From Microbacterium sp. LWH3-1.2 (GTDB lineage Bacteria; Actinomycetota; Actinomycetes; Actinomycetales; Microbacteriaceae): a DNA stretch of 64,000 bases. The first letter of the stretch is position 1; each line of letters begins with the position of its first letter. The translations under genes and the position numbers were made by a program. The DNA lies in assembly GCF_040675855.1 (NCBI RefSeq), contig NZ_JBEGIK010000001.1, positions 1,054,001 to 1,118,000 on the forward strand, written 5' to 3'. The notes beneath the pieces are model-generated. The model was given only the letters and a program-made list of their open reading frames with translations. It searched no databases and was not told where the DNA came from. Below, piece after piece: positions 1 through 64,000 of the stretch.

Positions 1-758
1 GTGATGAGTCCGGCGGTGAGCACGCCCATGCCCGTGGCGAGAAGAGCGACGCAGAGCAGGGTGGTCCCGCGGAACCGTCGGCTGCGACCGGGGATCGCAA
101 GTCCCGTCGCGACCGTCGAAAGGAATGACAGACCCAGCGCGGTGGCGATGAGGTCGTGCCCCACAGGGCTCACCGGGATCGGCACGAGCCCGACGCCCGT
201 GAGGAACAGGCCGGAAGACACGATCGATCCGCGGAACGCGCGGGAGGCACGACGACGGATGCCGCGGGGCAGCGCCACCGCGATCAGCACGCCGTACACC
301 GCGAGGAGGAAGCCCGAGAAGATCGTGATGCTGTTGAACGTGCGGCCCGAGAAGTCGGTGTGGGTGCCGAGTTGCGAGAAGTGGAGCTGCCACCATGTCG
401 CGTCCTGCGTGGTGAGGATCGCGACCGCCACCCCGACCGGGAGCGACAGCACGGCCAGCCGGCCGATGCGGTGGGCGATGTAGGCGGGATCGGTCGCGGC
501 GGCTGCGGGCTCGGACGGAGTCGTCGCGACGGTGGTGGTCGTGACCGGGGTGACTGTGGCGGTGACCGCGACAGCGGTGGTCGTCGTCGCGGAACGGGCA
601 GCGGCATCGGCGGAGGTGCTCGTCGCGGCGCGCGAGAGAGCCCGGGCGATGGCGAATTCGGGGTCGACGCGGGTGAGCGTCGACGCGCTGACGGCAGCCG
701 TCGCGCGCGACGGCGAGACGGTGACCGGTGGAGCGTCGGAAAGGGTCGTGGGAGGCAT
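1..758 (-). CDS. DUF998-like multi-pass membrane protein (3' end outside window)
   Basis: The minus-strand frame is open from an ATG at 758 to the window edge, so the C-terminus is missing. The first ~85 residues are rich in Ala, Thr and Val and look disordered. After that come hydrophobic segments at roughly residues 90-110, 135-155, 170-190, 200-220 and 230-250, with the phrases FSQLGTHTDFSGRTFN and PIPVSPVGHDL between them. This layout of short loops with a conserved His resembles the DUF998 family of six-helix membrane proteins of unknown function. An in-frame GTG at 767 would add three residues; neither start has a clear ribosome binding site. The gene is divergent from the helicase that follows. 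The membrane nature is clear; the family name is a recognition by pattern only. Confidence 0.66.
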   Translation of the reverse strand, partial: MPPTTLSDAPPVTVSPSRATAAVSASTLTRVDPEFAIARALSRAATSTSADAAARSATTTTAVAVTATVTPVTTTTVATTPSEPAAAATDPAYIAHRIGRLAVLSLPVGVAVAILTTQDATWWQLHFSQLGTHTDFSGRTFNSITIFSGFLLAVYGVLIAVALPRGIRRRASRAFRGSIVSSGLFLTGVGLVPIPVSPVGHDLIATALGLSFLSTVATGLAIPGRSRRFRGTTLLCVALLATGMGVLTAGLI

Positions 759-1033
759 TCGACTCACGATCGGTTCTGCACGGCGTGCCCGAAGCCGGAC
801 ATCCCCCCAAAGAACCCCCGGTCCGGGGCCCGTTGGTCAAGACGGTAGATCCCCAGTTCAGCGGCGAACCGCTTACCGAAACTGTATCCCGTCGAGCAGG
901 GAAAGCGCTGGTCGATGGTGTATGGGGCCTCCGTGGCGCACGCACGACGCCCGGTACGCTGGACACGCCGGTTCACGCGCCGCGCCGCGTGGACGGCGTG
1001 CGGGTGCCGCTGACCCGCACCTGGAGGAGCCGG

Positions 1034-2734
1034 ATGCCCAAGAACAAGAAGCCGGGCGGCGGTCGCGCGGCCAAGAACTTCGACCCCCGGCACAACCCGA
1101 AGCACCGTGCGGCGAGCGAAGGTCGCGACGGTCAGGACGGCAGGCGCCGGCCCGGCGAATCGTCGTCCGGAAAGCCGGGCAGCCGCAGCGCCGGGCACCG
1201 CGGACACCGCGCGGAATCCACGGATGCGGCGGCCCCGAAGCGCCGCTGGACCGAGCAGGAGCGCGCGGGCCGGGACGAGGCGCGGGCGATCCGGACGCAC
1301 TCGCGCGACGACCGCGGGCGGCCGGGACCCGCACGCGACGACCGCCGGGATGCGGGACGTGGGGATGCATCGCGCCGGGACGCCGGACGTGGGGATGCAA
1401 CGCGCGGGGAGGGAGCCCCTCGGCGGGACGCTGCGCCGTGGCGGAATGCGGGTGCGCGACGAGACGTCGAGCCGCGCCGGGATACGGCTCCGCGTCGGGA
1501 CGCGCCGGCTCGCCGCGACGTCGTGCACGCGCGGCTCGAGGCGGACGCGGTCGCGCCCGCCGAGATCGAGGGCGCGACCTTCGCCGATCTCGGCCTCGGC
1601 CAGAACATCGTCAAGACGATCGCGGAGCTCGGGGCGCAGCATCCGTTCCCGATCCAGGCCGCGACGATCCCCGCGATCCTCGACGGTCGCGATGTGCTCG
1701 CGCGCGGGCGCACCGGATCCGGCAAGACGATCGCGTTCGGTGCACCGCTCGTCGAAAGCGTGCTGCGGTCGCAGGCCGGGCAGAAGCGCGAGTTCGGCCG
1801 CCCGCCGCGCGCGCTGGTCCTCGCGCCCACGCGTGAGCTGGCGCTGCAGATCGATGCGACGATCCAGCCGATCGCCCGCAGCGTCGGCCTGTTCACGACG
1901 CAGATCTACGGCGGCGTGCCGAAGGCGCGGCAGCTCGGGGCGCTGAAGAAGGGCATCGACATCGTCATCGGCACGCCGGGGCGCATCGAAGACCTGGTCG
2001 AGTCCCGCGCGCTCGATCTCTCGCAGGTGCGCGTCGCCGTGCTCGACGAGGCCGACCACATGTGCGAGCTGGGGTTCCTTGAACCGGTGCAGCGGATCAT
2101 GCGCCGCACGCCCCGCGACGCGCAGCGGCTGCTGTTCTCGGCGACGCTGGATGGCGAGGTGTCGTCGCTGGTCGGCGAGTTCCTCACCGAGCCGGCGGTG
2201 TACGAGGTCGCGGGCGAGACCCAGCACTCCGGCACGATCGACCACCGTGTGCTCGTGGTCGACCACCGCGACAAGCGCGACATCCTGCGCTCGCTCGTCG
2301 ACCGCTCGGGGAAGACGCTGGTGTTCACGCGCACGCGGGCGTTCGCCGAGATGCTGGCGGAGCAGTTCGACGAGGTCGGCATCCGCGCCCTCGCCCTCCA
2401 CGGCGACCTCGACCAGGCGCGCCGCACGCGCAACCTCGAGAAGCTGACGTCGGGTCGGATCGACGTGCTGGTGGCGACGGATGTCGCGGCCCGCGGCATC
2501 CACGTCGACGACATCGATCTCGTGATCCAGGCCGACGCGCCCGACGAGTACAAGACGTACCTGCATCGGTCCGGTCGCACCGGCCGCGCCGGTCGGGTGG
2601 GGACCGTCGTCACCTTGGTGACGCGGGCGCGGCGCGAGCGCCTCGCCGACCTGCTCGAGCGCGCCGACATCGAGGCGCCGTTCGACGACGTGCGCCCCGG
2701 CGACGACCTGCTCGAGGAACTCGCCGGGCGCTGA
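1034..2734 (+). CDS. DEAD-box ATP-dependent RNA helicase with Arg/Asp-rich N-terminus
   Basis: This 566-residue protein should unwind or remodel RNA duplexes using ATP, in ribosome assembly or RNA decay. The start is the ATG eight bases after a GGAGG. Residues 1-170 are low complexity, rich in Arg, Asp and Gly, and contain a 10-residue tandem repeat. The helicase core begins near 183 with a Q-motif-like stretch, then Walker A RTGSGKT (226-232), PTRELALQI, GTPGR, DEAD (338-341), SAT, and in the second RecA domain VATDVAARGIHVDDID and HRSGRTGRAGR. There is no long C-terminal extension. It ends 11 bases from the convergent glycosyltransferase with no obvious terminator. The basic N-terminal tail probably adds non-specific RNA binding; that is inference. 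Confidence 0.94.
   Translation: MPKNKKPGGGRAAKNFDPRHNPKHRAASEGRDGQDGRRRPGESSSGKPGSRSAGHRGHRAESTDAAAPKRRWTEQERAGRDEARAIRTHSRDDRGRPGPARDDRRDAGRGDASRRDAGRGDATRGEGAPRRDAAPWRNAGARRDVEPRRDTAPRRDAPARRDVVHARLEADAVAPAEIEGATFADLGLGQNIVKTIAELGAQHPFPIQAATIPAILDGRDVLARGRTGSGKTIAFGAPLVESVLRSQAGQKREFGRPPRALVLAPTRELALQIDATIQPIARSVGLFTTQIYGGVPKARQLGALKKGIDIVIGTPGRIEDLVESRALDLSQVRVAVLDEADHMCELGFLEPVQRIMRRTPRDAQRLLFSATLDGEVSSLVGEFLTEPAVYEVAGETQHSGTIDHRVLVVDHRDKRDILRSLVDRSGKTLVFTRTRAFAEMLAEQFDEVGIRALALHGDLDQARRTRNLEKLTSGRIDVLVATDVAARGIHVDDIDLVIQADAPDEYKTYLHRSGRTGRAGRVGTVVTLVTRARRERLADLLERADIEAPFDDVRPGDDLLEELAGR
1346..1405 (+). repeat. Two tandem 30-bp units in the helicase tail
   Basis: Two consecutive units encode RDAGRGDASR-like decapeptides (residues 105-124 of the DEAD-box helicase). 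They are in frame, so expansion or contraction would change tail length without breaking the gene. Confidence 0.7.
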
Positions 2735-2745
2735 CGTCACGTCGT

Positions 2746-4023
2746 TCACCGCCCCGGCCGGGCCGCGAACCCTTCGAGCAGCTCGGCGGCGCGCGGCGCT
2801 CCCCCGAGGGACCTGAGCTCGGCGGCGACGCGGGCGGCAGCATCCGTCATCGACCGATCCGTCGAGGCGCGCTCGAAGCCCGCCGCCACCTGGGCCGCCG
2901 TCGGCGTTCCCGTGCGGAGGTCGACGCCCGCGCCGGTCCACGCAACGCGCGCCGCGATCTCGGGCTTGTCGAGGTCGCCGCCCGCGATGACCAGCGGGAT
3001 GCCGTGGCCGAGCGCGGCGAGCGTGCCGCCCCAGCCGCCGTTGGTGATGACGACGTCGGTGGCCGGGAGGAGTTCGTCATAAGGGAGCAACCCCGCGATA
3101 CGCGCGTTCGCGGGGACGGGAAACGGCAGTTCGTCGCGGCCGCGCACGCCCGTCGACACGACGACGAGCACGTCCCGGTCGGCGAGTGCGTCGAGCGCAG
3201 GGCGGATGAGGTCGGTCGGGTCGATGTTCTGCGTGCCCTGCGTGACGTGCACGACGACGCGGCCGTCGAGGTCGCCCCACCATCGCGGAAGGTCGGTCGG
3301 CGCGGCCGGCAGCGCGGTGAGGACGCCGACGAAGTCGAGGTGAGCGGGGCGGTCGGTGCGGGCGAAGTCGAGCAAGGATGACCCGGTGGCGAGGATCCTC
3401 TCCGGCGACAGCACCGTCTGCTCGAATGTCAGCGAGGCGGGCGGCAGGCCGACCGCGACCCGCGCCCGCACGATCGGCTTGGTCAGCGGCCGCATCGCGA
3501 GCGGCGCGATGCCTCGCAGCGCAGCATCGCGTGTCTTCGTGAGCGGATTGCGGCCAGGTGTGAGGCCCATACCGCTCGGCGGCCCCTGCCGGCTCGTGAG
3601 GTGGAGCGGCAGCACGGCGACGGTCGCCCGCGGACAGCCGGACCGGTCGGCGAAGAGAGCCGCGCCGATGGAGGTGTCGTCGGTGACGAGCGCGTCCCAG
3701 GGCTTGCGGTCCCACTCGGCCTGCAGATCGGCGACCTGCGCCGGGGCGGTGTTGATCATGACGTCTTCGAGGTTCACGAAGACCTGCCGGAGGCCCTTGC
3801 GGCCCTCGAGTCGCGGGAAGGTCGCGCGCAGATCGTTCTCGTCGAAGTCGGGTGCTTCGCTCCACGGCACGAGAACGGCTCCGGATGCCTCGACCCCCTC
3901 GCGGAACGCCGCTCCGGTGTAGAAGCGCACGTCGTGACCGCGCGCGACGAGTCCCTGCGCGACAGCCCGCAACGGCGTGACATGCCCGGTGAAGGGCATC
4001 GCCGTCACCAGGAATCGGGTCAT
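2746..4023 (-). CDS. GT1-family (MGT/UGT-like) glycosyltransferase
   Basis: The 425-residue product resembles macrolide-type glycosyltransferases that move a sugar from a nucleotide donor to a small acceptor. The N-terminus MTRFLVTAMPFTGHVTP is the usual first beta strand and glycine loop with the catalytic-type His. The C-terminal donor-binding half contains VVVHVTQGT and then ITNGGWGGTLAALGHGIPLV, the UGT signature region, followed by the acidic DLDKPEIAARV segment. The start at 4023 was chosen because family homology begins there; an in-frame extension upstream to 4230 is Arg-rich and unlike the family. A fragment homologous to its first ~30 codons lies at 17.5 kb. Donor and acceptor cannot be deduced. 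Confidence 0.86.
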   Translation of the reverse strand: MTRFLVTAMPFTGHVTPLRAVAQGLVARGHDVRFYTGAAFREGVEASGAVLVPWSEAPDFDENDLRATFPRLEGRKGLRQVFVNLEDVMINTAPAQVADLQAEWDRKPWDALVTDDTSIGAALFADRSGCPRATVAVLPLHLTSRQGPPSGMGLTPGRNPLTKTRDAALRGIAPLAMRPLTKPIVRARVAVGLPPASLTFEQTVLSPERILATGSSLLDFARTDRPAHLDFVGVLTALPAAPTDLPRWWGDLDGRVVVHVTQGTQNIDPTDLIRPALDALADRDVLVVVSTGVRGRDELPFPVPANARIAGLLPYDELLPATDVVITNGGWGGTLAALGHGIPLVIAGGDLDKPEIAARVAWTGAGVDLRTGTPTAAQVAAGFERASTDRSMTDAAARVAAELRSLGGAPRAAELLEGFAARPGR

Positions 4024-4700
4024 TGAGACATCGTGTCGCAACCGGGGGAGCGTGCACCAGGGGCCCGCGTGCGGCAGCCGGGGCCTCGGTAGGTGGTGCG
4101 CGCGGTTCGGCGTCGCGGAGCCACGGTTGTCAGTCGAGACCGGCGGTGTAACCCCCGTCGTCGGGGGACGCCTGCATCGGCGGCCGCTGCGGCCAGCTCG
4201 GTGCGTCGAATCAACTGAGGCGTCCCTCACATATGTGGCTCGGCAAGCCGGGACACCCCCGCCTCACAACCCACGTTCTAGGCGAGGGGAGGCCCCGACT
4301 CAACACGCCATAGCGTCTAGTCACCGCGCTGTGGGCTGGCGGGTTCGAGGTCATCCCCGACCGGGGCGAAACCGTCCGATCGACGGCCGAGGCACACGAA
4401 AACGCCAGCCCATCACCGACCACATCGATGACGCTTTTGATGACATTTCGCGGAAATGTTGAGGAAATGATCGGCTGGTAGCTTCATCCCGTACCTCTCG
4501 TCGCGGCCAATCGCAATAGAGAGAAGGGTCACAGTTCGTGACCGAAGCGTTGCTTCATCCCCACCTCAACCGAGCGTCTTGGCGGATCCTTCTCTTCACG
4601 GCACTTCGACGAGCAGGCCTTCGTTGGCGATCGGTGCGCCACGAGGCAACATCGGTCAACCCTGACTGGTGTTCCTCTGGTGACTCATCGAAGGAACCCA
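4024..4700. other. Gene-free stretch between glycosyltransferase and ABC importer
   Basis: No convincing gene is seen here. The sequence is the divergent upstream region of the glycosyltransferase and the sugar importer, and is somewhat richer in A and T after 4230. It holds one good palindrome at 4443-4459. A GTG-initiated frame at 4538 follows an AGAAGGG, but it runs through the importer signal sequence in another frame and has no recognisable content. No tRNA, insertion sequence or remnant of the TetR gene found beside the second glycosyltransferase copy was detected. Confidence 0.6.
4443..4459. promoter_or_regulatory. 17-bp palindrome, candidate operator of the ABC importer
   Basis: The sequence ACATTTCGCGGAAATGT has perfect 7-bp arms around a GCG spacer. 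It lies 242 bp before the lipoprotein start in an A/T-richer patch. Sugar importers of this kind are commonly controlled by LacI, ROK or DeoR repressors that bind such sites. No regulator gene is adjacent, so the assignment is inference. Confidence 0.4.
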
Positions 4701-5840
4701 ATGAAACTGTCACCAATCAGAGCTGTGGTCGCATCCGCCGCAGCGATCACACTTACCGTCGGGCTGACCGCCTGCTCGTCCGGGAGCACAGCAAGCACAT
4801 CGAGCGATGGCTCGCGAGAGGTCGTGCTGTTCATGCCGACCTCCGCGCACCCCTATGTCTCGAAGCTCATCGACAACGCAAGGTTGACCCTCGAAGAGGA
4901 CGACTTCTCCGTGACGGTCATCGAGAACAACTTCGACCAGGCGGAGCAGGACACCCAGGTGCAGCAGTACCTCGCATCCGGCGACAAGCCGGCGGGCATC
5001 TTGTGGTTTCCCTCCGACGCCCAGGCGAGTATCGCTTCACTCAGCCGGCTGAGCGGCCTCGGGGTGCCGATCGTACAGGTGAACCAGCGGCCGCTGCCGG
5101 AGTCGGAAGACTATTTCACGGCCTTTGCTGGCATCAGCGACCTCGTCGCCGGGGAGAACATCGGCAACGGGCTGATCGCCGCACGTGACGCGATGGAGGC
5201 CGACGGCAAGCAGCTGCACTCACCAGGTGGCAACGTGCTCGTCGTCACCGGTCCCGTCGGGTTCGGCGCATCGATCGACCGCATCACCGGGTTCGAGGAG
5301 GCCACCGCGGGCGCCGGCTTCAACGTCCTGGCGACGATCAACTCCCCCGCTCTGACCCCGGACGCGACTTACACCGAGGTGTCCCAGTCGCTGCAGGGCC
5401 CCCTCGCGGAAGGCATCGACCTCGTCTTCACCTTCAACGACGATGTCAGCACCGGCACGCTGCGAGCGCTCACCGAAGCCGGCCTCACGCCAGGCGTCGA
5501 CGTGGCGGTCTCCAACGGCGTCTGCAACGGGCGGGGCACCGCGACCAGCTCGGGCGACGTCTTCTCGACAGTCGCCCAGAGCCCCGAGTATGAGGGCACC
5601 CTCAGCGCATCCGTGTTGAAGACTCTCATCGGCAACGGCGGCGAGCTGAGCGACGAGGAGACTCACCAACTCCCCGACGACGCCGACGCGGTTCCCGACC
5701 TCTCGTTCACGCCGGCGAAGTACAACTACGTTCCGCTTCCCCCGATTATGGGGGCCTTCGACGATCCGGCCGCGAGCGCCGAGAACGTCGCCGCCTTCAA
5801 GCTCTGGGGACAGGGCGTCGACACTCTCTGCGACTTCTGA
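4701..5840 (+). CDS. Sugar-type ABC importer substrate-binding lipoprotein
   Basis: This 379-residue protein begins with a lipoprotein signal peptide ending in LTAC, so Cys25 would be lipidated and the mature protein anchored outside the membrane. A GAAGGA lies about six bases before the chosen ATG. The rest matches the periplasmic-binding-protein type 1 fold of the ribose/autoinducer group (pfam13407 type): VVLFMPTSAHPYVSKLIDNA near the start, and GSGDKPAGILW-like and VDVAVSNGVCNGRG regions in the two lobes. Members bind monosaccharides, nucleosides or related small ligands. It heads an operon with a double ATPase and two permeases. No sugar kinase or hydrolase is linked, so the ligand is unknown. 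Confidence 0.9.
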   Translation: MKLSPIRAVVASAAAITLTVGLTACSSGSTASTSSDGSREVVLFMPTSAHPYVSKLIDNARLTLEEDDFSVTVIENNFDQAEQDTQVQQYLASGDKPAGILWFPSDAQASIASLSRLSGLGVPIVQVNQRPLPESEDYFTAFAGISDLVAGENIGNGLIAARDAMEADGKQLHSPGGNVLVVTGPVGFGASIDRITGFEEATAGAGFNVLATINSPALTPDATYTEVSQSLQGPLAEGIDLVFTFNDDVSTGTLRALTEAGLTPGVDVAVSNGVCNGRGTATSSGDVFSTVAQSPEYEGTLSASVLKTLIGNGGELSDEETHQLPDDADAVPDLSFTPAKYNYVPLPPIMGAFDDPAASAENVAAFKLWGQGVDTLCDF

Positions 5841-5976
5841 TCGACAGAGCCATCGGTCGGCCCGCTCCCTGCGGCCTACGGGGTGGGCCGACCCCCGCAC
5901 ATTCGTACAGGCCAGGGACGCCGTCAAAGCGTGCTCCCCGGCCTGAGGACGACATCGGAATGTAGAGCGAAAGAAA

Positions 5977-7521
5977 ATGAGCATCCAGCACAAGAGAACG
6001 ACCCAACCACCTCGCCCGGTCTACCAGTCGCGGACTCTACTGAAGGTCGAAGGCCTGACGAAGTCGTACGGTCAGACCCAGGCGCTCGACGGCGTGGACT
6101 TCGAGCTGCGCGCTGGGGAGGTTATGGCGCTCCTCGGCGAAAACGGCGCCGGGAAGAGCACGATGGTGAAGACCTTCGGCGGTCTGGTCCAGCCCGACGG
6201 CGGCACGATCACGATCGCCGGGCAGACTCACCAGATCGGTAGTCCGCTGGAGTCGCAGCGCGCGGGGATCGCGATCGTTCAGCAGGAGCTGAGTCTCGTC
6301 GAGACTTTGAGCGCGGTAGAGAACATCTTCGTCGGAACACGGCTGTCCGGCCCGTGGAGCCCTCGCCGTCTGGCGGTGCTCGCGCGGCCGCACCTCGAGC
6401 TCGTCGGTCTCGAGGAATGGAAGTGGTTCGTGCCCGTCGCTCAGCTGACGATCGCGGAGCGACAGCTGATTGAGATCGCGCGGGTGGTGTCCCGGGAAGC
6501 GCGGATCATCGTCTTCGACGAGCCGACCGCTGCCCTCGCCGACGTCGAGACGGAGCGTGTGCTCGGTGTGGTGCGTCGCCTGGTCGATGCCGGGCACGGC
6601 GTGATCTACGTCACGCACCGTCTTCGCGAGGTCTATGAGATCGCCGACCGCGCCACCGTGGTGCGCGGTGGGCGCAGTGCCCCCCCGGTGCTTATCGCCG
6701 ACACCCCCCTGCCCGATCTCGTCGAGATGATGCTCGGCCGATCGCTCGGCAGCATCTACCCACCAAAGGCCAACCTGAAGGGCGCCGAGGCGCGGATGAC
6801 GATCGTGGGCCTCCGCACCGCGGAGATCACGACCCCGGTCGATCTGACCGTGAGACGGGGCGAGATCGTGGGGCTGGTCGGGCAGATCGGCTCGGGCGCG
6901 CCGTCCCTCGCGCGAAGCATCGCCGGGCGGGACGACGTGCTGGCGGGCTCCATCCGCATGGGCGACGAGGAGATCGCCGCGACATCCGTTCGTTCCGCCA
7001 TCAAGGCAGGGATCGCGTATTGCTCCGACGACCGCAAGCGGGATGGCTTCTTCTTCTCGTTCACGGTGACCGACAACTTTGCTTCGACCGCGCTTCGCTC
7101 CGTGTCACGGTGGGGCTGGTACCGGCCCCGGGTCGCCAGGGCGCTCGCGCGGTCGCTGGCGTCGAAGATGAACGTCGCCCACGAGCGGCTCGGTACAGCG
7201 GTCGGCGCATTGAGCGGGGGGAACCAGCAGAAGGTCGTGCTCGGCAAGTGGCTCGCGATCAACCCTCGCGTGCTCCTGATCGAGGAACCGACCCGCGGGG
7301 TCGACATCGGTGCCCGCGCGGAGATCTACACGGAGCTGCGGCGCCTGGCTGACGAGGGGATCATCGTGGTCTTCGCGTCGTCCGATACCTCGGAGGCGCT
7401 GGGGCTTGCCGACACCGTCCTCACGTTCTATCGAGGCGCCTTGGTGCGCTCGGCCCCGGCGGCGGAGCTCGACGAGGTACAGCTGCTCATCGACGTCACT
7501 CACGGGAAGGTCGCCGCATGA
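5977..7521 (+). CDS. Sugar-type ABC importer double ATPase (RbsA/MglA-like)
   Basis: The 514-residue protein has two ABC cassettes in tandem, as in RbsA and MglA. The first has Walker A GENGAGKSTMVK, Walker B IIVFDEPTAAL and a diverged signature LTIAERQ. The second has a degenerate P-loop GQIGSGAPSLA but a good signature LSGGNQQKVVLGKWL and VLLIEEPTRGVDIGARAEIY. One canonical and one degenerate site is the family norm. The ATG at 5977 follows a short A-rich leader. The stop overlaps the next permease start by ATGA, implying translational coupling. It should drive uptake of the ligand bound by the upstream lipoprotein. Confidence 0.93.
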   Translation: MSIQHKRTTQPPRPVYQSRTLLKVEGLTKSYGQTQALDGVDFELRAGEVMALLGENGAGKSTMVKTFGGLVQPDGGTITIAGQTHQIGSPLESQRAGIAIVQQELSLVETLSAVENIFVGTRLSGPWSPRRLAVLARPHLELVGLEEWKWFVPVAQLTIAERQLIEIARVVSREARIIVFDEPTAALADVETERVLGVVRRLVDAGHGVIYVTHRLREVYEIADRATVVRGGRSAPPVLIADTPLPDLVEMMLGRSLGSIYPPKANLKGAEARMTIVGLRTAEITTPVDLTVRRGEIVGLVGQIGSGAPSLARSIAGRDDVLAGSIRMGDEEIAATSVRSAIKAGIAYCSDDRKRDGFFFSFTVTDNFASTALRSVSRWGWYRPRVARALARSLASKMNVAHERLGTAVGALSGGNQQKVVLGKWLAINPRVLLIEEPTRGVDIGARAEIYTELRRLADEGIIVVFASSDTSEALGLADTVLTFYRGALVRSAPAAELDEVQLLIDVTHGKVAA

Positions 7522-8489
7522 TCCAGGTCACAGATAGCCGCGTGGCTCCGATCCGACCCACGGCGTTGCCGCTCCACCTTGCGCCGGTCGTCGTGCTCGC
7601 CGTTGCTCTCGTCGTGTTCGCGCTCACCACTCCGGCGTTCGTCAGCTTCGGAAACGTCATCGCGATCGTCAATTCGGCGACGCTCACCGGGATCGTCGCC
7701 GTCGGACTCACGTTTGTCACCATCTCCGGGAACTTCCTCCCGCTGTCGGTCGAGCAGTCCGCAGCGATGTCGGCGGTGACACTGGCCATGATGCTCGCCG
7801 CAGACATCCCCGCATGGGTCGGCGTCATCGCCGCTCTTGCCGTCGGCATCGCGATCGGGATGCTGCAGGGCTTGATTGTGAGTCTGGGCGCCAACCCGCT
7901 CGTCGTCACGCTCGCCGTGGGGGCTGCGCTGGCGGGGCTCGTCGTCACCGTGACCGGGGGCAAGACGATCACGTTCCCCGCGGTCGAGTTCTTCGGCGAC
8001 ATGATCGTGTTCGGCATCCCAGTGCAGACGTACGTCTTCGTCATCGTGACCGTGATTCTCACGATCTACAGTGCGCGGTCGCGGTCGGGACGTGCGATCC
8101 GGCTGCTCGGTGAGAACCGCCTCGCCGCCCGTGCGACGGGGATCTCCGTGCGCGCCACGACGATGCTCGCCTTCGGGCTCGCTGGTGTGACGGTCTCGCT
8201 GGTGTCGATCCTGTCGGTCGTGACGTTCGATCGCGCGAACGCGACCCAGTTCTCGGGGCTCACGTTCGACGCGATCGCCGCCGTGCTCATCGGCGGGACG
8301 GCCATCCGAGGCGGCCACGGATCGCCGCTTCGCTCGGCGATCGGTGCTGTCTTCATCGCGCTGCTGATGAACGTCATGCTCCTGCGCGAGTGGAGCTACG
8401 GTTACCGACTGCTCGTGGAGGGCATCGTGGTCATCGCAGCGGTCAGCATCTATCGGGTTCTATCAGCACGGAAAGAGATCAGGAAATGA
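7518..8489 (+). CDS. Sugar-type ABC importer permease 1 (RbsC-like)
   Basis: This 323-residue membrane protein has eight to ten hydrophobic segments, and the cytoplasmic coupling loop TGISVRATTMLAFGLAG lies near residue 215, as in RbsC-type permeases. The family phrase FDAIAAVLIGGTAIRGGHGS occurs near residue 255. It overlaps the ATPase upstream and the second permease downstream, each by ATGA. Two different permeases imply a heterodimeric channel, as seen in AI-2 (LsrCD) and nucleoside-type importers rather than ribose importers. Ligand unknown. Confidence 0.9.
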   Translation: MIQVTDSRVAPIRPTALPLHLAPVVVLAVALVVFALTTPAFVSFGNVIAIVNSATLTGIVAVGLTFVTISGNFLPLSVEQSAAMSAVTLAMMLAADIPAWVGVIAALAVGIAIGMLQGLIVSLGANPLVVTLAVGAALAGLVVTVTGGKTITFPAVEFFGDMIVFGIPVQTYVFVIVTVILTIYSARSRSGRAIRLLGENRLAARATGISVRATTMLAFGLAGVTVSLVSILSVVTFDRANATQFSGLTFDAIAAVLIGGTAIRGGHGSPLRSAIGAVFIALLMNVMLLREWSYGYRLLVEGIVVIAAVSIYRVLSARKEIRK

Positions 8490-9508
8490 CCACGACCGCC
8501 ATGCGCATGCGCCGGCGACTGAGCGTTCCATGGGTTCAGCTCATCATCCTTGCCCTCGTCTGGGTGCTGTTCATCGCGGTCGACCCTCGATTCGCGAGCG
8601 TCGACCGCGTGTTCGGGGTTCTGCAGGGGTTCGCCTTCCTCGGTCTCATCGCCGCTGGTGTGGGCATCACGATCATCGTCGGCGAGCTCGACCTTTCGGT
8701 GGGTTCTATGGCCGCCGTGGGGGGCGTAGTGGTCGTGAGCGCGCTTCCCCTCGGCATCGTCCCCGCGATCCTGCTGGCGACCGCGATCGGCGGGGTGTTC
8801 GGACTGGTGCAGGGGCTTCTGATCGCGCGGCTGCGCATCAGCTCGCTGGTCTTCACGATCGGCAGCATGTTCGCCCTCCGCGGCCTTGCGAACGTGATTG
8901 CGAACGAGCAGGTGGTTTCGGTGCCCATCGACCAGCTCGGAGTGTCCAACGCCCTGATCTCTCGGATCGGAATCATCTCCCCCTTCAGCCTTGTCACCAT
9001 CCTCGTGGTGGTGGCGGTCGGGTTGTTCCTCGCCTACTCCCGATTCGGCCGCGAGCTGTACGCCGTCGGAGGTGGCCGCAGCGAGTCGCGTGCGGCGGGG
9101 GTGCCCCAGTTGCGACCGATCGGGATTGCGTTCCTCGGCTCAGGCGCTCTGGCCTCCCTCGCCGGAGCGCTCTCGTCGATCGCTTCCGGAAGCGGTGCGC
9201 CGTTCGCCTTCGAGCCGGTGCTGGTCTCCGCCATCACGGCGGCGCTCATCGGGGGCCTCGCGATGGGCGGCGGAAAGGGCGGCATGGTGAACATCGTGCT
9301 GGGTGCGCTCATTGTCTCGACGTTCACCGCCGGCCTGTCCCTCAACGGCGTGCCGGCGAACGTGCAGCAGCTTGCCATCGGGGCGCTGCTGCTCTTGATC
9401 ATCGTCGTCGACGTGCTGCGGGACTCCCATTCCGCGTGGCTGACCAGACTCCTCCTCCCGGGCAGACGGACTTCTCTGGATGTCGTGCAGGCGGGTTCGA
9501 CGCAGTAG
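8486..9508 (+). CDS. Sugar-type ABC importer permease 2 (RbsC-like)
   Basis: The start at 8486 overlaps the previous stop by ATGA and follows AGGAA, giving 340 residues. Hydrophobic segments run through most of the protein, with GELDLSVGSMAAVGG near residue 65, ESRAAGVPQLRPIGIAFLGSG in the coupling loop, and VSAITAALIGGLAMGGGKGG near residue 250, all family hallmarks. It closes the importer operon, which ends in a strong hairpin shared with the convergent molybdopterin operon. It probably pairs with permease 1 as a heterodimer. Confidence 0.9.
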   Translation: MTTTAMRMRRRLSVPWVQLIILALVWVLFIAVDPRFASVDRVFGVLQGFAFLGLIAAGVGITIIVGELDLSVGSMAAVGGVVVVSALPLGIVPAILLATAIGGVFGLVQGLLIARLRISSLVFTIGSMFALRGLANVIANEQVVSVPIDQLGVSNALISRIGIISPFSLVTILVVVAVGLFLAYSRFGRELYAVGGGRSESRAAGVPQLRPIGIAFLGSGALASLAGALSSIASGSGAPFAFEPVLVSAITAALIGGLAMGGGKGGMVNIVLGALIVSTFTAGLSLNGVPANVQQLAIGALLLLIIVVDVLRDSHSAWLTRLLLPGRRTSLDVVQAGSTQ

Positions 9509-9523
9509 GGATCACCCAATGGG

Positions 9524-9559
9524 GAATCGGTGAGCAGCCTGGAAGGCACTCACCGATTC
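9524..9559. terminator. Bidirectional hairpin between importer and Moco operon
   Basis: A perfect 11-bp inverted repeat (GAATCGGTGAG and its complement) around a 14-base loop sits between the last permease stop (9508) and the moaE stop (9588). Its place between convergent genes suggests a two-way terminator. There is no long T-tract. Confidence 0.75.
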
Positions 9560-9587
9560 GCCATCGGGGGAGGTCGATCGTGCCGGC

Positions 9588-10046
9588 TCAGCCGATGGCG
9601 TTGACCCACTCCGTCGAGCCGTCGCCGAAGTGCTGCTCTTTCCAGATCGGAACGCGCTCCTTCACCAGGTCGACGAGCTCCGCGCAGGCCTGGAACGCCT
9701 CACGCCGGTGAGCGGAGGCGACCACGCACGCGAGCGCGCAGTCGCCGATCACGAGGTCACCGGTGCGGTGCACCACCGAGACGGTCACGGCGGGGTACTG
9801 CCGGGTGATCTCGCGCGCGACCTGGAGCACAGCGGCGCCCGCGGTCGGATGCGCGCTGTACCTGAGCGCCGTCACCGGCCTTCCCTCGTCGTGGTCGCGA
9901 ACCACCCCCTCGAACGTGACCACTGCGCCGTCCTCGATCCCGACGAGATCGTGCTGCAGCGCCTGAGCTCCGATCGGAAGGTCGGTCACGCCGGCGAGCA
10001 CGACACGGCGCTCGTCGGCGGATGCGGGTGTATGTGCCTCAAACAT
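9588..10046 (-). CDS. moaE: Molybdopterin synthase catalytic subunit MoaE
   Basis: MoaE with MoaD inserts two sulfurs into cyclic pyranopterin monophosphate to give molybdopterin. The 152-residue protein carries VTFEGVVRDHDEG, SVVHRTGDLVIGDCALACVV, SAHRREAFQACAELVD and LVKERVPIWKEQHFGDG, with the conserved HR and K of the active site and the Trp-Lys phrase near the end. It is the last gene of the ten-gene operon and overlaps mogA by 8 bases. Length and motifs match the family. Confidence 0.95.
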   Translation of the reverse strand: MFEAHTPASADERRVVLAGVTDLPIGAQALQHDLVGIEDGAVVTFEGVVRDHDEGRPVTALRYSAHPTAGAAVLQVAREITRQYPAVTVSVVHRTGDLVIGDCALACVVASAHRREAFQACAELVDLVKERVPIWKEQHFGDGSTEWVNAIG

Positions 10047-10548
10047 GATGCCTGCTCCGTGTCGTGATGGGTGGGCGGACGCCGAAGAACTGGTCGAGGA
10101 GGTGCCCGATGAGGGGCGCTAGCACCTGGAGCCCGTCGGTGACGCCGGACGGGGAGCCTGGCAGATTCACCACGAAGGTGTCTCCGGCGAATCCGGCGAG
10201 ACCCCGGGAGAGCGCCGCGAGGGGTGAGGATTTCGCACCGAGGGATCTGATCGCCTCAGGAATGCCGGGCAGCTCCTTGTCCAGATGCGGACGTGTCTGT
10301 TCCGGTGTCACGTCCGTCTGGCTGACCCCGGTGCCGCCCGTGGTGATGACGATTCGCACTCGATCGGCGATGGCGTCGAGGAGGGCTTCGCCGACCGGGT
10401 CGCCGTCGGCCACGACTCGCACGTCGGGCCGCCATCCGCGCTCGGCGAGCCAGCCGGCGATCACGGGACCGGTCTCATCGGTCGTGCGGCCCTGTGCGGC
10501 CGACGTCGACGCGACGACCACGACAGCCGCGTTCACAGGCGGGTCCAC
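10039..10548 (-). CDS. Molybdopterin adenylyltransferase (MogA/MoaB family)
   Basis: This 169-residue protein should adenylylate molybdopterin before molybdate insertion by MoeA. The conserved MoCF-binding loop ITTGGTGVSQTDVTPE is at about residues 88-103, and NLPGSPSGVTDGLQVLAPLI near the end is the second family block. It overlaps moaC by 16 bases and moaE by 8 bases, so translation is probably coupled. MogA and MoaB cannot be separated reliably from sequence alone. Confidence 0.92.
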   Translation of the reverse strand: MDPPVNAAVVVVASTSAAQGRTTDETGPVIAGWLAERGWRPDVRVVADGDPVGEALLDAIADRVRIVITTGGTGVSQTDVTPEQTRPHLDKELPGIPEAIRSLGAKSSPLAALSRGLAGFAGDTFVVNLPGSPSGVTDGLQVLAPLIGHLLDQFFGVRPPITTRSRHHV

Positions 10549-11012
10549 GTTCCCGAGCGCCCGCCCGACTTCTCGACCAAGCGCAGGTCGACGATGCTGG
10601 CGGAGCGGTCGACGCCCTTGATCATGTCGTAGACGCTGAGGGCGGCGACCGCGACCGAGGTCAACGCCTCCATCTCCACACCGGTGCGGCCCACAGTCGA
10701 CACGGCGGAGCGGAGCACGATCCTGTCGACGTCGATCGTGGCGTCGACCTCGACCGCGGTGATCGGCAACGGGTGGCAGAGCGGGATGAGGCGGCTCGTC
10801 TCCTTGGCCGCCATGATTCCGGCGAGGCGGGCGACGCCGATGGCCTCCCCCTTGGGGAGTTCGCCGTCTGCGATCAACTCGATCACGTGGGGTCGCGTCA
10901 CCACGGTTGCCTCGGCCACCCCGCGCCGGGCCTTTACTGCCTTTTCTCCGACGTCCACCATGTGGGCGGCGCCGTCCGCGCGCAAGTGCGTCAGTCGCAT
11001 ATCTTCACTCAT
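10533..11012 (-). CDS. moaC: Cyclic pyranopterin monophosphate synthase MoaC
   Basis: MoaC acts with MoaA in converting GTP to cyclic pyranopterin monophosphate. Starting at 11012, after GGAGG, the protein has 159 residues. LTHLRADGAAHMVDVGEKAVKARRGVA opens the fold, IPLCHPLPIT carries the catalytic His-Pro region, and GVEMEALTSVAVAALSVYDM with KGVDR is the other conserved patch. An upstream in-frame extension is Arg/Ser-rich and overlaps moeA, so it was rejected. The start overlaps the end of moeA by 8 bases. Confidence 0.95.
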   Translation of the reverse strand: MSEDMRLTHLRADGAAHMVDVGEKAVKARRGVAEATVVTRPHVIELIADGELPKGEAIGVARLAGIMAAKETSRLIPLCHPLPITAVEVDATIDVDRIVLRSAVSTVGRTGVEMEALTSVAVAALSVYDMIKGVDRSASIVDLRLVEKSGGRSGTWTRL

Positions 11013-12255
11013 CGATCCTCCAGAACTCGACTCTGTCGCCGACGCTGATCGTCGTCGTCTCGGGCGGGATGAACGCGAGCAAGGTCGACCGTGCGTACGC
11101 GTGCAGAAGGTGGGATGCCGTGCCCCCCTCGAAGTGGATGCGGCCATCGTGCGCCTGGCGGCCGCGCCGCACCTGCAGCTTGCCGGCGGGCGACTGGGCA
11201 GCTTCCGCTAGCGGCGCCGTCGACGCGGGCCGGTACGCCCACCGTCCGGTCGCTGCCAGCAGCGCCGGCCGCAGGAACACCTCCGCGCTCACGAGGGCGC
11301 TCACGGGGTTGCCCGGCAGCGCGACCACCGGCAACTCTCCTCCGGCGAGCTGCACGATCCCGACGCCTTGTGGGCCTCCCGGCTGCATCGCGACCGTGCC
11401 GAACTCCACTCCGCGTGGCGCCAGGCAGTCGCGCACGACTTCGTGCGCGCCTCGACTCACACCTCCCGCGGTGATGACCAGATCGACCTCGCCACAGCAC
11501 GACTCCAGCAGCCGCATGAGTTCGCGCGGGTCATCCGGAACCGGCCCCCGCTCAACCACCCGGACACCGAGAGGCGTCAGCAGAGCGCCCAGCATGAGCG
11601 TGTTGGCGTCGAGGATCGTGCCGGGCCGATCCGGATCCCCGGATCTCCTCAGCTCGGAGCCGGTTGCGATGACGAGCACCCGGAGCGGGCGCTGCACGGC
11701 GATGCGCTGAACGCCGGTCGCGGCGAGCGCGCCCACGAGGGCGGGTGTGACCGGACTGCCGACCGAGCCGACCGGATCGCCTGCGCGCACGTCGGAGCCC
11801 CGAGCGCGGACGAACCTGCCGACCGGGCTCGGCGTCGTGACTGTGAGGATCGCGTCGGCGTCGCGGGCCGGGAACGAAGTGAATCCGCTCTCCTCGATCG
11901 GGACCACCGCATCGGCTCCGCCGGGGATGGGGGCCCCGGTCATGACGGCCCACGCCTCGCCGGCCCCCACCTGCCCGCCGTGCTCTCCAGCGGCGAGGTG
12001 TCCCATCACCCGCAGGTGCGCAGGCCGCTGTGGCGTCGATGACCGGACGTCGGCGGAGCGGATCGCGAACCCGTCCATCTGGCTGTTGTCGAAGGCCGGC
12101 AGCTCCGCGGCGGCGGGCACATCGGATGCAAGCGAGCGTGGGGGGCCAACGGCGACGTCGCGCAGCTCCACAGTCTCGGGGGTGCGGGCGATCCCGGCCA
12201 CGAGCTGGGCCACGATCGCCCGATGCACGTCGACTGGTCGGTTCGTGAATGTCAT
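11005..12255 (-). CDS. moeA: Molybdopterin molybdenumtransferase MoeA
   Basis: MoeA inserts molybdate into adenylylated molybdopterin. The 416-residue protein shows the order expected for the family: N-terminal LPAFDNSQMDGFAI, then GAPIPGGADAVVPIEE, VLVIATGSEL, TAGGVSRGAHEVVRD, and PLRVVALPGNPVSALVS-like VALPGNPVSALVSAEVFLRP near the C-terminus. Length is typical. It lies between moaA (29-base gap) and moaC (8-base overlap). No second moeA copy or molybdate importer is present in the window. Confidence 0.95.
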   Translation of the reverse strand: MTFTNRPVDVHRAIVAQLVAGIARTPETVELRDVAVGPPRSLASDVPAAAELPAFDNSQMDGFAIRSADVRSSTPQRPAHLRVMGHLAAGEHGGQVGAGEAWAVMTGAPIPGGADAVVPIEESGFTSFPARDADAILTVTTPSPVGRFVRARGSDVRAGDPVGSVGSPVTPALVGALAATGVQRIAVQRPLRVLVIATGSELRRSGDPDRPGTILDANTLMLGALLTPLGVRVVERGPVPDDPRELMRLLESCCGEVDLVITAGGVSRGAHEVVRDCLAPRGVEFGTVAMQPGGPQGVGIVQLAGGELPVVALPGNPVSALVSAEVFLRPALLAATGRWAYRPASTAPLAEAAQSPAGKLQVRRGRQAHDGRIHFEGGTASHLLHAYARSTLLAFIPPETTTISVGDRVEFWRIDE

Positions 12256-12284
12256 TCGTCGTCCTCGGGTGTGGTGGATGCGGG

Positions 12285-13349
12285 TCAGCCCCCGATGGCG
12301 CTCATCGATCGCTCGGGCTGCACGAAGTCGGCGCTCGAAAGACCGACCGTCTCGGATCCATGCGCGCGTGGCTTCGTGTACATGGCCTCACGCCAGCGCT
12401 TCGCGATCTCGGCGTCTGTCGCGCCTGCGCGCATCTCCGAGAGCAGATCGGTTTCCTCGTGGGAGAACAGGCACGACCGCACGCGGCCCTCGGCCGTGAC
12501 GCGCGTTCGCGTGCAGGCGGCGCAGAAGGGTTCGGTGACCGAGGAGATGAGCCCGATCCTGCCGAGCGCGGGAGATTCAGGGGACTGCCTACGCCGCCGC
12601 ACCTCGAACAGCTCGGCCGGTGCCCCGCCGCGCAGTTCGGGAGCGGGCGAAAGGGTGAACCGGGTGGAGAGCAGCATCCGGATCTCGGAGGCCGAGATCA
12701 TCCGGTCCTCGCGCCAGGCCCGGTCGCCATCGAGCGGCATGTGCTCGATGAATCGGAGTTCGTGACCCTGGTCGATCGCCCACTCCAGCAGGTCAGGTGC
12801 CTCGAGATCATTGACGCCGCGCAGGAGCACTGCATTGATCTTGATGGGCCCGAAGCCCGCTTGTGCTGCGGCACGGACGCCGTCGAGCACACGATCGAGG
12901 AAGGGACGGCGCGTGAGCGTGGCGAACGTGTCCGGGTGGAGCGAGTCGAGAGAGACGTTGATCCGCGTCATCCCCGCGTCGCGGAGGTCCTGCGCGCGAC
13001 GGTCTAGCCCGACGGCGTTCGTCGTCATCGAGATCGGCAGCACCGGGCATTCCTCGCGAATACGGGAGACGACGAACTCCAGATCCTGGCGCACGAGGGG
13101 TTCGCCCCCGGTCAGTCGGAGCTCCCCGACGCCGAGGTCGTGATGCCCGATCGCGACCAGGCGGGCGATCTCGTCGGCCGTCATCAGCATGCGCTGGGGA
13201 AGCCATGCCATGCCCTCGGCGGGCATGCAGTATGTGCACCTCAGATTGCACTTGTCGATCACGGACAAGCGCATGTCGGTCGCGACCCGACCGAAGCGGT
13301 CGACGAGCCCAGCGGCGCGGGTGCGTGGGATGCCGATGTTCAGGGCCAT
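12285..13349 (-). CDS. moaA: GTP 3',8-cyclase MoaA (radical SAM)
   Basis: MoaA is the radical SAM enzyme that rearranges GTP in the first step of molybdenum cofactor synthesis. The 354-residue protein has the N-terminal cluster motif CNLRCTYC, the SAM-binding LRLTGGEPLVR, and the C-terminal second-cluster motif FCAACTRTRVTAEGRVRSC. It ends in the Gly-Gly tail needed for activity in known MoaA proteins. The start follows AAGGAG. It is complete, and it sits 40 bases after moeB and 29 bases before moeA in the operon. Confidence 0.96.
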   Translation of the reverse strand: MALNIGIPRTRAAGLVDRFGRVATDMRLSVIDKCNLRCTYCMPAEGMAWLPQRMLMTADEIARLVAIGHHDLGVGELRLTGGEPLVRQDLEFVVSRIREECPVLPISMTTNAVGLDRRAQDLRDAGMTRINVSLDSLHPDTFATLTRRPFLDRVLDGVRAAAQAGFGPIKINAVLLRGVNDLEAPDLLEWAIDQGHELRFIEHMPLDGDRAWREDRMISASEIRMLLSTRFTLSPAPELRGGAPAELFEVRRRRQSPESPALGRIGLISSVTEPFCAACTRTRVTAEGRVRSCLFSHEETDLLSEMRAGATDAEIAKRWREAMYTKPRAHGSETVGLSSADFVQPERSMSAIGG

Positions 13350-13389
13350 GCCACTCCTTCAGAGGGGGAAGACATCGTTCGGCTCCCGG

Positions 13390-14529
13390 TCAGTACCGGG
13401 CGATCGTGGAGTCGACAGCTGCCGACCACTCGTCGATGCCGCCGTGCAGGACGTGGACGTCGGGACGTCCGTTCGCGTTCAGGATCTCCCGCGCGAGACG
13501 TGCCCGGCTGCCGCGGTGGCAGTGGACGACGATCGGCAAGTCGGGCAGTGCGGTGATCGCGTCCGGGTCGAGCTCGGCGAGGGGGATCCCGACAGAGCCC
13601 TCGATGCAGGCGATCTTCCGCTCCCAGTCCTCGCGGACGTCGAGAAGGAGGAGGCTGTCGGGCTGGTGAAGCCGGAGCCTCAACTCGGACACCGATATCC
13701 ATGAGATGAGGTCGTGTGGTGAGTCGGGGACCGGCTCTGCGGGATGACGATCGATGCCCGTCGACGAGGCCTCGTCGTTCCGGCGGCGCACTCGGATCTC
13801 GACCGTCGATCCGTCGACCGCGTCGATGCTGAGCATCCGGCCGAGCAGTGGCTCGCCGAGGCCGACGATCATCTTGACCGCATCGGCCGCCATCCATGAC
13901 GCGACAACCCCGCACAGCGGTCCGAGCACGCCTGCCGTCGCACAGCTGAGGGCGCTGGCCGGGGGCTCGTCCGGGTAGAGGTCCCGAAGCGTGACTCCGA
14001 GGGGCGAGTGCGACCAGAACGTCGCGACCTGTCCGTCCGTGTCGAGCACGGTCCCCCACACGCACGGGAGCCCCAACTCGGTGGTCGCGTCGGAGACGAG
14101 ATAGCGCGTCGCGAAGTCGTCGGTCCCGTCGACCACGAGATCGTACCCCTCCAATACCCGTCGCCAGTTGCGGCCGTCGAGACGCTCTCGATGGCCGACA
14201 GCCCTCACATGGGGATTGGCGCGCGCGATGCTCGCGAGGGCGGACTCGACCTTGTGCTGTCCCACAGTGAGGTCGTCGTGCACGATCTGACGGTGCAGGT
14301 TCGACTCGGCGACCAGGTCGTCGTCGATGACCCCGATCGTGCCCACACCGGCCCGAGCAAGGTAGGCGATCACAGGAGAGCCGAGTCCACCGGCCCCGAC
14401 GACGAGTACCCGTGCCGACTTCAGCCGTAGCTGGCCACGGTGACCGATCGAGCTCATGGCGATCTGCCGAGAGTAGCGGGTGAGCTCAGCGGCGCTGAGC
14501 GGCGATGCGCGGTGAGCGAGGGGGATCAT
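13390..14529 (-). CDS. MoeB/ThiF-type adenylyltransferase with C-terminal rhodanese
   Basis: This 379-residue protein should adenylylate the C-terminus of MoaD and pass sulfur to it. The E1-like domain holds VLVVGAGGLGSPVIAYLARAG and DDDLVAESNLHRQI, with the DGTDDFATRYLVSD region. From about residue 275 there is a rhodanese domain with the active-site phrase VVHCHRGSRARLA, whose Cys is intact. The arrangement equals MoeZ/MOCS3 (MoeBR). The start at 14529 is four bases after the moaD stop; longer upstream starts overlap moaD. Having its own rhodanese means the operon supplies its own sulfur relay. Confidence 0.93.
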   Translation of the reverse strand: MIPLAHRASPLSAAELTRYSRQIAMSSIGHRGQLRLKSARVLVVGAGGLGSPVIAYLARAGVGTIGVIDDDLVAESNLHRQIVHDDLTVGQHKVESALASIARANPHVRAVGHRERLDGRNWRRVLEGYDLVVDGTDDFATRYLVSDATTELGLPCVWGTVLDTDGQVATFWSHSPLGVTLRDLYPDEPPASALSCATAGVLGPLCGVVASWMAADAVKMIVGLGEPLLGRMLSIDAVDGSTVEIRVRRRNDEASSTGIDRHPAEPVPDSPHDLISWISVSELRLRLHQPDSLLLLDVREDWERKIACIEGSVGIPLAELDPDAITALPDLPIVVHCHRGSRARLAREILNANGRPDVHVLHGGIDEWSAAVDSTIARY

Positions 14530-14533
14530 CGAC

Positions 14534-14794
14534 TCAGCCTCCGGCGAACGGAGGGAGGACATCGAGCTCGTCCTCGTCGCGGAGCATCGCATCGCGGGTC
14601 GCCGCGAGTCCGTTGACGAGAAAGCTGCTGCGGGCGATGACCGCGCTCCGCTCCAGTCCTGCGGCGACCAGAGCCTGGGCGATCGTAGTGCCGTCCGGGA
14701 TGCCCCAGGTCGCCTCGCCAGAGCCGACCTCGGCCTTCGCGGCGGCGAAGAACCGCACCCGTACGGTGGAAGCGGCGATGGATGTCTTGTTCAT
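14534..14794 (-). CDS. moaD: Molybdopterin synthase sulfur-carrier subunit MoaD
   Basis: The 86-residue ubiquitin-like protein carries the sulfur as a thiocarboxylate on its terminal Gly-Gly, used by MoaE. It has the early VRVRFFAAAKAEVG strand, SSFLVNGLAATRDAMLRDEDELDVLPPFAGG-type end (the last residues being PPFAGG), and the expected size. It lies three bases after the reductase stop and four bases before moeB. Confidence 0.95.
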   Translation of the reverse strand: MNKTSIAASTVRVRFFAAAKAEVGSGEATWGIPDGTTIAQALVAAGLERSAVIARSSFLVNGLAATRDAMLRDEDELDVLPPFAGG

Positions 14795-14797
14795 GTG

Positions 14798-15760
14798 TCA
14801 GAGCTCCAGGGTCAGGGATCGGGTGAGCGACCGCGATACACAGACGAACATGCAGTCGTTCGCCGCACGCTCGTCGTCCGACAGGATCGAGTCGCGATGG
14901 TCGGGCTCGCCCGCGAGCACGACCATCTCGCACGACCCACACGTGCCCTCGCCGCACGAGTTCGGAACGGGGACGCCCGCTTCCAGCAGCGCGCGCAGCG
15001 TGGTCTTGTCGGGTGGCACCTGCACGGTCTGGCCGGTCGGCTCGATGATCACCTCGAATGGCGCCTCGCCTGCGGGCGCCTGGACCACACGTGGTGTGAA
15101 GCGCTCGACCGTGAGCGAGACGCCGTTGTTCTTCGCGATCGTCTCCATGGCCTCGATCAGACCCTCCGGTCCGCAGCAGTAGAAGTGGTCGCGTTTGTTC
15201 TCCGTCACGTACGAGGCGAGATCGACCCGTCCCCGCATCGACGACTCAGCGAGCACGACCTGCGCCCCCAGGTCCTCCAGCTCGGAGGCGAAGGGCATCG
15301 TCGCCCGATCCTTCCCGAGGTAGAGCAACCGCCAGTCTTGGCCCGCAACCGCAGCGGTGGCGATCATCGGGAGGATCGGAGTGATCCCGATCCCGCCCGC
15401 GACGAAGTGGGGTCGCGCGGCGGGCTCGAAGCGGAACAGGTTGGCCAGTCGGATCACTTCCACGCAGACGCCCTCGTGCAGCTGCTCGTGGACGTGTCGG
15501 GAGCCGCCCCGTCCGTCCTTTACGAGGGCCACGGCGATGCGCCACACGTCCCGTGCGGTGGGGTCGCCGCAGAGCGAGTACTCGCGGATCATGGCTTCTC
15601 CGTCCAGGTGGAGGGCGATGTGCGAACCGGGCGTCCACTCGGGGAGCATTCCGCCGTCGGGACGGCGGAGCTCGAGGACGGCGACACGATGGGCGATGAA
15701 CGTTCGTTTGGCCACGACCAGCTGAAGCGGGTCGTGGAAGATCTGAGTATCTGTTGACAT
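14798..15760 (-). CDS. PDR-like flavin reductase with C-terminal [2Fe-2S] ferredoxin domain
   Basis: The 320-residue protein has the modular order of phthalate dioxygenase reductase: a flavin-binding barrel with REYSLCGDP, an NAD(P)H-binding domain with GGIGITPILPM and YCCGPEGLIEA, and a C-terminal plant-type ferredoxin domain with CGEGTCGSC and the fourth Cys in FVCVSRS. Such proteins move electrons from NAD(P)H through flavin to the iron-sulfur cluster and then to a partner oxidase or reductase. No oxygenase is in the operon. The only candidate acceptor is the MOSC protein two genes upstream, so I infer it is that protein's electron donor. It lies three bases before moaD. Confidence 0.92.
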   Translation of the reverse strand: MSTDTQIFHDPLQLVVAKRTFIAHRVAVLELRRPDGGMLPEWTPGSHIALHLDGEAMIREYSLCGDPTARDVWRIAVALVKDGRGGSRHVHEQLHEGVCVEVIRLANLFRFEPAARPHFVAGGIGITPILPMIATAAVAGQDWRLLYLGKDRATMPFASELEDLGAQVVLAESSMRGRVDLASYVTENKRDHFYCCGPEGLIEAMETIAKNNGVSLTVERFTPRVVQAPAGEAPFEVIIEPTGQTVQVPPDKTTLRALLEAGVPVPNSCGEGTCGSCEMVVLAGEPDHRDSILSDDERAANDCMFVCVSRSLTRSLTLEL

Positions 15761-15822
15761 GGTGGAGTTGCCAGGAGGCGAAGACCATCCGGTGGCGACG
15801 CAATCGTCGCCACCGGAGAGGT

Positions 15823-16257
15823 TCATGCGTTCGCCGTGATCTCGACCTCGAACCGCTGTCCCTCGAAGGCGAGCGCGGGGACGCCTATCGCCGTCCACAC
15901 CGAGTAATGGTTCGGCATCAGGGTGGCGAAGGTCGCGATGACCGCCTCGATCGCCTCGCCGTCGATGGTCGAGGCGCCAGCCGGGATCGTATGGTAGGTG
16001 CGCACGGCGAACACGTCCTCCCACCCGGCGCCTGCAGCCTCGAGCACTTCGGTCACGTTGACGAAGGCCTGGGTGATCTCGTCCTGGATCGACTCCGGGA
16101 GTGAGAGATCGACACGATGTCCGGTCTGACCCGACAGTTCGATCCTGTGCCCGGCCCGGTAGGCCGCCGCGACGTGGAACTGGTCCCTGATGGCGCGCCC
16201 AGTGGTGCCCTCCGGCGCGACTATTTCGACGGGTGCCGACTTGGTGAGTGTGGTCAT
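15823..16257 (-). CDS. Rid-family (YjgF/YER057c/UK114) protein without the RidA arginine
   Basis: The 144-residue product has the Rid fold hallmarks: IELSGQTGHRVD, FVNVTEVLEAAGAGWEDVFAVRTY and a C-terminal FEVEITANA. RidA hydrolyses reactive enamines and imines to carbonyl plus ammonia using an Arg in the phrase PARS. Here the equivalent is PNHYSVW, with no Arg, as in the subfamilies whose activity differs or is unknown. Its place between the MOSC protein and the reductase suggests it handles a product of that pair, for example an imine. The C-terminal half is otherwise intact and the length is usual. Confidence 0.88.
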   Translation of the reverse strand: MTTLTKSAPVEIVAPEGTTGRAIRDQFHVAAAYRAGHRIELSGQTGHRVDLSLPESIQDEITQAFVNVTEVLEAAGAGWEDVFAVRTYHTIPAGASTIDGEAIEAVIATFATLMPNHYSVWTAIGVPALAFEGQRFEVEITANA

Positions 16258-16345
16258 TTCTGATGCTTCCTGCCTATTGCGAGTTGGATGAGCGCGCCGT
16301 GTCGCCTCGGGATGTGGCGACGGCGACGCGGGGCGGGTCGTTGGC

Positions 16346-17284
16346 TCAGAAGCCGAGATCCAGGGCGGGGGCGAGTTCGACGGAGACTGAGACGTCTGAG
16401 CCGATCGAGATCTTCCCGGGCTTGGTGATGTTCGAGTAGATGCCGAGGCAGGCCCAGTCCCCGAACGGCTCGACGACGCGAGTGTTGTGCTTCACGAGAC
16501 CGCGGAGCGTGGCCCGGTCGAGAGGAAGATCCTCCCGCGGCAGGGTCGTCATGATGCAACGAACGGTGTTCATGATGACCGTCGATGTGGTCTCTCCCAG
16601 GTGGATGCTCTTGCCCACCCAGTCGGACTCGATGAACCCCGGTTCGGTGGTCTCGAGCAGGAAGTTCGGGCGGTACCGCCTCGGGTCGTACGTCGCGTCG
16701 GGGTTGATCGACTTCATGTGGTCCAGTGAGGAGGTCGTCATCAGATGCAAGTTGCCGAGGTCGTACGAACGACCCTCAGCGCCGTACAGGTCGAAGTCGA
16801 TCTGGTGCTCTCCATGCTCGTTCGTCGAGCCCATCTGACGGAAGGCGTTGTCGCCGAGCATCTCGTGCCAGATCATCTCGGCTTTGGTGCTCGGAACGTT
16901 CTCCATGGTCGACAGGTGGACGTCGATCCCGAGCGCCGCACTCAGCGCCTGGTCGATGCCGTCGTCGTCACTCCTGACGACTCTTCCGTCCGGGAACGTG
17001 ATCGCGATGGGCGGTATCTCGCCGCCAACGCGCGGCTCCTCGACGTACGCCGCGCGGAGAGTGAGCATCTTGGCCCACTTGCGCGGATTCTTGCTGTTCG
17101 CGATCTTGCCGGTGGCAGTCTCGAAAACCGCCCAGAGGTGGTCTCCGACGAGACCTTTCTCATCGAGTTCGCACTCGGTGAGCTCCTCGCCTGTCATGGA
17201 CTTGACGGGATAACGGAAGATACGCTGCACCTTCCCGACGGAAACCGTCGCCGCAGTCGCCAGGGTGTCACTCATAGCAGGCAT
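16346..17284 (-). CDS. MOSC-domain molybdoenzyme resembling mARC/YcbX
   Basis: This 312-residue protein has an N-terminal MOSC beta-barrel half (RIFRYPVKSM, residues 22-30, then GLVGDHLWAVF) and a C-terminal MOSC half with RRYRPNFLLET and NTVRCIMTTLPRED. In mARC and YcbX proteins the RCxxTT Cys is the molybdenum ligand; here it is Cys243. Those enzymes reduce N-hydroxylated compounds such as amidoximes and N-hydroxylated bases with Mo-molybdopterin. YcbX carries a fused ferredoxin; this protein lacks it, and a separate reductase with a ferredoxin domain is encoded nearby. An AGAGGG precedes the ATG at 17284. It is the first gene of the cofactor operon. The substrate is unknown. Confidence 0.88.
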   Translation of the reverse strand: MPAMSDTLATAATVSVGKVQRIFRYPVKSMTGEELTECELDEKGLVGDHLWAVFETATGKIANSKNPRKWAKMLTLRAAYVEEPRVGGEIPPIAITFPDGRVVRSDDDGIDQALSAALGIDVHLSTMENVPSTKAEMIWHEMLGDNAFRQMGSTNEHGEHQIDFDLYGAEGRSYDLGNLHLMTTSSLDHMKSINPDATYDPRRYRPNFLLETTEPGFIESDWVGKSIHLGETTSTVIMNTVRCIMTTLPREDLPLDRATLRGLVKHNTRVVEPFGDWACLGIYSNITKPGKISIGSDVSVSVELAPALDLGF

Positions 17285-17405
17285 GTCATACCCTCTTTCG
17301 GAGTGGAACCGACCGCGCAGAGGGTTTCAGACAGTTGCAAAAGCATGAGAAGGATCCCTCGGAACGGCTTGGTTCAGATGTGGATTGAAGCTGGCGCTTC
17401 GATCA

Positions 17406-17612
17406 CTAGGGCCGTGATCCTTCTCTCGCCCGGGCGCCCTGCCGTGGGAAGAGGTACGAGCTCGACAGTAGCCGCGCAACATTTCGCGCACGTTTCAGCT
17501 CCGTAAGCACGGTGTGGCCGTGTGCGACGAGTCCCTGTGCGTCGGCCCGCAACGGCGTGACATGCCCGGTGAAGGGCATCGCCGTCAGCAGGAATCTCGC
17601 CATCTGTAACAT
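17406..17612 (-). pseudogene. 5' remnant of a second glycosyltransferase gene
   Basis: Positions 17510-17603 align with the first ~30 codons of the glycosyltransferase at 2746-4023, with about 12 differences in 94 bases by eye. The frame reads MARFLLTAMPFTGHVTP and AQGLVAHGHTV, then leaves homology and stops at 17406. The remainder of the gene is absent. It stands next to a TetR gene, so the pair may once have been a regulator and its target. Divergence from the intact copy is too great for a recent duplication. Confidence 0.75.
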
Positions 17613-17681
17613 TGTGGCCCCGCTCGCGAGGCTGCGCAGGGGGCTCGCGCGGGGCGGAGGGAGGCGGTGCGTCGGCCGGGG

Positions 17682-18344
17682 TCAGACGGCCGGCGCCGCG
17701 CCGATCGAGGCGACGAGCCCGGGGTCGCCGCCGAGCGACGTGAGGCGCGCGCGGAGCGCGACCTCGGCGCGGCGGTAGGGCTCTTCGCTCGTGTGCAGCA
17801 GGGATCGAGTATTCGCCGCCTCGAGGAACGACACCATCTCGAAGGTGAGCTGCCGCGCGTCGTCGAGCAGAGGCAGCTCGCCGGCGGCCATCGCGTACTC
17901 GATGCTCACGGTGAGATAGTCCTCCCACTCGCTCGAGGCGGCGACGATCGCGTCGCGGACGACGCCCGGCTTCGCGTCGAATTCGACGGATGTCGCGGCG
18001 AAGAAGCATCCGCCGCGGAACACGCGGTCGCGCGAGTAGTCCAGCCAGTCGCCCAGCAGCGTGCATACGCGCACGAGCCCGCGGGGCGTGCGTGCGCGGG
18101 CAGGCGTCACGACCCGGTGGATGAACACCTCACGGGCAGCGGCCACGACGGCGAGCTGCAGCTGCTCCTTCGAGCCGAAGAGCGTCGCGATGCCGCTCTT
18201 GCTATGCCCCGAGGCATCCGCCAACCGCCCGATTGTGAGCCCTTCCAAGCCGTCGACCGTCGCGGTGTCGACCGCGTGCGAGAGCACGGCGCGACGCGAC
18301 TCGTCGCCTCGTAGGCGGCGCCGGTCGACGGGGGCTTGTGTCAC
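17682..18344 (-). CDS. TetR-family transcriptional regulator
   Basis: The 220-residue protein has an N-terminal helix-turn-helix with LTIGRLADASGHSKSGIATLFGSKEQL at about residues 36-62, the usual TetR layout, followed by an all-helical ligand domain. Start GTG 18344 lies six bases after a TAATCT -10 box, so the mRNA is probably leaderless. The gene is divergent from an alpha/beta hydrolase, and two matching operators fill the gap, so it likely represses both. The ligand is unknown, perhaps a hydrophobic ester acted on by the hydrolase. Confidence 0.9.
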   Translation of the reverse strand: MTQAPVDRRRLRGDESRRAVLSHAVDTATVDGLEGLTIGRLADASGHSKSGIATLFGSKEQLQLAVVAAAREVFIHRVVTPARARTPRGLVRVCTLLGDWLDYSRDRVFRGGCFFAATSVEFDAKPGVVRDAIVAASSEWEDYLTVSIEYAMAAGELPLLDDARQLTFEMVSFLEAANTRSLLHTSEEPYRRAEVALRARLTSLGGDPGLVASIGAAPAV

Positions 18345-18350
18345 ACCCGT

Positions 18351-18356
18351 AGATTA
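18351..18356 (-). promoter_or_regulatory. -10 box of the TetR gene
   Basis: TAATCT on the minus strand is six bases before the GTG start, giving a leaderless message. It abuts the first operator copy, consistent with self-repression. Confidence 0.5.
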
Positions 18357-18359
18357 CCG

Positions 18360-18395
18360 TACGATCGTTCGTGTTCATAAGTACGATCGTTCGTA
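18360..18395. promoter_or_regulatory. Twin TetR operators between tetR and hydrolase
   Basis: TACGATCGTTCGTG (18360-18373) and TACGATCGTTCGTA (18382-18395) are direct copies 22 bp apart, two helical turns. The second is an inverted repeat with 5-bp arms TACGA/TCGTA. The second overlaps a likely -10 box TATTCT (18394-18399) of the hydrolase, and the first abuts the tetR -10 box. This arrangement fits repression of both genes by the adjacent TetR protein. Confidence 0.8.
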
Positions 18396-18414
18396 TTCTT
18401 CTGATCGGAGCATC

Positions 18415-19335
18415 ATGACTCTCGCACTCGCCGCCGCCGGCGTGTCCGTTCGCGCCGCGGCTGCGGTCTCGCCCCAGTGGGGAGCCGCCGTGGCCATGCC
18501 GCTCTTCGGATACGTCAACAAGCCGAGACCCGTGCACGCCGACGACGAGCCCACGATGCTGCGCGCTCGACTGCGCGCGGTGCGCATCCCCGGGATCGAC
18601 CGCCGCGGCGTCGATGTCGACACCTACGAGTGGGGCGACGGTCCGCGCACGGCCGTGTTGTCCCACGGCTGGAACGGCCGCGCGAGCCAGTTCTCCGTAC
18701 TCGTGCGCGAGCTCGTCGCCGAGGGGTATCGCGTCGTCTCCTTCGACGCACCCGCCCACGGCGCGTCGGGTGGCCGGGGCACGTATCTCGTGGACTGGCT
18801 CAGCGTTTTCGCCGCTCTCCAGGAGCGCCACGGATCGTTCGACGCCATGGTCGGCCACTCCTTCGGCGGGCTCGCGACCCTCGTCGGCGTCGCCGGTGGC
18901 ATCCATGCCGCGCGCGTCGTGACCATCGCCGCACCCGCCGACGCCGAGCTGCTGCTGAGCCAGTTCCAGGGCATGCTCGGCTACCCCGACGCAGTGGCGG
19001 CGAGCATGCGGGAGCTCTTCGCGACCCGGTACTTCCCCGGAGAGCCCGACCCGTTCGCCTGGCTGTCGACCGTGCGACGCCCACTCCCGGTCGGGGTGCC
19101 GCTCCTCGTCGCCCACGACCACGGCGACCGCGTCGTACCGTTCGGCGAGGCCCGGCGGATCGTCGCCGCGAACCCGGCGTCGCAGCTGCTCGCGACGAAG
19201 GGGCTCGGGCACAACCGCATCCTCACCGACGACGCCGTGCTCGACGCCGTGCTCGCGCACGTGGGCGCCCAGCTCCCCGAGCCGATGCCGCTGGCGACGG
19301 TCGAGGAGTCCGCTGCGGTGTCTGTCGCCGCATAG
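18415..19335 (+). CDS. Alpha/beta hydrolase
   Basis: This 306-residue protein has an alpha/beta hydrolase fold with oxyanion region VLSHGWNGRASQF, nucleophile elbow GHSFGGLA (Ser near residue 145), acidic residue in VAHDHGDRVVP and catalytic His in GLGHNRIL. The start ATG at 18415 has GGAG upstream; in-frame starts further upstream would run into the operators and the TetR gene. A hydrophobic N-terminal segment may be a membrane anchor or cap element. Control by the divergent TetR is likely. Natural substrate unknown, an ester or lactone by family. Confidence 0.9.
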   Translation: MTLALAAAGVSVRAAAAVSPQWGAAVAMPLFGYVNKPRPVHADDEPTMLRARLRAVRIPGIDRRGVDVDTYEWGDGPRTAVLSHGWNGRASQFSVLVRELVAEGYRVVSFDAPAHGASGGRGTYLVDWLSVFAALQERHGSFDAMVGHSFGGLATLVGVAGGIHAARVVTIAAPADAELLLSQFQGMLGYPDAVAASMRELFATRYFPGEPDPFAWLSTVRRPLPVGVPLLVAHDHGDRVVPFGEARRIVAANPASQLLATKGLGHNRILTDDAVLDAVLAHVGAQLPEPMPLATVEESAAVSVAA

Positions 19336-19345
19336 CGCTGCGTAC

Positions 19346-21064
19346 TCAGAAGAGCCGAGCGGATGCTTCGGCTCCGGGTGTCGGCCGCGCGGATGCCGCC
19401 CGCAACGAGGTCGCCGCGGCGCGTCCGCGAGACGTCACGACGATCGGCGGGGCGCTGCGTGCGTCGGCGCGGTCGGCGAGACCCGCCACGGGGCCGCCGC
19501 GCGGATGCTCCTCTTCGGCGCGACCGTCGAGGCCGTGGACGCGCAGCAGTGGACGCACCCGCTTCGCGAGCCAGGAGCGATAGGCCTTCGGCGCGTACGC
19601 CGTCGCACCGGGGTACAGCCCTCGGTACGACGACACGAGTTCGGGGTGCCGTTCGGCGAGCCACTCGAGGAACCACTGCTTCGCGCCCGGCCGCAGGTGC
19701 AGGGCGCCGTACACGACCCGCACCGCGCCGGCCGCCTTGATGCGACTGAGCGAGTGGTCGATCGCCGCGATCGAGTCGGTGAGGTGCGGGATGATCGGCA
19801 TCAGGAAGACCGTGACGCGAAACCCTGCCTCGGTCGCCGCGCGCACCGTCTCGAGACGCGCAGTGGCATTGGGCGTGCCCGGTTCGATGAGGTGCTGCAG
19901 CTCGTCGTCGAACACCGCGATCGACATCGCGAGCGTCACGGGCACCTGGGTGGCGGCTTCCTTCAGGAGTGGCAGATCCCGCCGCATCAGCGTCCCCTTC
20001 GTGAGGATCGAGAATGGCGTACCCGACTCCGTGAGCGCCGACACGATTCCTGGCATCAGCTTGTAGCGCCCCTCGGCGCGCTGATAGGGATCGGTGTTCG
20101 TTCCGAGCATGACCGGCTCGTTCTGCCAGCTGCCGCGCCGCAGCTCCTTCTCGAGCACGTCGGCGACATTCACCTTCACCACGACCTGCGTATCGAAGTC
20201 CCGCCCTGCATCGAGCTCGAGGTACTCGTGGGTGCCCCGGGCGAAGCAGTTGTGACTGATCACGCCGTTCGCGATGAAGTCCCCGGTCGACGTCGTGATG
20301 TCGACCATGTCGATCGTCTCGCCGAGGTCTTCGATCGAGACGACGCGAAGCGGCGCGTCAGACTTCACCGCGTCGCCGATCAGGTTCAGTCTCCGGGTGA
20401 TCGCCGGCCTGGTGAGCTCGAAGAAACGTCGACGCGCCGGAAGCCCGCCGAGGAGTCGGACGCTGCTCAGATAGCCCTGCCGGTAAGCATCGGTCACTGT
20501 CGTATCCGCAATCACGCCGCCGGTGCCGAAGCCGATCAGTCTGTTGTTCGTCGTCAGGAACGGGCGCTGCGGCGAGCCGGCCGGCGCCGGTTGCACATAC
20601 TTCCAGCCGCGTTCAGTGAGGAACCTGTGGTCGCCGCTGGCGACCAACTCGGTGCCGTCGGCGAGCGTCACCCGGTAGGCACGCTTGCGCGTGCCCCATT
20701 GGGCGGACACGGTCGCCCGCACATACCGGCGAGACGCGCCCTCGCGCTGCGTGCCGATCACCTCGTCGCCGGCGCGCACGTCGCCGATTCGTTTGCTGCG
20801 GCCGTCGGCCATCAGAACCTGCGTGTCGGGATGCACGCAGTAGACGCATGCATGGCTGCATCCGCGGTACGGATTCACGGTCCAGTCGAAGGGCATTGCC
20901 GACGCGCTCGGCACGTGGTTGAGGGCGGACTTGCAGAGCACCTCGTGGAACGTCACCCCGGCGAACTCGGGGGTCGTCACCGAACGCACCAGGCCGTTCA
21001 GCTGTTCGAGGCCGGGCAGGGCTGCAGCATCCGCAACGCCGAGTTCCTGTCCCTGCCACCTCAT
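19346..21064 (-). CDS. Rv2578c-family radical SAM protein interrupted by an intein
   Basis: The precursor has 572 residues. The radical SAM cluster motif CSHACVYC (Cys69, Cys73, Cys76) is split by an intein of 197 residues, after which the host continues CFARGTHEYLELDAG. Once spliced, the host of 375 residues has the Cys motif plus NTDPYQRAEGRYKLMPG and SIAVFDDELQHLIEPGTP, typical of the Rv2578c/SplB-like family. Its reaction is not known to me. The start was set at 21064 because family homology begins with MRWQGQ; the longer frame upstream is antisense to the neighbouring carboxypeptidase gene. The enzyme cannot bind its cluster correctly until splicing restores the third Cys. Confidence 0.92.
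   Translation of the reverse strand: MRWQGQELGVADAAALPGLEQLNGLVRSVTTPEFAGVTFHEVLCKSALNHVPSASAMPFDWTVNPYRGCSHACVYCVHPDTQVLMADGRSKRIGDVRAGDEVIGTQREGASRRYVRATVSAQWGTRKRAYRVTLADGTELVASGDHRFLTERGWKYVQPAPAGSPQRPFLTTNNRLIGFGTGGVIADTTVTDAYRQGYLSSVRLLGGLPARRRFFELTRPAITRRLNLIGDAVKSDAPLRVVSIEDLGETIDMVDITTSTGDFIANGVISHNCFARGTHEYLELDAGRDFDTQVVVKVNVADVLEKELRRGSWQNEPVMLGTNTDPYQRAEGRYKLMPGIVSALTESGTPFSILTKGTLMRRDLPLLKEAATQVPVTLAMSIAVFDDELQHLIEPGTPNATARLETVRAATEAGFRVTVFLMPIIPHLTDSIAAIDHSLSRIKAAGAVRVVYGALHLRPGAKQWFLEWLAERHPELVSSYRGLYPGATAYAPKAYRSWLAKRVRPLLRVHGLDGRAEEEHPRGGPVAGLADRADARSAPPIVVTSRGRAAATSLRAASARPTPGAEASARLF
20249..20839 (-). other. Mini-intein (197 aa) within the radical SAM Cys motif
   Basis: It begins with Cys76 in CVHPDTQVLMADG (block A), has VASGDHRFLTERGW (block B with the conserved His), VDITTSTGDFIANGV (block F) and ends GVISHN followed by Cys +1 (block G). 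These are the residues required for protein splicing. The middle has DAYRQGYLSSVRLLGG, which may be a worn remnant of a LAGLIDADG endonuclease motif, but there is no room for a working homing endonuclease. Boundaries were set by joining the host sequence VYC-FARG. Confidence 0.9.
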
Positions 21065-21176
21065 GCATCCATGAGAACAAATCTTCGAACTCAAGTCAAG
21101 GCTCGCGCGACCGTGTCTAGAACATCGACGGGACGGATGCCGCGTGCCTGGCCAAAACGGGCCATCACAGGTCAGA

Positions 21177-22598
21177 ATGGCTGACGTGACGGAGCCTGGC
21201 CGGCTCGCTACCCCCCGAGCCGCCCCCGAGACTCGTCGTGCCGCCCGAGCGATGCGCGAAGAGGCCGAGAGGCGCGCCCGCGTGGCGCAAGCCGCCCCGG
21301 CCACGCCCGGTGCAGCCGCCACGGGGGACGCAGCCGCCCCGGCCACCGCCGCTGCAGTCGTCTCACGCGCCACCGCCGGCACCGAGACCGATGCCATCCA
21401 CGGCTTGGCGGCGTTCGAACTGCCCAGTGACGACTTCGTGCCCGGCTCCCTCGCGGTGAGTGCGCCGTCTGCCCTGCCGCTCGAGCTGCGCCCCACGGGC
21501 GCTGCGCCGCAACCGACCGATTCGACGCCGCACCGCATTCCCGAGGCGCGGGTTCGCGGGCGTCGACGCGCCGTCCGTTCGCCCCGGCCCGTCGTCAGCG
21601 AGCGCCGGGCGGCGCGCGCGGACGAGCTGCTCGACGTCGACGAGGGCGCTCAACCCGTCCGCCACGCACGGCCGCGCCGGCTCACCAAGCGCTTGATGGT
21701 CGTGGCGGGGCTCGCAACGGGCGCCGCCCTCCTGCTGGGGTCGGCCGCGATGACCGCGATGATGCTCCCGACGGAGCAGCGAGCCGCCGGCGCCGATTCC
21801 GCACGGACGATGACGGCGGAGCCGCCCCGGATCGAGCTGCTTCCCGTTCCTCGGGTGGAGGTGTCACCGCCGGCCTCCGACATCTGCACCCTCCCGGACG
21901 TCGCTTCCGCCGTGCAGCGCGGCGACGACGAGACGGCGATCGCCGCGGCCGGCGGCGGCGAGGCGTTCCGCGCCGCGGTCGTCGAGCGGCGCGCTCCCTG
22001 CGTGGACCTCGGCGACTCCGCCCGGGTGTGGACCGTGATGGACAAGATCCGTCCGGCCAACCCGATCGACTACCGCCCTACTGCGCTCGTCCTTCCCGAC
22101 GGGGTGCGCAACGTCGAAGGCGGCGCACTGCGGTCGGACGCGGCATCCGCCCTCGCCTCGCTCGCCACCGCCGCCCGCAATGCCGGAGTCGGCGAGATCG
22201 CGCTCGAGAGCGGTTTCCGCTCGTACCAGACCCAGCAGGCGACGTACGGGCGCCACTTCGCGGAGAAGGGCGAGCGCGCCGACCAGGTGAGCGCGCGACC
22301 CGGATACAGCGAGCACCAGCTGGGCCTCAGCGCCGACGTCGTCGCGTGCGCCGGTGCGTGCGGCACGCTCGACCAGCTCGCCGCGACGCCGCAGGGCCAG
22401 TTCGTCGCCGAGCACGCCTGGGAGCACGGCTGGATCGTCCGCTACACGGACGGGGCCACGCCCGTGACCGGCTACCTCCCCGAGCCGTGGCACCTCCGCT
22501 ACATCGGTCCCGAGCTCGCGAAGGCCTACCACGAGGGCGGGTGGAGTTCCCTGGAGGAGTTCTTCGCGCTCGACCCGGCTCCCGATTACCTCGGCTGA
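21177..22598 (+). CDS. M15 D-alanyl-D-alanine carboxypeptidase with long cytoplasmic N-terminus
   Basis: The 473-residue protein has about 170 residues of charged, Ala-rich sequence, then one membrane segment (172-197, RLMVVAGLATGAALLLGSAA) and an external M15 peptidase domain. The domain contains ESGFRSYQTQQATY, the zinc motif YSEHQLGLSADV and the second zinc-site motif EPWHLRYIG. It should trim D-Ala from peptidoglycan stem peptides, as in VanY and DacB-type enzymes. The start ATG at 21177 was preferred to an upstream GTG at 21144. The cytoplasmic tail is longer than usual and may bind partners. Gene is divergent from the radical SAM gene. Confidence 0.9.
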   Translation: MADVTEPGRLATPRAAPETRRAARAMREEAERRARVAQAAPATPGAAATGDAAAPATAAAVVSRATAGTETDAIHGLAAFELPSDDFVPGSLAVSAPSALPLELRPTGAAPQPTDSTPHRIPEARVRGRRRAVRSPRPVVSERRAARADELLDVDEGAQPVRHARPRRLTKRLMVVAGLATGAALLLGSAAMTAMMLPTEQRAAGADSARTMTAEPPRIELLPVPRVEVSPPASDICTLPDVASAVQRGDDETAIAAAGGGEAFRAAVVERRAPCVDLGDSARVWTVMDKIRPANPIDYRPTALVLPDGVRNVEGGALRSDAASALASLATAARNAGVGEIALESGFRSYQTQQATYGRHFAEKGERADQVSARPGYSEHQLGLSADVVACAGACGTLDQLAATPQGQFVAEHAWEHGWIVRYTDGATPVTGYLPEPWHLRYIGPELAKAYHEGGWSSLEEFFALDPAPDYLG

Positions 22599-22627
22599 CG
22601 TCGGGCGTCGGCACTACTCTGCGGATG

Positions 22628-22654
22628 ACGGATGCCGCGGCTCGCAGCATCCGT
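22628..22654. terminator. Hairpin with CGGATGCYGC stem after the carboxypeptidase gene
   Basis: ACGGATGCCGC pairs with GCAGCATCCGT across a five-base loop with one mismatch. It lies 30 bases after the stop. It belongs to a family of five such hairpins in this window. Confidence 0.65.
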
Positions 22655-22746
22655 GAACCGCTGAAACTGAGTACCATATGTTGTGAGATGCAATTCCAGC
22701 GGAGTGGCGTCTCGACGCAGACTCGAGGACGAGAGGAAGGCGCATC

Positions 22747-23910
22747 ATGGAGCGCGAGATCTACGACGAGGACCACGAGGCGTTCCGCGACGTCGTCAAG
22801 GAGTTCGTCAAGCGCTACGCGTCGGACGAGAAGCGCAAGCAGTGGGACGCCGACGGCGAGATCGACCGCGCCACCATGCTCGCCGCGGGCGAGGCCGGCA
22901 TCATCGGCCTGTCGGTGCCGGAGGAGTTCGGCGGCGCGGGCATGCTGCAGGATTACCGCTTCCGCGCGATCGTGCTCGAAGAGACGATCGGCGCAGGCCT
23001 GGGCTCGCTGTCGGGCGCACTCGGCATCCAGGACGACCTCGCCGTGCCGTACATCGTGCACATGGGCACGCAGGAGCAGAAGGAGAAGTGGCTTCCCGGC
23101 ATGGCGACCGGCGAGATCCTCGGCGCCCTCGCGATGACCGAGCCGGGTGCGGGCAGCGACCTGCGCGGCATCAAGACCACCGCGAAGCGGGTCGAGGGAG
23201 GCTACATCGTCAACGGCGCGAAGACCTTCATCTCGTCGGGCAAGACCGCCGACATGGTCGTGACGTTCGTGAAGACCGGCGAGGGCAACCGTCCCGACGC
23301 GTTCAGCCTGCTGATCCTCGAGGACGGCATGCAGGGCTTCGACCACGGCAAGAAGCTCGAGAAGATGGGCTTCCACGGCTGGGACACCGCCGAGCTGTCG
23401 TTCACCGATGTGTTCGTGCCCGAGGAGAACCTCATCGGGGGGAAGGAAGGGCTCGGCTTCATCCAGCTCATGATGAATCTCCCGCTCGAGCGCCTGTCGA
23501 TCGGCGTCGCCGCGGCGGCGGCCGGTGAGGCGGCGTTCGTCTGGACGCGCGACTACGTGCTCAGCCGCGAGGCGTTCGGCGAGCGCATCGCCGACTTCCA
23601 GAACACCCGCTTCAAGCTCGCCGACATGGCGACGACCGTCGACGTGATGTGGGCCTACGTGGACCGCGCGTTGATGCTGTACAGGGACGAGAAGCTCACC
23701 GCCGAAGAGGCCGCGAAGGTCAAGTTCTGGACGACCGACCGCGAAGCCGAGCTCCTCGACGTCGGCGTGCAGCTGCACGGCGGTTACGGCTACATCACCG
23801 AGTACCCGATCGCCCGCGCCTACCTCGACGCCCGCGTGCACCGCATCTACGGCGGCACGAACGAGATCATGCGCGACATCGTGTCCCGCCAGATCGTCGG
23901 CAAGCGCTGA
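22747..23910 (+). CDS. Acyl-CoA dehydrogenase
   Basis: This 387-residue flavoenzyme has the full ACAD layout: SVPEEFGGAGM in the N-terminal helical domain, AMTEPGAGSDLRGI in the FAD/substrate middle domain, and a C-terminal domain with SREAFGERIADFQNTRFKLADM, QLHGGYGYITEYPIARAYLDAR and IYGGTNEIMRDIVSRQ. The phrase YGGTNEIM holds the usual catalytic Glu-region Gly-Thr-Asn-Glu. AGAGGAAGG lies about eight bases before the ATG. It should carry out alpha,beta-dehydrogenation of an acyl-CoA. No linked electron-transfer flavoprotein or thiolase gene is present, so the chain specificity is open. Confidence 0.94.
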   Translation: MEREIYDEDHEAFRDVVKEFVKRYASDEKRKQWDADGEIDRATMLAAGEAGIIGLSVPEEFGGAGMLQDYRFRAIVLEETIGAGLGSLSGALGIQDDLAVPYIVHMGTQEQKEKWLPGMATGEILGALAMTEPGAGSDLRGIKTTAKRVEGGYIVNGAKTFISSGKTADMVVTFVKTGEGNRPDAFSLLILEDGMQGFDHGKKLEKMGFHGWDTAELSFTDVFVPEENLIGGKEGLGFIQLMMNLPLERLSIGVAAAAAGEAAFVWTRDYVLSREAFGERIADFQNTRFKLADMATTVDVMWAYVDRALMLYRDEKLTAEEAAKVKFWTTDREAELLDVGVQLHGGYGYITEYPIARAYLDARVHRIYGGTNEIMRDIVSRQIVGKR

Positions 23911-23922
23911 CCCTTATTCGAT

Positions 23923-23976
23923 AACGGATGCCGCGACGCGGCGCCTCCTCGAAGGCGCCGCGTCGCGGCATCCGTT
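23923..23976. terminator. Perfect 23-bp-stem hairpin after the acyl-CoA dehydrogenase gene
   Basis: The arms (23923-23945 and 23954-23976) begin AACGGATGCCGCGACGCGG and are perfectly complementary around an eight-base loop. It stands between convergent genes and shares the CGGATGCYGC core with four other hairpins in the window. Confidence 0.85.
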
Positions 23977-24077
23977 CGAGTGCTGCGCCATGCGTCGTGG
24001 CGAGTCGCCAGGAAGCGTGGCGAGGCTCGGGAATCTCGGCGAGTCGCCGGAAGGGCGTGGGCGGGGAGCCTCCTGGG

Positions 24078-24692
24078 TCAGTGCTGGCCGGCGGGACCGG
24101 CGCCGCGGCCGAGGCCGCGAGAGGCCAGGCCGCGGCGGCGGGCGAGCTTCGCGACGCCCGCCTTGCGGAGGCGGTCGGCCACGAGGATCCCGAGTGCGAC
24201 GCCCGCGACGCAGCTCGCGATCGTGAGGGCGAAGAACGCCACCAGCACCCACGGCTGCATGGCCCAGAGGTTGAAGGACTCGGCGGCGAGCACGGGGTAG
24301 ATCGCTCCGACGAAGACGGCGCCGGCGTAGTACTGCCACGTGCGCCACGACCGGTACAGGGTCACGAGGAACGCCAGCTCGGCGAAGAACGCCCACCAGA
24401 TCGCCGCGCCGAGGAACGGGAACACCACGAGCCCCGAGATCACGCCCACGAGGACGCCGGCGAACGGCCGCTCGAGCAGGCGCAGGGCGACGGTCGCGGG
24501 CAGCAGCCACAGCCCGGCGACCGCGACCGAGACGAACGGCACGGTGGCGAACAGCACGGTCGAGATCCAGCCGGCGCCCCACAGCATCACGCCGCCGGCG
24601 ACGCCGATCGCGGCGCATGTCAGCAGGTACGCGGTCGTCACGCGACCGCGGGTGCTCCGCGGCGGCGTGGGCGCCGCGGCGGGCCCGCTCAC
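24078..24692 (-). CDS. ECF transporter S component 2
   Basis: GTG at 24692 overlaps the stop of the siderophore-interacting protein gene by GTGA, giving a 204-residue membrane protein. It starts with a short Pro/Ala leader, then YLLTCAAIGVAGGVMLWGAG and five or six hydrophobic segments. The same opening LLTCAAIGVAxGV is found in the protein at 28443-28994, so the two are paralogues. S components bind the ligand and dock on the shared ATPase/T module. The sequence resembles the YkoE group (assigned to thiamine-precursor uptake), but the neighbouring siderophore-interacting protein and iron-box-like site argue for an iron compound. Ends with a basic tail RRRGLASRGLGRG. Confidence 0.82.
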   Translation of the reverse strand: MSGPAAAPTPPRSTRGRVTTAYLLTCAAIGVAGGVMLWGAGWISTVLFATVPFVSVAVAGLWLLPATVALRLLERPFAGVLVGVISGLVVFPFLGAAIWWAFFAELAFLVTLYRSWRTWQYYAGAVFVGAIYPVLAAESFNLWAMQPWVLVAFFALTIASCVAGVALGILVADRLRKAGVAKLARRRGLASRGLGRGAGPAGQH

Positions 24693-25561
24693 GAGTGGGC
24701 CTCGGCCGTCGCGCGCTGGGACTTCGGGGCGGGCGACGCGGCTCCGACGCGCCAGTAGCCGCAGAAGCTCACCACGTCCTTCGGGATGCCGCGCTCGCCG
24801 ACGAGGTGCCGGCGACCCTCGGTCGCGAGGGCCTGCTCGCCGACGACGTACGCGTGGAACGCAGCATCCGGAATCGAGGCGTCGCGGAGCGCCTGCAGGG
24901 CCGGGGTTCCGGGTTTGACGTCGGGGTCGCGGACGATCCAGCGCACGGCGACGCCGGTGGGGTGCGTGAAGTCGAGGGCGTCTTCGGCCGAGGGAACCTC
25001 GACGATCGCGAGCCCGGTGGCGTGCGACGGCAGCGAGGAGCAGATGCCGGCGATCGCGGGAAGGCCCGTCTCGTCGGAGACGAGCACGACCCGATCGGTG
25101 CCGCGGTCGGGGTTGAAGGTGAGGCCCTCGTCGATCACGACGACGCTCTCGCCCGCGTGGCATGACTGCGCCCACCGCGAGGCCGGGCCGGCCGTGCCGT
25201 CGGCCGCGGAGCCGTGGATCACGAAGTCGACGTCGAGCTCGGCGCCCGTGGTGGCCGTCGCGGGACGGAAGGCGCGGACGGTGTAGTTGCGCATGACGGG
25301 CCGCACACCGTCGGGGATGCGAAGGTACTTGAGGTACCCGAGCATCTTGTTCGCCTTCGCGGGGAGTCGCTCGAGGCCCTCGTCGCCGCCGAGCGGGAGG
25401 AACAGGCGGAACCACTGGTCGTAACCCATCGGCCGGAACCGGTCGATCTCGCCGCCGCCCAGCGTCACGCGGATCCAGTGCGCAGACAGGCGCTCGGTGC
25501 GCAGCACCGTGAGGTGCACGAGACCCTGCGTCTCGGGCTTGACCAGTCGGGGATGGGCCAT
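24689..25561 (-). CDS. Siderophore-interacting protein (FAD-dependent ferric reductase family)
   Basis: The 290-residue protein belongs to the ViuB/SIP family that releases iron from ferric siderophores by FAD-dependent reduction. The N-terminal barrel has RPVMRNYTVRAFRP (R-x-Y-T flavin motif) and VDFVIHG. The NAD(P)H domain includes VVLVSDETGLPAIAGI and HAYVVGEQALATEGRRHLV, and the end has GYWRVG. A strong AAGGAG precedes the ATG. It lies within the ECF transporter operon, 33 bases after the T component, suggesting that the transported ligand is an iron chelate. Typical length; complete. Confidence 0.92.
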   Translation of the reverse strand: MAHPRLVKPETQGLVHLTVLRTERLSAHWIRVTLGGGEIDRFRPMGYDQWFRLFLPLGGDEGLERLPAKANKMLGYLKYLRIPDGVRPVMRNYTVRAFRPATATTGAELDVDFVIHGSAADGTAGPASRWAQSCHAGESVVVIDEGLTFNPDRGTDRVVLVSDETGLPAIAGICSSLPSHATGLAIVEVPSAEDALDFTHPTGVAVRWIVRDPDVKPGTPALQALRDASIPDAAFHAYVVGEQALATEGRRHLVGERGIPKDVVSFCGYWRVGAASPAPKSQRATAEAHS

Positions 25562-25594
25562 GTCGGTGCTCCTTGTCGGGAGGGCGAGGGGGTC

Positions 25595-26443
25595 TCAGAG
25601 GCCCCAGGGGAAGAAGACGGCGAACACCGCGGCCGACGCCGCCCAGAACGCGATCACGAACACCGTGTCGCGCGTGCGCCACGGAACGAGGTACCGCTCG
25701 GTGCGGTCGGGGTGGGCGCCGAACGCGCGCGCGTCCATCGCGAGGGCGACGCGCTCGGCGTGGCGGATCGCGCCGGCCATGAGCGGCACGACGTACCCGA
25801 ACCAGCGGGCGATCGCGGCGAACGGTCCGCGGTCGCCGTGGGCGCCACGCACGCGGTGCGCCTGGCGGATGACGTCCAGCTCATGCCCGAACCGCGGGAC
25901 GAAGCGGAATGCCGCCAGCGCCGTGTACCCGATGCGGTAGGGAACGCGCAGCTGCTGGACGGCGGCGCGCACGAGGTCGGGGCCGGTTGTCGAGAGGCCG
26001 GCGATGAGCGTGAGGGCGAGGATCGCGGCGAGGCGCAGCCCCGTCGCGAAGCCGACCTCGAGGGCTCCGCCGTACATCGTCCAGCCGCCGATCTGCCACA
26101 CCACGACGGACTGGTCGACCCGCGACGCATCGGTCCAGAGGGCGAACCCGAAGCCGATCACGAGCGCGCTCAGCGGCAGCGCCAGGAACAGGATCGCCGC
26201 GAGACGTCGCGTGAACGACGCCCCCACCAGCAGCACGACGTACGCGAGCGCGAGCAAGGCCGCCGGGGTCGCAGCATCCCGGACGAACACGAGCAGCACC
26301 ATCGCTGGCAGCGGGGCGGCGAGCTTCGCGAGCGGGTTCATTCCATACAGGAATCGAACAGCGGATGCCTCGACCCGCCGCGCGTAGGGATCGAACGTCG
26401 AGTGCGCCGCCGTCGCCGCGGTGAGAGGGCCGGTGTCGGTCAC
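25595..26443 (-). CDS. ECF transporter T component (EcfT/YkoC/CbiQ-like)
   Basis: This 282-residue membrane protein couples the ATPases to the S component. It has about five membrane segments and the two cytoplasmic coupling helices near the C-terminus, with HAERVALAMDARAFGAHPDRT as the short Ala-Arg motif region and IRQAHRVRGAHGD before it. GTG at 26443 overlaps the stop of the double-ATPase gene by GTGA. It precedes the siderophore-interacting protein gene in the same operon. Confidence 0.9.
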   Translation of the reverse strand: MTDTGPLTAATAAHSTFDPYARRVEASAVRFLYGMNPLAKLAAPLPAMVLLVFVRDAATPAALLALAYVVLLVGASFTRRLAAILFLALPLSALVIGFGFALWTDASRVDQSVVVWQIGGWTMYGGALEVGFATGLRLAAILALTLIAGLSTTGPDLVRAAVQQLRVPYRIGYTALAAFRFVPRFGHELDVIRQAHRVRGAHGDRGPFAAIARWFGYVVPLMAGAIRHAERVALAMDARAFGAHPDRTERYLVPWRTRDTVFVIAFWAASAAVFAVFFPWGL

Positions 26444-28362
26444 GCGGCGCCTCCCGTCGTGTGCGGGGTGGCAACGGGTGCGGCATCTGCGCCGGGGGTC
26501 GTGCCGTTCTCAGGACGGATGGACCTGGGCGGGGGGAAGTGCCCGGCTTCGACCGGATTCGAGGCGTCGGTCCTGAGAACGGTGGGCGGAGTGGGCGTGT
26601 ACGTGCCGGGGAGGTCGGCGAGGCGGGCGACGCGTGCGAGCTCGGGGTGGTTGCGCACCCCCAGGAGAGCACGGCGGAGCGGCGGCGGGCGCAGGCCCGC
26701 GCGCGCGATGAGCGCGTCGTCGGCGAAGACGTCGGCGGTCGGGCCCTCGGCGAGCACGCGGCCGTCGGCGAGCACGACGGTGCGGTCGGCGTAGTCGGTG
26801 ACGAGTTGCATGTCGTGGGTGACGACGACGATCGTGGTGCCTTCGGCGTTGAGCTCCGAGAGGAGGGAGAGCAGCTCGTCGGCGCGAGCGCGGTCCTGGC
26901 CGAAGGTCGGCTCGTCGAGCACGAGCACCGGGGCTCCGGCCACGAGCGCGGTGCCCACCGACAGGCGGCGCTTCTGCCCACCTGACAGCAGGAACGGATG
27001 ACTGTCGGCCTTCGCCGCAAGTCCGAACCGATCAAGCAGAGCCTCGGTGCGGGTTCGCACCTCCCCCTCGGAGAGACGCCGTCCGCGCAGGCCGTGCGCG
27101 ATCTCGTCGAAGACGGTGTGCGCGATGAACTGATGCTCGGGGTTCTGGAACACGAACCCGATCCGGGAGCCGAGGGTGCGGGCGTCGGCGCGGCCGACGT
27201 CGAGCCCGTCGACGTGCACGGTGCCCTTGGGTGGGGAGACGACCCCGGCGAGAGCCTGGATGAGGCTCGTCTTGCCCGCGCCGTTCGCCCCGACGATGGC
27301 CACGAAGGAGCCGCGGGGGATGTCGAGGTCGATGCCGTGGAGCACCTCGGTGCGTCCGCGGCGAAGAGTGAGGTTCCGGACGGTGATGAGTCGGGCGGCG
27401 CTGCTCGCCGGTTCTGCGCGTTCCGACTCTGCGTCTCGACTCGCACGCTCGCTCGACGACCCCGTTCCTCGCTCGCTCAACGAGCGAGAAATCGGCGCAG
27501 GCTCCGCGTCGAGCGCGGTGCGGAGCTCGTCGGGTGTCAGCGGCAGCGGGTCGAGCGTGAACCCGGCGCGGCGGAGCCGCAGGGCGGCGATCGTCGACAC
27601 CGGCAGCCACACGCCCATGGCGTGCAGGTCTTCGGCGCGGTCGCGCAGCACGTGGTCCACGGTGCCGTCGGCGGCGAGGAATCCGTCATGGTCGAGCACG
27701 ACGACCCGGTCGACGAACCCGACGGCGGCGTCGAGGTTGTGCTCCACGAGGAGGATGGCACGGTCGCCGGCGGCGACGAGCTCGGCCAGCGCCGCGTAGA
27801 CCTCCTCGATCCCGGCAGGGTCGAGATTCGCGGTCGGCTCGTCGAGGACGAGCAGGGGCGAGCCCATCGCGAGGGCGCACGCGATCGCGAGCCGCTGGCG
27901 TCCGCCGCCCGACAGGCGATCGGGGTTCTCACGCCGGCGCTCCCACAGGTCTACTCGACGCAGCGCCTCCTCGGCGCGGGCGAGCACCTCGGACACCGGC
28001 ATCCGCAGGTTCTCCGGTCCGAACGCCACCTCGTCGAGGAGCGTGCCGGTCACGAGCTGCGCGTCGGGGTCCTGGAAGACCATGCCGACGCGCGTGCTGA
28101 GCTCGGCGACCGGCGTCGCCCGGGTGTCGAGCCCGTCCACCTCGACCGCCCCCGTCACCGTCGCCGGCACGGCCTGCGGCAGCAGCCCGTTGAGCGCGAG
28201 TGTCAGCGTGGACTTGCCCGACCCGCTCGGTCCGAGCAGCAGCACGACCTCGCCCTGGGCGATGTCGAACGACACGGATGCCGGCGCCGGCGTGGTCTCG
28301 CCGTCGTGGGTGACGCCGAGCTCGCGCACCCGCAGCAACGGCACGGCAGAGGACACGGGCAT
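26440..28362 (-). CDS. ECF transporter fused double ATPase (YkoD-like)
   Basis: The 640-residue protein has two complete ABC domains. The first has LLGPSGSGKSTLTLAL, LSGGGRQRLAIACAL and LLVLDEPTANLDPAG; the second, after a charged linker near residues 290-330, has IVGANGAGKTSLIQAL, LSGGQKRRLSVGTAL and VLVLDEPTFGQD. Fusion of the two ECF ATPases is normal for YkoD-type actinobacterial proteins. The C-terminal ~70 residues are Pro-rich, and part of that tail is encoded by an inverted repeat (26504-26582). The start at 28362 lies about 20 bases from an iron-box-like palindrome, so the A-T-SIP-S operon is probably iron regulated. Confidence 0.92.
   Translation of the reverse strand: MPVSSAVPLLRVRELGVTHDGETTPAPASVSFDIAQGEVVLLLGPSGSGKSTLTLALNGLLPQAVPATVTGAVEVDGLDTRATPVAELSTRVGMVFQDPDAQLVTGTLLDEVAFGPENLRMPVSEVLARAEEALRRVDLWERRRENPDRLSGGGRQRLAIACALAMGSPLLVLDEPTANLDPAGIEEVYAALAELVAAGDRAILLVEHNLDAAVGFVDRVVVLDHDGFLAADGTVDHVLRDRAEDLHAMGVWLPVSTIAALRLRRAGFTLDPLPLTPDELRTALDAEPAPISRSLSERGTGSSSERASRDAESERAEPASSAARLITVRNLTLRRGRTEVLHGIDLDIPRGSFVAIVGANGAGKTSLIQALAGVVSPPKGTVHVDGLDVGRADARTLGSRIGFVFQNPEHQFIAHTVFDEIAHGLRGRRLSEGEVRTRTEALLDRFGLAAKADSHPFLLSGGQKRRLSVGTALVAGAPVLVLDEPTFGQDRARADELLSLLSELNAEGTTIVVVTHDMQLVTDYADRTVVLADGRVLAEGPTADVFADDALIARAGLRPPPLRRALLGVRNHPELARVARLADLPGTYTPTPPTVLRTDASNPVEAGHFPPPRSIRPENGTTPGADAAPVATPHTTGGAA
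26504..26582. repeat. 13-bp inverted repeat inside the ATPase tail
   Basis: CCGTTCTCAGGAC (26504-26516) and its exact complement (26570-26582) flank 53 bases. Both arms are translated as part of the Pro-rich C-terminal tail of the double ATPase (phrases TVLRTD and RPENGT). The spacing and arm style match intergenic inverted repeats elsewhere in this window, so an element may have inserted near the 3' end of the gene and extended the reading frame. Confidence 0.6.
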
Positions 28363-28380
28363 CCGATCGTCGAGGGAAAC

Positions 28381-28394
28381 TTAGCCTTCCCTAA
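28381..28394. promoter_or_regulatory. Iron-box-like (DtxR/IdeR) palindrome before the ECF operon
   Basis: TTAGCCTTCCCTAA agrees with 12 of the 14 right-hand positions of the actinobacterial iron box consensus TTAGGTTAGCCTAACCTAA. It overlaps the likely promoter and is 19 bases before the ATG of the double-ATPase gene. DtxR/IdeR with ferrous iron would repress here, so the transporter should be made in iron starvation. Confidence 0.6.
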
Positions 28395-28442
28395 CTTACC
28401 GGTCGACCCGATGGCGGCGAAACGGCACCGCGCACGCGCGAA

Positions 28443-28994
28443 TCAGCGCTGACTGCGCCGGGCGACCCCCGCGCGGCGCAGTGCGGAGCCGATCGCGAGG
28501 CCGACGGCCGTCCAGGCGACGGGCCCGATGACGAACAGGGCCACGTACACGATCTGCCCCCACAGCGGGAAGCGCGTCACATCGGCCGCGATCCAGATGG
28601 CGGCCGCGATGACCGCGCCCACGATCACCGCCGAGAGGAAGAAGCGCCACGGCTCCCAGCGCTTGTAGCGCGAGGTCGCCGCGACGAGCTCCTGGAGCCC
28701 GCCGACGAGGAGGGCGGTGCCGATGTAGCGGCCGATCCAGAGGGGGACGACAGCACTCGCGACCAGCGCGGCGACCATGTGGGTGATGAGCGCGACCCAG
28801 GGGCGGCGGAGCAGCTCCTGCGCCACGACGCCGGGCAGCACGTGGACACCGAGTACGAGCCCGTACAGGATCGGCGCGCCGGCCGAGACGAAGCCGCTGA
28901 TCGCCCCCGCGCCCGCCTGCAGAACGCCGGTCGCGACGCCGATCGCGGCACAGGTGAGCAGAACGCTCGTCGAAATCCGGGTGCGGGCCGCCAC
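28443..28994 (-). CDS. ECF transporter S component 1
   Basis: GTG at 28994 gives 183 residues of membrane protein that open with LLTCAAIGVATGVLQAGAGAI, close to the S component at 24078-24692. Six hydrophobic stretches follow, with VLPGVVAQELLRRPWVALITH and YKRWEPWRFFLSAVI in the loops. A TACGCT box lies six bases before the GTG, so the message is probably leaderless. It is upstream of the ATPase gene, separated by the iron-box-like site, and could be cotranscribed or separate. Having two S paralogues suggests two related ligands, or a heteromeric ligand-binding unit. Confidence 0.82.
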   Translation of the reverse strand: MAARTRISTSVLLTCAAIGVATGVLQAGAGAISGFVSAGAPILYGLVLGVHVLPGVVAQELLRRPWVALITHMVAALVASAVVPLWIGRYIGTALLVGGLQELVAATSRYKRWEPWRFFLSAVIVGAVIAAAIWIAADVTRFPLWGQIVYVALFVIGPVAWTAVGLAIGSALRRAGVARRSQR

Positions 28995-29000
28995 CTGCCC

Positions 29001-29006
29001 AGCGTA
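29001..29006 (-). promoter_or_regulatory. -10 box of ECF S component 1
   Basis: TACGCT on the minus strand lies six bases from the GTG start, the spacing expected for leaderless transcription. Confidence 0.45.
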
Positions 29007-29082
29007 CTGGGATGGGGCCGCGCGATTCTCACTGAATCCTCATTCACCGAGATTCATCTGAGGCCCGGGCTCCTCTGCGTTG

Positions 29083-29121
29083 CGGATGACGGATGCTGCG
29101 CGCCGCAGCATCCGTCATCCG
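29083..29121. terminator. 18-bp-stem hairpin after the pirin gene
   Basis: CGGATGACGGATGCTGCG pairs perfectly with its complement around CGC. With one bulged G, the stem extends five more pairs. It follows the minus-strand pirin gene and shares the CGGATGCYGC core. Confidence 0.8.
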
Positions 29122-29140
29122 AACGCGTGTGCGCGGAACG

Positions 29141-30127
29141 TCACAGGCGGCGGCGGCGCCGCGTGAGGCGCACGGCCGGCATCGGCGGGGCGGGGATGCG
29201 CTCGTCCCCGTGGTCGACGACGTGGCCGAAACGGTCGGAGCCCGACTCCCAGGCCTCGCGGGCCTCGACGATCTCTTCGTGGGTGCGGCCGACGAAGTTC
29301 CACCACATGACGACGTCGTCCTCGAAGGGCTCGCCGCCGAGGAGGAACAGCGTCGCACCGGCAGGGCTCGAGATCACGACGTCGTCTCGGTGCGTGCCCA
29401 GGTAGAGGAGGTGCGCCGCGTCGACGACGACGTCGTCGCCCGCGTCCGCGACGACCGCGGCCTCGCCGTAGACGGCGACGAGCGCGTGCTCCCAGGCGGG
29501 GTCGAGCGGCACAGTGACGCTCGAGCCGGCCGGAATCCGCAGCTCGGCGCCGACGATCGGCGTGTACACCGTGGCGGGGGACGCGACGCCGGCGAGTTCG
29601 CCGAGCACGATCGTGGCCGATCCTGCTTCACCCGTGATCGGGCGCAGCGCCAGCTCAGGCAGCACCGCGTGCTGCTCGAACGCGGGTCCGCCGTGTCGGC
29701 GCGACTCGGGAAGGGCGACCCAGAGCTGCAGCGCGTCGAGGGGTGCGGCGTCTTCTCCCACGGAGTATTCGGAGTGCGAGATGCCCGCGCCGCTCGTCAT
29801 GAGGTTGAGGGCGCCGCGGCGCACGACGACATCGCTGCCGACGGAGTCGCGATGGCGCACGTCCCCGAGATATGGCCACGTGACGGTCTGAAGACCGATG
29901 TGCGGGTGGGGCTCGACGCGCATGCGCGTCTCCTGCGGTCCGAACCTGTCGAGGAAGCACCAGGCGCCGACGAGCGGCAGCTCGCGCTGCGGCAGCGCGC
30001 GGTGCACCGACATGGCGCGGACGCCGCCGAGCGGCACCTCGCGGGCCTCGAGCAGCAGAGTGCGCGGGCCGGCGCACTCGACCGCGGATTCGGTGGCGAC
30101 CGCGTCGTCGGCGTCCAGTCGGGTCAC
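29141..30127 (-). CDS. Pirin family protein
   Basis: This cupin-type protein of 328 residues has the pirin metal motif HPHIGLQTVTWP with the further ligands in RGALNLMTSGAGISHSE, followed by DALQLWVALPE. The second cupin half ends with WWNFVGRTHEEIVEAREAWE, the pirin C-terminal signature. Bacterial pirins can act as quercetinases or as redox-linked regulators; which applies here cannot be told. GTG at 30127 follows a GGAG at good spacing and lies just after the GNAT stop. A GTG at 30169 would overlap the GNAT gene and add 14 residues. Confidence 0.9.
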   Translation of the reverse strand: MTRLDADDAVATESAVECAGPRTLLLEAREVPLGGVRAMSVHRALPQRELPLVGAWCFLDRFGPQETRMRVEPHPHIGLQTVTWPYLGDVRHRDSVGSDVVVRRGALNLMTSGAGISHSEYSVGEDAAPLDALQLWVALPESRRHGGPAFEQHAVLPELALRPITGEAGSATIVLGELAGVASPATVYTPIVGAELRIPAGSSVTVPLDPAWEHALVAVYGEAAVVADAGDDVVVDAAHLLYLGTHRDDVVISSPAGATLFLLGGEPFEDDVVMWWNFVGRTHEEIVEAREAWESGSDRFGHVVDHGDERIPAPPMPAVRLTRRRRRL

Positions 30128-30141
30128 GTCAGCGGCTCCGA

Positions 30142-30468
30142 TCACTCCGGGTGCGGCTGGTCGGGCCACTCGACGGTGAGCCCGGGCACGTCGTGGCTGC
30201 GCAGGTACTTCGTCACCACGGGGCAGTGCGGCACGACCGTCTCGCCTCGGCGCGCAGCATCCGCCATCGCCTCCGCCACGACGATCTGCGCGAGGCCCCG
30301 ACCGCGGAAGGCCGGGTCGACCTCGGTGTGCGGGAAGTGCAGGCGCCCCCTGGGGTCGATGCGGAAGACGGTGAAGCCGGCGAGCACGTCGTCGACGTGC
30401 ACCTCGTAGCGGCGGTCCTCGTCGTTGCGGGTCACGATGGTCTGCGTCTGTGTCTGCGTCTCGGTCAC
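30142..30468 (-). CDS. GNAT family N-acetyltransferase, small YjdJ-like form
   Basis: GTG at 30468 follows GGAAGG at six bases, giving 108 residues. The core GRLHFPHTEVDPAFRGRGLAQIVVAEAMADA is the acetyl-CoA binding region (R/Q-x-x-G-x-A type). It ends CPVVTKYLRSHDVPGL, typical of the small Gcn5-like proteins annotated as YjdJ/DUF-type acetyltransferases. A longer frame upstream was rejected because it contains no family sequence. Its stop lies 14 bases before the pirin start; the two may be cotranscribed. The substrate is unknown. Confidence 0.87.
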   Translation of the reverse strand: MTETQTQTQTIVTRNDEDRRYEVHVDDVLAGFTVFRIDPRGRLHFPHTEVDPAFRGRGLAQIVVAEAMADAARRGETVVPHCPVVTKYLRSHDVPGLTVEWPDQPHPE

Positions 30469-30671
30469 GTCAATCCTTCCGTCGTCGTTCTCAACGTACG
30501 TCGCCGCCGCGCGATTCCGCCACCGCGCGCACACGTGCACCCCTGGCGGGAAGCATGCGGCGGGTCTAACGTCGGCGTCATCCGCGGCGTCCGTGCGGGG
30601 CGAGGAGCACGGCGATGCAGCCGCGGGTCGATTCGGGGGAGTCGATCCGGTCAAGGATTCGAAGGGGAATC

Positions 30672-31529
30672 ATGAAACGACGCATTCTCGCCGCGCTGGC
30701 GGCGGTGGCACTCGCCCTCGGCCTGACAGGCGCCGGGGCCGCAAGCGCGACGGCCGCGCCGCCGCAGCCGGTGGCGAAATACGTGGCTCTCGGCGATTCC
30801 ATCGCGGCGGGCCAAGGCGGAGGGGTTCCCCTCGACTCGTGCGCGCGCACCGACGGAGGCTACGCCGCCCAGCTCGACGACGTGCCGAGGATCAGTCTGC
30901 TCCGCAACGCCGCCTGCACCGGGGCGACGATCGACGACACGTGGGCCCAGTTGTCGCAGGTGAACCGCGGCACCACGCTCGTGACGCTCACCGTGGGCGC
31001 GAACGACCTCGGCCTGGACACCGTCTACGCACCGTGCGCGACGGTTCCGGACGGCGGCGACCTCAACGCCTGCCTGGCGGCGGTCCAGGCAGTCATCGGC
31101 GACGCACCCGGGCTGATCGAGCCGCTCGCGATGCTGATCGCCGGCGTCGCGCAGCGCGCGCCGAACGCCACCATCGTCGTCACGGGCTACCCCTACCTGC
31201 TCGAGCCGGTGAACCTCGAAGAGTGTCTGGAGTTCCTGAGCATCCAGGGGTGCCAGGCCCTCACTTCCCTCGTCTTCGCCGTGAACAGCGCGACGGGCAC
31301 CCTCAACGGCGCCATCCAGGCAGCCGTGGCGATCGCCGCCGAGAACGGTGCGAACGTCGTCTACGCCGGCGTGGTCGAGGCGTTCGCCGGGCACGGTGTG
31401 CAGCTCGTTCCGGAGGCGCCGAGCGACCCGTGGTGGGGACTCGACCCGGTGAACGACCCGGCCGGCTTCCTGCACCCGACGTACGCCGGATACACCGCCT
31501 ACGCGCAAGTGATCCTGTCGGTGCTGTAG
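30672..31529 (+). CDS. Secreted SGNH/GDSL hydrolase
   Basis: The 285-residue protein starts with a Sec signal peptide (KRRILAALAAVALALGL, cleavage after ASATA). The SGNH blocks follow: YVALGDSIAAGQGGG with the nucleophile Ser, TVGANDLGL with the Asn, and DPAGFLHPTYAGY with the catalytic Asp and His. Four Cys pairs are consistent with an extracellular lipase or esterase like Streptomyces SGNH lipases. An AAGGGGAA lies just before the ATG. It ends before a strong hairpin. Substrate unknown. Confidence 0.92.
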   Translation: MKRRILAALAAVALALGLTGAGAASATAAPPQPVAKYVALGDSIAAGQGGGVPLDSCARTDGGYAAQLDDVPRISLLRNAACTGATIDDTWAQLSQVNRGTTLVTLTVGANDLGLDTVYAPCATVPDGGDLNACLAAVQAVIGDAPGLIEPLAMLIAGVAQRAPNATIVVTGYPYLLEPVNLEECLEFLSIQGCQALTSLVFAVNSATGTLNGAIQAAVAIAAENGANVVYAGVVEAFAGHGVQLVPEAPSDPWWGLDPVNDPAGFLHPTYAGYTAYAQVILSVL

Positions 31530-31573
31530 AGCCGACGCCACGGCCGCTCACGCCACGGTGCCGCGGCCGATGA

Positions 31574-31607
31574 GATGACGGATGCCGCAGCCGCGGCATC
31601 CGTCATC
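31574..31607. terminator. 15-bp-stem hairpin after the SGNH hydrolase gene
   Basis: GATGACGGATGCCGC pairs perfectly with its complement around AGCC, 45 bases after the stop. It is another copy of the CGGATGCYGC hairpin family. Confidence 0.82.
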
Positions 31608-31693
31608 GTCTGCTGTCGTTCCGGATCGGCGGAGGAGGCGTCCCCCACCCCAGGGGCAGAAGAGCGGATGCTGCGACCTGGCAGACTCGGACG

Positions 31694-34348
31694 GTGACGC
31701 TTCTCGAGACGATCGCGGCGGCGGCCGCGGCATCCGGATCCACATCGGGATCGCCGGACGCCGACGCGCTGTACGACGCGTTCGTCGAGTGGGCGGGGGA
31801 TCAGGGCTTCGCGCTCTACCCCGCACAGGACGAGGCGGTCATCGAGATCGTGTCGGGCTCCCACGTGATCCTGTCGACGCCCACGGGCACGGGCAAGTCC
31901 CTCGTGGCGGTCGCTGCCCACGCGGCGTGTGTCGCGCGCGGCGGGCGCACGTACTACACGGCGCCGATCAAGGCGCTGGTGAGCGAGAAGTTCTTCGCGC
32001 TCGTCGACATCTTCGGCGCCGCGAACGTCGGCATGGTCACCGGCGACTCGTCCGTCAACCCCGACGCCCCGATCGTGTGCTGCACGGCCGAGATCCTCGC
32101 CAACCTCGGGCTCCGCCAGGGCGCCGACGCCGCGGTCGATCAGGTCGTCATGGACGAGTTCCACTACTACGGCGACCCCGAGCGCGGGTGGGCCTGGCAG
32201 GTGCCGCTGCTGCTCCTGCCCCGCGCGCAGTACGTGCTGATGTCGGCGACGCTCGGCGACGTCACCACGATCGCCGAGGATCTCGAGCGCCGCACGGGCC
32301 GCACGGTCTCGCGCATCACCGGCGTCGAGCGCCCCGTGCCCCTGCACTTCTCGTACGCCCGGACGCCCATCCACGAGACGGTCGCGGAGCTGCTCGAGAC
32401 CGGCGAGTCGCCGGTGTACATCGTGCACTTCTCGCAGGCCGCCGCGATGGAGCGGGCGCAGGCGCTGTCGTCGATCCGGATCGTCTCCCGCGAGCAGCGG
32501 GATGCGATCGCCGAGGCGATCGGCGGCTTCCGCTTCACGACCGCGTTCGGCCGCACGCTCTCGCGCTACGTGCGCGCGGGCATCGGCGTGCACCACGCGG
32601 GCATGCTGCCGCGCTACCGGCGCCTGGTCGAGACGCTCGCGCAGCGCGGGCTGCTGCGCGTCATCTGCGGCACCGACACCCTGGGCGTGGGCATCAACGT
32701 GCCGATCCGCACCGTGCTCATCACGGCCCTGTCGAAGTTCGACGGCACGAAGATGCGGCAGCTGACGGCGCGCGAGTTCCACCAGATCTCAGGCCGTGCC
32801 GGCCGTGCCGGGTACGACACCTCGGGGACCGTGGTCGTGATGGCGCCGGAGTGGGAGATCGAGAACGAGGCGGCGCTCCGCAAGGCCGGCAACGACGCCG
32901 CCAAGCGCAAGAAGATCGTGCGCAAGAAGGCGCCGACGGGCATCGTCAACTGGGGCCTCGGATCCTTCGAGCGCCTCGTCGAGGCCGAGCCCGAGCCCCT
33001 CGTGCCGCAGTTGCAGCTCACCGCCGCCATGCTCATCAACGTCATCGCACGCGGCGGCGACGTGTTCGAGAACGTGCGATCCCTGGTGTTCGACAACCAC
33101 GAGCCGCGCGCCCGGCGCTACGAGCTCGCGCGTCGGGCGATCGCGATCTTCCGCACGCTGCTCACGGCCGGCGTGGTCGAGATCGATCGCTCCGGGCATC
33201 CGGATGCCGCGGGTAGAGGCATCCGTCTCACCGTCGATCTGCAGCCGAACTTCGCCCTCAACCAGCCGCTCTCGCCGTTCGCGCTCGCCGCGATCGAGCT
33301 GCTCGACCCGCAGGACCGGCCCACCGGCCCGCAGAACTCCACGAATCCGATCGGCGAGCCCGCCGGATCGGGTGAGGAGACGCCCCCCGGACCGGATGCG
33401 TGGAGTTCATCGCGCGTCAGTGCGGGAGTCGGAACCGGGCACTACGCGCTCGACGTGGTGAGTGTCATCGAGGCGACGCTCGACGACCCGCGGCCGATCC
33501 TGTCGCAGCAGGAGTTCAAGGCGCGCGGCGAGGCGGTCGCCGCCATGAAGGCCGACGGCATCGATTACGACGAGCGCATGGCGCTGCTGGAAGAGGTCAC
33601 CTACCCGAAGCCGCTCGACGAGCTGCTGAGCCAGGCGTACGAGGTGTTCGCGTCGAGCCAGCCGTGGGTGCGCGACTTCGAGCTGTCGCCCAAGTCGGTC
33701 GTGCGCGACATGTTCGAGCGGGCACTGTCGTTCTCGGAGCTCATCTCGCTGTACCAGCTCGCCCGCAGCGAGGGCCTCGTGCTGCGGTATCTCTCCGACG
33801 CGTACCGTGCGATGCGGCAGACCGTGCCCGCCGAGGCGCAGACCGATGAGCTGCACGACCTCGTCGCGTGGCTCGGCGAGGTCGTGCGGCAGGTCGACTC
33901 CAGCCTCGTCGACGAGTGGGAGGCGCTGGTCAACCCGGTCGACGACCCATCGGCGCCCGTCGTTCCGCCCGCGCCGCCGTCGGTGCTGACGAACCGGCGC
34001 GCGTTCGGCGTGCTGGTGCGCAACGAGCTGTTCCGGCGCGTGCAGCTGGCCGCGCTGCAGCGCGACGACGAGCTCGTCGACCTCGACCCCGACGTCGACT
34101 GGCCGGCCGCGCTCGACGCCTACTTCGACGACCACGACGCGATCCTGACGGGCGGCGCGGCGCGGTCGCCGCGGCTCGTGACCGTGGACGAGACGGATGC
34201 TGCGGCGTCGGGGGTCTGGCGCGTCGAGCAGACGATCGACGACCCGGCGGGCGACCACGACTGGCGCATCCGCGGCGTCGTCGACCTCGCAGCCTCGGAG
34301 GAGGCGGGCACCGCGGTCGTGAGGGTGACCGAGGTCGTGCGGCTGTAA
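31694..34348 (+). CDS. DEAD/DEAH-box helicase with DUF3516
   Basis: This 884-residue protein is a superfamily 2 helicase of the Ski2-like group found in actinobacteria. Motif I is STPTGTGKSLVA, motif II DEFHYYGD, motif III SATLGD, and the second RecA domain has CGTDTLGVGINVPIRTV and QISGRAGRAGYDTSG. The region after residue ~400 is the DUF3516 part, with KKIVRKKAPTGIVNWG and many acidic and hydrophobic helices. The start GTG at 31694 gives a natural N-terminus; the only upstream box is a poor CAGACT. RNA processing or DNA repair is possible; no direct evidence for either. It is complete. Confidence 0.9.
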   Translation: MTLLETIAAAAAASGSTSGSPDADALYDAFVEWAGDQGFALYPAQDEAVIEIVSGSHVILSTPTGTGKSLVAVAAHAACVARGGRTYYTAPIKALVSEKFFALVDIFGAANVGMVTGDSSVNPDAPIVCCTAEILANLGLRQGADAAVDQVVMDEFHYYGDPERGWAWQVPLLLLPRAQYVLMSATLGDVTTIAEDLERRTGRTVSRITGVERPVPLHFSYARTPIHETVAELLETGESPVYIVHFSQAAAMERAQALSSIRIVSREQRDAIAEAIGGFRFTTAFGRTLSRYVRAGIGVHHAGMLPRYRRLVETLAQRGLLRVICGTDTLGVGINVPIRTVLITALSKFDGTKMRQLTAREFHQISGRAGRAGYDTSGTVVVMAPEWEIENEAALRKAGNDAAKRKKIVRKKAPTGIVNWGLGSFERLVEAEPEPLVPQLQLTAAMLINVIARGGDVFENVRSLVFDNHEPRARRYELARRAIAIFRTLLTAGVVEIDRSGHPDAAGRGIRLTVDLQPNFALNQPLSPFALAAIELLDPQDRPTGPQNSTNPIGEPAGSGEETPPGPDAWSSSRVSAGVGTGHYALDVVSVIEATLDDPRPILSQQEFKARGEAVAAMKADGIDYDERMALLEEVTYPKPLDELLSQAYEVFASSQPWVRDFELSPKSVVRDMFERALSFSELISLYQLARSEGLVLRYLSDAYRAMRQTVPAEAQTDELHDLVAWLGEVVRQVDSSLVDEWEALVNPVDDPSAPVVPPAPPSVLTNRRAFGVLVRNELFRRVQLAALQRDDELVDLDPDVDWPAALDAYFDDHDAILTGGAARSPRLVTVDETDAAASGVWRVEQTIDDPAGDHDWRIRGVVDLAASEEAGTAVVRVTEVVRL

Positions 34349-34366
34349 CCGCGCGCTGCGTCTGCG

Positions 34367-34436
34367 GGATCAGGAGATCCGGCGTAGGCGGGAGGGCGGG
34401 TGGCGAAGCGCCCTGTGCTCGCCAGGTCTCCTGTTC
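34367..34436. terminator. Imperfect 18-bp inverted repeat between helicase and SDR genes
   Basis: GGATCAGGAGATCCGGCG (34367-34384) and the complement of 34419-34436 agree at 15 of 18 positions, around a 34-base loop. It sits between convergent genes and may be a two-way terminator or a dispersed element. Confidence 0.55.
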
Positions 34437-34445
34437 CGGTCGACG

Positions 34446-35324
34446 TCAGCCGAGCCCGAGGCCACCGTCGGTCGACAACACCTGGCCCACGACCCACGCG
34501 CCGTCGGATGTCGCGAGCCAGCCGATGAGGCGTGCGGGGTCGGCGGGTTCGCCGTAGCGGCCGAAGGGCGTCGACCGCATCCACGCCTCGATCTCCTCGA
34601 GCGGCCGGTCGGTCGTCTCGGGATCGAGGTAGCCCGTGTTGACGGGACCCGGATCGATCGTGTTGAGGATGATGCCGAGGTCGAGCAGCTCTGCCGCCAC
34701 CGTCTTCGTGACGCCGGCAAGCGCGGCCTTGCTCGCCGCGTACGCCACCTCGCCGCGCATCGCTCCGTGGATCTGCCCCGACGTCATCCAGAACACGCGC
34801 CCGGTCGGCTCGGCGAACGGACCCCGCCGCTCGACGCGCTCACCGGGACGCGAGGCGGGGTCGGGTGCGCCCGCGTGCGGCGCCGCGAACTCCCGCGTCA
34901 GCAGCAGCGTCGACCGCGTGTTGGTCTGCCAGAACGCGTCGAGCCGCTCGGCCGTCATGTCGAGGATCGACCCGTCGTCGCCTGACTGCGCGTGGTTGCA
35001 GACGAGGATGTCGAGCCGCCCCGTCAGCGCCTTCGCGGCCCCGATGACGAGGGGGACGGATGCTGCGTCCCGCAGGTCCGCGCTCATGTCGCCGAGCTGC
35101 GCGCCCGGCGCGAGTTCCGCGCGCAGGGCCTCGCGCACGGCGTCGAGGTCGTCGCCGCCCCACGGCAGGCGTGTGTCGTGCGGGCGGTAGTGGTGGAGGA
35201 AGACGTCGGCGCCGAGCCGCGCGAACTCGGTGGCGACGGCAAAGCCGATGCCCCGCCGGCGCGAGACGCCGGTGACGAGAGCGGTCTTGCCGGCGAGCGG
35301 CAGGGACGACGGGGAGGAGAACAT
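34446..35324 (-). CDS. SDR family oxidoreductase
   Basis: The 292-residue protein is a classical short-chain dehydrogenase/reductase. It has the NAD(P) motif TGVSRRRGIGFAVA (residues 17-30), LVCNHAQSG in place of NNAG, catalytic Ser in WMTSGQIHG, YAASK, and the end AWVVGQVLSTDGGLG. The insert around residues 40-75 (HHYRPHDTRLPWGGDD) is longer than usual. A GAAAGG precedes the ATG at 35324. The substrate cannot be predicted. It is convergent with the DUF3516 helicase. Confidence 0.92.
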   Translation of the reverse strand: MFSSPSSLPLAGKTALVTGVSRRRGIGFAVATEFARLGADVFLHHYRPHDTRLPWGGDDLDAVREALRAELAPGAQLGDMSADLRDAASVPLVIGAAKALTGRLDILVCNHAQSGDDGSILDMTAERLDAFWQTNTRSTLLLTREFAAPHAGAPDPASRPGERVERRGPFAEPTGRVFWMTSGQIHGAMRGEVAYAASKAALAGVTKTVAAELLDLGIILNTIDPGPVNTGYLDPETTDRPLEEIEAWMRSTPFGRYGEPADPARLIGWLATSDGAWVVGQVLSTDGGLGLG

Positions 35325-35495
35325 GCGATGCCTTTCGAGGACGCCGGCACGCGGCATCCGTGATTCTGCGTCCGCGCGGATCGCGCAAGACGGGGTGGTG
35401 ACGGAGACGGGTCACAGGCATTGCATGCGACGAGGCTAGCGGATCGCCGGACCCGGTCCCGCATGGGGGGCGGCGTTCTCGGGGATGATGGCGGC

Positions 35496-36032
35496 ATGCC
35501 GACCTACGTGGCGTTCCTGCGGGCGATCAACCTCGGGGCGAACCGGAAGTTCCCGAAGGCCGACATCGTGCGTGTGGTCGAGGGCGTCGGGTTCACCGAC
35601 GTCGAGACGCACATCAACACCGGCAACGTGCGGTTCACGACACCGATGCGCTCGCGGGCGAAGATCGAGAAGGCGCTCGAGGACGCGTTCGCCGCCGACC
35701 GAGGGTTCGAGGTGCCGGCGATCGTGTTCACGACGGCCGAGCTGAAGGCGATCGCGGCTGAGGCCTCGATCTTGAGTGAGAAGCACCCGGGACTGGCGCG
35801 GCACTACGTCTACCTGCTCAAGGACGGGCTGCCGAAGGCCACCGTCGCGCGCATCGCGGAGATGGCGACGGACGCCGGGGAGATGGTCGTCAGCGGACGC
35901 GCGGCGCACGCCCTGCTGGGGCCGGGGTACCAGGCGGGCAACGTCGATCCGCTGGGAGCCGCGAAACTGCTCGGGGTCGCGACGAACCGCAACCTCAACG
36001 TCATCACGACCCTCGCCGCCAAGTGGTGCTGA
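35496..36032 (+). CDS. DUF1697 family protein
   Basis: The 178-residue protein begins [19 protein letters not shown] and continues [12 protein letters not shown], both hallmarks of DUF1697, a family with no assigned function. The length is typical. The longer frame upstream to 35421 was rejected because homology starts at MPTYV. An inverted-repeat element follows its stop, before recQ. Confidence 0.9.
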
Positions 36033-36057
36033 ACTCGCCGTGGCGCGGCTTCACCTG

Positions 36058-36140
36058 TCCTCAATTGAGGACCAGGGCCGGAATGCGGACCCCATCCCGG
36101 CGCGCCGCCCCTCGTCTCGGCCCCGATCCTCAATTGAGGA
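36058..36140. repeat. 83-bp inverted-repeat element, copy 1
   Basis: The palindrome TCCTCAATTGAGGA occurs at both ends (36058-36071 and 36127-36140). The arms extend inward imperfectly with GGGCCG and its partner. The same architecture and internal GCCGG-ATGCGG phrase recur at 48433-48514, so this is a repeated element rather than a lone terminator. Confidence 0.75.
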
Positions 36141-36236
36141 TGCCGAGAGGCTCCTCCACACGACCCAGGGAACTGAGTGGGGTTCGACTTGTGCACCGGG
36201 GCGGGCGCGCGGGGGGAGCGCGTCCGATGCCGCGGC

Positions 36237-36242
36237 TACCCT
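36237..36242 (+). promoter_or_regulatory. -10 box of recQ
   Basis: TACCCT lies seven bases before the GTG start of recQ, which has no clear Shine-Dalgarno sequence. This spacing indicates a leaderless message. Confidence 0.5.
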
Positions 36243-36249
36243 GGGACAG

Positions 36250-38238
<1,989 letters not shown>

Positions 38239-38304
38239 CGTGGGGCGGCCGCGTCAGGCGGTCGCAAAGCCCCGCCAGCTCGTGTGCTCCCACCGAGCGC
38301 CACG

Positions 38305-39252
38305 ATGTGCGCGTACGAGGAGGTTGGCTTCGGCTTCAACAAGGGCGTGCTCACGGGCCTGCTGCGCGAGCGCTTCGGCTTCGACGGCATCGTCTGCACC
38401 GACTGGGGCCTCGTCACCGATCAGCCGATCATGGGCACGGACTTCGCCGCCCGCGCGTGGGGCGTCGAGCACCTCACCCCCGCGGAACGCATGGTGAAGA
38501 TCCTCGACGCCGGCGCAGACCAGTTCGGCGGCGCGCACGACCCGTCGCTGCTTCTCGGCCTCGTGCGCGACGGCCTTGTGAGTGAGGAGCGCCTCGACGT
38601 CTCCGCCCGCCGCCTGCTCCGCGAGAAGTTCGAGCTCGGCCTGTTCGAGAACCCGTTCGTCGACGTCGAGGCGGCCGACGCCATCGTCGGGTCGATCGAG
38701 TTCCGGGCCGCCGGCGAGGCCGCGCAGCGCGCCTCGATCACCGTGCTCTCGAACGACGGCACCCTGCCCCTGCGCCGCGGTGTGAAGCTCTACGTCGAGG
38801 GCGTCGCGCCCGACGTGGCAGCGCGGTTCGGCGAGGTCGTCCAGACGCCGGAGGAAGCGGATGCTGCGATCCTGCGCTTGCAGGCGCCGTACGAGCAGCG
38901 CGGCACGATGTTCGAGAACTTCTTCCACGCGGGGTCGCTCGACTTCCCCGAGGAGGTCGTCGCCCATGTGCGGGAGGTGTCGGCGGTCGTGCCGACGATC
39001 GTGGACGTGTTCCTCGATCGTCCCGCGATCCTCGGCCCGATCGTGGAGGTCGCAGCCGCGGTCGCAGCGAACTGGGGCGCGGGGGCCGACGCGCTCCTGG
39101 ACGTGCTGACCGGCGCGGCCCCGGCGACGGGCAAGCTGCCGTTCGATGTGCCGGGCTCGATGGCGGCGGTCGAGGCATCCCGTCCCGACGTCCCCTTCGA
39201 CACCGCCGACCCGCTGTTCCGCTTCGGGCACGGCCTCTCGCTCAAGCCGTAG
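38305..39252 (+). pseudogene. 5'-truncated glycoside hydrolase family 3 gene
   Basis: The frame opens abruptly in the middle of a GH3 enzyme: YEEVGFGFNKGVLTGLLRERFGFDGIVCTDWG is the nucleophile-bearing end of the first domain (given here as YEEVGFGFNKG then TDWG). After it come VSARRLLREKFELGLFENPFVD, SITVLSNDGTLPLRRG and PLFRFGHGLSLKP, the second domain and the usual C-terminus. About 300 N-terminal residues, most of the catalytic barrel, are missing. The break is some 70 bases after recQ, so a deletion probably joined them. A beta-glucosidase or xylosidase was likely encoded. Confidence 0.85.
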
Positions 39253-39272
39253 ACCGCCAGGCACGGGCCATG

Positions 39273-39543
39273 ACTCAGGCAGAACGGCCGCGGGAGACTG
39301 TTGCGGCGGCGCTTCGCGCCGTTCTGCCTGAGTTGTGCGCCGCCGAGTGGCGGTGCCGGCGGAACGGGCGGGCGTGCCGGCTGCCGTGCCCTGGCCGAGC
39401 TACCGGCGGCGCCGGGCGTGAGTCCAGGACGCCCACAGTCGCATAACTCAGGCAGAACGGCCGCGGGAGGCTGTTGCGGCGGCGCTTCGCGCCGTTCTGC
39501 CTGAGTTGTGCGCCGCCGAGCGGCGGTGCCGGCGGAACGGGCG
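39273..39543. repeat. Tandem-duplicated hairpin, two 98-bp copies 173 bp apart
   Basis: Positions 39273-39370 and 39446-39543 agree except at two bases. Each copy contains a hairpin whose 16-17-bp stem begins ACTCAGGCAGAACGGC. Between them, 39400-39420 resembles the 3' end of the uspA gene (39549-39570), so the duplicated unit seems to have included the uspA tail. The region separates the GH3 remnant from uspA and holds no gene. Confidence 0.85.
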
Positions 39544-39548
39544 CGGGG

Positions 39549-40442
39549 CTACCCGGCGACGCCGGGCACGACCACGACGGGCACGGATGCGTGGCGCAGG
39601 ATCTTCGAGGCGCTGGAGCCCAGGAACACCTGGGCCAGACGGTGCGTCGACGATGACCCCACGACCATGACATCGCCCTCGGTCCAGCCGACCGACGAGA
39701 CCGCGGTGCCCCAGTCGCCGGCGGCGGCGATGCCGTACTCGAGCTCGTCGTCCGAGAACCCGAGCGTCTTCAGGTGCGCGGCCGCCTCTTGCTGTGCGGC
39801 GGCGGCCTGCACCGCCCACAGCTCGATGACCTGGGTCTGCGCGTGGCTGATGTCGGTGGTGACCGGACGACGCGACGGATTCACGAGGAACGTGATCAGG
39901 CGCATTCGGGCCGACGCGATCCGGCTGAACTGGGCCACACGGTTCAGCAGCGACCAGCTGGCGTCGTCGTCGCGGAAGCCGACGGTCACCCTCGTGACCG
40001 CGCTGCTGGTGCGGTAGCTGCGCGGCGCGATGGCCACCGGCAGGGGTGAGGAATGGACCAGCCGGTCGGTCTTGGAGGTGAGCCGGATGCGCCCGGGCTC
40101 GGCATCCTCGGCAGATCCCACCACGATCATCCGCGCGTCCCGCGCCACCGCCTGCTCGATCAGCGTCGCGGGCGCCGACCTGCCTGCGACCCACACCGCC
40201 TCGGCGGGGATGCCGGGGTGGTGGGCGAAGTCCGCCAGGGCGAGCTCCGCGCTCAGCCGCCCCTCGCCCGCGGCCCACTCCTCGTACTCGCGGTCGACGC
40301 CGCCGGCGAGCGGGGTGCCCCACCCCCGCGGAACGACCGACACCGCGACGACCGGCTCGGGATGCGAGCGAGCGAACTGGAACGCGAGCTCGATCGCGCT
40401 GCGATCGTCGTGGCGCGGTCCGTAGCCGACGAGGTACGTCAC
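39549..40442 (-). CDS. Tandem universal stress protein (UspA, two domains)
   Basis: The 297-residue protein has two Usp domains (about residues 1-145 and 150-297). The first has [20 protein letters not shown] and IVVGSAEDAEPGR; the second ends MVVGSSSTHRLAQVFLGSSASKILRHASVPVVVV, with the ATP-binding G-x2-G-x9-G-S/T type loop. GTG at 40442 overlaps the permease stop by GTGA, so it is translationally coupled to an amino acid permease. A role in sensing or regulating transport under stress is possible. The start is fixed by the overlap. Confidence 0.9.
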   Translation of the reverse strand: MTYLVGYGPRHDDRSAIELAFQFARSHPEPVVAVSVVPRGWGTPLAGGVDREYEEWAAGEGRLSAELALADFAHHPGIPAEAVWVAGRSAPATLIEQAVARDARMIVVGSAEDAEPGRIRLTSKTDRLVHSSPLPVAIAPRSYRTSSAVTRVTVGFRDDDASWSLLNRVAQFSRIASARMRLITFLVNPSRRPVTTDISHAQTQVIELWAVQAAAAQQEAAAHLKTLGFSDDELEYGIAAAGDWGTAVSSVGWTEGDVMVVGSSSTHRLAQVFLGSSASKILRHASVPVVVVPGVAG

Positions 40443-41917
40443 GTCTCGTCCTCGGGATGGATCGGCTCGGCGATCTGCTCCGGAGAGGTGTAGTCGTTCA
40501 GCGTCGCGTGCTTCCGTCCGTAGAACCAGTAATAGAGCAGCACGATCGCGATCCAGGTGCCGAAGATCACCCACGTGACGGCCGCGAGCCCCGACAGGAT
40601 GTAGACGCACGCGGCGATCGTGAGGATCGGCACCACCGGGTAGAGCGGAACCCGGAAGGGCCGCTCGAGGTCGGGCTTCGTGCGCCGCAGCACGATGACC
40701 GCGAGCGCCACGACGCTGAAGGCGACCAGCGTGCCGATCGAGACCGTGTCCCACAGGTAGTCCGACGGAACGAACCCGGCGATGACCGCGACGATCGCCG
40801 AGACGACGATCGTGTTGTAGATCGGCGTCATGGTCTTGGCGTTGACCTTGAGGAACCGGCGGGGGACGAGGCCGTCGCGCGATATCGAGAACAGGATGCG
40901 GGTCTGGCCATAGAGCGTCACCAGCGTCACCGAGAAGATCGAGACGACCGCGCCGGCCGCGAGGATCGTGCCCCAGACCGGGTTGCCCGTGATGTTCTCG
41001 AGGATCTGCGCGAGGCCCGCCTGGCTGGCCTCCTCGGTCGAGAAGAACTCGACCGGTTCGGCGGCCAGCCCCGCGATCGCGACCAGGATGTACACCGTCG
41101 AGACGATGATGAGGGCGCCGATGATCGCCTGCGGGAGCGCCTTCTGCGGATTGCGCACCTCCTCGCCCGCCGTCGCGACGGCGTCGAGGCCGATGAACGA
41201 GAAGAAGATCGTCGCCGCGGCGGCGCTGATGCCGGCTGCGCCGAACGCGAAGAAGTCCTCGAAGTGGTCGGCGTTGAAGGCGGTGAAGCCGAGGACGATG
41301 AACAGCGCCAGCACCCCGAGCTTGATCAGCACCATGATCGTGTTGACCGTGGCCGACTCGGCGACCCCTCGGATGAGGAGCAGACAGCACAGGCCCACGA
41401 GGACGACGGCGGGCAGGTTGATGATGCCGCCGGTCGCCGCTCCATCGGATCCGGGGATGAATGACACCGAGAGGGCATCCGGCAGCCGGAATCCGAGGGT
41501 GTTCTCGAGCAGCTCGTTGAAGTAGCCGCTCCAGCCGACAGCGACCGCCGAGACGGCGACGCCGTACTCCAGCAGCACGCAGCCCGCGATGATCACCGCC
41601 CAGATCTCGCCCAGTGCGTGGTAGGTGTACGAGTAGGTGGAGCCGCTCACCGGGATGGCGGAGGCGAGCTCGGCGTAGCACAGCGCCGAGAGGCCGGCGC
41701 AGATCGCGGCGACGATGAACGAGATGATCACCGCAGGGCCCGCCTCGGGGATCGACTCGCTCAGAACGAAGAAGATGCCGGTGCCGACGGTCGCGCCGAC
41801 GCCGAACATCATGAGCTGGAACGTGCCGATGTTCCGGGCGAGCTCTTCGCCCTTGTGGTGTTTCTGCTGGATGACGATGGGCTTGCGTCGAAAGAGCTGC
41901 TCGCCGAGTGCGGCCAT
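40439..41917 (-). CDS. APC-family amino acid permease (cationic amino acid transporter type)
   Basis: The 492-residue protein has about twelve to fourteen hydrophobic segments. It opens with [29 protein letters not shown], the substrate-binding first helix, and has [16 protein letters not shown] and [25 protein letters not shown], typical of YfnA/CAT permeases (here cited in pieces). Likely substrates are amino acids such as Arg or Lys, driven by protons. It is followed with a GTGA overlap by a tandem Usp gene. Confidence 0.92.
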
Positions 41918-42040
41918 GTCGGACTCCCCACGAGGTGGCCCGGGCCATCGCGCCCGGGTCTCCCCAGTCTGGTGGGCGAGGCGCAGCCGGTACAGACCCG
42001 TGCTGCGCGCACCTGTCTGAGAGTCCAGACAGGCGGCAGG

Positions 42041-42086
42041 GCGGACGGATGCCGCGCCACGACCTCGCGGCGCAGCATCCGTCCGC
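42041..42086. terminator. 21-bp-arm hairpin in the permease-GNAT interval
   Basis: GCGGACGGATGCCGCGCC pairs with CGCGGCGCAGCATCCGTCCGC-type complement (42066-42086) with two mismatches and a four-base loop. It follows the minus-strand GNAT gene (stop 42151) and has the CGGATGCYGC core. Confidence 0.75.
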
Positions 42087-42150
42087 TCGGAGGAAGCACA
42101 GAATCGGAGGTTGTCGCCGGCGCCCCCGATTCAGGGTCCTGACCCGCGGA

Positions 42151-42612
42151 CTACAGCTCCTGCGAGAAGTAGTACGCCCGCTCGCCGGTATCGGGGTCGA
42201 CGCCCTGGAAGCCGTGTCGCTCGTAGAAGCGCTGCGCATCGACGTCGGCCTGATCGACGTTGATCTCGATCGCCGACACGCCGTCACGACGGCAGTCCGC
42301 GATCAGTCGGTCCACGATCGCGCCGCCGATGCCGCCGCCTCGGGCGTCAGGCACGACGTACATCTCGTCGAGGAGCGCCACCGGTCCGGGGTACCAGACG
42401 TTGGGTCGCAGCGTCAAGAGCGCGACGCCACTGGCGGGCTCCCCGCCGAGGAGGGCGAGCGTCTGCCCGTCGGCGAGAAGGCGCCGCAGCCGCTCGGCCA
42501 GCACGAACGGACCGGGCGTGTCGGTGTCGAACTCGGTGTTGAAGTCGTGCAGCAGGCGGGCGACGACATCGGCATCGTCGACCGTCGCTCTGCGCACCGG
42601 TTGAGGGGCCAT
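42151..42612 (-). CDS. GNAT family N-acetyltransferase
   Basis: This 153-residue acetyltransferase has [25 protein letters not shown], the acetyl-CoA site, and ends [21 protein letters not shown], as in many small GNAT enzymes. The start ATG at 42612 is six bases after TACCGT, so the transcript is probably leaderless. The substrate is unknown. It is divergent from the formate-tetrahydrofolate ligase gene. Confidence 0.9.
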
Positions 42613-42618
42613 GTCTCA

Positions 42619-42624
42619 ACGGTA
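42619..42624 (-). promoter_or_regulatory. -10 box of the GNAT gene at 42612
   Basis: TACCGT on the minus strand is six bases before the ATG; no Shine-Dalgarno is seen, which fits a leaderless start. Confidence 0.4.
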
Positions 42625-42747
42625 GAGATGCGTGAGCCCCGCGTCACGTGCTCCTGTGGATCCACGACCCGCCCCCTAGGCTGGCAGCGGCGGGCGACGG
42701 CGCCCGCCGACGGGGCGGGGGCCGGGAACGTGTCAGGGGAGAACGGC

Positions 42748-44445
42748 GTGGCCACGAGCAACATCGAGATCGCACAGCGGGCCGAACTCTGGCCGATCAC
42801 CCGGATCGCCGAGGGGCTCGGCATTCCTGACGAGGAGCTCGAGCCCTACGGCCGCTACAAGGCGAAAGTGTCGCTGCGGCACCTTCGCACGCTCCGGGAA
42901 AGGTCGCGTGGGCGGCTCGTGCTCATGACCGCCGTCTCGCCGACGCCCGCGGGGGAGGGCAAGACCACGACAACCGTCGGCCTCGGCGACGCGCTCACCC
43001 GCATCGGCGAGCGGGCCATGATCTGCCTGCGCGAGCCCGCGCTCGGGCCGGTGTTCGGCATGAAGGGCGGAGCGGCAGGCGGCGGCTACGCGCAGGTCGT
43101 GCCCATGGAGGACATCAACCTTCACTTCACCGGCGACTTCTCGGCCATCGGCATCGCGACGAACCTGCTCGCGGCGCTCATCGACAACCACGTGCACCAC
43201 GGCAACGCGCTCGGCATCGACGTACGCCGGGTGACCTGGCGGCGCGTGCTCGACGTCAACGACCGGGCGCTGCGCGACGCAGTGATCGGGCTCGGCGGCC
43301 CCTCCAACGGCTATCCCCGCGAGGACGGCTTCGACATCGTGGTGGCGAGCGAGGTGATGGCGATCTTCTGTCTCGCGACCGGTCTCGCCGACCTCAAGGA
43401 TCGCCTCGGTGAGATCGTTGTCGCGTACACCCGCGACCGCACCCCGATCCGCGCCCGCGACCTGCACGCGCACGGCGCGATGGCGGCGATCCTCCGCGAC
43501 GCGCTCGCCCCGAACCTGGTGCAGACCCTCGAGCACACGCCGGCGTTCGTGCACGGCGGGCCGTTCGCGAACATCGCACACGGGTGCAACTCGTACCTCG
43601 CGACCGATTCCGCGCTGCGCATGGCCGACTACGTCGTCACCGAGGCCGGCTTCGGCGCCGACCTGGGCGCAGAGAAGTTCGTCGACATCCTGTGTCGCAC
43701 CACCGGCCTCCGGCCCGACGTGGCCGTGGTCGTCGCGACGGTGCGCGCGATGAAGTACCACGGCGGCGTCGAGGTCGCCGACCTCCCGCGCGAGAACGTC
43801 GCGGCCCTCCAACACGGCACCGCAAACCTCCTGCGCCATCTGGAGACCCTGCGCGAGACCTGGGGGATCCCGACGGTCGTCGCGGTCAACCACCGCGCGG
43901 AGGACACGGATGCTGAGACAGCGGCGCTCGTCGCGGCTGCCGAGTCCGTCGGGGTCACGGCCGTGGTCGCGAAGCACTTCGCCCAGGGGAGCGCCGGGGC
44001 GGAGGATCTGGCGCGCGAGGTCGTGAGGCTCTGCGACGCGCGCGCCGCCGAACCCGAGGAGGCAGCATCCGCTCTCCGCTTCACGTATCCGGATGACGCC
44101 TCCCTGTGGCGCAAGATCAGCGCGATCGCGACGCGCATCTACGGGGCGTCCGAGATCACCGCGTCGACCGCCGTCCGGGCGCAGATCAAGCGCCTGCAGG
44201 ACGAGGGCTACGGCGGCTACCCGGTGTGCGTCGCGAAGACGCAGTACTCGTTCTCCACCGATCCGAAGCTGCGCGGTGCTCCGACGGGCCACGTCGTCGA
44301 CATCCGCGAGGTGCGGCTGGCGGCGGGGGCGCGATTCGTCGTGATGATCTGCGGCGACATCATGACCATGCCGGGTCTGCCGGCCGTGCCCGCAGCCAAC
44401 ACGATCGACGTCGACGACGACGGGCGCATCGTCGGGCTCTTCTGA
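42748..44445 (+). CDS. fhs: Formate-tetrahydrofolate ligase
   Basis: The 565-residue enzyme makes 10-formyl-tetrahydrofolate from formate, ATP and tetrahydrofolate. It has the P-loop [36 protein letters not shown] (in part), [31 protein letters not shown] and [13 protein letters not shown], in family order. GTG at 42748 has AGGGGAG at good spacing; a TAGGCT box (42677-42682) leaves a 65-base leader. It is complete and ends three bases from the convergent acetyltransferase fusion. Confidence 0.95.
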
Positions 44446-44448
44446 CGC

Positions 44449-45728
44449 TCAGGTCGGCGGGAACGTCCGGACGCGCTCGACCCGCAGCACGTGGGGGAGA
44501 GCGGAGGCGTCGCGTGCGCCGTCGGCGCGCGGGAACTCGTAGATGTCGAGCATGAGCTGCATCGGATAGTCGATTCTCTGGCGCACGGTCTTGACCCAGC
44601 GGTGATCGATGAAGAACCGCAGCTCGTCGGAGGTCCATTCGACGGCGTAGTCGTGCATCTCCGTGAGGTCGCCCTCGACCCGGATCTTCTCGAAGTCCTG
44701 CCGCAGCCGCGGATCGTGCTGCGCCTTGACGCCGACGCCCACCCAGCCGCCCTCGTCATCGATCTCGGAGCCGAAGATCTCGGCGATGCAGATCTCGCCG
44801 CAGTCGTCGGGGCTGTCCTCGAAGCCGATCGGCCAGAAGGCGACCATCGCGTCGGGGTGGCGCACGGCGGCCATCCGCACCTCGATCACGCCGAACCGCG
44901 GCAGGTGGAGCCGGCGCTCGGGCTGCGCCTCGCGCACCACGAGACCCTCGCGGAAGCGGTGCTGCCCGATGGGGCTGCCGGCCGGTCCGGAGAACTGCCC
45001 GGTCTGCAGGTGCGAGACGCGGTTGCCCTCGTCGAACTCGGGCGACCACGGGGGTGTTTCCGCGTCGATGCGCAGCTCGAGTGCGTCCGGGGCGATCGAA
45101 TAGCCCGCCGCGGTGCGCTCGCGCGACGACCAGTGCGGGAGGTAGTACGGCCACCACACCTTCTCGTCGAGGACGCCCTCGTCGAACCGCTCGTCGAGGT
45201 CGGGTTCGCGGCCGTCCAGGTCGAGCGGCGACAGGTCGAGCACCCAGATGTTGAACGAGAGCTCACCCCCGCGCCACGGCTCGGTGCCCGACCCGCGATG
45301 CGTGAAGCCCGCGGCACGGCACAGGGCGTTGGACGCGGGATTGTCCACGCCCGGGTAGGCGACGAGCAGTTCGCGGTCGCCTCGCGCGGCGACCAGGCGG
45401 ATGACCAGGCGCAGCGCCGCGCGCGCGATCCCCCGGCCCTGCCACTCGGAGAAGACGTTCCACCCGGTCTCCCACGCCGGCGTGCCGTCCTCCTCGGCCT
45501 GCCAGTACCCGATGCCCCCCACCGGCGTGCCGTCGACCTCGATCCGGTACATGGCCGCCTCGCCGGCTTCTGCGAGGCGCAGATAGCGCTGCTGACGCTC
45601 GTCGAGCTCGGCCGCCGTCTCGGGACCGCCGAGATGCGCCTCATCTCGGGCGTGTTCGCGCGTTCGAGCAGCGGCAGGTCGCCGCGTCCCCACGGGGCGA
45701 GGGTCACGGCGCCGTCGGACGCGTGCAT
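44449..45728 (-). pseudogene. GNAT - GH16-like fusion gene with a -1 frameshift
   Basis: The N-terminus MHASDGAVTLAPWGRGDLPLLER and NTPEM (from 45728) is in one frame; HLGGPETAAELDERQQRYL and the rest are in another. One base is missing near 45640 between them. Restored, the product is ~426 residues: a GNAT domain (1-175, GWNVFSEWQGRGIARAALRLV) and a GH16/laminarinase-like beta-sandwich (180-425, FGVIEVRMAAVRHPDAM, then GEICIAEIFG). In GH16 enzymes the catalytic motif is ExDxxE; here it is E-I-C-I-A-E, with Cys for Asp. The shift may be a real mutation or a sequencing error, as everything downstream is intact. Confidence 0.72.
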
Positions 45729-45745
45729 GGTCGAGGAGCCGTCTG

Positions 45746-46105
45746 TCAGCGGTCGGTGACGAGGATGGTGTTCCCGTCGGGATCGGTCGCAGTGAAGAAC
45801 AGGCAGCGCTCGGGGTCGCCGAGCTCATCACCCGGGTGCGCGCCCAGCCTGGTGAGCCTTTCGTGCACGGAGGCGAGGTCGTCGACGCGGAAGTTGCAGG
45901 TCGCCCACGGCAGGCCCGGTTCGACATGGATGCCGCTCTTCGGGCCCATCAGCGTCACCTGCCCGTGCGACCCCGCGAGCACGCTCGAGAAGTCGCTCTC
46001 CTCGAGGATGCCCAGGCCGAAGGCGTCCGCGTACCAGTGCGCGCTCGCGCGCGGGTCGTGCACGGGGATGAACGCTGTCGTGATGGCCGTCGGCGGTGGT
46101 GCCAT
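45746..46105 (-). CDS. VOC family (glyoxalase-fold) protein
   Basis: The 119-residue protein starts MAPPPTAITTAFIPVHDP and shows the paired beta-alpha-beta-beta-beta modules: HDPRASAHWYADAFGLGILEE and CNFRVDDLASVHERLTRLG, ending FFTATDPDGNTILVTDR with a metal-ligand type Asp-Asn. Start ATG 46105 lies seven bases from TAGGCT, so the message is probably leaderless. The family includes lyases, dioxygenases and resistance proteins; no substrate can be named. It is downstream of an upstream promoter region shared with the acyl-CoA oxidase-like gene. Confidence 0.88.
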   Translation of the reverse strand: MAPPPTAITTAFIPVHDPRASAHWYADAFGLGILEESDFSSVLAGSHGQVTLMGPKSGIHVEPGLPWATCNFRVDDLASVHERLTRLGAHPGDELGDPERCLFFTATDPDGNTILVTDR

Positions 46106-46112
46106 GGCGATG

Positions 46113-46118
46113 AGCCTA
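46113..46118 (-). promoter_or_regulatory. -10 box of the VOC gene
   Basis: TAGGCT on the minus strand is seven bases from the ATG, typical leaderless spacing. Confidence 0.45.
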
Positions 46119-46299
46119 CGACCGTCCAGCGACGACGCACAGGCCGTACGCGCGTCAGCCTGTGCGCCTCGCACAACGCGCCGATGACCCGTCGCGCACC
46201 TCGGTTGTGGACATCCACTAGACGCTTTGAGGTGAGGTTGTGGGAGTCCTACGGTCGAGGTGAACTTGATCCTGTCCATTGCACCGAGAGGTGATGCAC

Positions 46300-48405
46300 A
46301 TGGCTGACGCCGCCGTCCGCACCAAGAAGCCCGCTGTCCACAAGAACACGCCTGCCGGCGGAGCGCCGACCGCTCCGCACACCGCGGCCGAGGCATCCGA
46401 TCCCCGCATCGACATCGCCGCGGTCACCGATCTGCTCCTCGGTACATGGGCGCAGACCCGTCGCGAGGCCCGCGAGATGATCAAGGACCCCGCGTTCTGG
46501 CGCATCGAGGGGCAGTCGATGCCCGAGCACCGCGAGCGCGTGCTCACGCAGCTGCACCTGCTGGTCGAGCACGGCGGCTCGCGTCGCGCGATGCCCGAGA
46601 AGTTCGGCGGGCTGAACGACAACGGCGCCAACCTCGCCGGCTTCCAGGAGCTCGTGCTCGCCGACCCGAGCCTGCAGATCAAGTCGGGTGTGCAGTGGGG
46701 TCTGTTCGGATCGGCGATCTTCCAGCTCGGCACCGAGAAGCACCATGAGGCATGGCTCGAGGGCGTCATCGACCTCAGCCTGCCGGGCGCGTTCGCGATG
46801 ACGGAGACCGGACACGGGTCGGATGTCGCGGCCATCGGCACGACCGCGACCTACGACCCCGAGACCGAGCAGTTCGTGATCCACACGCCGTTCCGGGGCG
46901 CCTACAAGGACTACCTCGGCAATGCGGCGCTGCACGGCAAGGCCGCCACGGTGTTCGCGCAGCTCATCACGGGCGGCGTCAACTACGGCGTGCACTGCTT
47001 CTTCGTGCCGATCCGAGACGACGAGGGCGCGATGCTGCCGGGCATCGTCAGCGAGGACGACGGCGTCAAGGGCGGCCTGAACGGCATCGACAACGGCCGG
47101 CTCGCGTTCGACCAGGTGCGGGTCCCGCGCTTCAACCTGCTCGACCGCTACGGCCAGGTCGCGGCGGACGGCTCCTACACGTCCGACATCCCGACGCCGG
47201 GCCGCCGCTTCTTCACGATGCTCGGCGCCCTCGTGCAGGGCCGCGTGTCGCTGGACGGGGCCGCCACGACCGGAACCGCGCTCGCCCTCTGCATCGCCCT
47301 GACCTACGCCAACCAGCGCCGGCAGTTCGACTCGGGCGTGGGCACCGAGGAGGTCGTGCTGCTCGACTACGGCAAGCACCAGCGGCGCCTCTTGCCGCTT
47401 CTCGCCCAGAACTACGCGCAGTTCTTCAGCCACGACGAGCTGCTGAAGAAGTTCGACGCCGTCTTCTCGGGTCGCACCGACACCCCCGAGGAGCGCGAAG
47501 ACCTCGAGACCCTCGCCGCGGCGCTCAAGCCGCTGAGCACATGGAACGCGCTGAGCACGATCCAGGAGGCCCGAGAGGCCTGCGGGGGCTCCGGCTTCCT
47601 CGCCGAGAACCGCATGGTCGGCCTCCACCAGGACCTCGACGTCTACGTGACCTTCGAGGGAGACAACAACGTCCTGCTCCAGTTGGTCGGCAAGCGCCTC
47701 CTGTCGGACTACGCCAAGCAGTTCAAGGGGGCGGATGCCGCGAAGCTGGCCCGCTACGCCGCTCGGCAGACGGCGGGCAAGCTGTTCCACGGCGCCGGGC
47801 TCCGCCAGCTCGGGCAGACGGTCGCCGACCTGGGCTCCACCGCCCGCTCGATCGAGCTCGGCCTGCGCACCGACCAGCAGCACGAGCTGCTCGCAGGCCG
47901 GGTGCAGCAAATGGTGGCGGATGTCGCCGCCGCGCTGCGCCCGGCGCCCAAGCTGTCGCCCGCCGAGGCGGCGGCACTGTTCAACAGCCACCAGGCGGAA
48001 CTGATCGAGGCGGCCCGCGCACACGGCGAGCTCCTGCAGTGGGAGGCCTTCACCGACGGCGTGAGCCGCGTCTCCGACGAGGGCACCAAGCAGGTGCTGA
48101 CGTGGCTGCGCGATCTGTTCGGACTGCACCTCATCGAGAAGCACCTCGCGTGGTACATCATCAACGGGCGACTGTCGACGCAGCGCGCAGCATCCGTCTC
48201 CCGCTACATCGACCGGCTCGCGGCGCGGCTGCGTCCGCACGCCCAGGATCTTGTCGATGCCTACGGCTTCGCGCCCGAGCACGTGCGCGCGCCGATCGCG
48301 TCGGGTGCCGAGCGCGAGCGCCAGGACGAGGCGCGCGAGTACTACCGTGCGCTCGCCGCGTCGGGCAGCGCACCGGTGTCGGAGAAGTCGCTCAAGAAGA
48401 AGTGA
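46300..48405 (+). CDS. Acyl-CoA dehydrogenase/oxidase-like enzyme (ACOX type)
   Basis: The 701-residue protein is about twice the length of a normal acyl-CoA dehydrogenase and follows the acyl-CoA oxidase layout: FAMTETGHGSDVAAIGTTATY in the FAD domain, VRVPRFNLLDRYGQV, TYANQRRQF, CGGSGFLAENRM, and VTFEGDNNVLLQLVGKRLL bearing the catalytic Glu region. A long C-terminal helical domain follows, ending in KSLKKK. GAGAGG is eight bases before the ATG at 46300. It would dehydrogenate long-chain acyl-CoA; whether oxygen or a flavoprotein accepts the electrons is unknown. Confidence 0.9.
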   Translation: MADAAVRTKKPAVHKNTPAGGAPTAPHTAAEASDPRIDIAAVTDLLLGTWAQTRREAREMIKDPAFWRIEGQSMPEHRERVLTQLHLLVEHGGSRRAMPEKFGGLNDNGANLAGFQELVLADPSLQIKSGVQWGLFGSAIFQLGTEKHHEAWLEGVIDLSLPGAFAMTETGHGSDVAAIGTTATYDPETEQFVIHTPFRGAYKDYLGNAALHGKAATVFAQLITGGVNYGVHCFFVPIRDDEGAMLPGIVSEDDGVKGGLNGIDNGRLAFDQVRVPRFNLLDRYGQVAADGSYTSDIPTPGRRFFTMLGALVQGRVSLDGAATTGTALALCIALTYANQRRQFDSGVGTEEVVLLDYGKHQRRLLPLLAQNYAQFFSHDELLKKFDAVFSGRTDTPEEREDLETLAAALKPLSTWNALSTIQEAREACGGSGFLAENRMVGLHQDLDVYVTFEGDNNVLLQLVGKRLLSDYAKQFKGADAAKLARYAARQTAGKLFHGAGLRQLGQTVADLGSTARSIELGLRTDQQHELLAGRVQQMVADVAAALRPAPKLSPAEAAALFNSHQAELIEAARAHGELLQWEAFTDGVSRVSDEGTKQVLTWLRDLFGLHLIEKHLAWYIINGRLSTQRAASVSRYIDRLAARLRPHAQDLVDAYGFAPEHVRAPIASGAERERQDEAREYYRALAASGSAPVSEKSLKKK

Positions 48406-48432
48406 CGCCGCGGCTCACACCGGACGCAGGCG

Positions 48433-48514
48433 TCCTCAATTGAGGAGCGGAGCCGGGATGCGGGCTGATCCGTGACGACAGCTCCGCATCTCGGCAACCA
48501 TCCTCAAATGAGGA
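48433..48514. repeat. 82-bp inverted-repeat element, copy 2
   Basis: TCCTCAATTGAGGA (48433-48446) and TCCTCAAATGAGGA (48501-48514) bound the element, and GCCGGGATGCGG inside the left arm pairs with CCGCATCTCGGC on the right. It matches the element at 36058-36140. It lies between the convergent acyl-CoA oxidase and zinc-ribbon genes. Confidence 0.75.
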
Positions 48515-48525
48515 TCGGCATCGGG

Positions 48526-48930
48526 TCAGGACGCGGTCCAGCCGCAGTTGCCGCACTCACCGGTTGCGGAGATCTCGATGAAGCAGTTCGGACACATCGC
48601 GCGGATGCGCTCGGGGACGACCGGCTTGGCGACACGGCGCTCGGCGGCCGGACGAGGCGAGGACGACTTCGACCGTGCGGTCGGCGCGGCCGCCGGCTGA
48701 GGGACGATCGCCGCTGCCGGCACGTGATACGCGCAGTAGAAACGGACGTAGCCGTCGTGATTCTTGGGATGCCGGTGCTTGTACGCCCACAGCTCGGTGC
48801 GGGGCAGCGGCTCGGAGTCGGGACCGCAGGTGAAGCAGCGCGTCGCCTCGCCCGGGACCACGTCCGCGAGGAGCACAGGGTTCTCGAAGGGGACCGAGTC
48901 CCGCCAATCCGCCGACGCGACGATCTTCAT
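48526..48930 (-). CDS. Conserved protein with C-terminal zinc ribbon
   Basis: I do not recognise a function. The 134-residue protein starts MKIVASADWRDSVPFENPVL after a strong GGGAGG. It has CFTCG and YCAYH, a possible metal site, then an Ala/Pro/Ser-rich linker (about 70-105) and a zinc ribbon CPNCFIEISATGECGNCGW at the end. Similar small proteins occur in related actinobacteria. Nucleic acid or protein binding is possible. Confidence 0.8.
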   Translation of the reverse strand: MKIVASADWRDSVPFENPVLLADVVPGEATRCFTCGPDSEPLPRTELWAYKHRHPKNHDGYVRFYCAYHVPAAAIVPQPAAAPTARSKSSSPRPAAERRVAKPVVPERIRAMCPNCFIEISATGECGNCGWTAS

Positions 48931-49162
48931 GGTCCTGCCTCCCAGCCGCGGGCGCGAGCAACCCGACATTCCAAGGTAAGCGACGCGGGCGGCATCCGGG
49001 AATCGACCCGGTGACGAGAGGGCGGACGCCCGCGTGGCCGCCGCGGCCTGAGCGTCGGGAACCGCAGAACTGCGAAGAGATCGCGGCGCGCGTGGTTTCT
49101 CGGCGCGGATGAGGTTTCTCGGGTCGAACGGATGCTGCGGCACTGACGTCGGCGGGCAAGCC

Positions 49163-49168
49163 TAGGCT
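49163..49168 (+). promoter_or_regulatory. -10 box of tag
   Basis: TAGGCT is six bases before the GTG start of tag, indicating a leaderless message. Confidence 0.55.
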
Positions 49169-49174
49169 GGCGCG

Positions 49175-49747
49175 GTGAGCACTGATGTCCGCCTCGGCGC
49201 CGACGGCCGCGCGCGCTGCGCGTGGGTCGGCGACGACCTCGAGTACGCCCGTTACCACGACGAGGAGTGGGGGGTGCCCCTGCACGGCGACCGCGCGCTC
49301 TTCGAGAAGATGAGCCTCGAAGGGTTCCAGGCGGGGCTGTCGTGGATCACGATCCTCCGCAAGCGGCCGCGCTTCCGCGAGGTATTCGCGGGCTTCGAAC
49401 CCGCGGTGGTGGCGGCGTTCGGCGAAGACGACGTCGCACGATTGATGACGGATGCCGGCATCATCCGCAATCGCGCCAAGATCGAGGCCACGATCTCCAA
49501 TGCGCGGCTGGTGCTCGAGCTCGAGCCAGGCGAGCTCGACGACGTCATGTGGTCGTTCGCGCCGGCCGCCCATCAGCGCCCCGCAACCTTCGCGGAGGTG
49601 CCCGCGATCACCGCGGAGGCCGAGGCGATGAGCAAGGCGCTCCGGGGGCGCGGCTTCCGCTTCGTCGGGCCGACCACGATGTACGCGCTCATGCAGTCGG
49701 CGGGCATGGTCGACGACCACGTCGACGGCTGCTGGCGCGTCGACTGA
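49175..49747 (+). CDS. tag: DNA-3-methyladenine glycosylase I
   Basis: The 190-residue enzyme removes 3-methyladenine from DNA in base-excision repair. It has CAWVGDDLEYARYHDEEWGVP with the first zinc Cys and His, QAGLSWITILRKRPRFREVF, AGIIRNRAKIEATI and the C-terminal VDDHVDGCWR with the second His and Cys. Length matches the family. The GTG at 49175 sits right behind a TAGGCT box. The next gene begins 38 bases on. Confidence 0.95.
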   Translation: MSTDVRLGADGRARCAWVGDDLEYARYHDEEWGVPLHGDRALFEKMSLEGFQAGLSWITILRKRPRFREVFAGFEPAVVAAFGEDDVARLMTDAGIIRNRAKIEATISNARLVLELEPGELDDVMWSFAPAAHQRPATFAEVPAITAEAEAMSKALRGRGFRFVGPTTMYALMQSAGMVDDHVDGCWRVD

Positions 49748-49785
49748 GCGGAACAACGAACGCGCCCCGTGCGTTCGAATGGATC

Positions 49786-52029
49786 GTGGACTACGGACAC
49801 CCCCTCGAATTCGGGGCCTTCGTCACCCCCTCCGCCGCGAGCCCCGAGGCCCCGGTGCTGCTGTCGCAGGTGGCCGAGGCATCCGATCTCGATCTCGTCA
49901 CCTTCCAGGACCACCCGTATCAGCCGGCGTTCCTGGACACCTGGACGCTCATGTCGTTCGTCGCCGCGCGCACCGACACGATCCGGATCGCGCCCAACGT
50001 CCTGAACGTGCCGCTGCGCCCGCCGGCCGTCGTCGCGCGGGCGGCGGCCAGCATCGACCTGCTGTCGGGCGGCCGCTTCGACCTGGGCCTCGGTGCGGGA
50101 GGCTTCTGGGATGCCATCGAGGCGATGGGCGGCACGCGCCTCACGCCTGGTCAGGCCGTGACGGCGCTGGGGGAGGCGATCGACCTGATGCGCGAGCTGT
50201 GGCGCACCGACGAGCGCCGGGGCGTCTTCACCGACGGGAAGTACCACGCGGTGCACGGCGCGAAGCGCGGTCCGCGTCCGGCGCACGACATCCCGATCCA
50301 CATCGGGGCATACAAGCCCCGCATGCTCTCGCTCACCGGTCGCAAGGGCGACGGGTGGCTGCCGTCGCTCGGCTACCTGAAGCCCGGCGATCTCGCCAAG
50401 GGCAACGCCGCGATCGACGAGGCCGCGCAGTCCGTCGGCCGAGACCCGCGAGAGATCCGGCGGCTGCTCAACATCGGGCAGCTCGCCGCCGAGTCGCGTG
50501 AATTCGCCGAGCGCCTCGCGCGGCTCGCGCTCGACGACGGCATCGGCACGTTCATCATCGCGGCGGACGACCCGAACCTCCTCCAGCGGTTCGGCGAGGA
50601 GGTCGCCCCCGCGGTGCGCGAGCTCGTCGCCGCCGAGCGCGGCCGGCGAGGCACGGCCGCAGCATCCGTCCGTTCCGCGGCGGCGCTCGCCGCACGCCGT
50701 GACGGAATCGCCTACGACGACGTGCCGGCCGGCGTCCGCGCGATCGAGCCCGGCGACTTCGACTACGGCGACGTGCGCGCCACCTACATGCGCGGCGGAA
50801 GCCCCGGCCTCGTGCTGCAGCCCGGGTCGGCCGAACAGGTCGCGGAGGCGCTCGCGTTCGCGCGGCGGCATCCCGAGCTCCCGCTCGCGGTGCGCAGCGG
50901 CGGCCACGGCATCAGCGGCCGCTCGACCAACGACGGCGGCATCGTGATCGACCTCCGCCGCCTCGACGAGATCGAGGTGCTCGACGCCGACCGCCGGCTC
51001 GTGCGGATCGGTCCCGGCGCGCGCTGGGCGCAGGTCGCCGCGGCGCTCGGAGAGCACGGCTGGGCGCTGACCTCGGGCGACTACGGCGGCGTGGGCGTGG
51101 GCGGCCTGGCGACGGCCGGCGGCATCGGTCTGCTCGCCCGCGAGCACGGGCTCACCATCGACCATCTGCGCGCCGCCGAGGTGGTGCTCGCCGACGGCTC
51201 GATCGTGCGGACGGACGCTGCGACCCACCCCGACCTCTTCTGGGCGGTGCGCGGGGCCGGCGCCAACGTCGGCATCGTCACGGCGTTCGAGTTCGAGGTC
51301 GACGAGGTCGGCCAGGTGGGCTACGCGCAGCTCGCGTTCCAGGTCGACGACGTGGCGGAGTTCCTCGAAGGGTACGGCCGCATCGTCGAGTCGTCGCCGC
51401 GCGACCTCACGCTGTTCCTGCTCACCGGCGGGCCCCGCCCCGGCGAGCCCCAGGTCGTGCAGCTCTACGGGGTCGTCGACTCCGACGACCCCGACACGAT
51501 CATCGCGCGCCTGCAGCCCTTCGCCGAGCTCGCGCCGCTGGTACAGCAGTCCGTGCAGCTCACGACGTATCCGCAGATCATGGCGAATGCCGACCTCGGC
51601 CCGCAGCACGGCGCGGGCGAGCCGCACTCCCGCTCGGGTCTCATCGACCATGTCACGCCCGCCTTCGCGGCGGCGGTGGAACGGATGCTGCGATCCGGCG
51701 CGGTGCCGTTCTTCCAGCTCCGCGCGGTCGGCGGCGCCGTGGCCGACGTCGAGGAGGACGCGACCGCGTACGCGCATCGGTCGGCGAACTTCTCGGTCGC
51801 CGCCCTCGGCTCGCACCCCGACCGGCTCGACGCGCAGTGGCGCACCCTCGCCGACCACGTCGACGGCATGTATCTGAGCTTCGACTCGTCCGAGCGCCCG
51901 GAGCGCATCGCCGAGGCCTTCCCGCCCGCGACGCTGGAGCGACTGCGGCGCGTGAAGGCGGCGTACGACCCGACGTGCGTCTTCCGCGACAACTTCGCGA
52001 TCGAGCCTGCAGAGTCCGACGCGGCCTGA
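49786..52029 (+). CDS. Fusion of LLM-type flavin monooxygenase and FAD-linked oxidase
   Basis: The 747-residue protein joins two flavoenzymes. Residues ~1-290 are bacterial-luciferase-like (LLM, F420 or FMN dependent): EFGAFVTPSAAS, FQDHPYQPAFLDTWTLM, ARAAASIDLLSGGRFDLGLGAG (in part) and IPIHIGAYKPRML. Residues ~330-745 are a PCMH-type FAD oxidase: AVRSGGHGISGRSTNDGG, where His is the usual covalent FAD site, GVGVGGLATAGGIGLLAREHG and the berberine-bridge-like end AAYDPTCVFRDNFAI. The Cys of bicovalent enzymes is not seen. The GTG at 49786 is the first start after tag that keeps the LLM N-terminus. A two-step oxidation is possible. Confidence 0.85.
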   Translation: MDYGHPLEFGAFVTPSAASPEAPVLLSQVAEASDLDLVTFQDHPYQPAFLDTWTLMSFVAARTDTIRIAPNVLNVPLRPPAVVARAAASIDLLSGGRFDLGLGAGGFWDAIEAMGGTRLTPGQAVTALGEAIDLMRELWRTDERRGVFTDGKYHAVHGAKRGPRPAHDIPIHIGAYKPRMLSLTGRKGDGWLPSLGYLKPGDLAKGNAAIDEAAQSVGRDPREIRRLLNIGQLAAESREFAERLARLALDDGIGTFIIAADDPNLLQRFGEEVAPAVRELVAAERGRRGTAAASVRSAAALAARRDGIAYDDVPAGVRAIEPGDFDYGDVRATYMRGGSPGLVLQPGSAEQVAEALAFARRHPELPLAVRSGGHGISGRSTNDGGIVIDLRRLDEIEVLDADRRLVRIGPGARWAQVAAALGEHGWALTSGDYGGVGVGGLATAGGIGLLAREHGLTIDHLRAAEVVLADGSIVRTDAATHPDLFWAVRGAGANVGIVTAFEFEVDEVGQVGYAQLAFQVDDVAEFLEGYGRIVESSPRDLTLFLLTGGPRPGEPQVVQLYGVVDSDDPDTIIARLQPFAELAPLVQQSVQLTTYPQIMANADLGPQHGAGEPHSRSGLIDHVTPAFAAAVERMLRSGAVPFFQLRAVGGAVADVEEDATAYAHRSANFSVAALGSHPDRLDAQWRTLADHVDGMYLSFDSSERPERIAEAFPPATLERLRRVKAAYDPTCVFRDNFAIEPAESDAA

Positions 52030-52077
52030 GCCGCAGCATCCATCCTGGGGTCTGCCTCCCGCACGCCATCCCCGTCC

Positions 52078-52152
52078 AAACCACCCCTTCTCGCCGAATC
52101 AACCCGGTTCCGGCGGTCCGAACCGGGTGGTCTCGGCGAGAAGGGGTGGTTT
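52078..52152. repeat. 75-bp cruciform-like inverted repeat
   Basis: AAACCACCCCTTCTCGCCGA (52078-52097) and its exact complement (52133-52152) form a 20-bp stem. Inside it, AACCCGGTTC (52101-52110) pairs with 52120-52129 at nine of ten positions. It lies in the 196-base gap between two co-oriented genes and may act as a terminator or be a repeat element. Confidence 0.8.
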
Positions 52153-52212
52153 CGACGATCAAGGCGACAGGATCGAGCAGGATTCAGGAAGCGCGGTGTC
52201 CGGGTGGGCGGG

Positions 52213-52218
52213 CATACT
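52213..52218 (+). promoter_or_regulatory. -10 box of the UvrA-like gene
   Basis: CATACT is seven bases before the ATG at 52226 and no Shine-Dalgarno is seen; leaderless spacing. Confidence 0.35.
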
Positions 52219-52225
52219 CGTGCGC

Positions 52226-54574
<2,349 letters not shown>

Positions 54575-54683
54575 CGAGCCGCCCAGGCGGATGGGTGTTT
54601 GTCCCCATCGATCGGGCCTGATCAGGCGGAATACGATCTCCCCAGTTGACACTCCCGGTCTCGTCGCACCTGCAGGCGCGCGT

Positions 54684-54689
54684 TAGGCT
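54684..54689 (+). promoter_or_regulatory. -10 box of the surface-protein operon
   Basis: TAGGCT, the same hexamer as before tag and the VOC gene, lies 99 bases before the ATG of the large surface protein, so this transcript has a leader of about 90 bases. Confidence 0.4.
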
Positions 54690-54788
54690 GGGGTGTTCCC
54701 CCAGGTCTTCTGTGAGCTCGCGACGCCCCTCGCCGGGGTCCCACGCCACGACAAGACGCACGATGCCCCGGAGGAGGCCGACGTCCCC

Positions 54789-57700
54789 ATGAGCTCATTC
54801 GCCTGGCTTCGCGCGCGCCCGCGCGCGTTCGCGTCGGCCGGAGCGGTGACCGCCGCTGCCGTCACCATCACGACGCTCGCGTTCGTCTACCAGGGCGTGC
54901 CCACCACCGAGGTCGACCTCCACGACGGCGGCGTGTGGGTGACGAAGCAGTCCAGCCTGCTCGTCGGTCACTTCAACCACGAGTCGCAGGTGCTCGACGG
55001 GGCCCTGCGCACCACCAGCGACGATTACGACATCCTCCAGTCCGGCAGCACCGTCCTCGTCGTCGACGACGCCGGCTCGACGGTGAGCGTCGTCGATCCC
55101 GCGATGGTCGCGCTCTCGGGCGCCGCAGGAGTGCCGGGTGGCGCCGACGTGGCGCTCGGCGGCGACACTGTGGCGATCCTCGACCCCGCCTCCGGCGACC
55201 TGTGGGTCGTCTCGAGCGCGAGCGTCGGCTCGTTCCAGATCGAGGGAACGGATCCGACCGCCAACGTCGGCAAGGGAGCGGATGTCGCCGTCGGCGTCGA
55301 CGGCGTCGTCTACGCCGTCTCGCCGAAGTCCTCAGAGCTCGTCACGATCCGCCTCGGCGCGGACGGCACTGCGGAGGAGCCGAGCCGCTCCGGACTGCCC
55401 GACATCGGCGACGATGCGGAGCTCTCGGTCACGGCAGTGGGCGACAAGCCGGCGGTGCTCGACACCGCCACCGGCACCGTGATCGTCGACGGTCGCAGGA
55501 CCGTGGTCGACGGCGGACGCAGCGCCGTCCTGCAGCAGCCGTCCGCGGCATCCGATGCCGTCTCGCTCTCCACGGCCGCGGCGCTCGTGCGCGTGCCGTT
55601 CGACGGCTCGGAGCCCACGACCGCCGAGGCCGGAGCCGACGGCGCCCCCGCCGAGCCGGTGTGGCTCGAGGGCTGCGGCTACGCCGCGTGGACGGGCTCG
55701 GGCCGGTTCGTGCGCGACTGCGCGGGTGAGGCCGACGACCTCGCGGTCGACATCGACGGCATCGAGCCGACGTCGCTGCTGAAGTTCCGCGTCAACCGCG
55801 ACGTCGTGGTGCTCAACGACGTCGTCGGCGGTGCCACGTGGATGGCCGTCGACGACCTGCAGCGCGTCGACAACTGGGACGAGATGACCCCTCCCGAGGG
55901 CGAGACCGAGGACGACGAGCAGACCACCGAGGAGACGACCGAGACGGTCCTCCCCGAACGCTCCGAGATCAACACCCCGCCCGACGCCAACGACGACGAC
56001 CTGGGCGTGCGTCCGGGCCGCACCACGATCCTCCCCGTCCTCGACAACGACAGCGACCCCGACGGCGACGTGCTGACCACGCGCGTGGTCGACGGCGGCC
56101 CGTCGGTCGGCGAGATCCAGTCGATCGACAACGGACGGGCGTTGCAGATCGCGGTCCCGGAGGACGCCCAGGGATCGGCATCCTTCACCTACGAGGTGTC
56201 CGACGGACGCGGCGGCACCGACACGGCGAAGGTGTCGTTCTCGGTGCACGGCTGGGACGTCAACTCCCCGCCGAAGCAGAACCGGGTGACGACGGTCGCC
56301 GTCGAAGCCGGCGGCACCATCACGTACAACGTGCTGCCGGACTGGATCGACCCCGACGGTGACGACGTGTTCCTCGGCTCCGTCCAGCCGGCCGAGGGCG
56401 ACGAGGCCGACTACACCTCCGACGGCCGCATCACCTACCGCGCGGTGGGCGGCACGCAGGGACGCAAGGACGTCGAGATCACCGTCTCCGACGGCTCGGA
56501 CGTGACCGTCGGCACCGTGCGGTTCGACGTGCGCCCGGTGGGGTCGATCGACCCGGTCACGAACGCCGACTACATCGCCGTCCGCTCCGGACAGACGGCC
56601 ACAATCTCTCCGCTCGCGAACGACGTGGGCGCTGGCCGCGAGCCGCTCCGCCTCGCCCGCGTCGACCCCGTGTCGGGCGCCGACATCGCCCCCGACTACG
56701 CGAACAAGACCTTCACGTTCCGCTCGGCGACGCCGGGCACCTACTACGTGCAGTACATGGTGGCGGCGGGCGCCGCCGGCGTCCCCGGAATCGTTCGCGT
56801 CGACGTCCTCCCCGAGGGCGAGACCGATCTGCCGCCCGTCGCCGTGCGTGACGTCGCGCTGCTGCCCAGCGGCGGTGAGGTGCTGGTCAACGTGCTCACC
56901 AACGACTCCGACCCGTCCGGCGGCATCCTCGTCGTGCAGTCGGTGACCGTCGAGCCGAACTCGGGCGTCGCGGTGGCCGTGCTCAACCACGAGACCCTCC
57001 GCATCAGCGACCAGGCGGCGCTGTCGGAGCAGGTGCGGATCTCGTACCGGATCTCGAACGGCTCGCAGTCGGCCGAAGGCGACGTCATCGTCATCCCGAT
57101 CCCGGCTCCGGCGCAGTTGCGCCCGCCGGTCGCCAACGACGATCAGGTCGTCGTGCGCGCGGGCGACGTCGTCACGATCCCGGTGCTCGACAACGACTAC
57201 CACCCGAACGGCGATACGATCCACGTCGCACCCGACCTGGTGCCGCCGCTCACCGAGCCCGAGGACGGCGAGATCTTCGTCTCGCAGGACACGGTGCGCT
57301 TCCGCGCGTCCGACGAGCCGGGCACCGCCTACGCGACCTACGAGGCCGTCGACAGCACCGGACAGAAGGATGCCGGGTACATCACCATCCAGGTGCTGCC
57401 GGTGAACGCCGACACCAACGCCGCACCGCGACCGCGCGACATCACCGCGCGCGTGCTCGCCGGCAGTCGCGTCCGCATCGCGGTGCCGCTGGACGGCATC
57501 GACTCCGACGGCGACTCCGTCGAGCTCGTCGGGCTCGCCTCCTCGCCGGGCAAGGGGCGGATCACGGAGACCGGCTCGGACTTCCTCGTGTACGAGGCGT
57601 TCGATGACACCGCGGGCGTCGACACCTTCACCTACCGTGTGAGGGACCGCCTCGGCGCCGAGGCCACCGCGACGATCCGCGTCGGCGTCGCGCCGGCCGA

Positions 57701-60700
57701 GGGCGTGAATCAGGCGCCCTATGCCGTCAAGGACTCCGTGATCATGCGCACCGGCCGCTCGGTCGCGGTGCCGGTGCTCGCCAACGACTCCGACCCCGAC
57801 GGCGACGAGTTCGGCATCGTCAAGAACGGCCTGATCCTGCCGGACGTGGCGGGGCTGAAGGCGAGAGTCGACGGCAACCGCGTCGTCGTGACCTCGCCGT
57901 CGGAGCCTGTCGAGACATCGCTGCAATACACGATCCGGGACGCGCGCGGCGCGGAGGCGAAGGCCGTGCTGCAGATCACGGTCGCCGAGGACGTGCCCCT
58001 GCAGAAGCCCGTCGCCCGGGACGACTATGTGCGCGCCGCAGATGTCGAGGACGCCGTCGTAGACCTCGAGGTGCTCGCGAACGATGAGGACCCCGACGGC
58101 ACGGTCGACGACCTCGAGCTCGAGGTCGCGGATGCGAACTCGCGCGTGCTCGCCGACGGCAAGGTGCGGGTCACACTCGGCGACACCGGCCGGCTCGTGA
58201 CCTACACGATCACGGATCGCGACGGGAACGAGGCATCCGCGTTCATCCACGTCCCGTCGCTGTCGTCGCTGCCGCCCACCCTCATCTCGACCGAGCCGGT
58301 CGAGGTCAAGAGCGGCGAGACGGTCGAGCTGGCGCTGTCGAAGTATGTGCGCGCCGCCGGCGGCGGCAAGGTCGTCATCACGGAGGCCGCGAAGGTCACC
58401 GCTGCGCACAGCGACGGAGCATCGCTGATCAAGGACCAGACCACCCTGGTCTACACGTCGGCACAGGGCTACTTCGGGCCGGACGCGATCACGTTCGAGG
58501 TGACCGACGGCACGGGTCCCGACGACCCCGAGGGCCGCAAGGCGACGCTGACCCTGCCCATCACCGTGCTGCCACCGGAGAACCAGCAGCCCACCTTCGT
58601 GAACGGACAGATGGATGTCGCACCCGGCGAGGACGCGACGACCCTCGACCTCGGCGGGCTCACGACCGACCCCGACCCCGAGGACGAGGGCCGCATCGAG
58701 TACCAGATCGTCGGCGGATCGCCCGACGGCATGTCGGCGACCATCGACGGGGACGAGCTGAAGGTCAGCGCCGCCGCCGATACCAAGAAGGGCACGGCCG
58801 GCACGATTCGCCTGCGCATCACCGACGGCACCACCGAGCCGATCGAGGGCACCGTGAACGTCCGCGTCATCGCGTCGACTCGCGAGCTGCCGACCGCGAA
58901 CGACGACATCGTCGACGAGGCGCACCAGGGTAAGACGGTCACCGTTCCCGTGCTCAGCAACGACGTGAACCCGTTCCCCGACAAGCCGCTCAAGGTCACC
59001 ACGGCCATCCTCGAGACCGGTCAGGGCGACGTCGTCGTGTCGGGCACCGACGTGAAGGTCACCCCGGACGCGAAGTTCTTCGGCACCATGACCGTCCGCT
59101 ACCGGGTGCAGGACGCCACGGGCGATCCCGACCGCGAGGTCGAGGGACGCATCCGACTGACCGTCCAGGGCAAGCCCGATGTGCCGGGCACCCCGATCGT
59201 CTCGAGCGTCCAGGACCGCACGGTCGTGCTCTCGTGGACACCGCCGGCGAACAACGGCGCGGAGATCGAGCGGTACCTCGTCTCGTCGACCGCGGGCAAC
59301 TACGAGAAGGAATGCCTCGCCACCACGTGCACGCTCGACGGGCTGACCAACAACGTCGAGTACAACTTCACCGTCGTCGCCGAGAACCGCGTCGGTCCGT
59401 CCGACCCGTCGGCGCCGTCCGAGACGGCCCGCCCCGACGCGCGCCCCGACACCCCTGCGGCGCCGAGCCTGACGTTCGGCGACCGGAGCCTCAACGTCGC
59501 GTGGGTGACCCCGACGACCCCCGGCTCGCCGGTGGAGAAGTACACGCTCGAGATCTCGCCGGCGCCGCCGTCGGGCGTCTCGCAGAAGACCGACGTCACC
59601 GGCAACTCGACGGTGTGGGACGGGCTGCAGAATGGCGTGGCGTACCAGGTGCGCGTCCAGGCGCACAACCGGGCCCCCGAGCCGTCCAGCTGGAGCACGT
59701 GGTCGGTGAGCGAGATCCCGGCACGCGCCCCCGAGCCGCCTGCGGCGCCGTCGGTCAACCGACTCGACCCGGTGGGGAACCAGGCGCAGCTCGAGGTCGT
59801 CTGGGCGCCGCCCGCCGACAACGGCGATGCCGTGTCGGGCTACGAGGTGCAGGTGCTGCAGGGTTCGTCGGTGGTCAGGACGATCACCGGCATCCCGGGC
59901 TCGCAGACCCGCCAGGCCGTCAACGTGACGACGTCCACGAGCGACTACACGTTCCGCGTCCGTGCCTCGAACAAGGCCGGATGGAGCGAGTGGGGCGCGA
60001 CCTCGGCACCCCGTCGCGCGTTCGGCGTGCCGGGCGCCCCGACGAACGTCTCGGCCACGACGCCCCGCGGCGACAGCACGATCGACGTCACCTACACGCC
60101 GGCGGACGGCAACGGCGCGAGCGCGGGCGAGGTCCAGTACGAGTACTCGCTCAACGGGGGCGGCTGGCAGGCGTTCAGCGGCAGGACGATCGGCGGCGTC
60201 AGCAACGGCACGACGTACACCGTCCGACTGCGCGCGTACACGGCGATGGACGGCGTCCGCTACAACGGCGACCCGTCGACGGCGTCGAATCAGGCAATCC
60301 CTTACGGCCCGGTGCACAATCCCAGCGTGTCGGCGACCGCGAACGGCACGAGCATCACGTTCAGCTGGAGCCCACCGTCCGAGAACGGCCGCGCGATCAC
60401 CCAGATGCAGATCCGCATCGACGGCGGCAGCTGGCAGAACGTCGCGAACAGCGGCTCGCGCAGCAACAACTACGGCTACAGCGAGCGGCACACGATCGAG
60501 GCGCGGGCGCAGGATGCCGCGGGCCAGTGGAGTGCGGTCGTCTCGGACGCCGCGACCACTGTCGCGCCGCCGCAGCCCTCAGCGCAGACCGTCAAGGGCG
60601 CGTCCGGAAGCTGGGGCGACTGCGGGTCGGCCTCGTGCGCCTACATGGCGGTCACGGTGAAGAACTTCCCCGCCGGGAACTACCACCTGCGCTGCAACGA

Positions 60701-60848
60701 CAACAGCGGCTCGTGGGGAGGCGCCAGCACGACGTGGGTTCCCGAGAACGGCACCGTGCGCGCCAACTGCTACTACGGCTTCCCCGGAAACCGCGTGTGG
60801 GTGACCATTCAGGGCTGGGGCAACGCCGACGCGATGAACTGGTACTAG
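54789..60848 (+). CDS. Giant surface protein: beta-propeller-like, Ig/cadherin-like repeats, Fn3 repeats
   Basis: The 2019-residue protein has a membrane segment at residues 13-35 and stays outside the cell. Residues 40-380 look like beta-propeller sequence, and an acidic linker (GETEDDEQTTEETTETV) follows. About ten bacterial Ig/cadherin-like repeats run from 388 to 1450, each with a variant of VLDNDSDPDGD, probably calcium binding. Five fibronectin type III repeats follow (about 1464, 1554, 1648, 1746, 1838), then a C-terminal domain of ~85 residues with four Cys (SWGDCGSASCAYMAV). It heads a row with MoxR, DUF58 and transglutaminase genes, a conserved actinobacterial arrangement. Role in surface assembly is inferred. 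Confidence 0.9.
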   Translation: MSSFAWLRARPRAFASAGAVTAAAVTITTLAFVYQGVPTTEVDLHDGGVWVTKQSSLLVGHFNHESQVLDGALRTTSDDYDILQSGSTVLVVDDAGSTVSVVDPAMVALSGAAGVPGGADVALGGDTVAILDPASGDLWVVSSASVGSFQIEGTDPTANVGKGADVAVGVDGVVYAVSPKSSELVTIRLGADGTAEEPSRSGLPDIGDDAELSVTAVGDKPAVLDTATGTVIVDGRRTVVDGGRSAVLQQPSAASDAVSLSTAAALVRVPFDGSEPTTAEAGADGAPAEPVWLEGCGYAAWTGSGRFVRDCAGEADDLAVDIDGIEPTSLLKFRVNRDVVVLNDVVGGATWMAVDDLQRVDNWDEMTPPEGETEDDEQTTEETTETVLPERSEINTPPDANDDDLGVRPGRTTILPVLDNDSDPDGDVLTTRVVDGGPSVGEIQSIDNGRALQIAVPEDAQGSASFTYEVSDGRGGTDTAKVSFSVHGWDVNSPPKQNRVTTVAVEAGGTITYNVLPDWIDPDGDDVFLGSVQPAEGDEADYTSDGRITYRAVGGTQGRKDVEITVSDGSDVTVGTVRFDVRPVGSIDPVTNADYIAVRSGQTATISPLANDVGAGREPLRLARVDPVSGADIAPDYANKTFTFRSATPGTYYVQYMVAAGAAGVPGIVRVDVLPEGETDLPPVAVRDVALLPSGGEVLVNVLTNDSDPSGGILVVQSVTVEPNSGVAVAVLNHETLRISDQAALSEQVRISYRISNGSQSAEGDVIVIPIPAPAQLRPPVANDDQVVVRAGDVVTIPVLDNDYHPNGDTIHVAPDLVPPLTEPEDGEIFVSQDTVRFRASDEPGTAYATYEAVDSTGQKDAGYITIQVLPVNADTNAAPRPRDITARVLAGSRVRIAVPLDGIDSDGDSVELVGLASSPGKGRITETGSDFLVYEAFDDTAGVDTFTYRVRDRLGAEATATIRVGVAPAEGVNQAPYAVKDSVIMRTGRSVAVPVLANDSDPDGDEFGIVKNGLILPDVAGLKARVDGNRVVVTSPSEPVETSLQYTIRDARGAEAKAVLQITVAEDVPLQKPVARDDYVRAADVEDAVVDLEVLANDEDPDGTVDDLELEVADANSRVLADGKVRVTLGDTGRLVTYTITDRDGNEASAFIHVPSLSSLPPTLISTEPVEVKSGETVELALSKYVRAAGGGKVVITEAAKVTAAHSDGASLIKDQTTLVYTSAQGYFGPDAITFEVTDGTGPDDPEGRKATLTLPITVLPPENQQPTFVNGQMDVAPGEDATTLDLGGLTTDPDPEDEGRIEYQIVGGSPDGMSATIDGDELKVSAAADTKKGTAGTIRLRITDGTTEPIEGTVNVRVIASTRELPTANDDIVDEAHQGKTVTVPVLSNDVNPFPDKPLKVTTAILETGQGDVVVSGTDVKVTPDAKFFGTMTVRYRVQDATGDPDREVEGRIRLTVQGKPDVPGTPIVSSVQDRTVVLSWTPPANNGAEIERYLVSSTAGNYEKECLATTCTLDGLTNNVEYNFTVVAENRVGPSDPSAPSETARPDARPDTPAAPSLTFGDRSLNVAWVTPTTPGSPVEKYTLEISPAPPSGVSQKTDVTGNSTVWDGLQNGVAYQVRVQAHNRAPEPSSWSTWSVSEIPARAPEPPAAPSVNRLDPVGNQAQLEVVWAPPADNGDAVSGYEVQVLQGSSVVRTITGIPGSQTRQAVNVTTSTSDYTFRVRASNKAGWSEWGATSAPRRAFGVPGAPTNVSATTPRGDSTIDVTYTPADGNGASAGEVQYEYSLNGGGWQAFSGRTIGGVSNGTTYTVRLRAYTAMDGVRYNGDPSTASNQAIPYGPVHNPSVSATANGTSITFSWSPPSENGRAITQMQIRIDGGSWQNVANSGSRSNNYGYSERHTIEARAQDAAGQWSAVVSDAATTVAPPQPSAQTVKGASGSWGDCGSASCAYMAVTVKNFPAGNYHLRCNDNSGSWGGASTTWVPENGTVRANCYYGFPGNRVWVTIQGWGNADAMNWY

Positions 60849-60900
60849 CCCCCGAGTCGCGGCATCCTCCACGACACGCAACGAGAGAACGAGAACACTC

Positions 60901-61872
60901 ATGACGATGACCCCCGAACAGGCGGCCTGGTTCCAGGGCACCTTCGCGCGACTTGTCGACAACGTCGACCAGGCCCTCATGGGCAAGCGCGAGGTCGTGG
61001 CGCTGGTGCTCTCGGCGATGCTCGCCGAAGGCCACGTACTTCTGGAGGATGCCCCGGGCACGGGCAAGACGAGCCTCGCCAAGGCACTCGCGGCCACCGT
61101 CCAGGGCACGTCGAGCCGCATCCAGTTCACGCCGGACCTGCTCCCGTCGGACGTGACCGGCGTCACGATCTACGACCAGACCTCGCACCGCTTCGAGTTC
61201 CACCGCGGCCCGGTCTTCGCCTCGATCGTGCTGGCCGACGAGATCAACCGCGCCTCTCCGAAGACCCAGTCGGCGCTGCTCGAGGTCATGGAGGAGTCGC
61301 GCGTCACGGTCGACGGCGTCGCCCACGAGGTGGGCCGCCCGTTCCTGGTCATCGCGACACAGAACCCCATCGAGCAGGCGGGCACGTACAAGCTGCCCGA
61401 GGCGCAGCTCGACCGCTTCCTGGTGAAGACGTCGATCGGCTACCCCGACCTCGCTGTGGCCGAGCGCATCCTCGCGGGCGCGGCCGACCGCAACCCGTCG
61501 GCGCACCTTCCCGCGATCATCACGACGGGCGCGGTCGCCGACATGGCCGACCTCGCCGGCACCGTGCACGTCGACCCCGCCGTGCTGCGCTACACCGCGC
61601 AGCTCGCCGAGGAGACCCGCAACGACCCGGCCACCCGCTTGGGCGTCTCGGTGCGCGGCTCGCTCGCCATGATCCGCGTGGCCAAGGTCTACGCCGCCGC
61701 TCAGGGCCGCCACTTCGTGCTTCCTGACGACGTGAAGGCGCTCGTCGCGCCGGTGTGGACGCACCGCATCGTGCTCGATCCCGAGGCCGAGTTCGCCGGC
61801 ACGTCGGCCGAAGCCGTCATCGCGCGCGTCCTCGAGTCGGTCGCTGCACCGCAGGCGAGGTCCGCGGCCTGA
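60901..61872 (+). CDS. MoxR-family AAA+ ATPase
   Basis: The 323-residue protein is a MoxR AAA+ chaperone-like ATPase. It has ALMGKREVVALVLSAMLAEGH, Walker A EDAPGTGKTSLAKAL, Walker B VLADEINRASPKTQSALLEVMEE (in part) and the sensor region ATQNPIEQAGTYKLPEAQLDRF. Such proteins, with DUF58 (VWA-like) partners, help assemble metal centres or protein complexes. The start at 60901 follows GAGAACGAGAAC. It is coupled to the DUF58 gene through a TGATG junction and follows the surface protein by 52 bases. Confidence 0.94.
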   Translation: MTMTPEQAAWFQGTFARLVDNVDQALMGKREVVALVLSAMLAEGHVLLEDAPGTGKTSLAKALAATVQGTSSRIQFTPDLLPSDVTGVTIYDQTSHRFEFHRGPVFASIVLADEINRASPKTQSALLEVMEESRVTVDGVAHEVGRPFLVIATQNPIEQAGTYKLPEAQLDRFLVKTSIGYPDLAVAERILAGAADRNPSAHLPAIITTGAVADMADLAGTVHVDPAVLRYTAQLAEETRNDPATRLGVSVRGSLAMIRVAKVYAAAQGRHFVLPDDVKALVAPVWTHRIVLDPEAEFAGTSAEAVIARVLESVAAPQARSAA

Positions 61873-63134
61873 TGACGACGGAAGCACTCGGGCAGACGGC
61901 GACCGCTCAGGACCGCCGCGCCTGGTACGGGCAGCTGGTGCTCGGTGCGCTGCGGCGCGCCGGCACCGTGCTCGGCCGCGTGTTCGGGGTCGTGCGCCCC
62001 GTCGCCTGGGTGCTCATCGCCGGTGCGCTCACGCTGTGGATCGCGGGCCAGGCGCTCGGCTGGTGGGAGCTCACCGTGGCGGCGATCTCGATCACCGGCG
62101 TGCTGGCGCTGTGCCTGCTGTTCCTCATCGGGCGCACCGCGTACGACGTGTCGCTCGACCTCAACCGCACGCGCGTCGTCGTGGGGGAGCGGGCCGTGGG
62201 TGCGCTCACCCTCGCGAACACCGGCCTGCGCGCCATCCTGCCCTCGCGGGTGCTGCTGCCGGTCGGAAACGGCCGTGGCGTGTTCGACGTGAACCGGCTG
62301 GCGGCCGGCGACTCGGCCGAGGAGCTCTTCGCCATCCCCACATCGAGGCGCGCGGTCGTCAAGGTCGGCCCGGTGAGCGTCGTGCGCGGCGATCCGCTCG
62401 GCCTCTTCGAGCGTGTGCACCGCCGCGACGAGCCCGTCGACCTCTTCGTGCACCCGCGCACCGTCCTGTTCGACGGACAGTCGCTCGGGTTCCTGCGCGA
62501 CCTCGAGGGGCTTCCGGCGACCGACCTGTCGCCCGACGACGTCTCGTTCCACGCGCTGCGCGAGTACCAGCCGGGCGACGACCTGCGTCACGTGCACTGG
62601 AAGTCGACCGCGCGCACCGGACACATGATGGTGCGCCAGTACGAGGAGACGCGCCGCTCGCACTTCGTGATCGGCCTGTCGACGAGCCCCGCCGACTACC
62701 GCGACGACGACGAGTTCGAACTCGCGATCTCGGCCGCGGGCTCCCTCGGCCTCCGCGCCCTGCGCGACTCGCAGCGGGTCGAGGTGCGGGTGCAGGAGCG
62801 CGCTCTGCCGTCAGGCTCGGGCAAGCAGTTCCTCGACTCCCTGTCGGCGCTCGGCCACTCGAAGCCGAAGGCGGGCTCGGTCGTCGAGCTCGCCGGCGTC
62901 GTCGCCGCGACGCTGCCCCTCGCGAGCGTGGTCGTGCTCGTGTGCGGCAGCAAGGTCGACCGGGGCGACCTGCGCACGGCCTGCAGCCGCCTGCCGTTCG
63001 GCGCGCGCGTGCTCGCGGTCGTCGCGTCGGCGGACCACGCCGCGCCGTCGCTTCGGAGGATCGGAGAAGCGGATGTCGTGACCCTCGGCGCGCTCGAACA
63101 GCTCCCGAACGCCCTCCGGAAGGTGCTCGCATGA
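61872..63134 (+). CDS. DUF58 domain-containing membrane protein
   Basis: The 420-residue protein starts in the MoxR stop (TGATG). Two membrane helices (about residues 35-55 and 60-85) precede a soluble half with DLSPDDVSFHALREYQPGDDLRHVHWKSTARTG, the DUF58 signature (here VSFHALREYQPGDDL and HVHWKSTART). DUF58 proteins work with MoxR ATPases. The end overlaps the transglutaminase gene by ATGA. It is complete. Confidence 0.93.
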   Translation: MTTEALGQTATAQDRRAWYGQLVLGALRRAGTVLGRVFGVVRPVAWVLIAGALTLWIAGQALGWWELTVAAISITGVLALCLLFLIGRTAYDVSLDLNRTRVVVGERAVGALTLANTGLRAILPSRVLLPVGNGRGVFDVNRLAAGDSAEELFAIPTSRRAVVKVGPVSVVRGDPLGLFERVHRRDEPVDLFVHPRTVLFDGQSLGFLRDLEGLPATDLSPDDVSFHALREYQPGDDLRHVHWKSTARTGHMMVRQYEETRRSHFVIGLSTSPADYRDDDEFELAISAAGSLGLRALRDSQRVEVRVQERALPSGSGKQFLDSLSALGHSKPKAGSVVELAGVVAATLPLASVVVLVCGSKVDRGDLRTACSRLPFGARVLAVVASADHAAPSLRRIGEADVVTLGALEQLPNALRKVLA

Positions 63135-64000
63135 CCGCGCCGGTCACCCCGCTCCCGACGCGCGCCGGGGCTTCCGCGTCACCGCAGGCGGCAGCATCCG
63201 TCTCCCGTACTCCGCGTGCCGACGCCCTGCCGACCCGTCGCTGGATCCTCGACCTCGGCGCGGTCGCACTGCTGCTGCTCATCCCCCTCATCGGTTTCGC
63301 GCCCACGTTCGACGGCGCGAGCTACCTCGTCGCCGCGCTCGGCGGCCTCGTACTCGGCATGGGACTGGCCGTGCTCGGCCGGCTGTACCGCTGGGGCATC
63401 CTGCTCCTCACCGCCGCGACGACCGCCGTCTACTTCCTCCTCGGCGGGACCCTCGCCCTGCCGCACACCACCGTCGCGGGCGTGATCCCGACGCTCGAGA
63501 CGCTGCGTCAGCTCGCCCTCGGCGTCGTCATGTCGTGGAAGCAGCTCCTCACCACGATCGCCCCCGTCGCGACCGACGACGGCCATCTCATCGTCCCCCT
63601 CATCCTGTCGCTCGTCGCGGCGGTGCTGACGACATCCCTCGCGCTGCGCCTGCGCAGCGCCGGATGGGCGCTGATCCCGGCCGCGGGGTTCCTCGCGATC
63701 GAGATCGCGCTGGGCACCTCCGAGCCGTTCGTGCCCGTGATTCAGGGCGTCGTGTTCGGACTCGCCGGCGCGGTCTGGCTCGCCCTGCGCCAGGCATGGC
63801 AGCCGCAGGCCGCGGCGATCTCGGTCGGCGAGGGGCCGGCGAAGTCGGGTGCCGGCGTGCGCCGCGTGCTCACGGGCGGTGCCGTCGTCGCGATCGCCGC
63901 GGTCGTCGGCGTCGCCACGAGCGGGTTCGCGGCGCCGTCGTCGCCGCGCTACGTGCTGCGCGACGTCGTGATCCCACCGTTCGACATCCGTGAGTTCGCC
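63131..64000 (+). CDS. Transglutaminase-like membrane protein TgpA family (3' end outside window)
   Basis: The gene overlaps the DUF58 gene by ATGA. The 290 residues present comprise an N-terminal tail and membrane helices: WILDLGAVALLLLIPLIGF, VAALGGLVLGMGLAVLGRLY and more through residue ~280, ending at an external segment RYVLRDVVIPPFDIREFA. This matches the start of TgpA-like proteins, whose transglutaminase domain would follow off the window. The family call rests on this layout and on the MoxR-DUF58 context, since the catalytic Cys-His-Asp part is not present. Confidence 0.82.
   Translation, partial: MTAPVTPLPTRAGASASPQAAASVSRTPRADALPTRRWILDLGAVALLLLIPLIGFAPTFDGASYLVAALGGLVLGMGLAVLGRLYRWGILLLTAATTAVYFLLGGTLALPHTTVAGVIPTLETLRQLALGVVMSWKQLLTTIAPVATDDGHLIVPLILSLVAAVLTTSLALRLRSAGWALIPAAGFLAIEIALGTSEPFVPVIQGVVFGLAGAVWLALRQAWQPQAAAISVGEGPAKSGAGVRRVLTGGAVVAIAAVVGVATSGFAAPSSPRYVLRDVVIPPFDIREFA

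Follow-up and report, generated by a model that had tools for sequence, protein, structure and literature searches.

An apparent pairing of a sugar-type importer and an mARC-like molybdoenzyme cassette, each behind the same predicted RNA leader, in a Microbacterium island

Human mARC1 works with cytochrome b5 and its reductase. Compared with that system, the locus described here, from Microbacterium sp. LWH3-1.2, encodes a MOSC protein of 20% identity to mARC1, a PDR-type [2Fe-2S] flavoprotein as the putative donor, and dedicated cofactor genes together with an RNA leader. E. coli YcbX and the fused YcbX forms of Vibrionales resemble it in combining MOSC_N and MOSC domains with [2Fe-2S] and flavin electron supply. 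However, whereas all-in-one fusions are reported in Vibrionales (PMC10637980), the ferredoxin and flavin domains here lie on a separate protein, and the MOSC protein has no ferredoxin domain at its end. In both the order of its domains and its sequence (4.3e-43 to 2pia), that separate protein resembles phthalate dioxygenase reductase of the PDR/VanB family, although the partner there is an oxygenase and here appears to be the MOSC protein. The locus also encodes a Rid-family protein that, like YjgH (its closest solved chain), Rid7 and Rid4 proteins, has Trp at the place of Arg105 but, unlike them, is fixed in a Mo cassette.

The plasmids pAO1, pAL1 and pLDW-10, which carry pathways for nicotine, quinaldine and other heterocycles, likewise hold extra moa/moe genes beside one catabolic molybdoenzyme, and their MoaA proteins are 60–62% identical to the one here. 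Their Moco sets, however, serve xanthine-dehydrogenase-family enzymes (neighbours are annotated as ndh, xanthine dehydrogenase family and XdhC), and a nucleotidyltransferase-type gene is present as well on pAL1 and pLDW-10. Like riboswitch-type leaders such as the Moco riboswitch, the leader is a covarying multi-hairpin structure with alternative pairings ahead of cofactor genes; unlike the Moco riboswitch, this candidate lacks an Rfam match and also heads an importer.

Within the window (the whole 64,000-nucleotide stretch analysed; Table 1), we found a rare Microbacterium island that appears to join a sugar-type importer to a Mo enzyme of the mARC kind, an electron supplier and extra cofactor genes. 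We give even odds to the reading that the island is a controlled module for taking up and reducing one or a few compounds with an N–O bond. In the module as we infer it (substrate class, electron path, the importer's part, ligand and direction of control), the ribose-type importer would bring in a small polar molecule, and NAD(P)H would feed electrons into the PDR-type protein, where they would move from flavin to [2Fe-2S] and on to a Mo-molybdopterin centre in the mARC-fold MOSC protein; this protein, whose Cys243 would hold the centre, would remove oxygen from nitrogen. The seven moa/moe/mog genes would be an extra set that supplies this enzyme with Mo-molybdopterin and does so without MobA. 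The Trp-type Rid protein would have an accessory role and, in the simplest model, the leader would be a translational switch sensing substrate, product or cofactor state.

Table 1. Features of the island, with positions in the window and the evidence for each.
Feature	Position	Strand	Evidence
Stretch that relative L130 lacks between the genes flanking it here	2737–17675		Junction matches 2633–2736 and 17676–17825
90-bp direct repeat, left copy (5' end of glycosyltransferase gene)	3927–4016		Identity 81/90 to 17507–17596
Importer leader RNA (A box, P1, B box, P2, P3, P4, C box)	4491–4596	+	Hold-out model R2, E 1.3e-10; covariation; folds
Solute-binding lipoprotein-like protein, ribose-type (Peripla_BP_4)	4701–5840	+	PF13407 2.7e-29; closest solved chains are D-ribose-binding proteins
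ABC ATPase, AraG/RbsA kind	5977–7521	+	NCBIfam AraG 8.8e-124, below cut-off
Permease 1, ribose-type	7518–8489	+	NCBIfam ribose permease 1.3e-32, below cut-off
Putative permease 2, beside permease 1	8483–9508	+	Open frame and position; start chosen by us
MoaE	9588–10046	-	PF02391 6.9e-30
MogA/MoaB	10039–10548	-	PF00994 (MoCF_biosynth) 6.4e-27
MoaC	10533–11012	-	PF01967 2.1e-48, scanned as longer frame to 11147; start at 11012 chosen by us as most likely
MoeA	11005–12255	-	PF03453 2.6e-33; Pfam domains MoeA_N, MoCF_biosynth, MoeA_C
MoaA	12285–13349	-	TIGR02666 1.1e-102, above cut-off; Pfam domains Radical_SAM, Mob_synth_C
MoeB-rhodanese (MoeZ-like)	13390–14529	-	PF00899 (ThiF) 7.5e-67; PF00581 (Rhodanese) 2e-14
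MoaD	14534–14794	-	PF02597 (ThiS) 5.5e-10; C-terminal GG
PDR-type reductase: flavin, NAD(P), C-terminal [2Fe-2S]	14798–15760	-	PF00111 4.8e-15 and PF00970; phthalate dioxygenase reductase 4.3e-43; start at 15760 chosen by us as most likely
Rid-family protein, Trp replacing Arg105	15823–16257	-	PF01042 (Ribonuc_L-PSP) 2e-13; YjgH 1.7e-9; alignment
mARC-like MOSC protein, Cys243	16346–17284	-	PF03476 and PF03473; fold match to mARC1
MOSC operon leader RNA	17345–17457	-	Hold-out model R2, E 3.6e-9; covariation
90-bp direct repeat, right copy	17507–17596		Identity 81/90 to 3927–4016

The island is an insertion relative to its relatives: the neighbours that flank it are adjacent not only in L130 but also in L131 and L132. 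The copies of the 90-bp repeat bracket the importer and the MOSC cassette. Third-position GC spans 0.80–0.89 for the island genes, 0.83–0.96 for the right side and 0.86–0.88 for the left side, and composition therefore does not prove transfer. No importer relatives were found near the four other cassettes in the stretches examined, and genomes with relatives of the binding protein showed no apparent overlap with those of 17 close MOSC relatives; a constant linkage of importer and cassette is thus not shown, which counts against the module reading.

Judged by homology and predicted structure, the importer and MOSC transcripts open with the same RNA leader, which probably controls the two gene sets together; the copy ahead of the MOSC operon lies beyond the span covered by the first-pass annotation. 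In 6/6 cases the element sits 168–210 bases ahead of the start codon. Two boxes, GUACCUCU and GAGRGAAGG, are invariant and in part form an inverted repeat. The B box, GAGRGAAGG, can pair upstream with the A box, GUACCUCUC, as helix P1 or, in some leaders, downstream with a C box around hairpins P2–P4; in three leaders the A box matches the Shine–Dalgarno region too. P2 and P3 covary, with pairing in 100% of cells and two-sided changes at 7/11 pairs in an alignment of six sequences only that was fitted to the structure, and this conserved, covarying structure is of the kind by which a riboswitch is recognised. P1 shows little covariation, and the best fold of the full leader lacks it in five of the six. 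Isolated leaders (105–111 nt) have mostly unremarkable fold energies (z −0.35 to −1.95; −3.51 for Leaf288). Against shuffled sequences, B:C pairing was not beyond chance in TPD7010, G590 and Leaf288 (108, 104 and 53 of 500), nor, for the leaders of the importer and of Leaf288, was pairing of the A box with the Shine–Dalgarno region (371 and 260 of 1000). Model R1 also scored two apparently unrelated sequences: L139, which had been retrieved by its boxes, at E 5.8e-4 and L118 at 0.0062. Two-box matches in viral contigs (seven stretches, including L139) fold without the P2–P3 pair and were taken as chance. No further leader copies were found in the 43% of the genome searched, two leaders gave no match to plasmids, and we found no paper on cassette or leader in the open-licence literature.

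The boldest reading, to which we give clearly less than even odds, is that the leader represents a new riboswitch class whose ligand would be the imported N-oxygenated compound or its reduction product from the mARC-type enzyme. If true, the leader would be an RNA that senses a compound of this kind, and would help to find what an mARC-family enzyme naturally reduces. The cassette joins an mARC-type enzyme, a reductase and cofactor genes, and here its leader RNA is common to an importer; what the importer binds and what the leader senses would offer a lead to the natural substrate and narrow the search.

It is possible, but on balance unlikely, that the leader senses no ligand and instead serves as the binding target of a regulator of both transcripts, whether RNA- or DNA-binding. 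The partly inverted repeat of the invariant boxes would suit such a target, as would two-state pairing that shows clearly in some leaders but not in all; however, the complete pairing and two-sided changes of P2 and P3 point to RNA (with which an RNA-binding protein would still be compatible), and the element's constant place before the start codon also argues against a regulator target. We consider it distinctly unlikely that the leader, with the molybdenum cofactor or molybdate as its ligand, simply matches cofactor supply. Moco riboswitches, as described in one account (PMC10043782), offer a precedent, and six of the seven leader-controlled genes beside the MOSC gene make Moco, but the ribose-type importer under the same leader has no evident tie to Mo, and in the four leaders tested a search up to E 10 found no match to the Moco riboswitch. 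Across the window, no Rfam family reached its gathering threshold; at E up to 10, four of the six leaders matched only snoRNA and viral elements far under their cut-offs.

The first-pass annotation had proposed a ten-gene minus-strand operon (9588–17284); all ten frames are present, and each protein matches its expected Pfam family. Because neighbouring genes are spaced by −16 to 88 bases, the ten likely form a single operon. A comparison of five cassettes (this one and four others) found the reductase gene in 5/5 and no common catabolic neighbour among the others. The MOSC protein matches MOSC_N (3.7e-9) and MOSC (1.8e-7) above the Pfam cut-offs, and its 312 residues hold these domains only, with no C-terminal ferredoxin domain as in YcbX proper. 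The cysteine singled out earlier held up: Cys243 lies in RCIMTT, is invariant in 28/28 aligned sequences and, in a profile alignment (of sequence only), falls on the RC of mARC1, so that it corresponds to the cysteine Mo ligand of mARC-type enzymes, given as Cys273 of mARC1 in one source (PMC10637980). Comparison with the mARC1 structure likewise returned the mARC1 fold. Domains, fold match and conserved cysteine make the MOSC protein a candidate mARC-type enzyme. That it instead carries Moco for another molybdoenzyme, or helps with sulfur transfer to one, is improbable: MOSC proteins are placed with Moco formation in earlier literature (PMC1779556) and often lie inside Moco operons, but this one has the full MOSC_N and MOSC domains with the mARC1 fold, is accompanied by the reductase in every cassette compared and is encoded in an operon without any other molybdoenzyme gene.

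The reductase has the PDR-type domain order of flavin, NAD(P), then [2Fe-2S], matches Fer2 (4.8e-15) with FAD_binding_6, and has four cluster cysteines that are conserved in 4/4 aligned sequences. Although its closest solved relatives are P450–PDR fusions and phthalate dioxygenase reductase, it is very improbable that it serves a distant oxygenase and lies beside the MOSC gene incidentally, given its occurrence in all five cassettes and the identity of the genome's four Rieske-domain proteins (small ferredoxin-like, QcrA-type, Rv3818-like and DAO-Rieske) in a search for oxygenases of the Rieske type.

The first-pass interpretation was partly supported; imine hydrolysis by the Rid protein, which it had proposed, was not. 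RidA-type imine hydrolases are described as having Arg at position 105 (PMC4433059, PMC5619798); that place is Trp in 10/10 alignment rows, and we therefore reject this activity.

The operon does lack MobA, as had been suggested, on the basis of a Pfam scan of its ten proteins (0/10 match the family) and of the location of the 13 genomic PF12804 matches (0/13 fall inside). In a tblastn search with the nucleotidyltransferase proteins of pAL1 and pLDW-10, all relatives lay on these same plasmids; this is a weak check because the search also passed over the place where the genome itself has a PF12804 match. A second moaA together with moe/moa genes rules out the operon as the genome's only cofactor source.

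In the stretches read, no acetamidase/formamidase-type neighbours lie by cassettes other than that of Leaf288, and we found no open-licence paper on DIMBOA or HMBOA reduction by Microbacterium. The Leaf288 cassette has members of the acetamidase/formamidase family and of the ribose-type binding-protein family nearby; this neighbourhood led us to consider, as a guess, hydroxamic acids such as benzoxazinoids as the substrate.

All ten frames of the minus-strand MOSC operon are present, each matching its expected family, and neighboring genes overlap or are separated by at most 88 bases. The operon encodes seven cofactor proteins (MoaA, MoaC, MoaD, MoaE, MoeA, MogA and MoeB-rhodanese) but no MobA, as the first-pass annotation had read it. 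The operon is of the mARC/YcbX kind; what is new is that the enzyme, a separate PDR (flavin/[2Fe-2S]) reductase and the cofactor set are united in one mobile cassette, whose substrate class and electron path are what we infer. The more surprising part is an RNA leader common to this cassette and to a ribose-type ABC importer, which makes the substrate question testable.

Features of the window and of related loci
Feature	Sequence	Position	Strand
Ten-gene MOSC cassette	window	9588-17284	-
Cassette leader	window	17345-17457	-
Importer genes	window	4701-9508	+
Importer leader	window	4491-4596	+
Extra segment relative to L130 (~14.9 kb)	window	2737-17675	
Direct repeat (90 bp, 81/90 identical) framing importer and cassette inside the extra segment	window	3927-4016 and 17507-17596	
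Glycosyltransferase gene	window	2746-4230	
Radical-SAM-like protein	window	19346-21538	-
Interrupted reductase gene	L013 (M1204)	11866-12807	
moeA, moaC, mogA and moaE relatives	L118 (StoSoilB13 plasmid)	5434-8132	
Cassette neighborhood	L014 (Leaf288)	188-10674	
Second MOSC-domain protein	L111 (G590)	6953-7789	

Alignment revealed a conserved stretch upstream of MOSC in all five cassettes (those of the window, Microbacterium sp. SORGH_AS_1204 (M1204), TPD7010, G590 and Leaf288), and the same stretch lies upstream of the importer. These six leaders comprise, in order, an A box, GUACCUCU(C), a P1 loop, a B box, GAGRGAAGG, hairpins P2, P3 and P4, and a C box. A covariance model built solely from the M1204, TPD7010 and G590 leaders, when searched against 74 sources (1.44 Mb; E-values of such models are rough), recovered the held-out leaders of the importer (41.3 bits, 1.3e-10), the window cassette (36.9 bits, 3.6e-9) and Leaf288 (22.3 bits, 3e-4), so that its matches below E 0.01 were the six leaders only, the next being at 0.33. 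Its best match was 0.059 in 77 cassette-free MOSC loci and 0.068 in a further 0.8 Mb of the LWH3-1.2 genome. A broader model also scored a viral contig that had been fetched via the boxes (5.8e-4) and a plasmid stretch (0.0062). No Rfam family fitted the four leaders tested, and none reached gathering anywhere in the window.

In a model-made alignment of the six leaders, which was fitted to the structure and so favors it, and in which three of the six rows are close kin, 97.5% of 118 cells were paired, with two-sided changes at eight pairs (14 cells); slid versions gave 35-49%. None of 500 shuffles reached the observed pairing percentage, cell count or covariation score; the pair count was reached by 3 of 500, and as many pair types were seen in 184 of 500. 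Seven of the eight pairs with two-sided changes fall in P2 and P3 and one in P1, with none in P4, the arms of which, picked by eye, were paired in 27 of 27 cells. Fold energies were mostly not below those of shuffles (z -0.35 to -1.95; Leaf288, -3.51).

When folded at 105-111 nt, five of the six leaders formed P1-P2-P3, as did that of G590 at 105 nt; the importer leader at 105 nt formed instead a pairing of the B box with the C box. In folds of the full leaders of the importer, the window cassette and M1204, B:C pairing enclosed P2-P4. Such a match was rare in shuffles for these three (5, 1 and 0 of 500, respectively) and not rare for TPD7010, G590 and Leaf288 (108, 104 and 53 of 500). For M1204, TPD7010 and G590, the A box has a match to the Shine-Dalgarno region that shuffles seldom equal (2, 1 and 0 of 1000 as low); the match is poorer in the window cassette leader (38 of 1000) and absent from the leaders of the importer and Leaf288 (371 and 260 of 1000). 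Mutually exclusive leader states are thus plausible from the predicted pairings, and a read-out through the Shine-Dalgarno region stands out clearly only for the three related leaders of M1204, TPD7010 and G590. The leader's ligand and the direction of control are likewise ones we infer.

The alpha/beta-hydrolase gene that flanks the island occurs in 13 other genomes of the genus, four of which (L129-L132) were compared. The DEAD-helicase gene adjoins the TetR gene in L130, L131 and L132, and one other gene lies between them in L129. The 90-bp repeat corresponds to the glycosyltransferase gene's 5' end, of which the second, truncated copy lies at the island's far side. Among 59 genomes drawn from the genus, the importer permease had a match (E limit 1e-40) in one, its own. 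Importer and cassette likely arrived jointly, separate insertion being less likely. No importer was seen beside the cassette in the other cassette stretches or among binding-protein relatives. The Radical-SAM-like protein carries an intein-like insert of ~197 residues after CVYC and before CFARG, beginning CVHPDTQVLMADG and ending VISHN; relatives in L129 and L130 have a similar insert.

The closest solved chain to the Rid protein is YjgH, and the position of RidA Arg105 is tryptophan in 10 of 10 aligned rows, in a register that we set. PMC4433059 places Trp there in Rid4 and Rid7, describes a Rid7 without imine hydrolysis and gives the function of Rid4-Rid7 as unknown. Therefore, the imine hydrolysis first proposed for the cassette Rid is not supported. 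An incomplete search, which missed the L013 and TPD7010 copies, returned eight database proteins, three of which have longest contigs equal in size to those of close MOSC relatives (95762, 5767 and 59797); on matching contig size only, Rid may travel with MOSC.

Gene order is identical in the window, G590 and M1204, and TPD7010 is consistent across two contigs; the Leaf288 cassette is shortened, with no Rid match found and MoaC, MogA and most of MoeA missing. Among the best 80 MOSC loci kept from a scan of named-genome contigs, three (L012, L013 and L014) have cassette genes beside MOSC, and 77 have no Rid, PDR or moa-gene match in the stretch examined, some stretches being short. Draws gave a match in 1 of 299 genomes of the family, the window's own (E limit 1e-40), and in 5 of 366 of the genus (E limit 1e-60). 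In M1204, the reductase gene is interrupted by sequence containing a frame that resembles a transposase, and molybdate-importer-kind genes (read as Mod) follow moaE. Flanking genes mostly differ from genome to genome, although the M1204 and TPD7010 cassettes both adjoin, in opposite orientation, a gene read as a nitrate-type transporter. Neighbors in Leaf288 include a PF07090 protein, an NTF2-like frame, acetamidase/formamidase-family and inositol-monophosphatase-family proteins and a ribose-type binding protein.

The 3.94-Mb genome around the window (G000:C1:1054001-1118000) also carries another moaA (46% identical) together with additional cofactor genes (moe, moa) at 3.70-3.73 Mb, close to a gene for a molybdoenzyme of PF00384; each of the three named Microbacterium cassette genomes has two or three moaA copies. 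A MoaA tree with 13 proteins places the five cassette copies in a single group, distant from the other LWH3-1.2 copy, with support that is not strong (78/79). Closest to this group come the second M1204 and TPD7010 copies (66-67%), followed by plasmid copies (pAL1, pLDW-10 and pAO1, 60-62%; StoSoilB13, 65%, in two pieces). On the StoSoilB13 plasmid (Arthrobacter sp.), the moeA, moaC, mogA and moaE relatives are ordered as in the cassette. Other MOSC-domain proteins also occur: a different one ~3 kb from the G590 cassette, and two in LWH3-1.2 (G000:C1:3220758 and 3288037) in frames of 186-187 residues.
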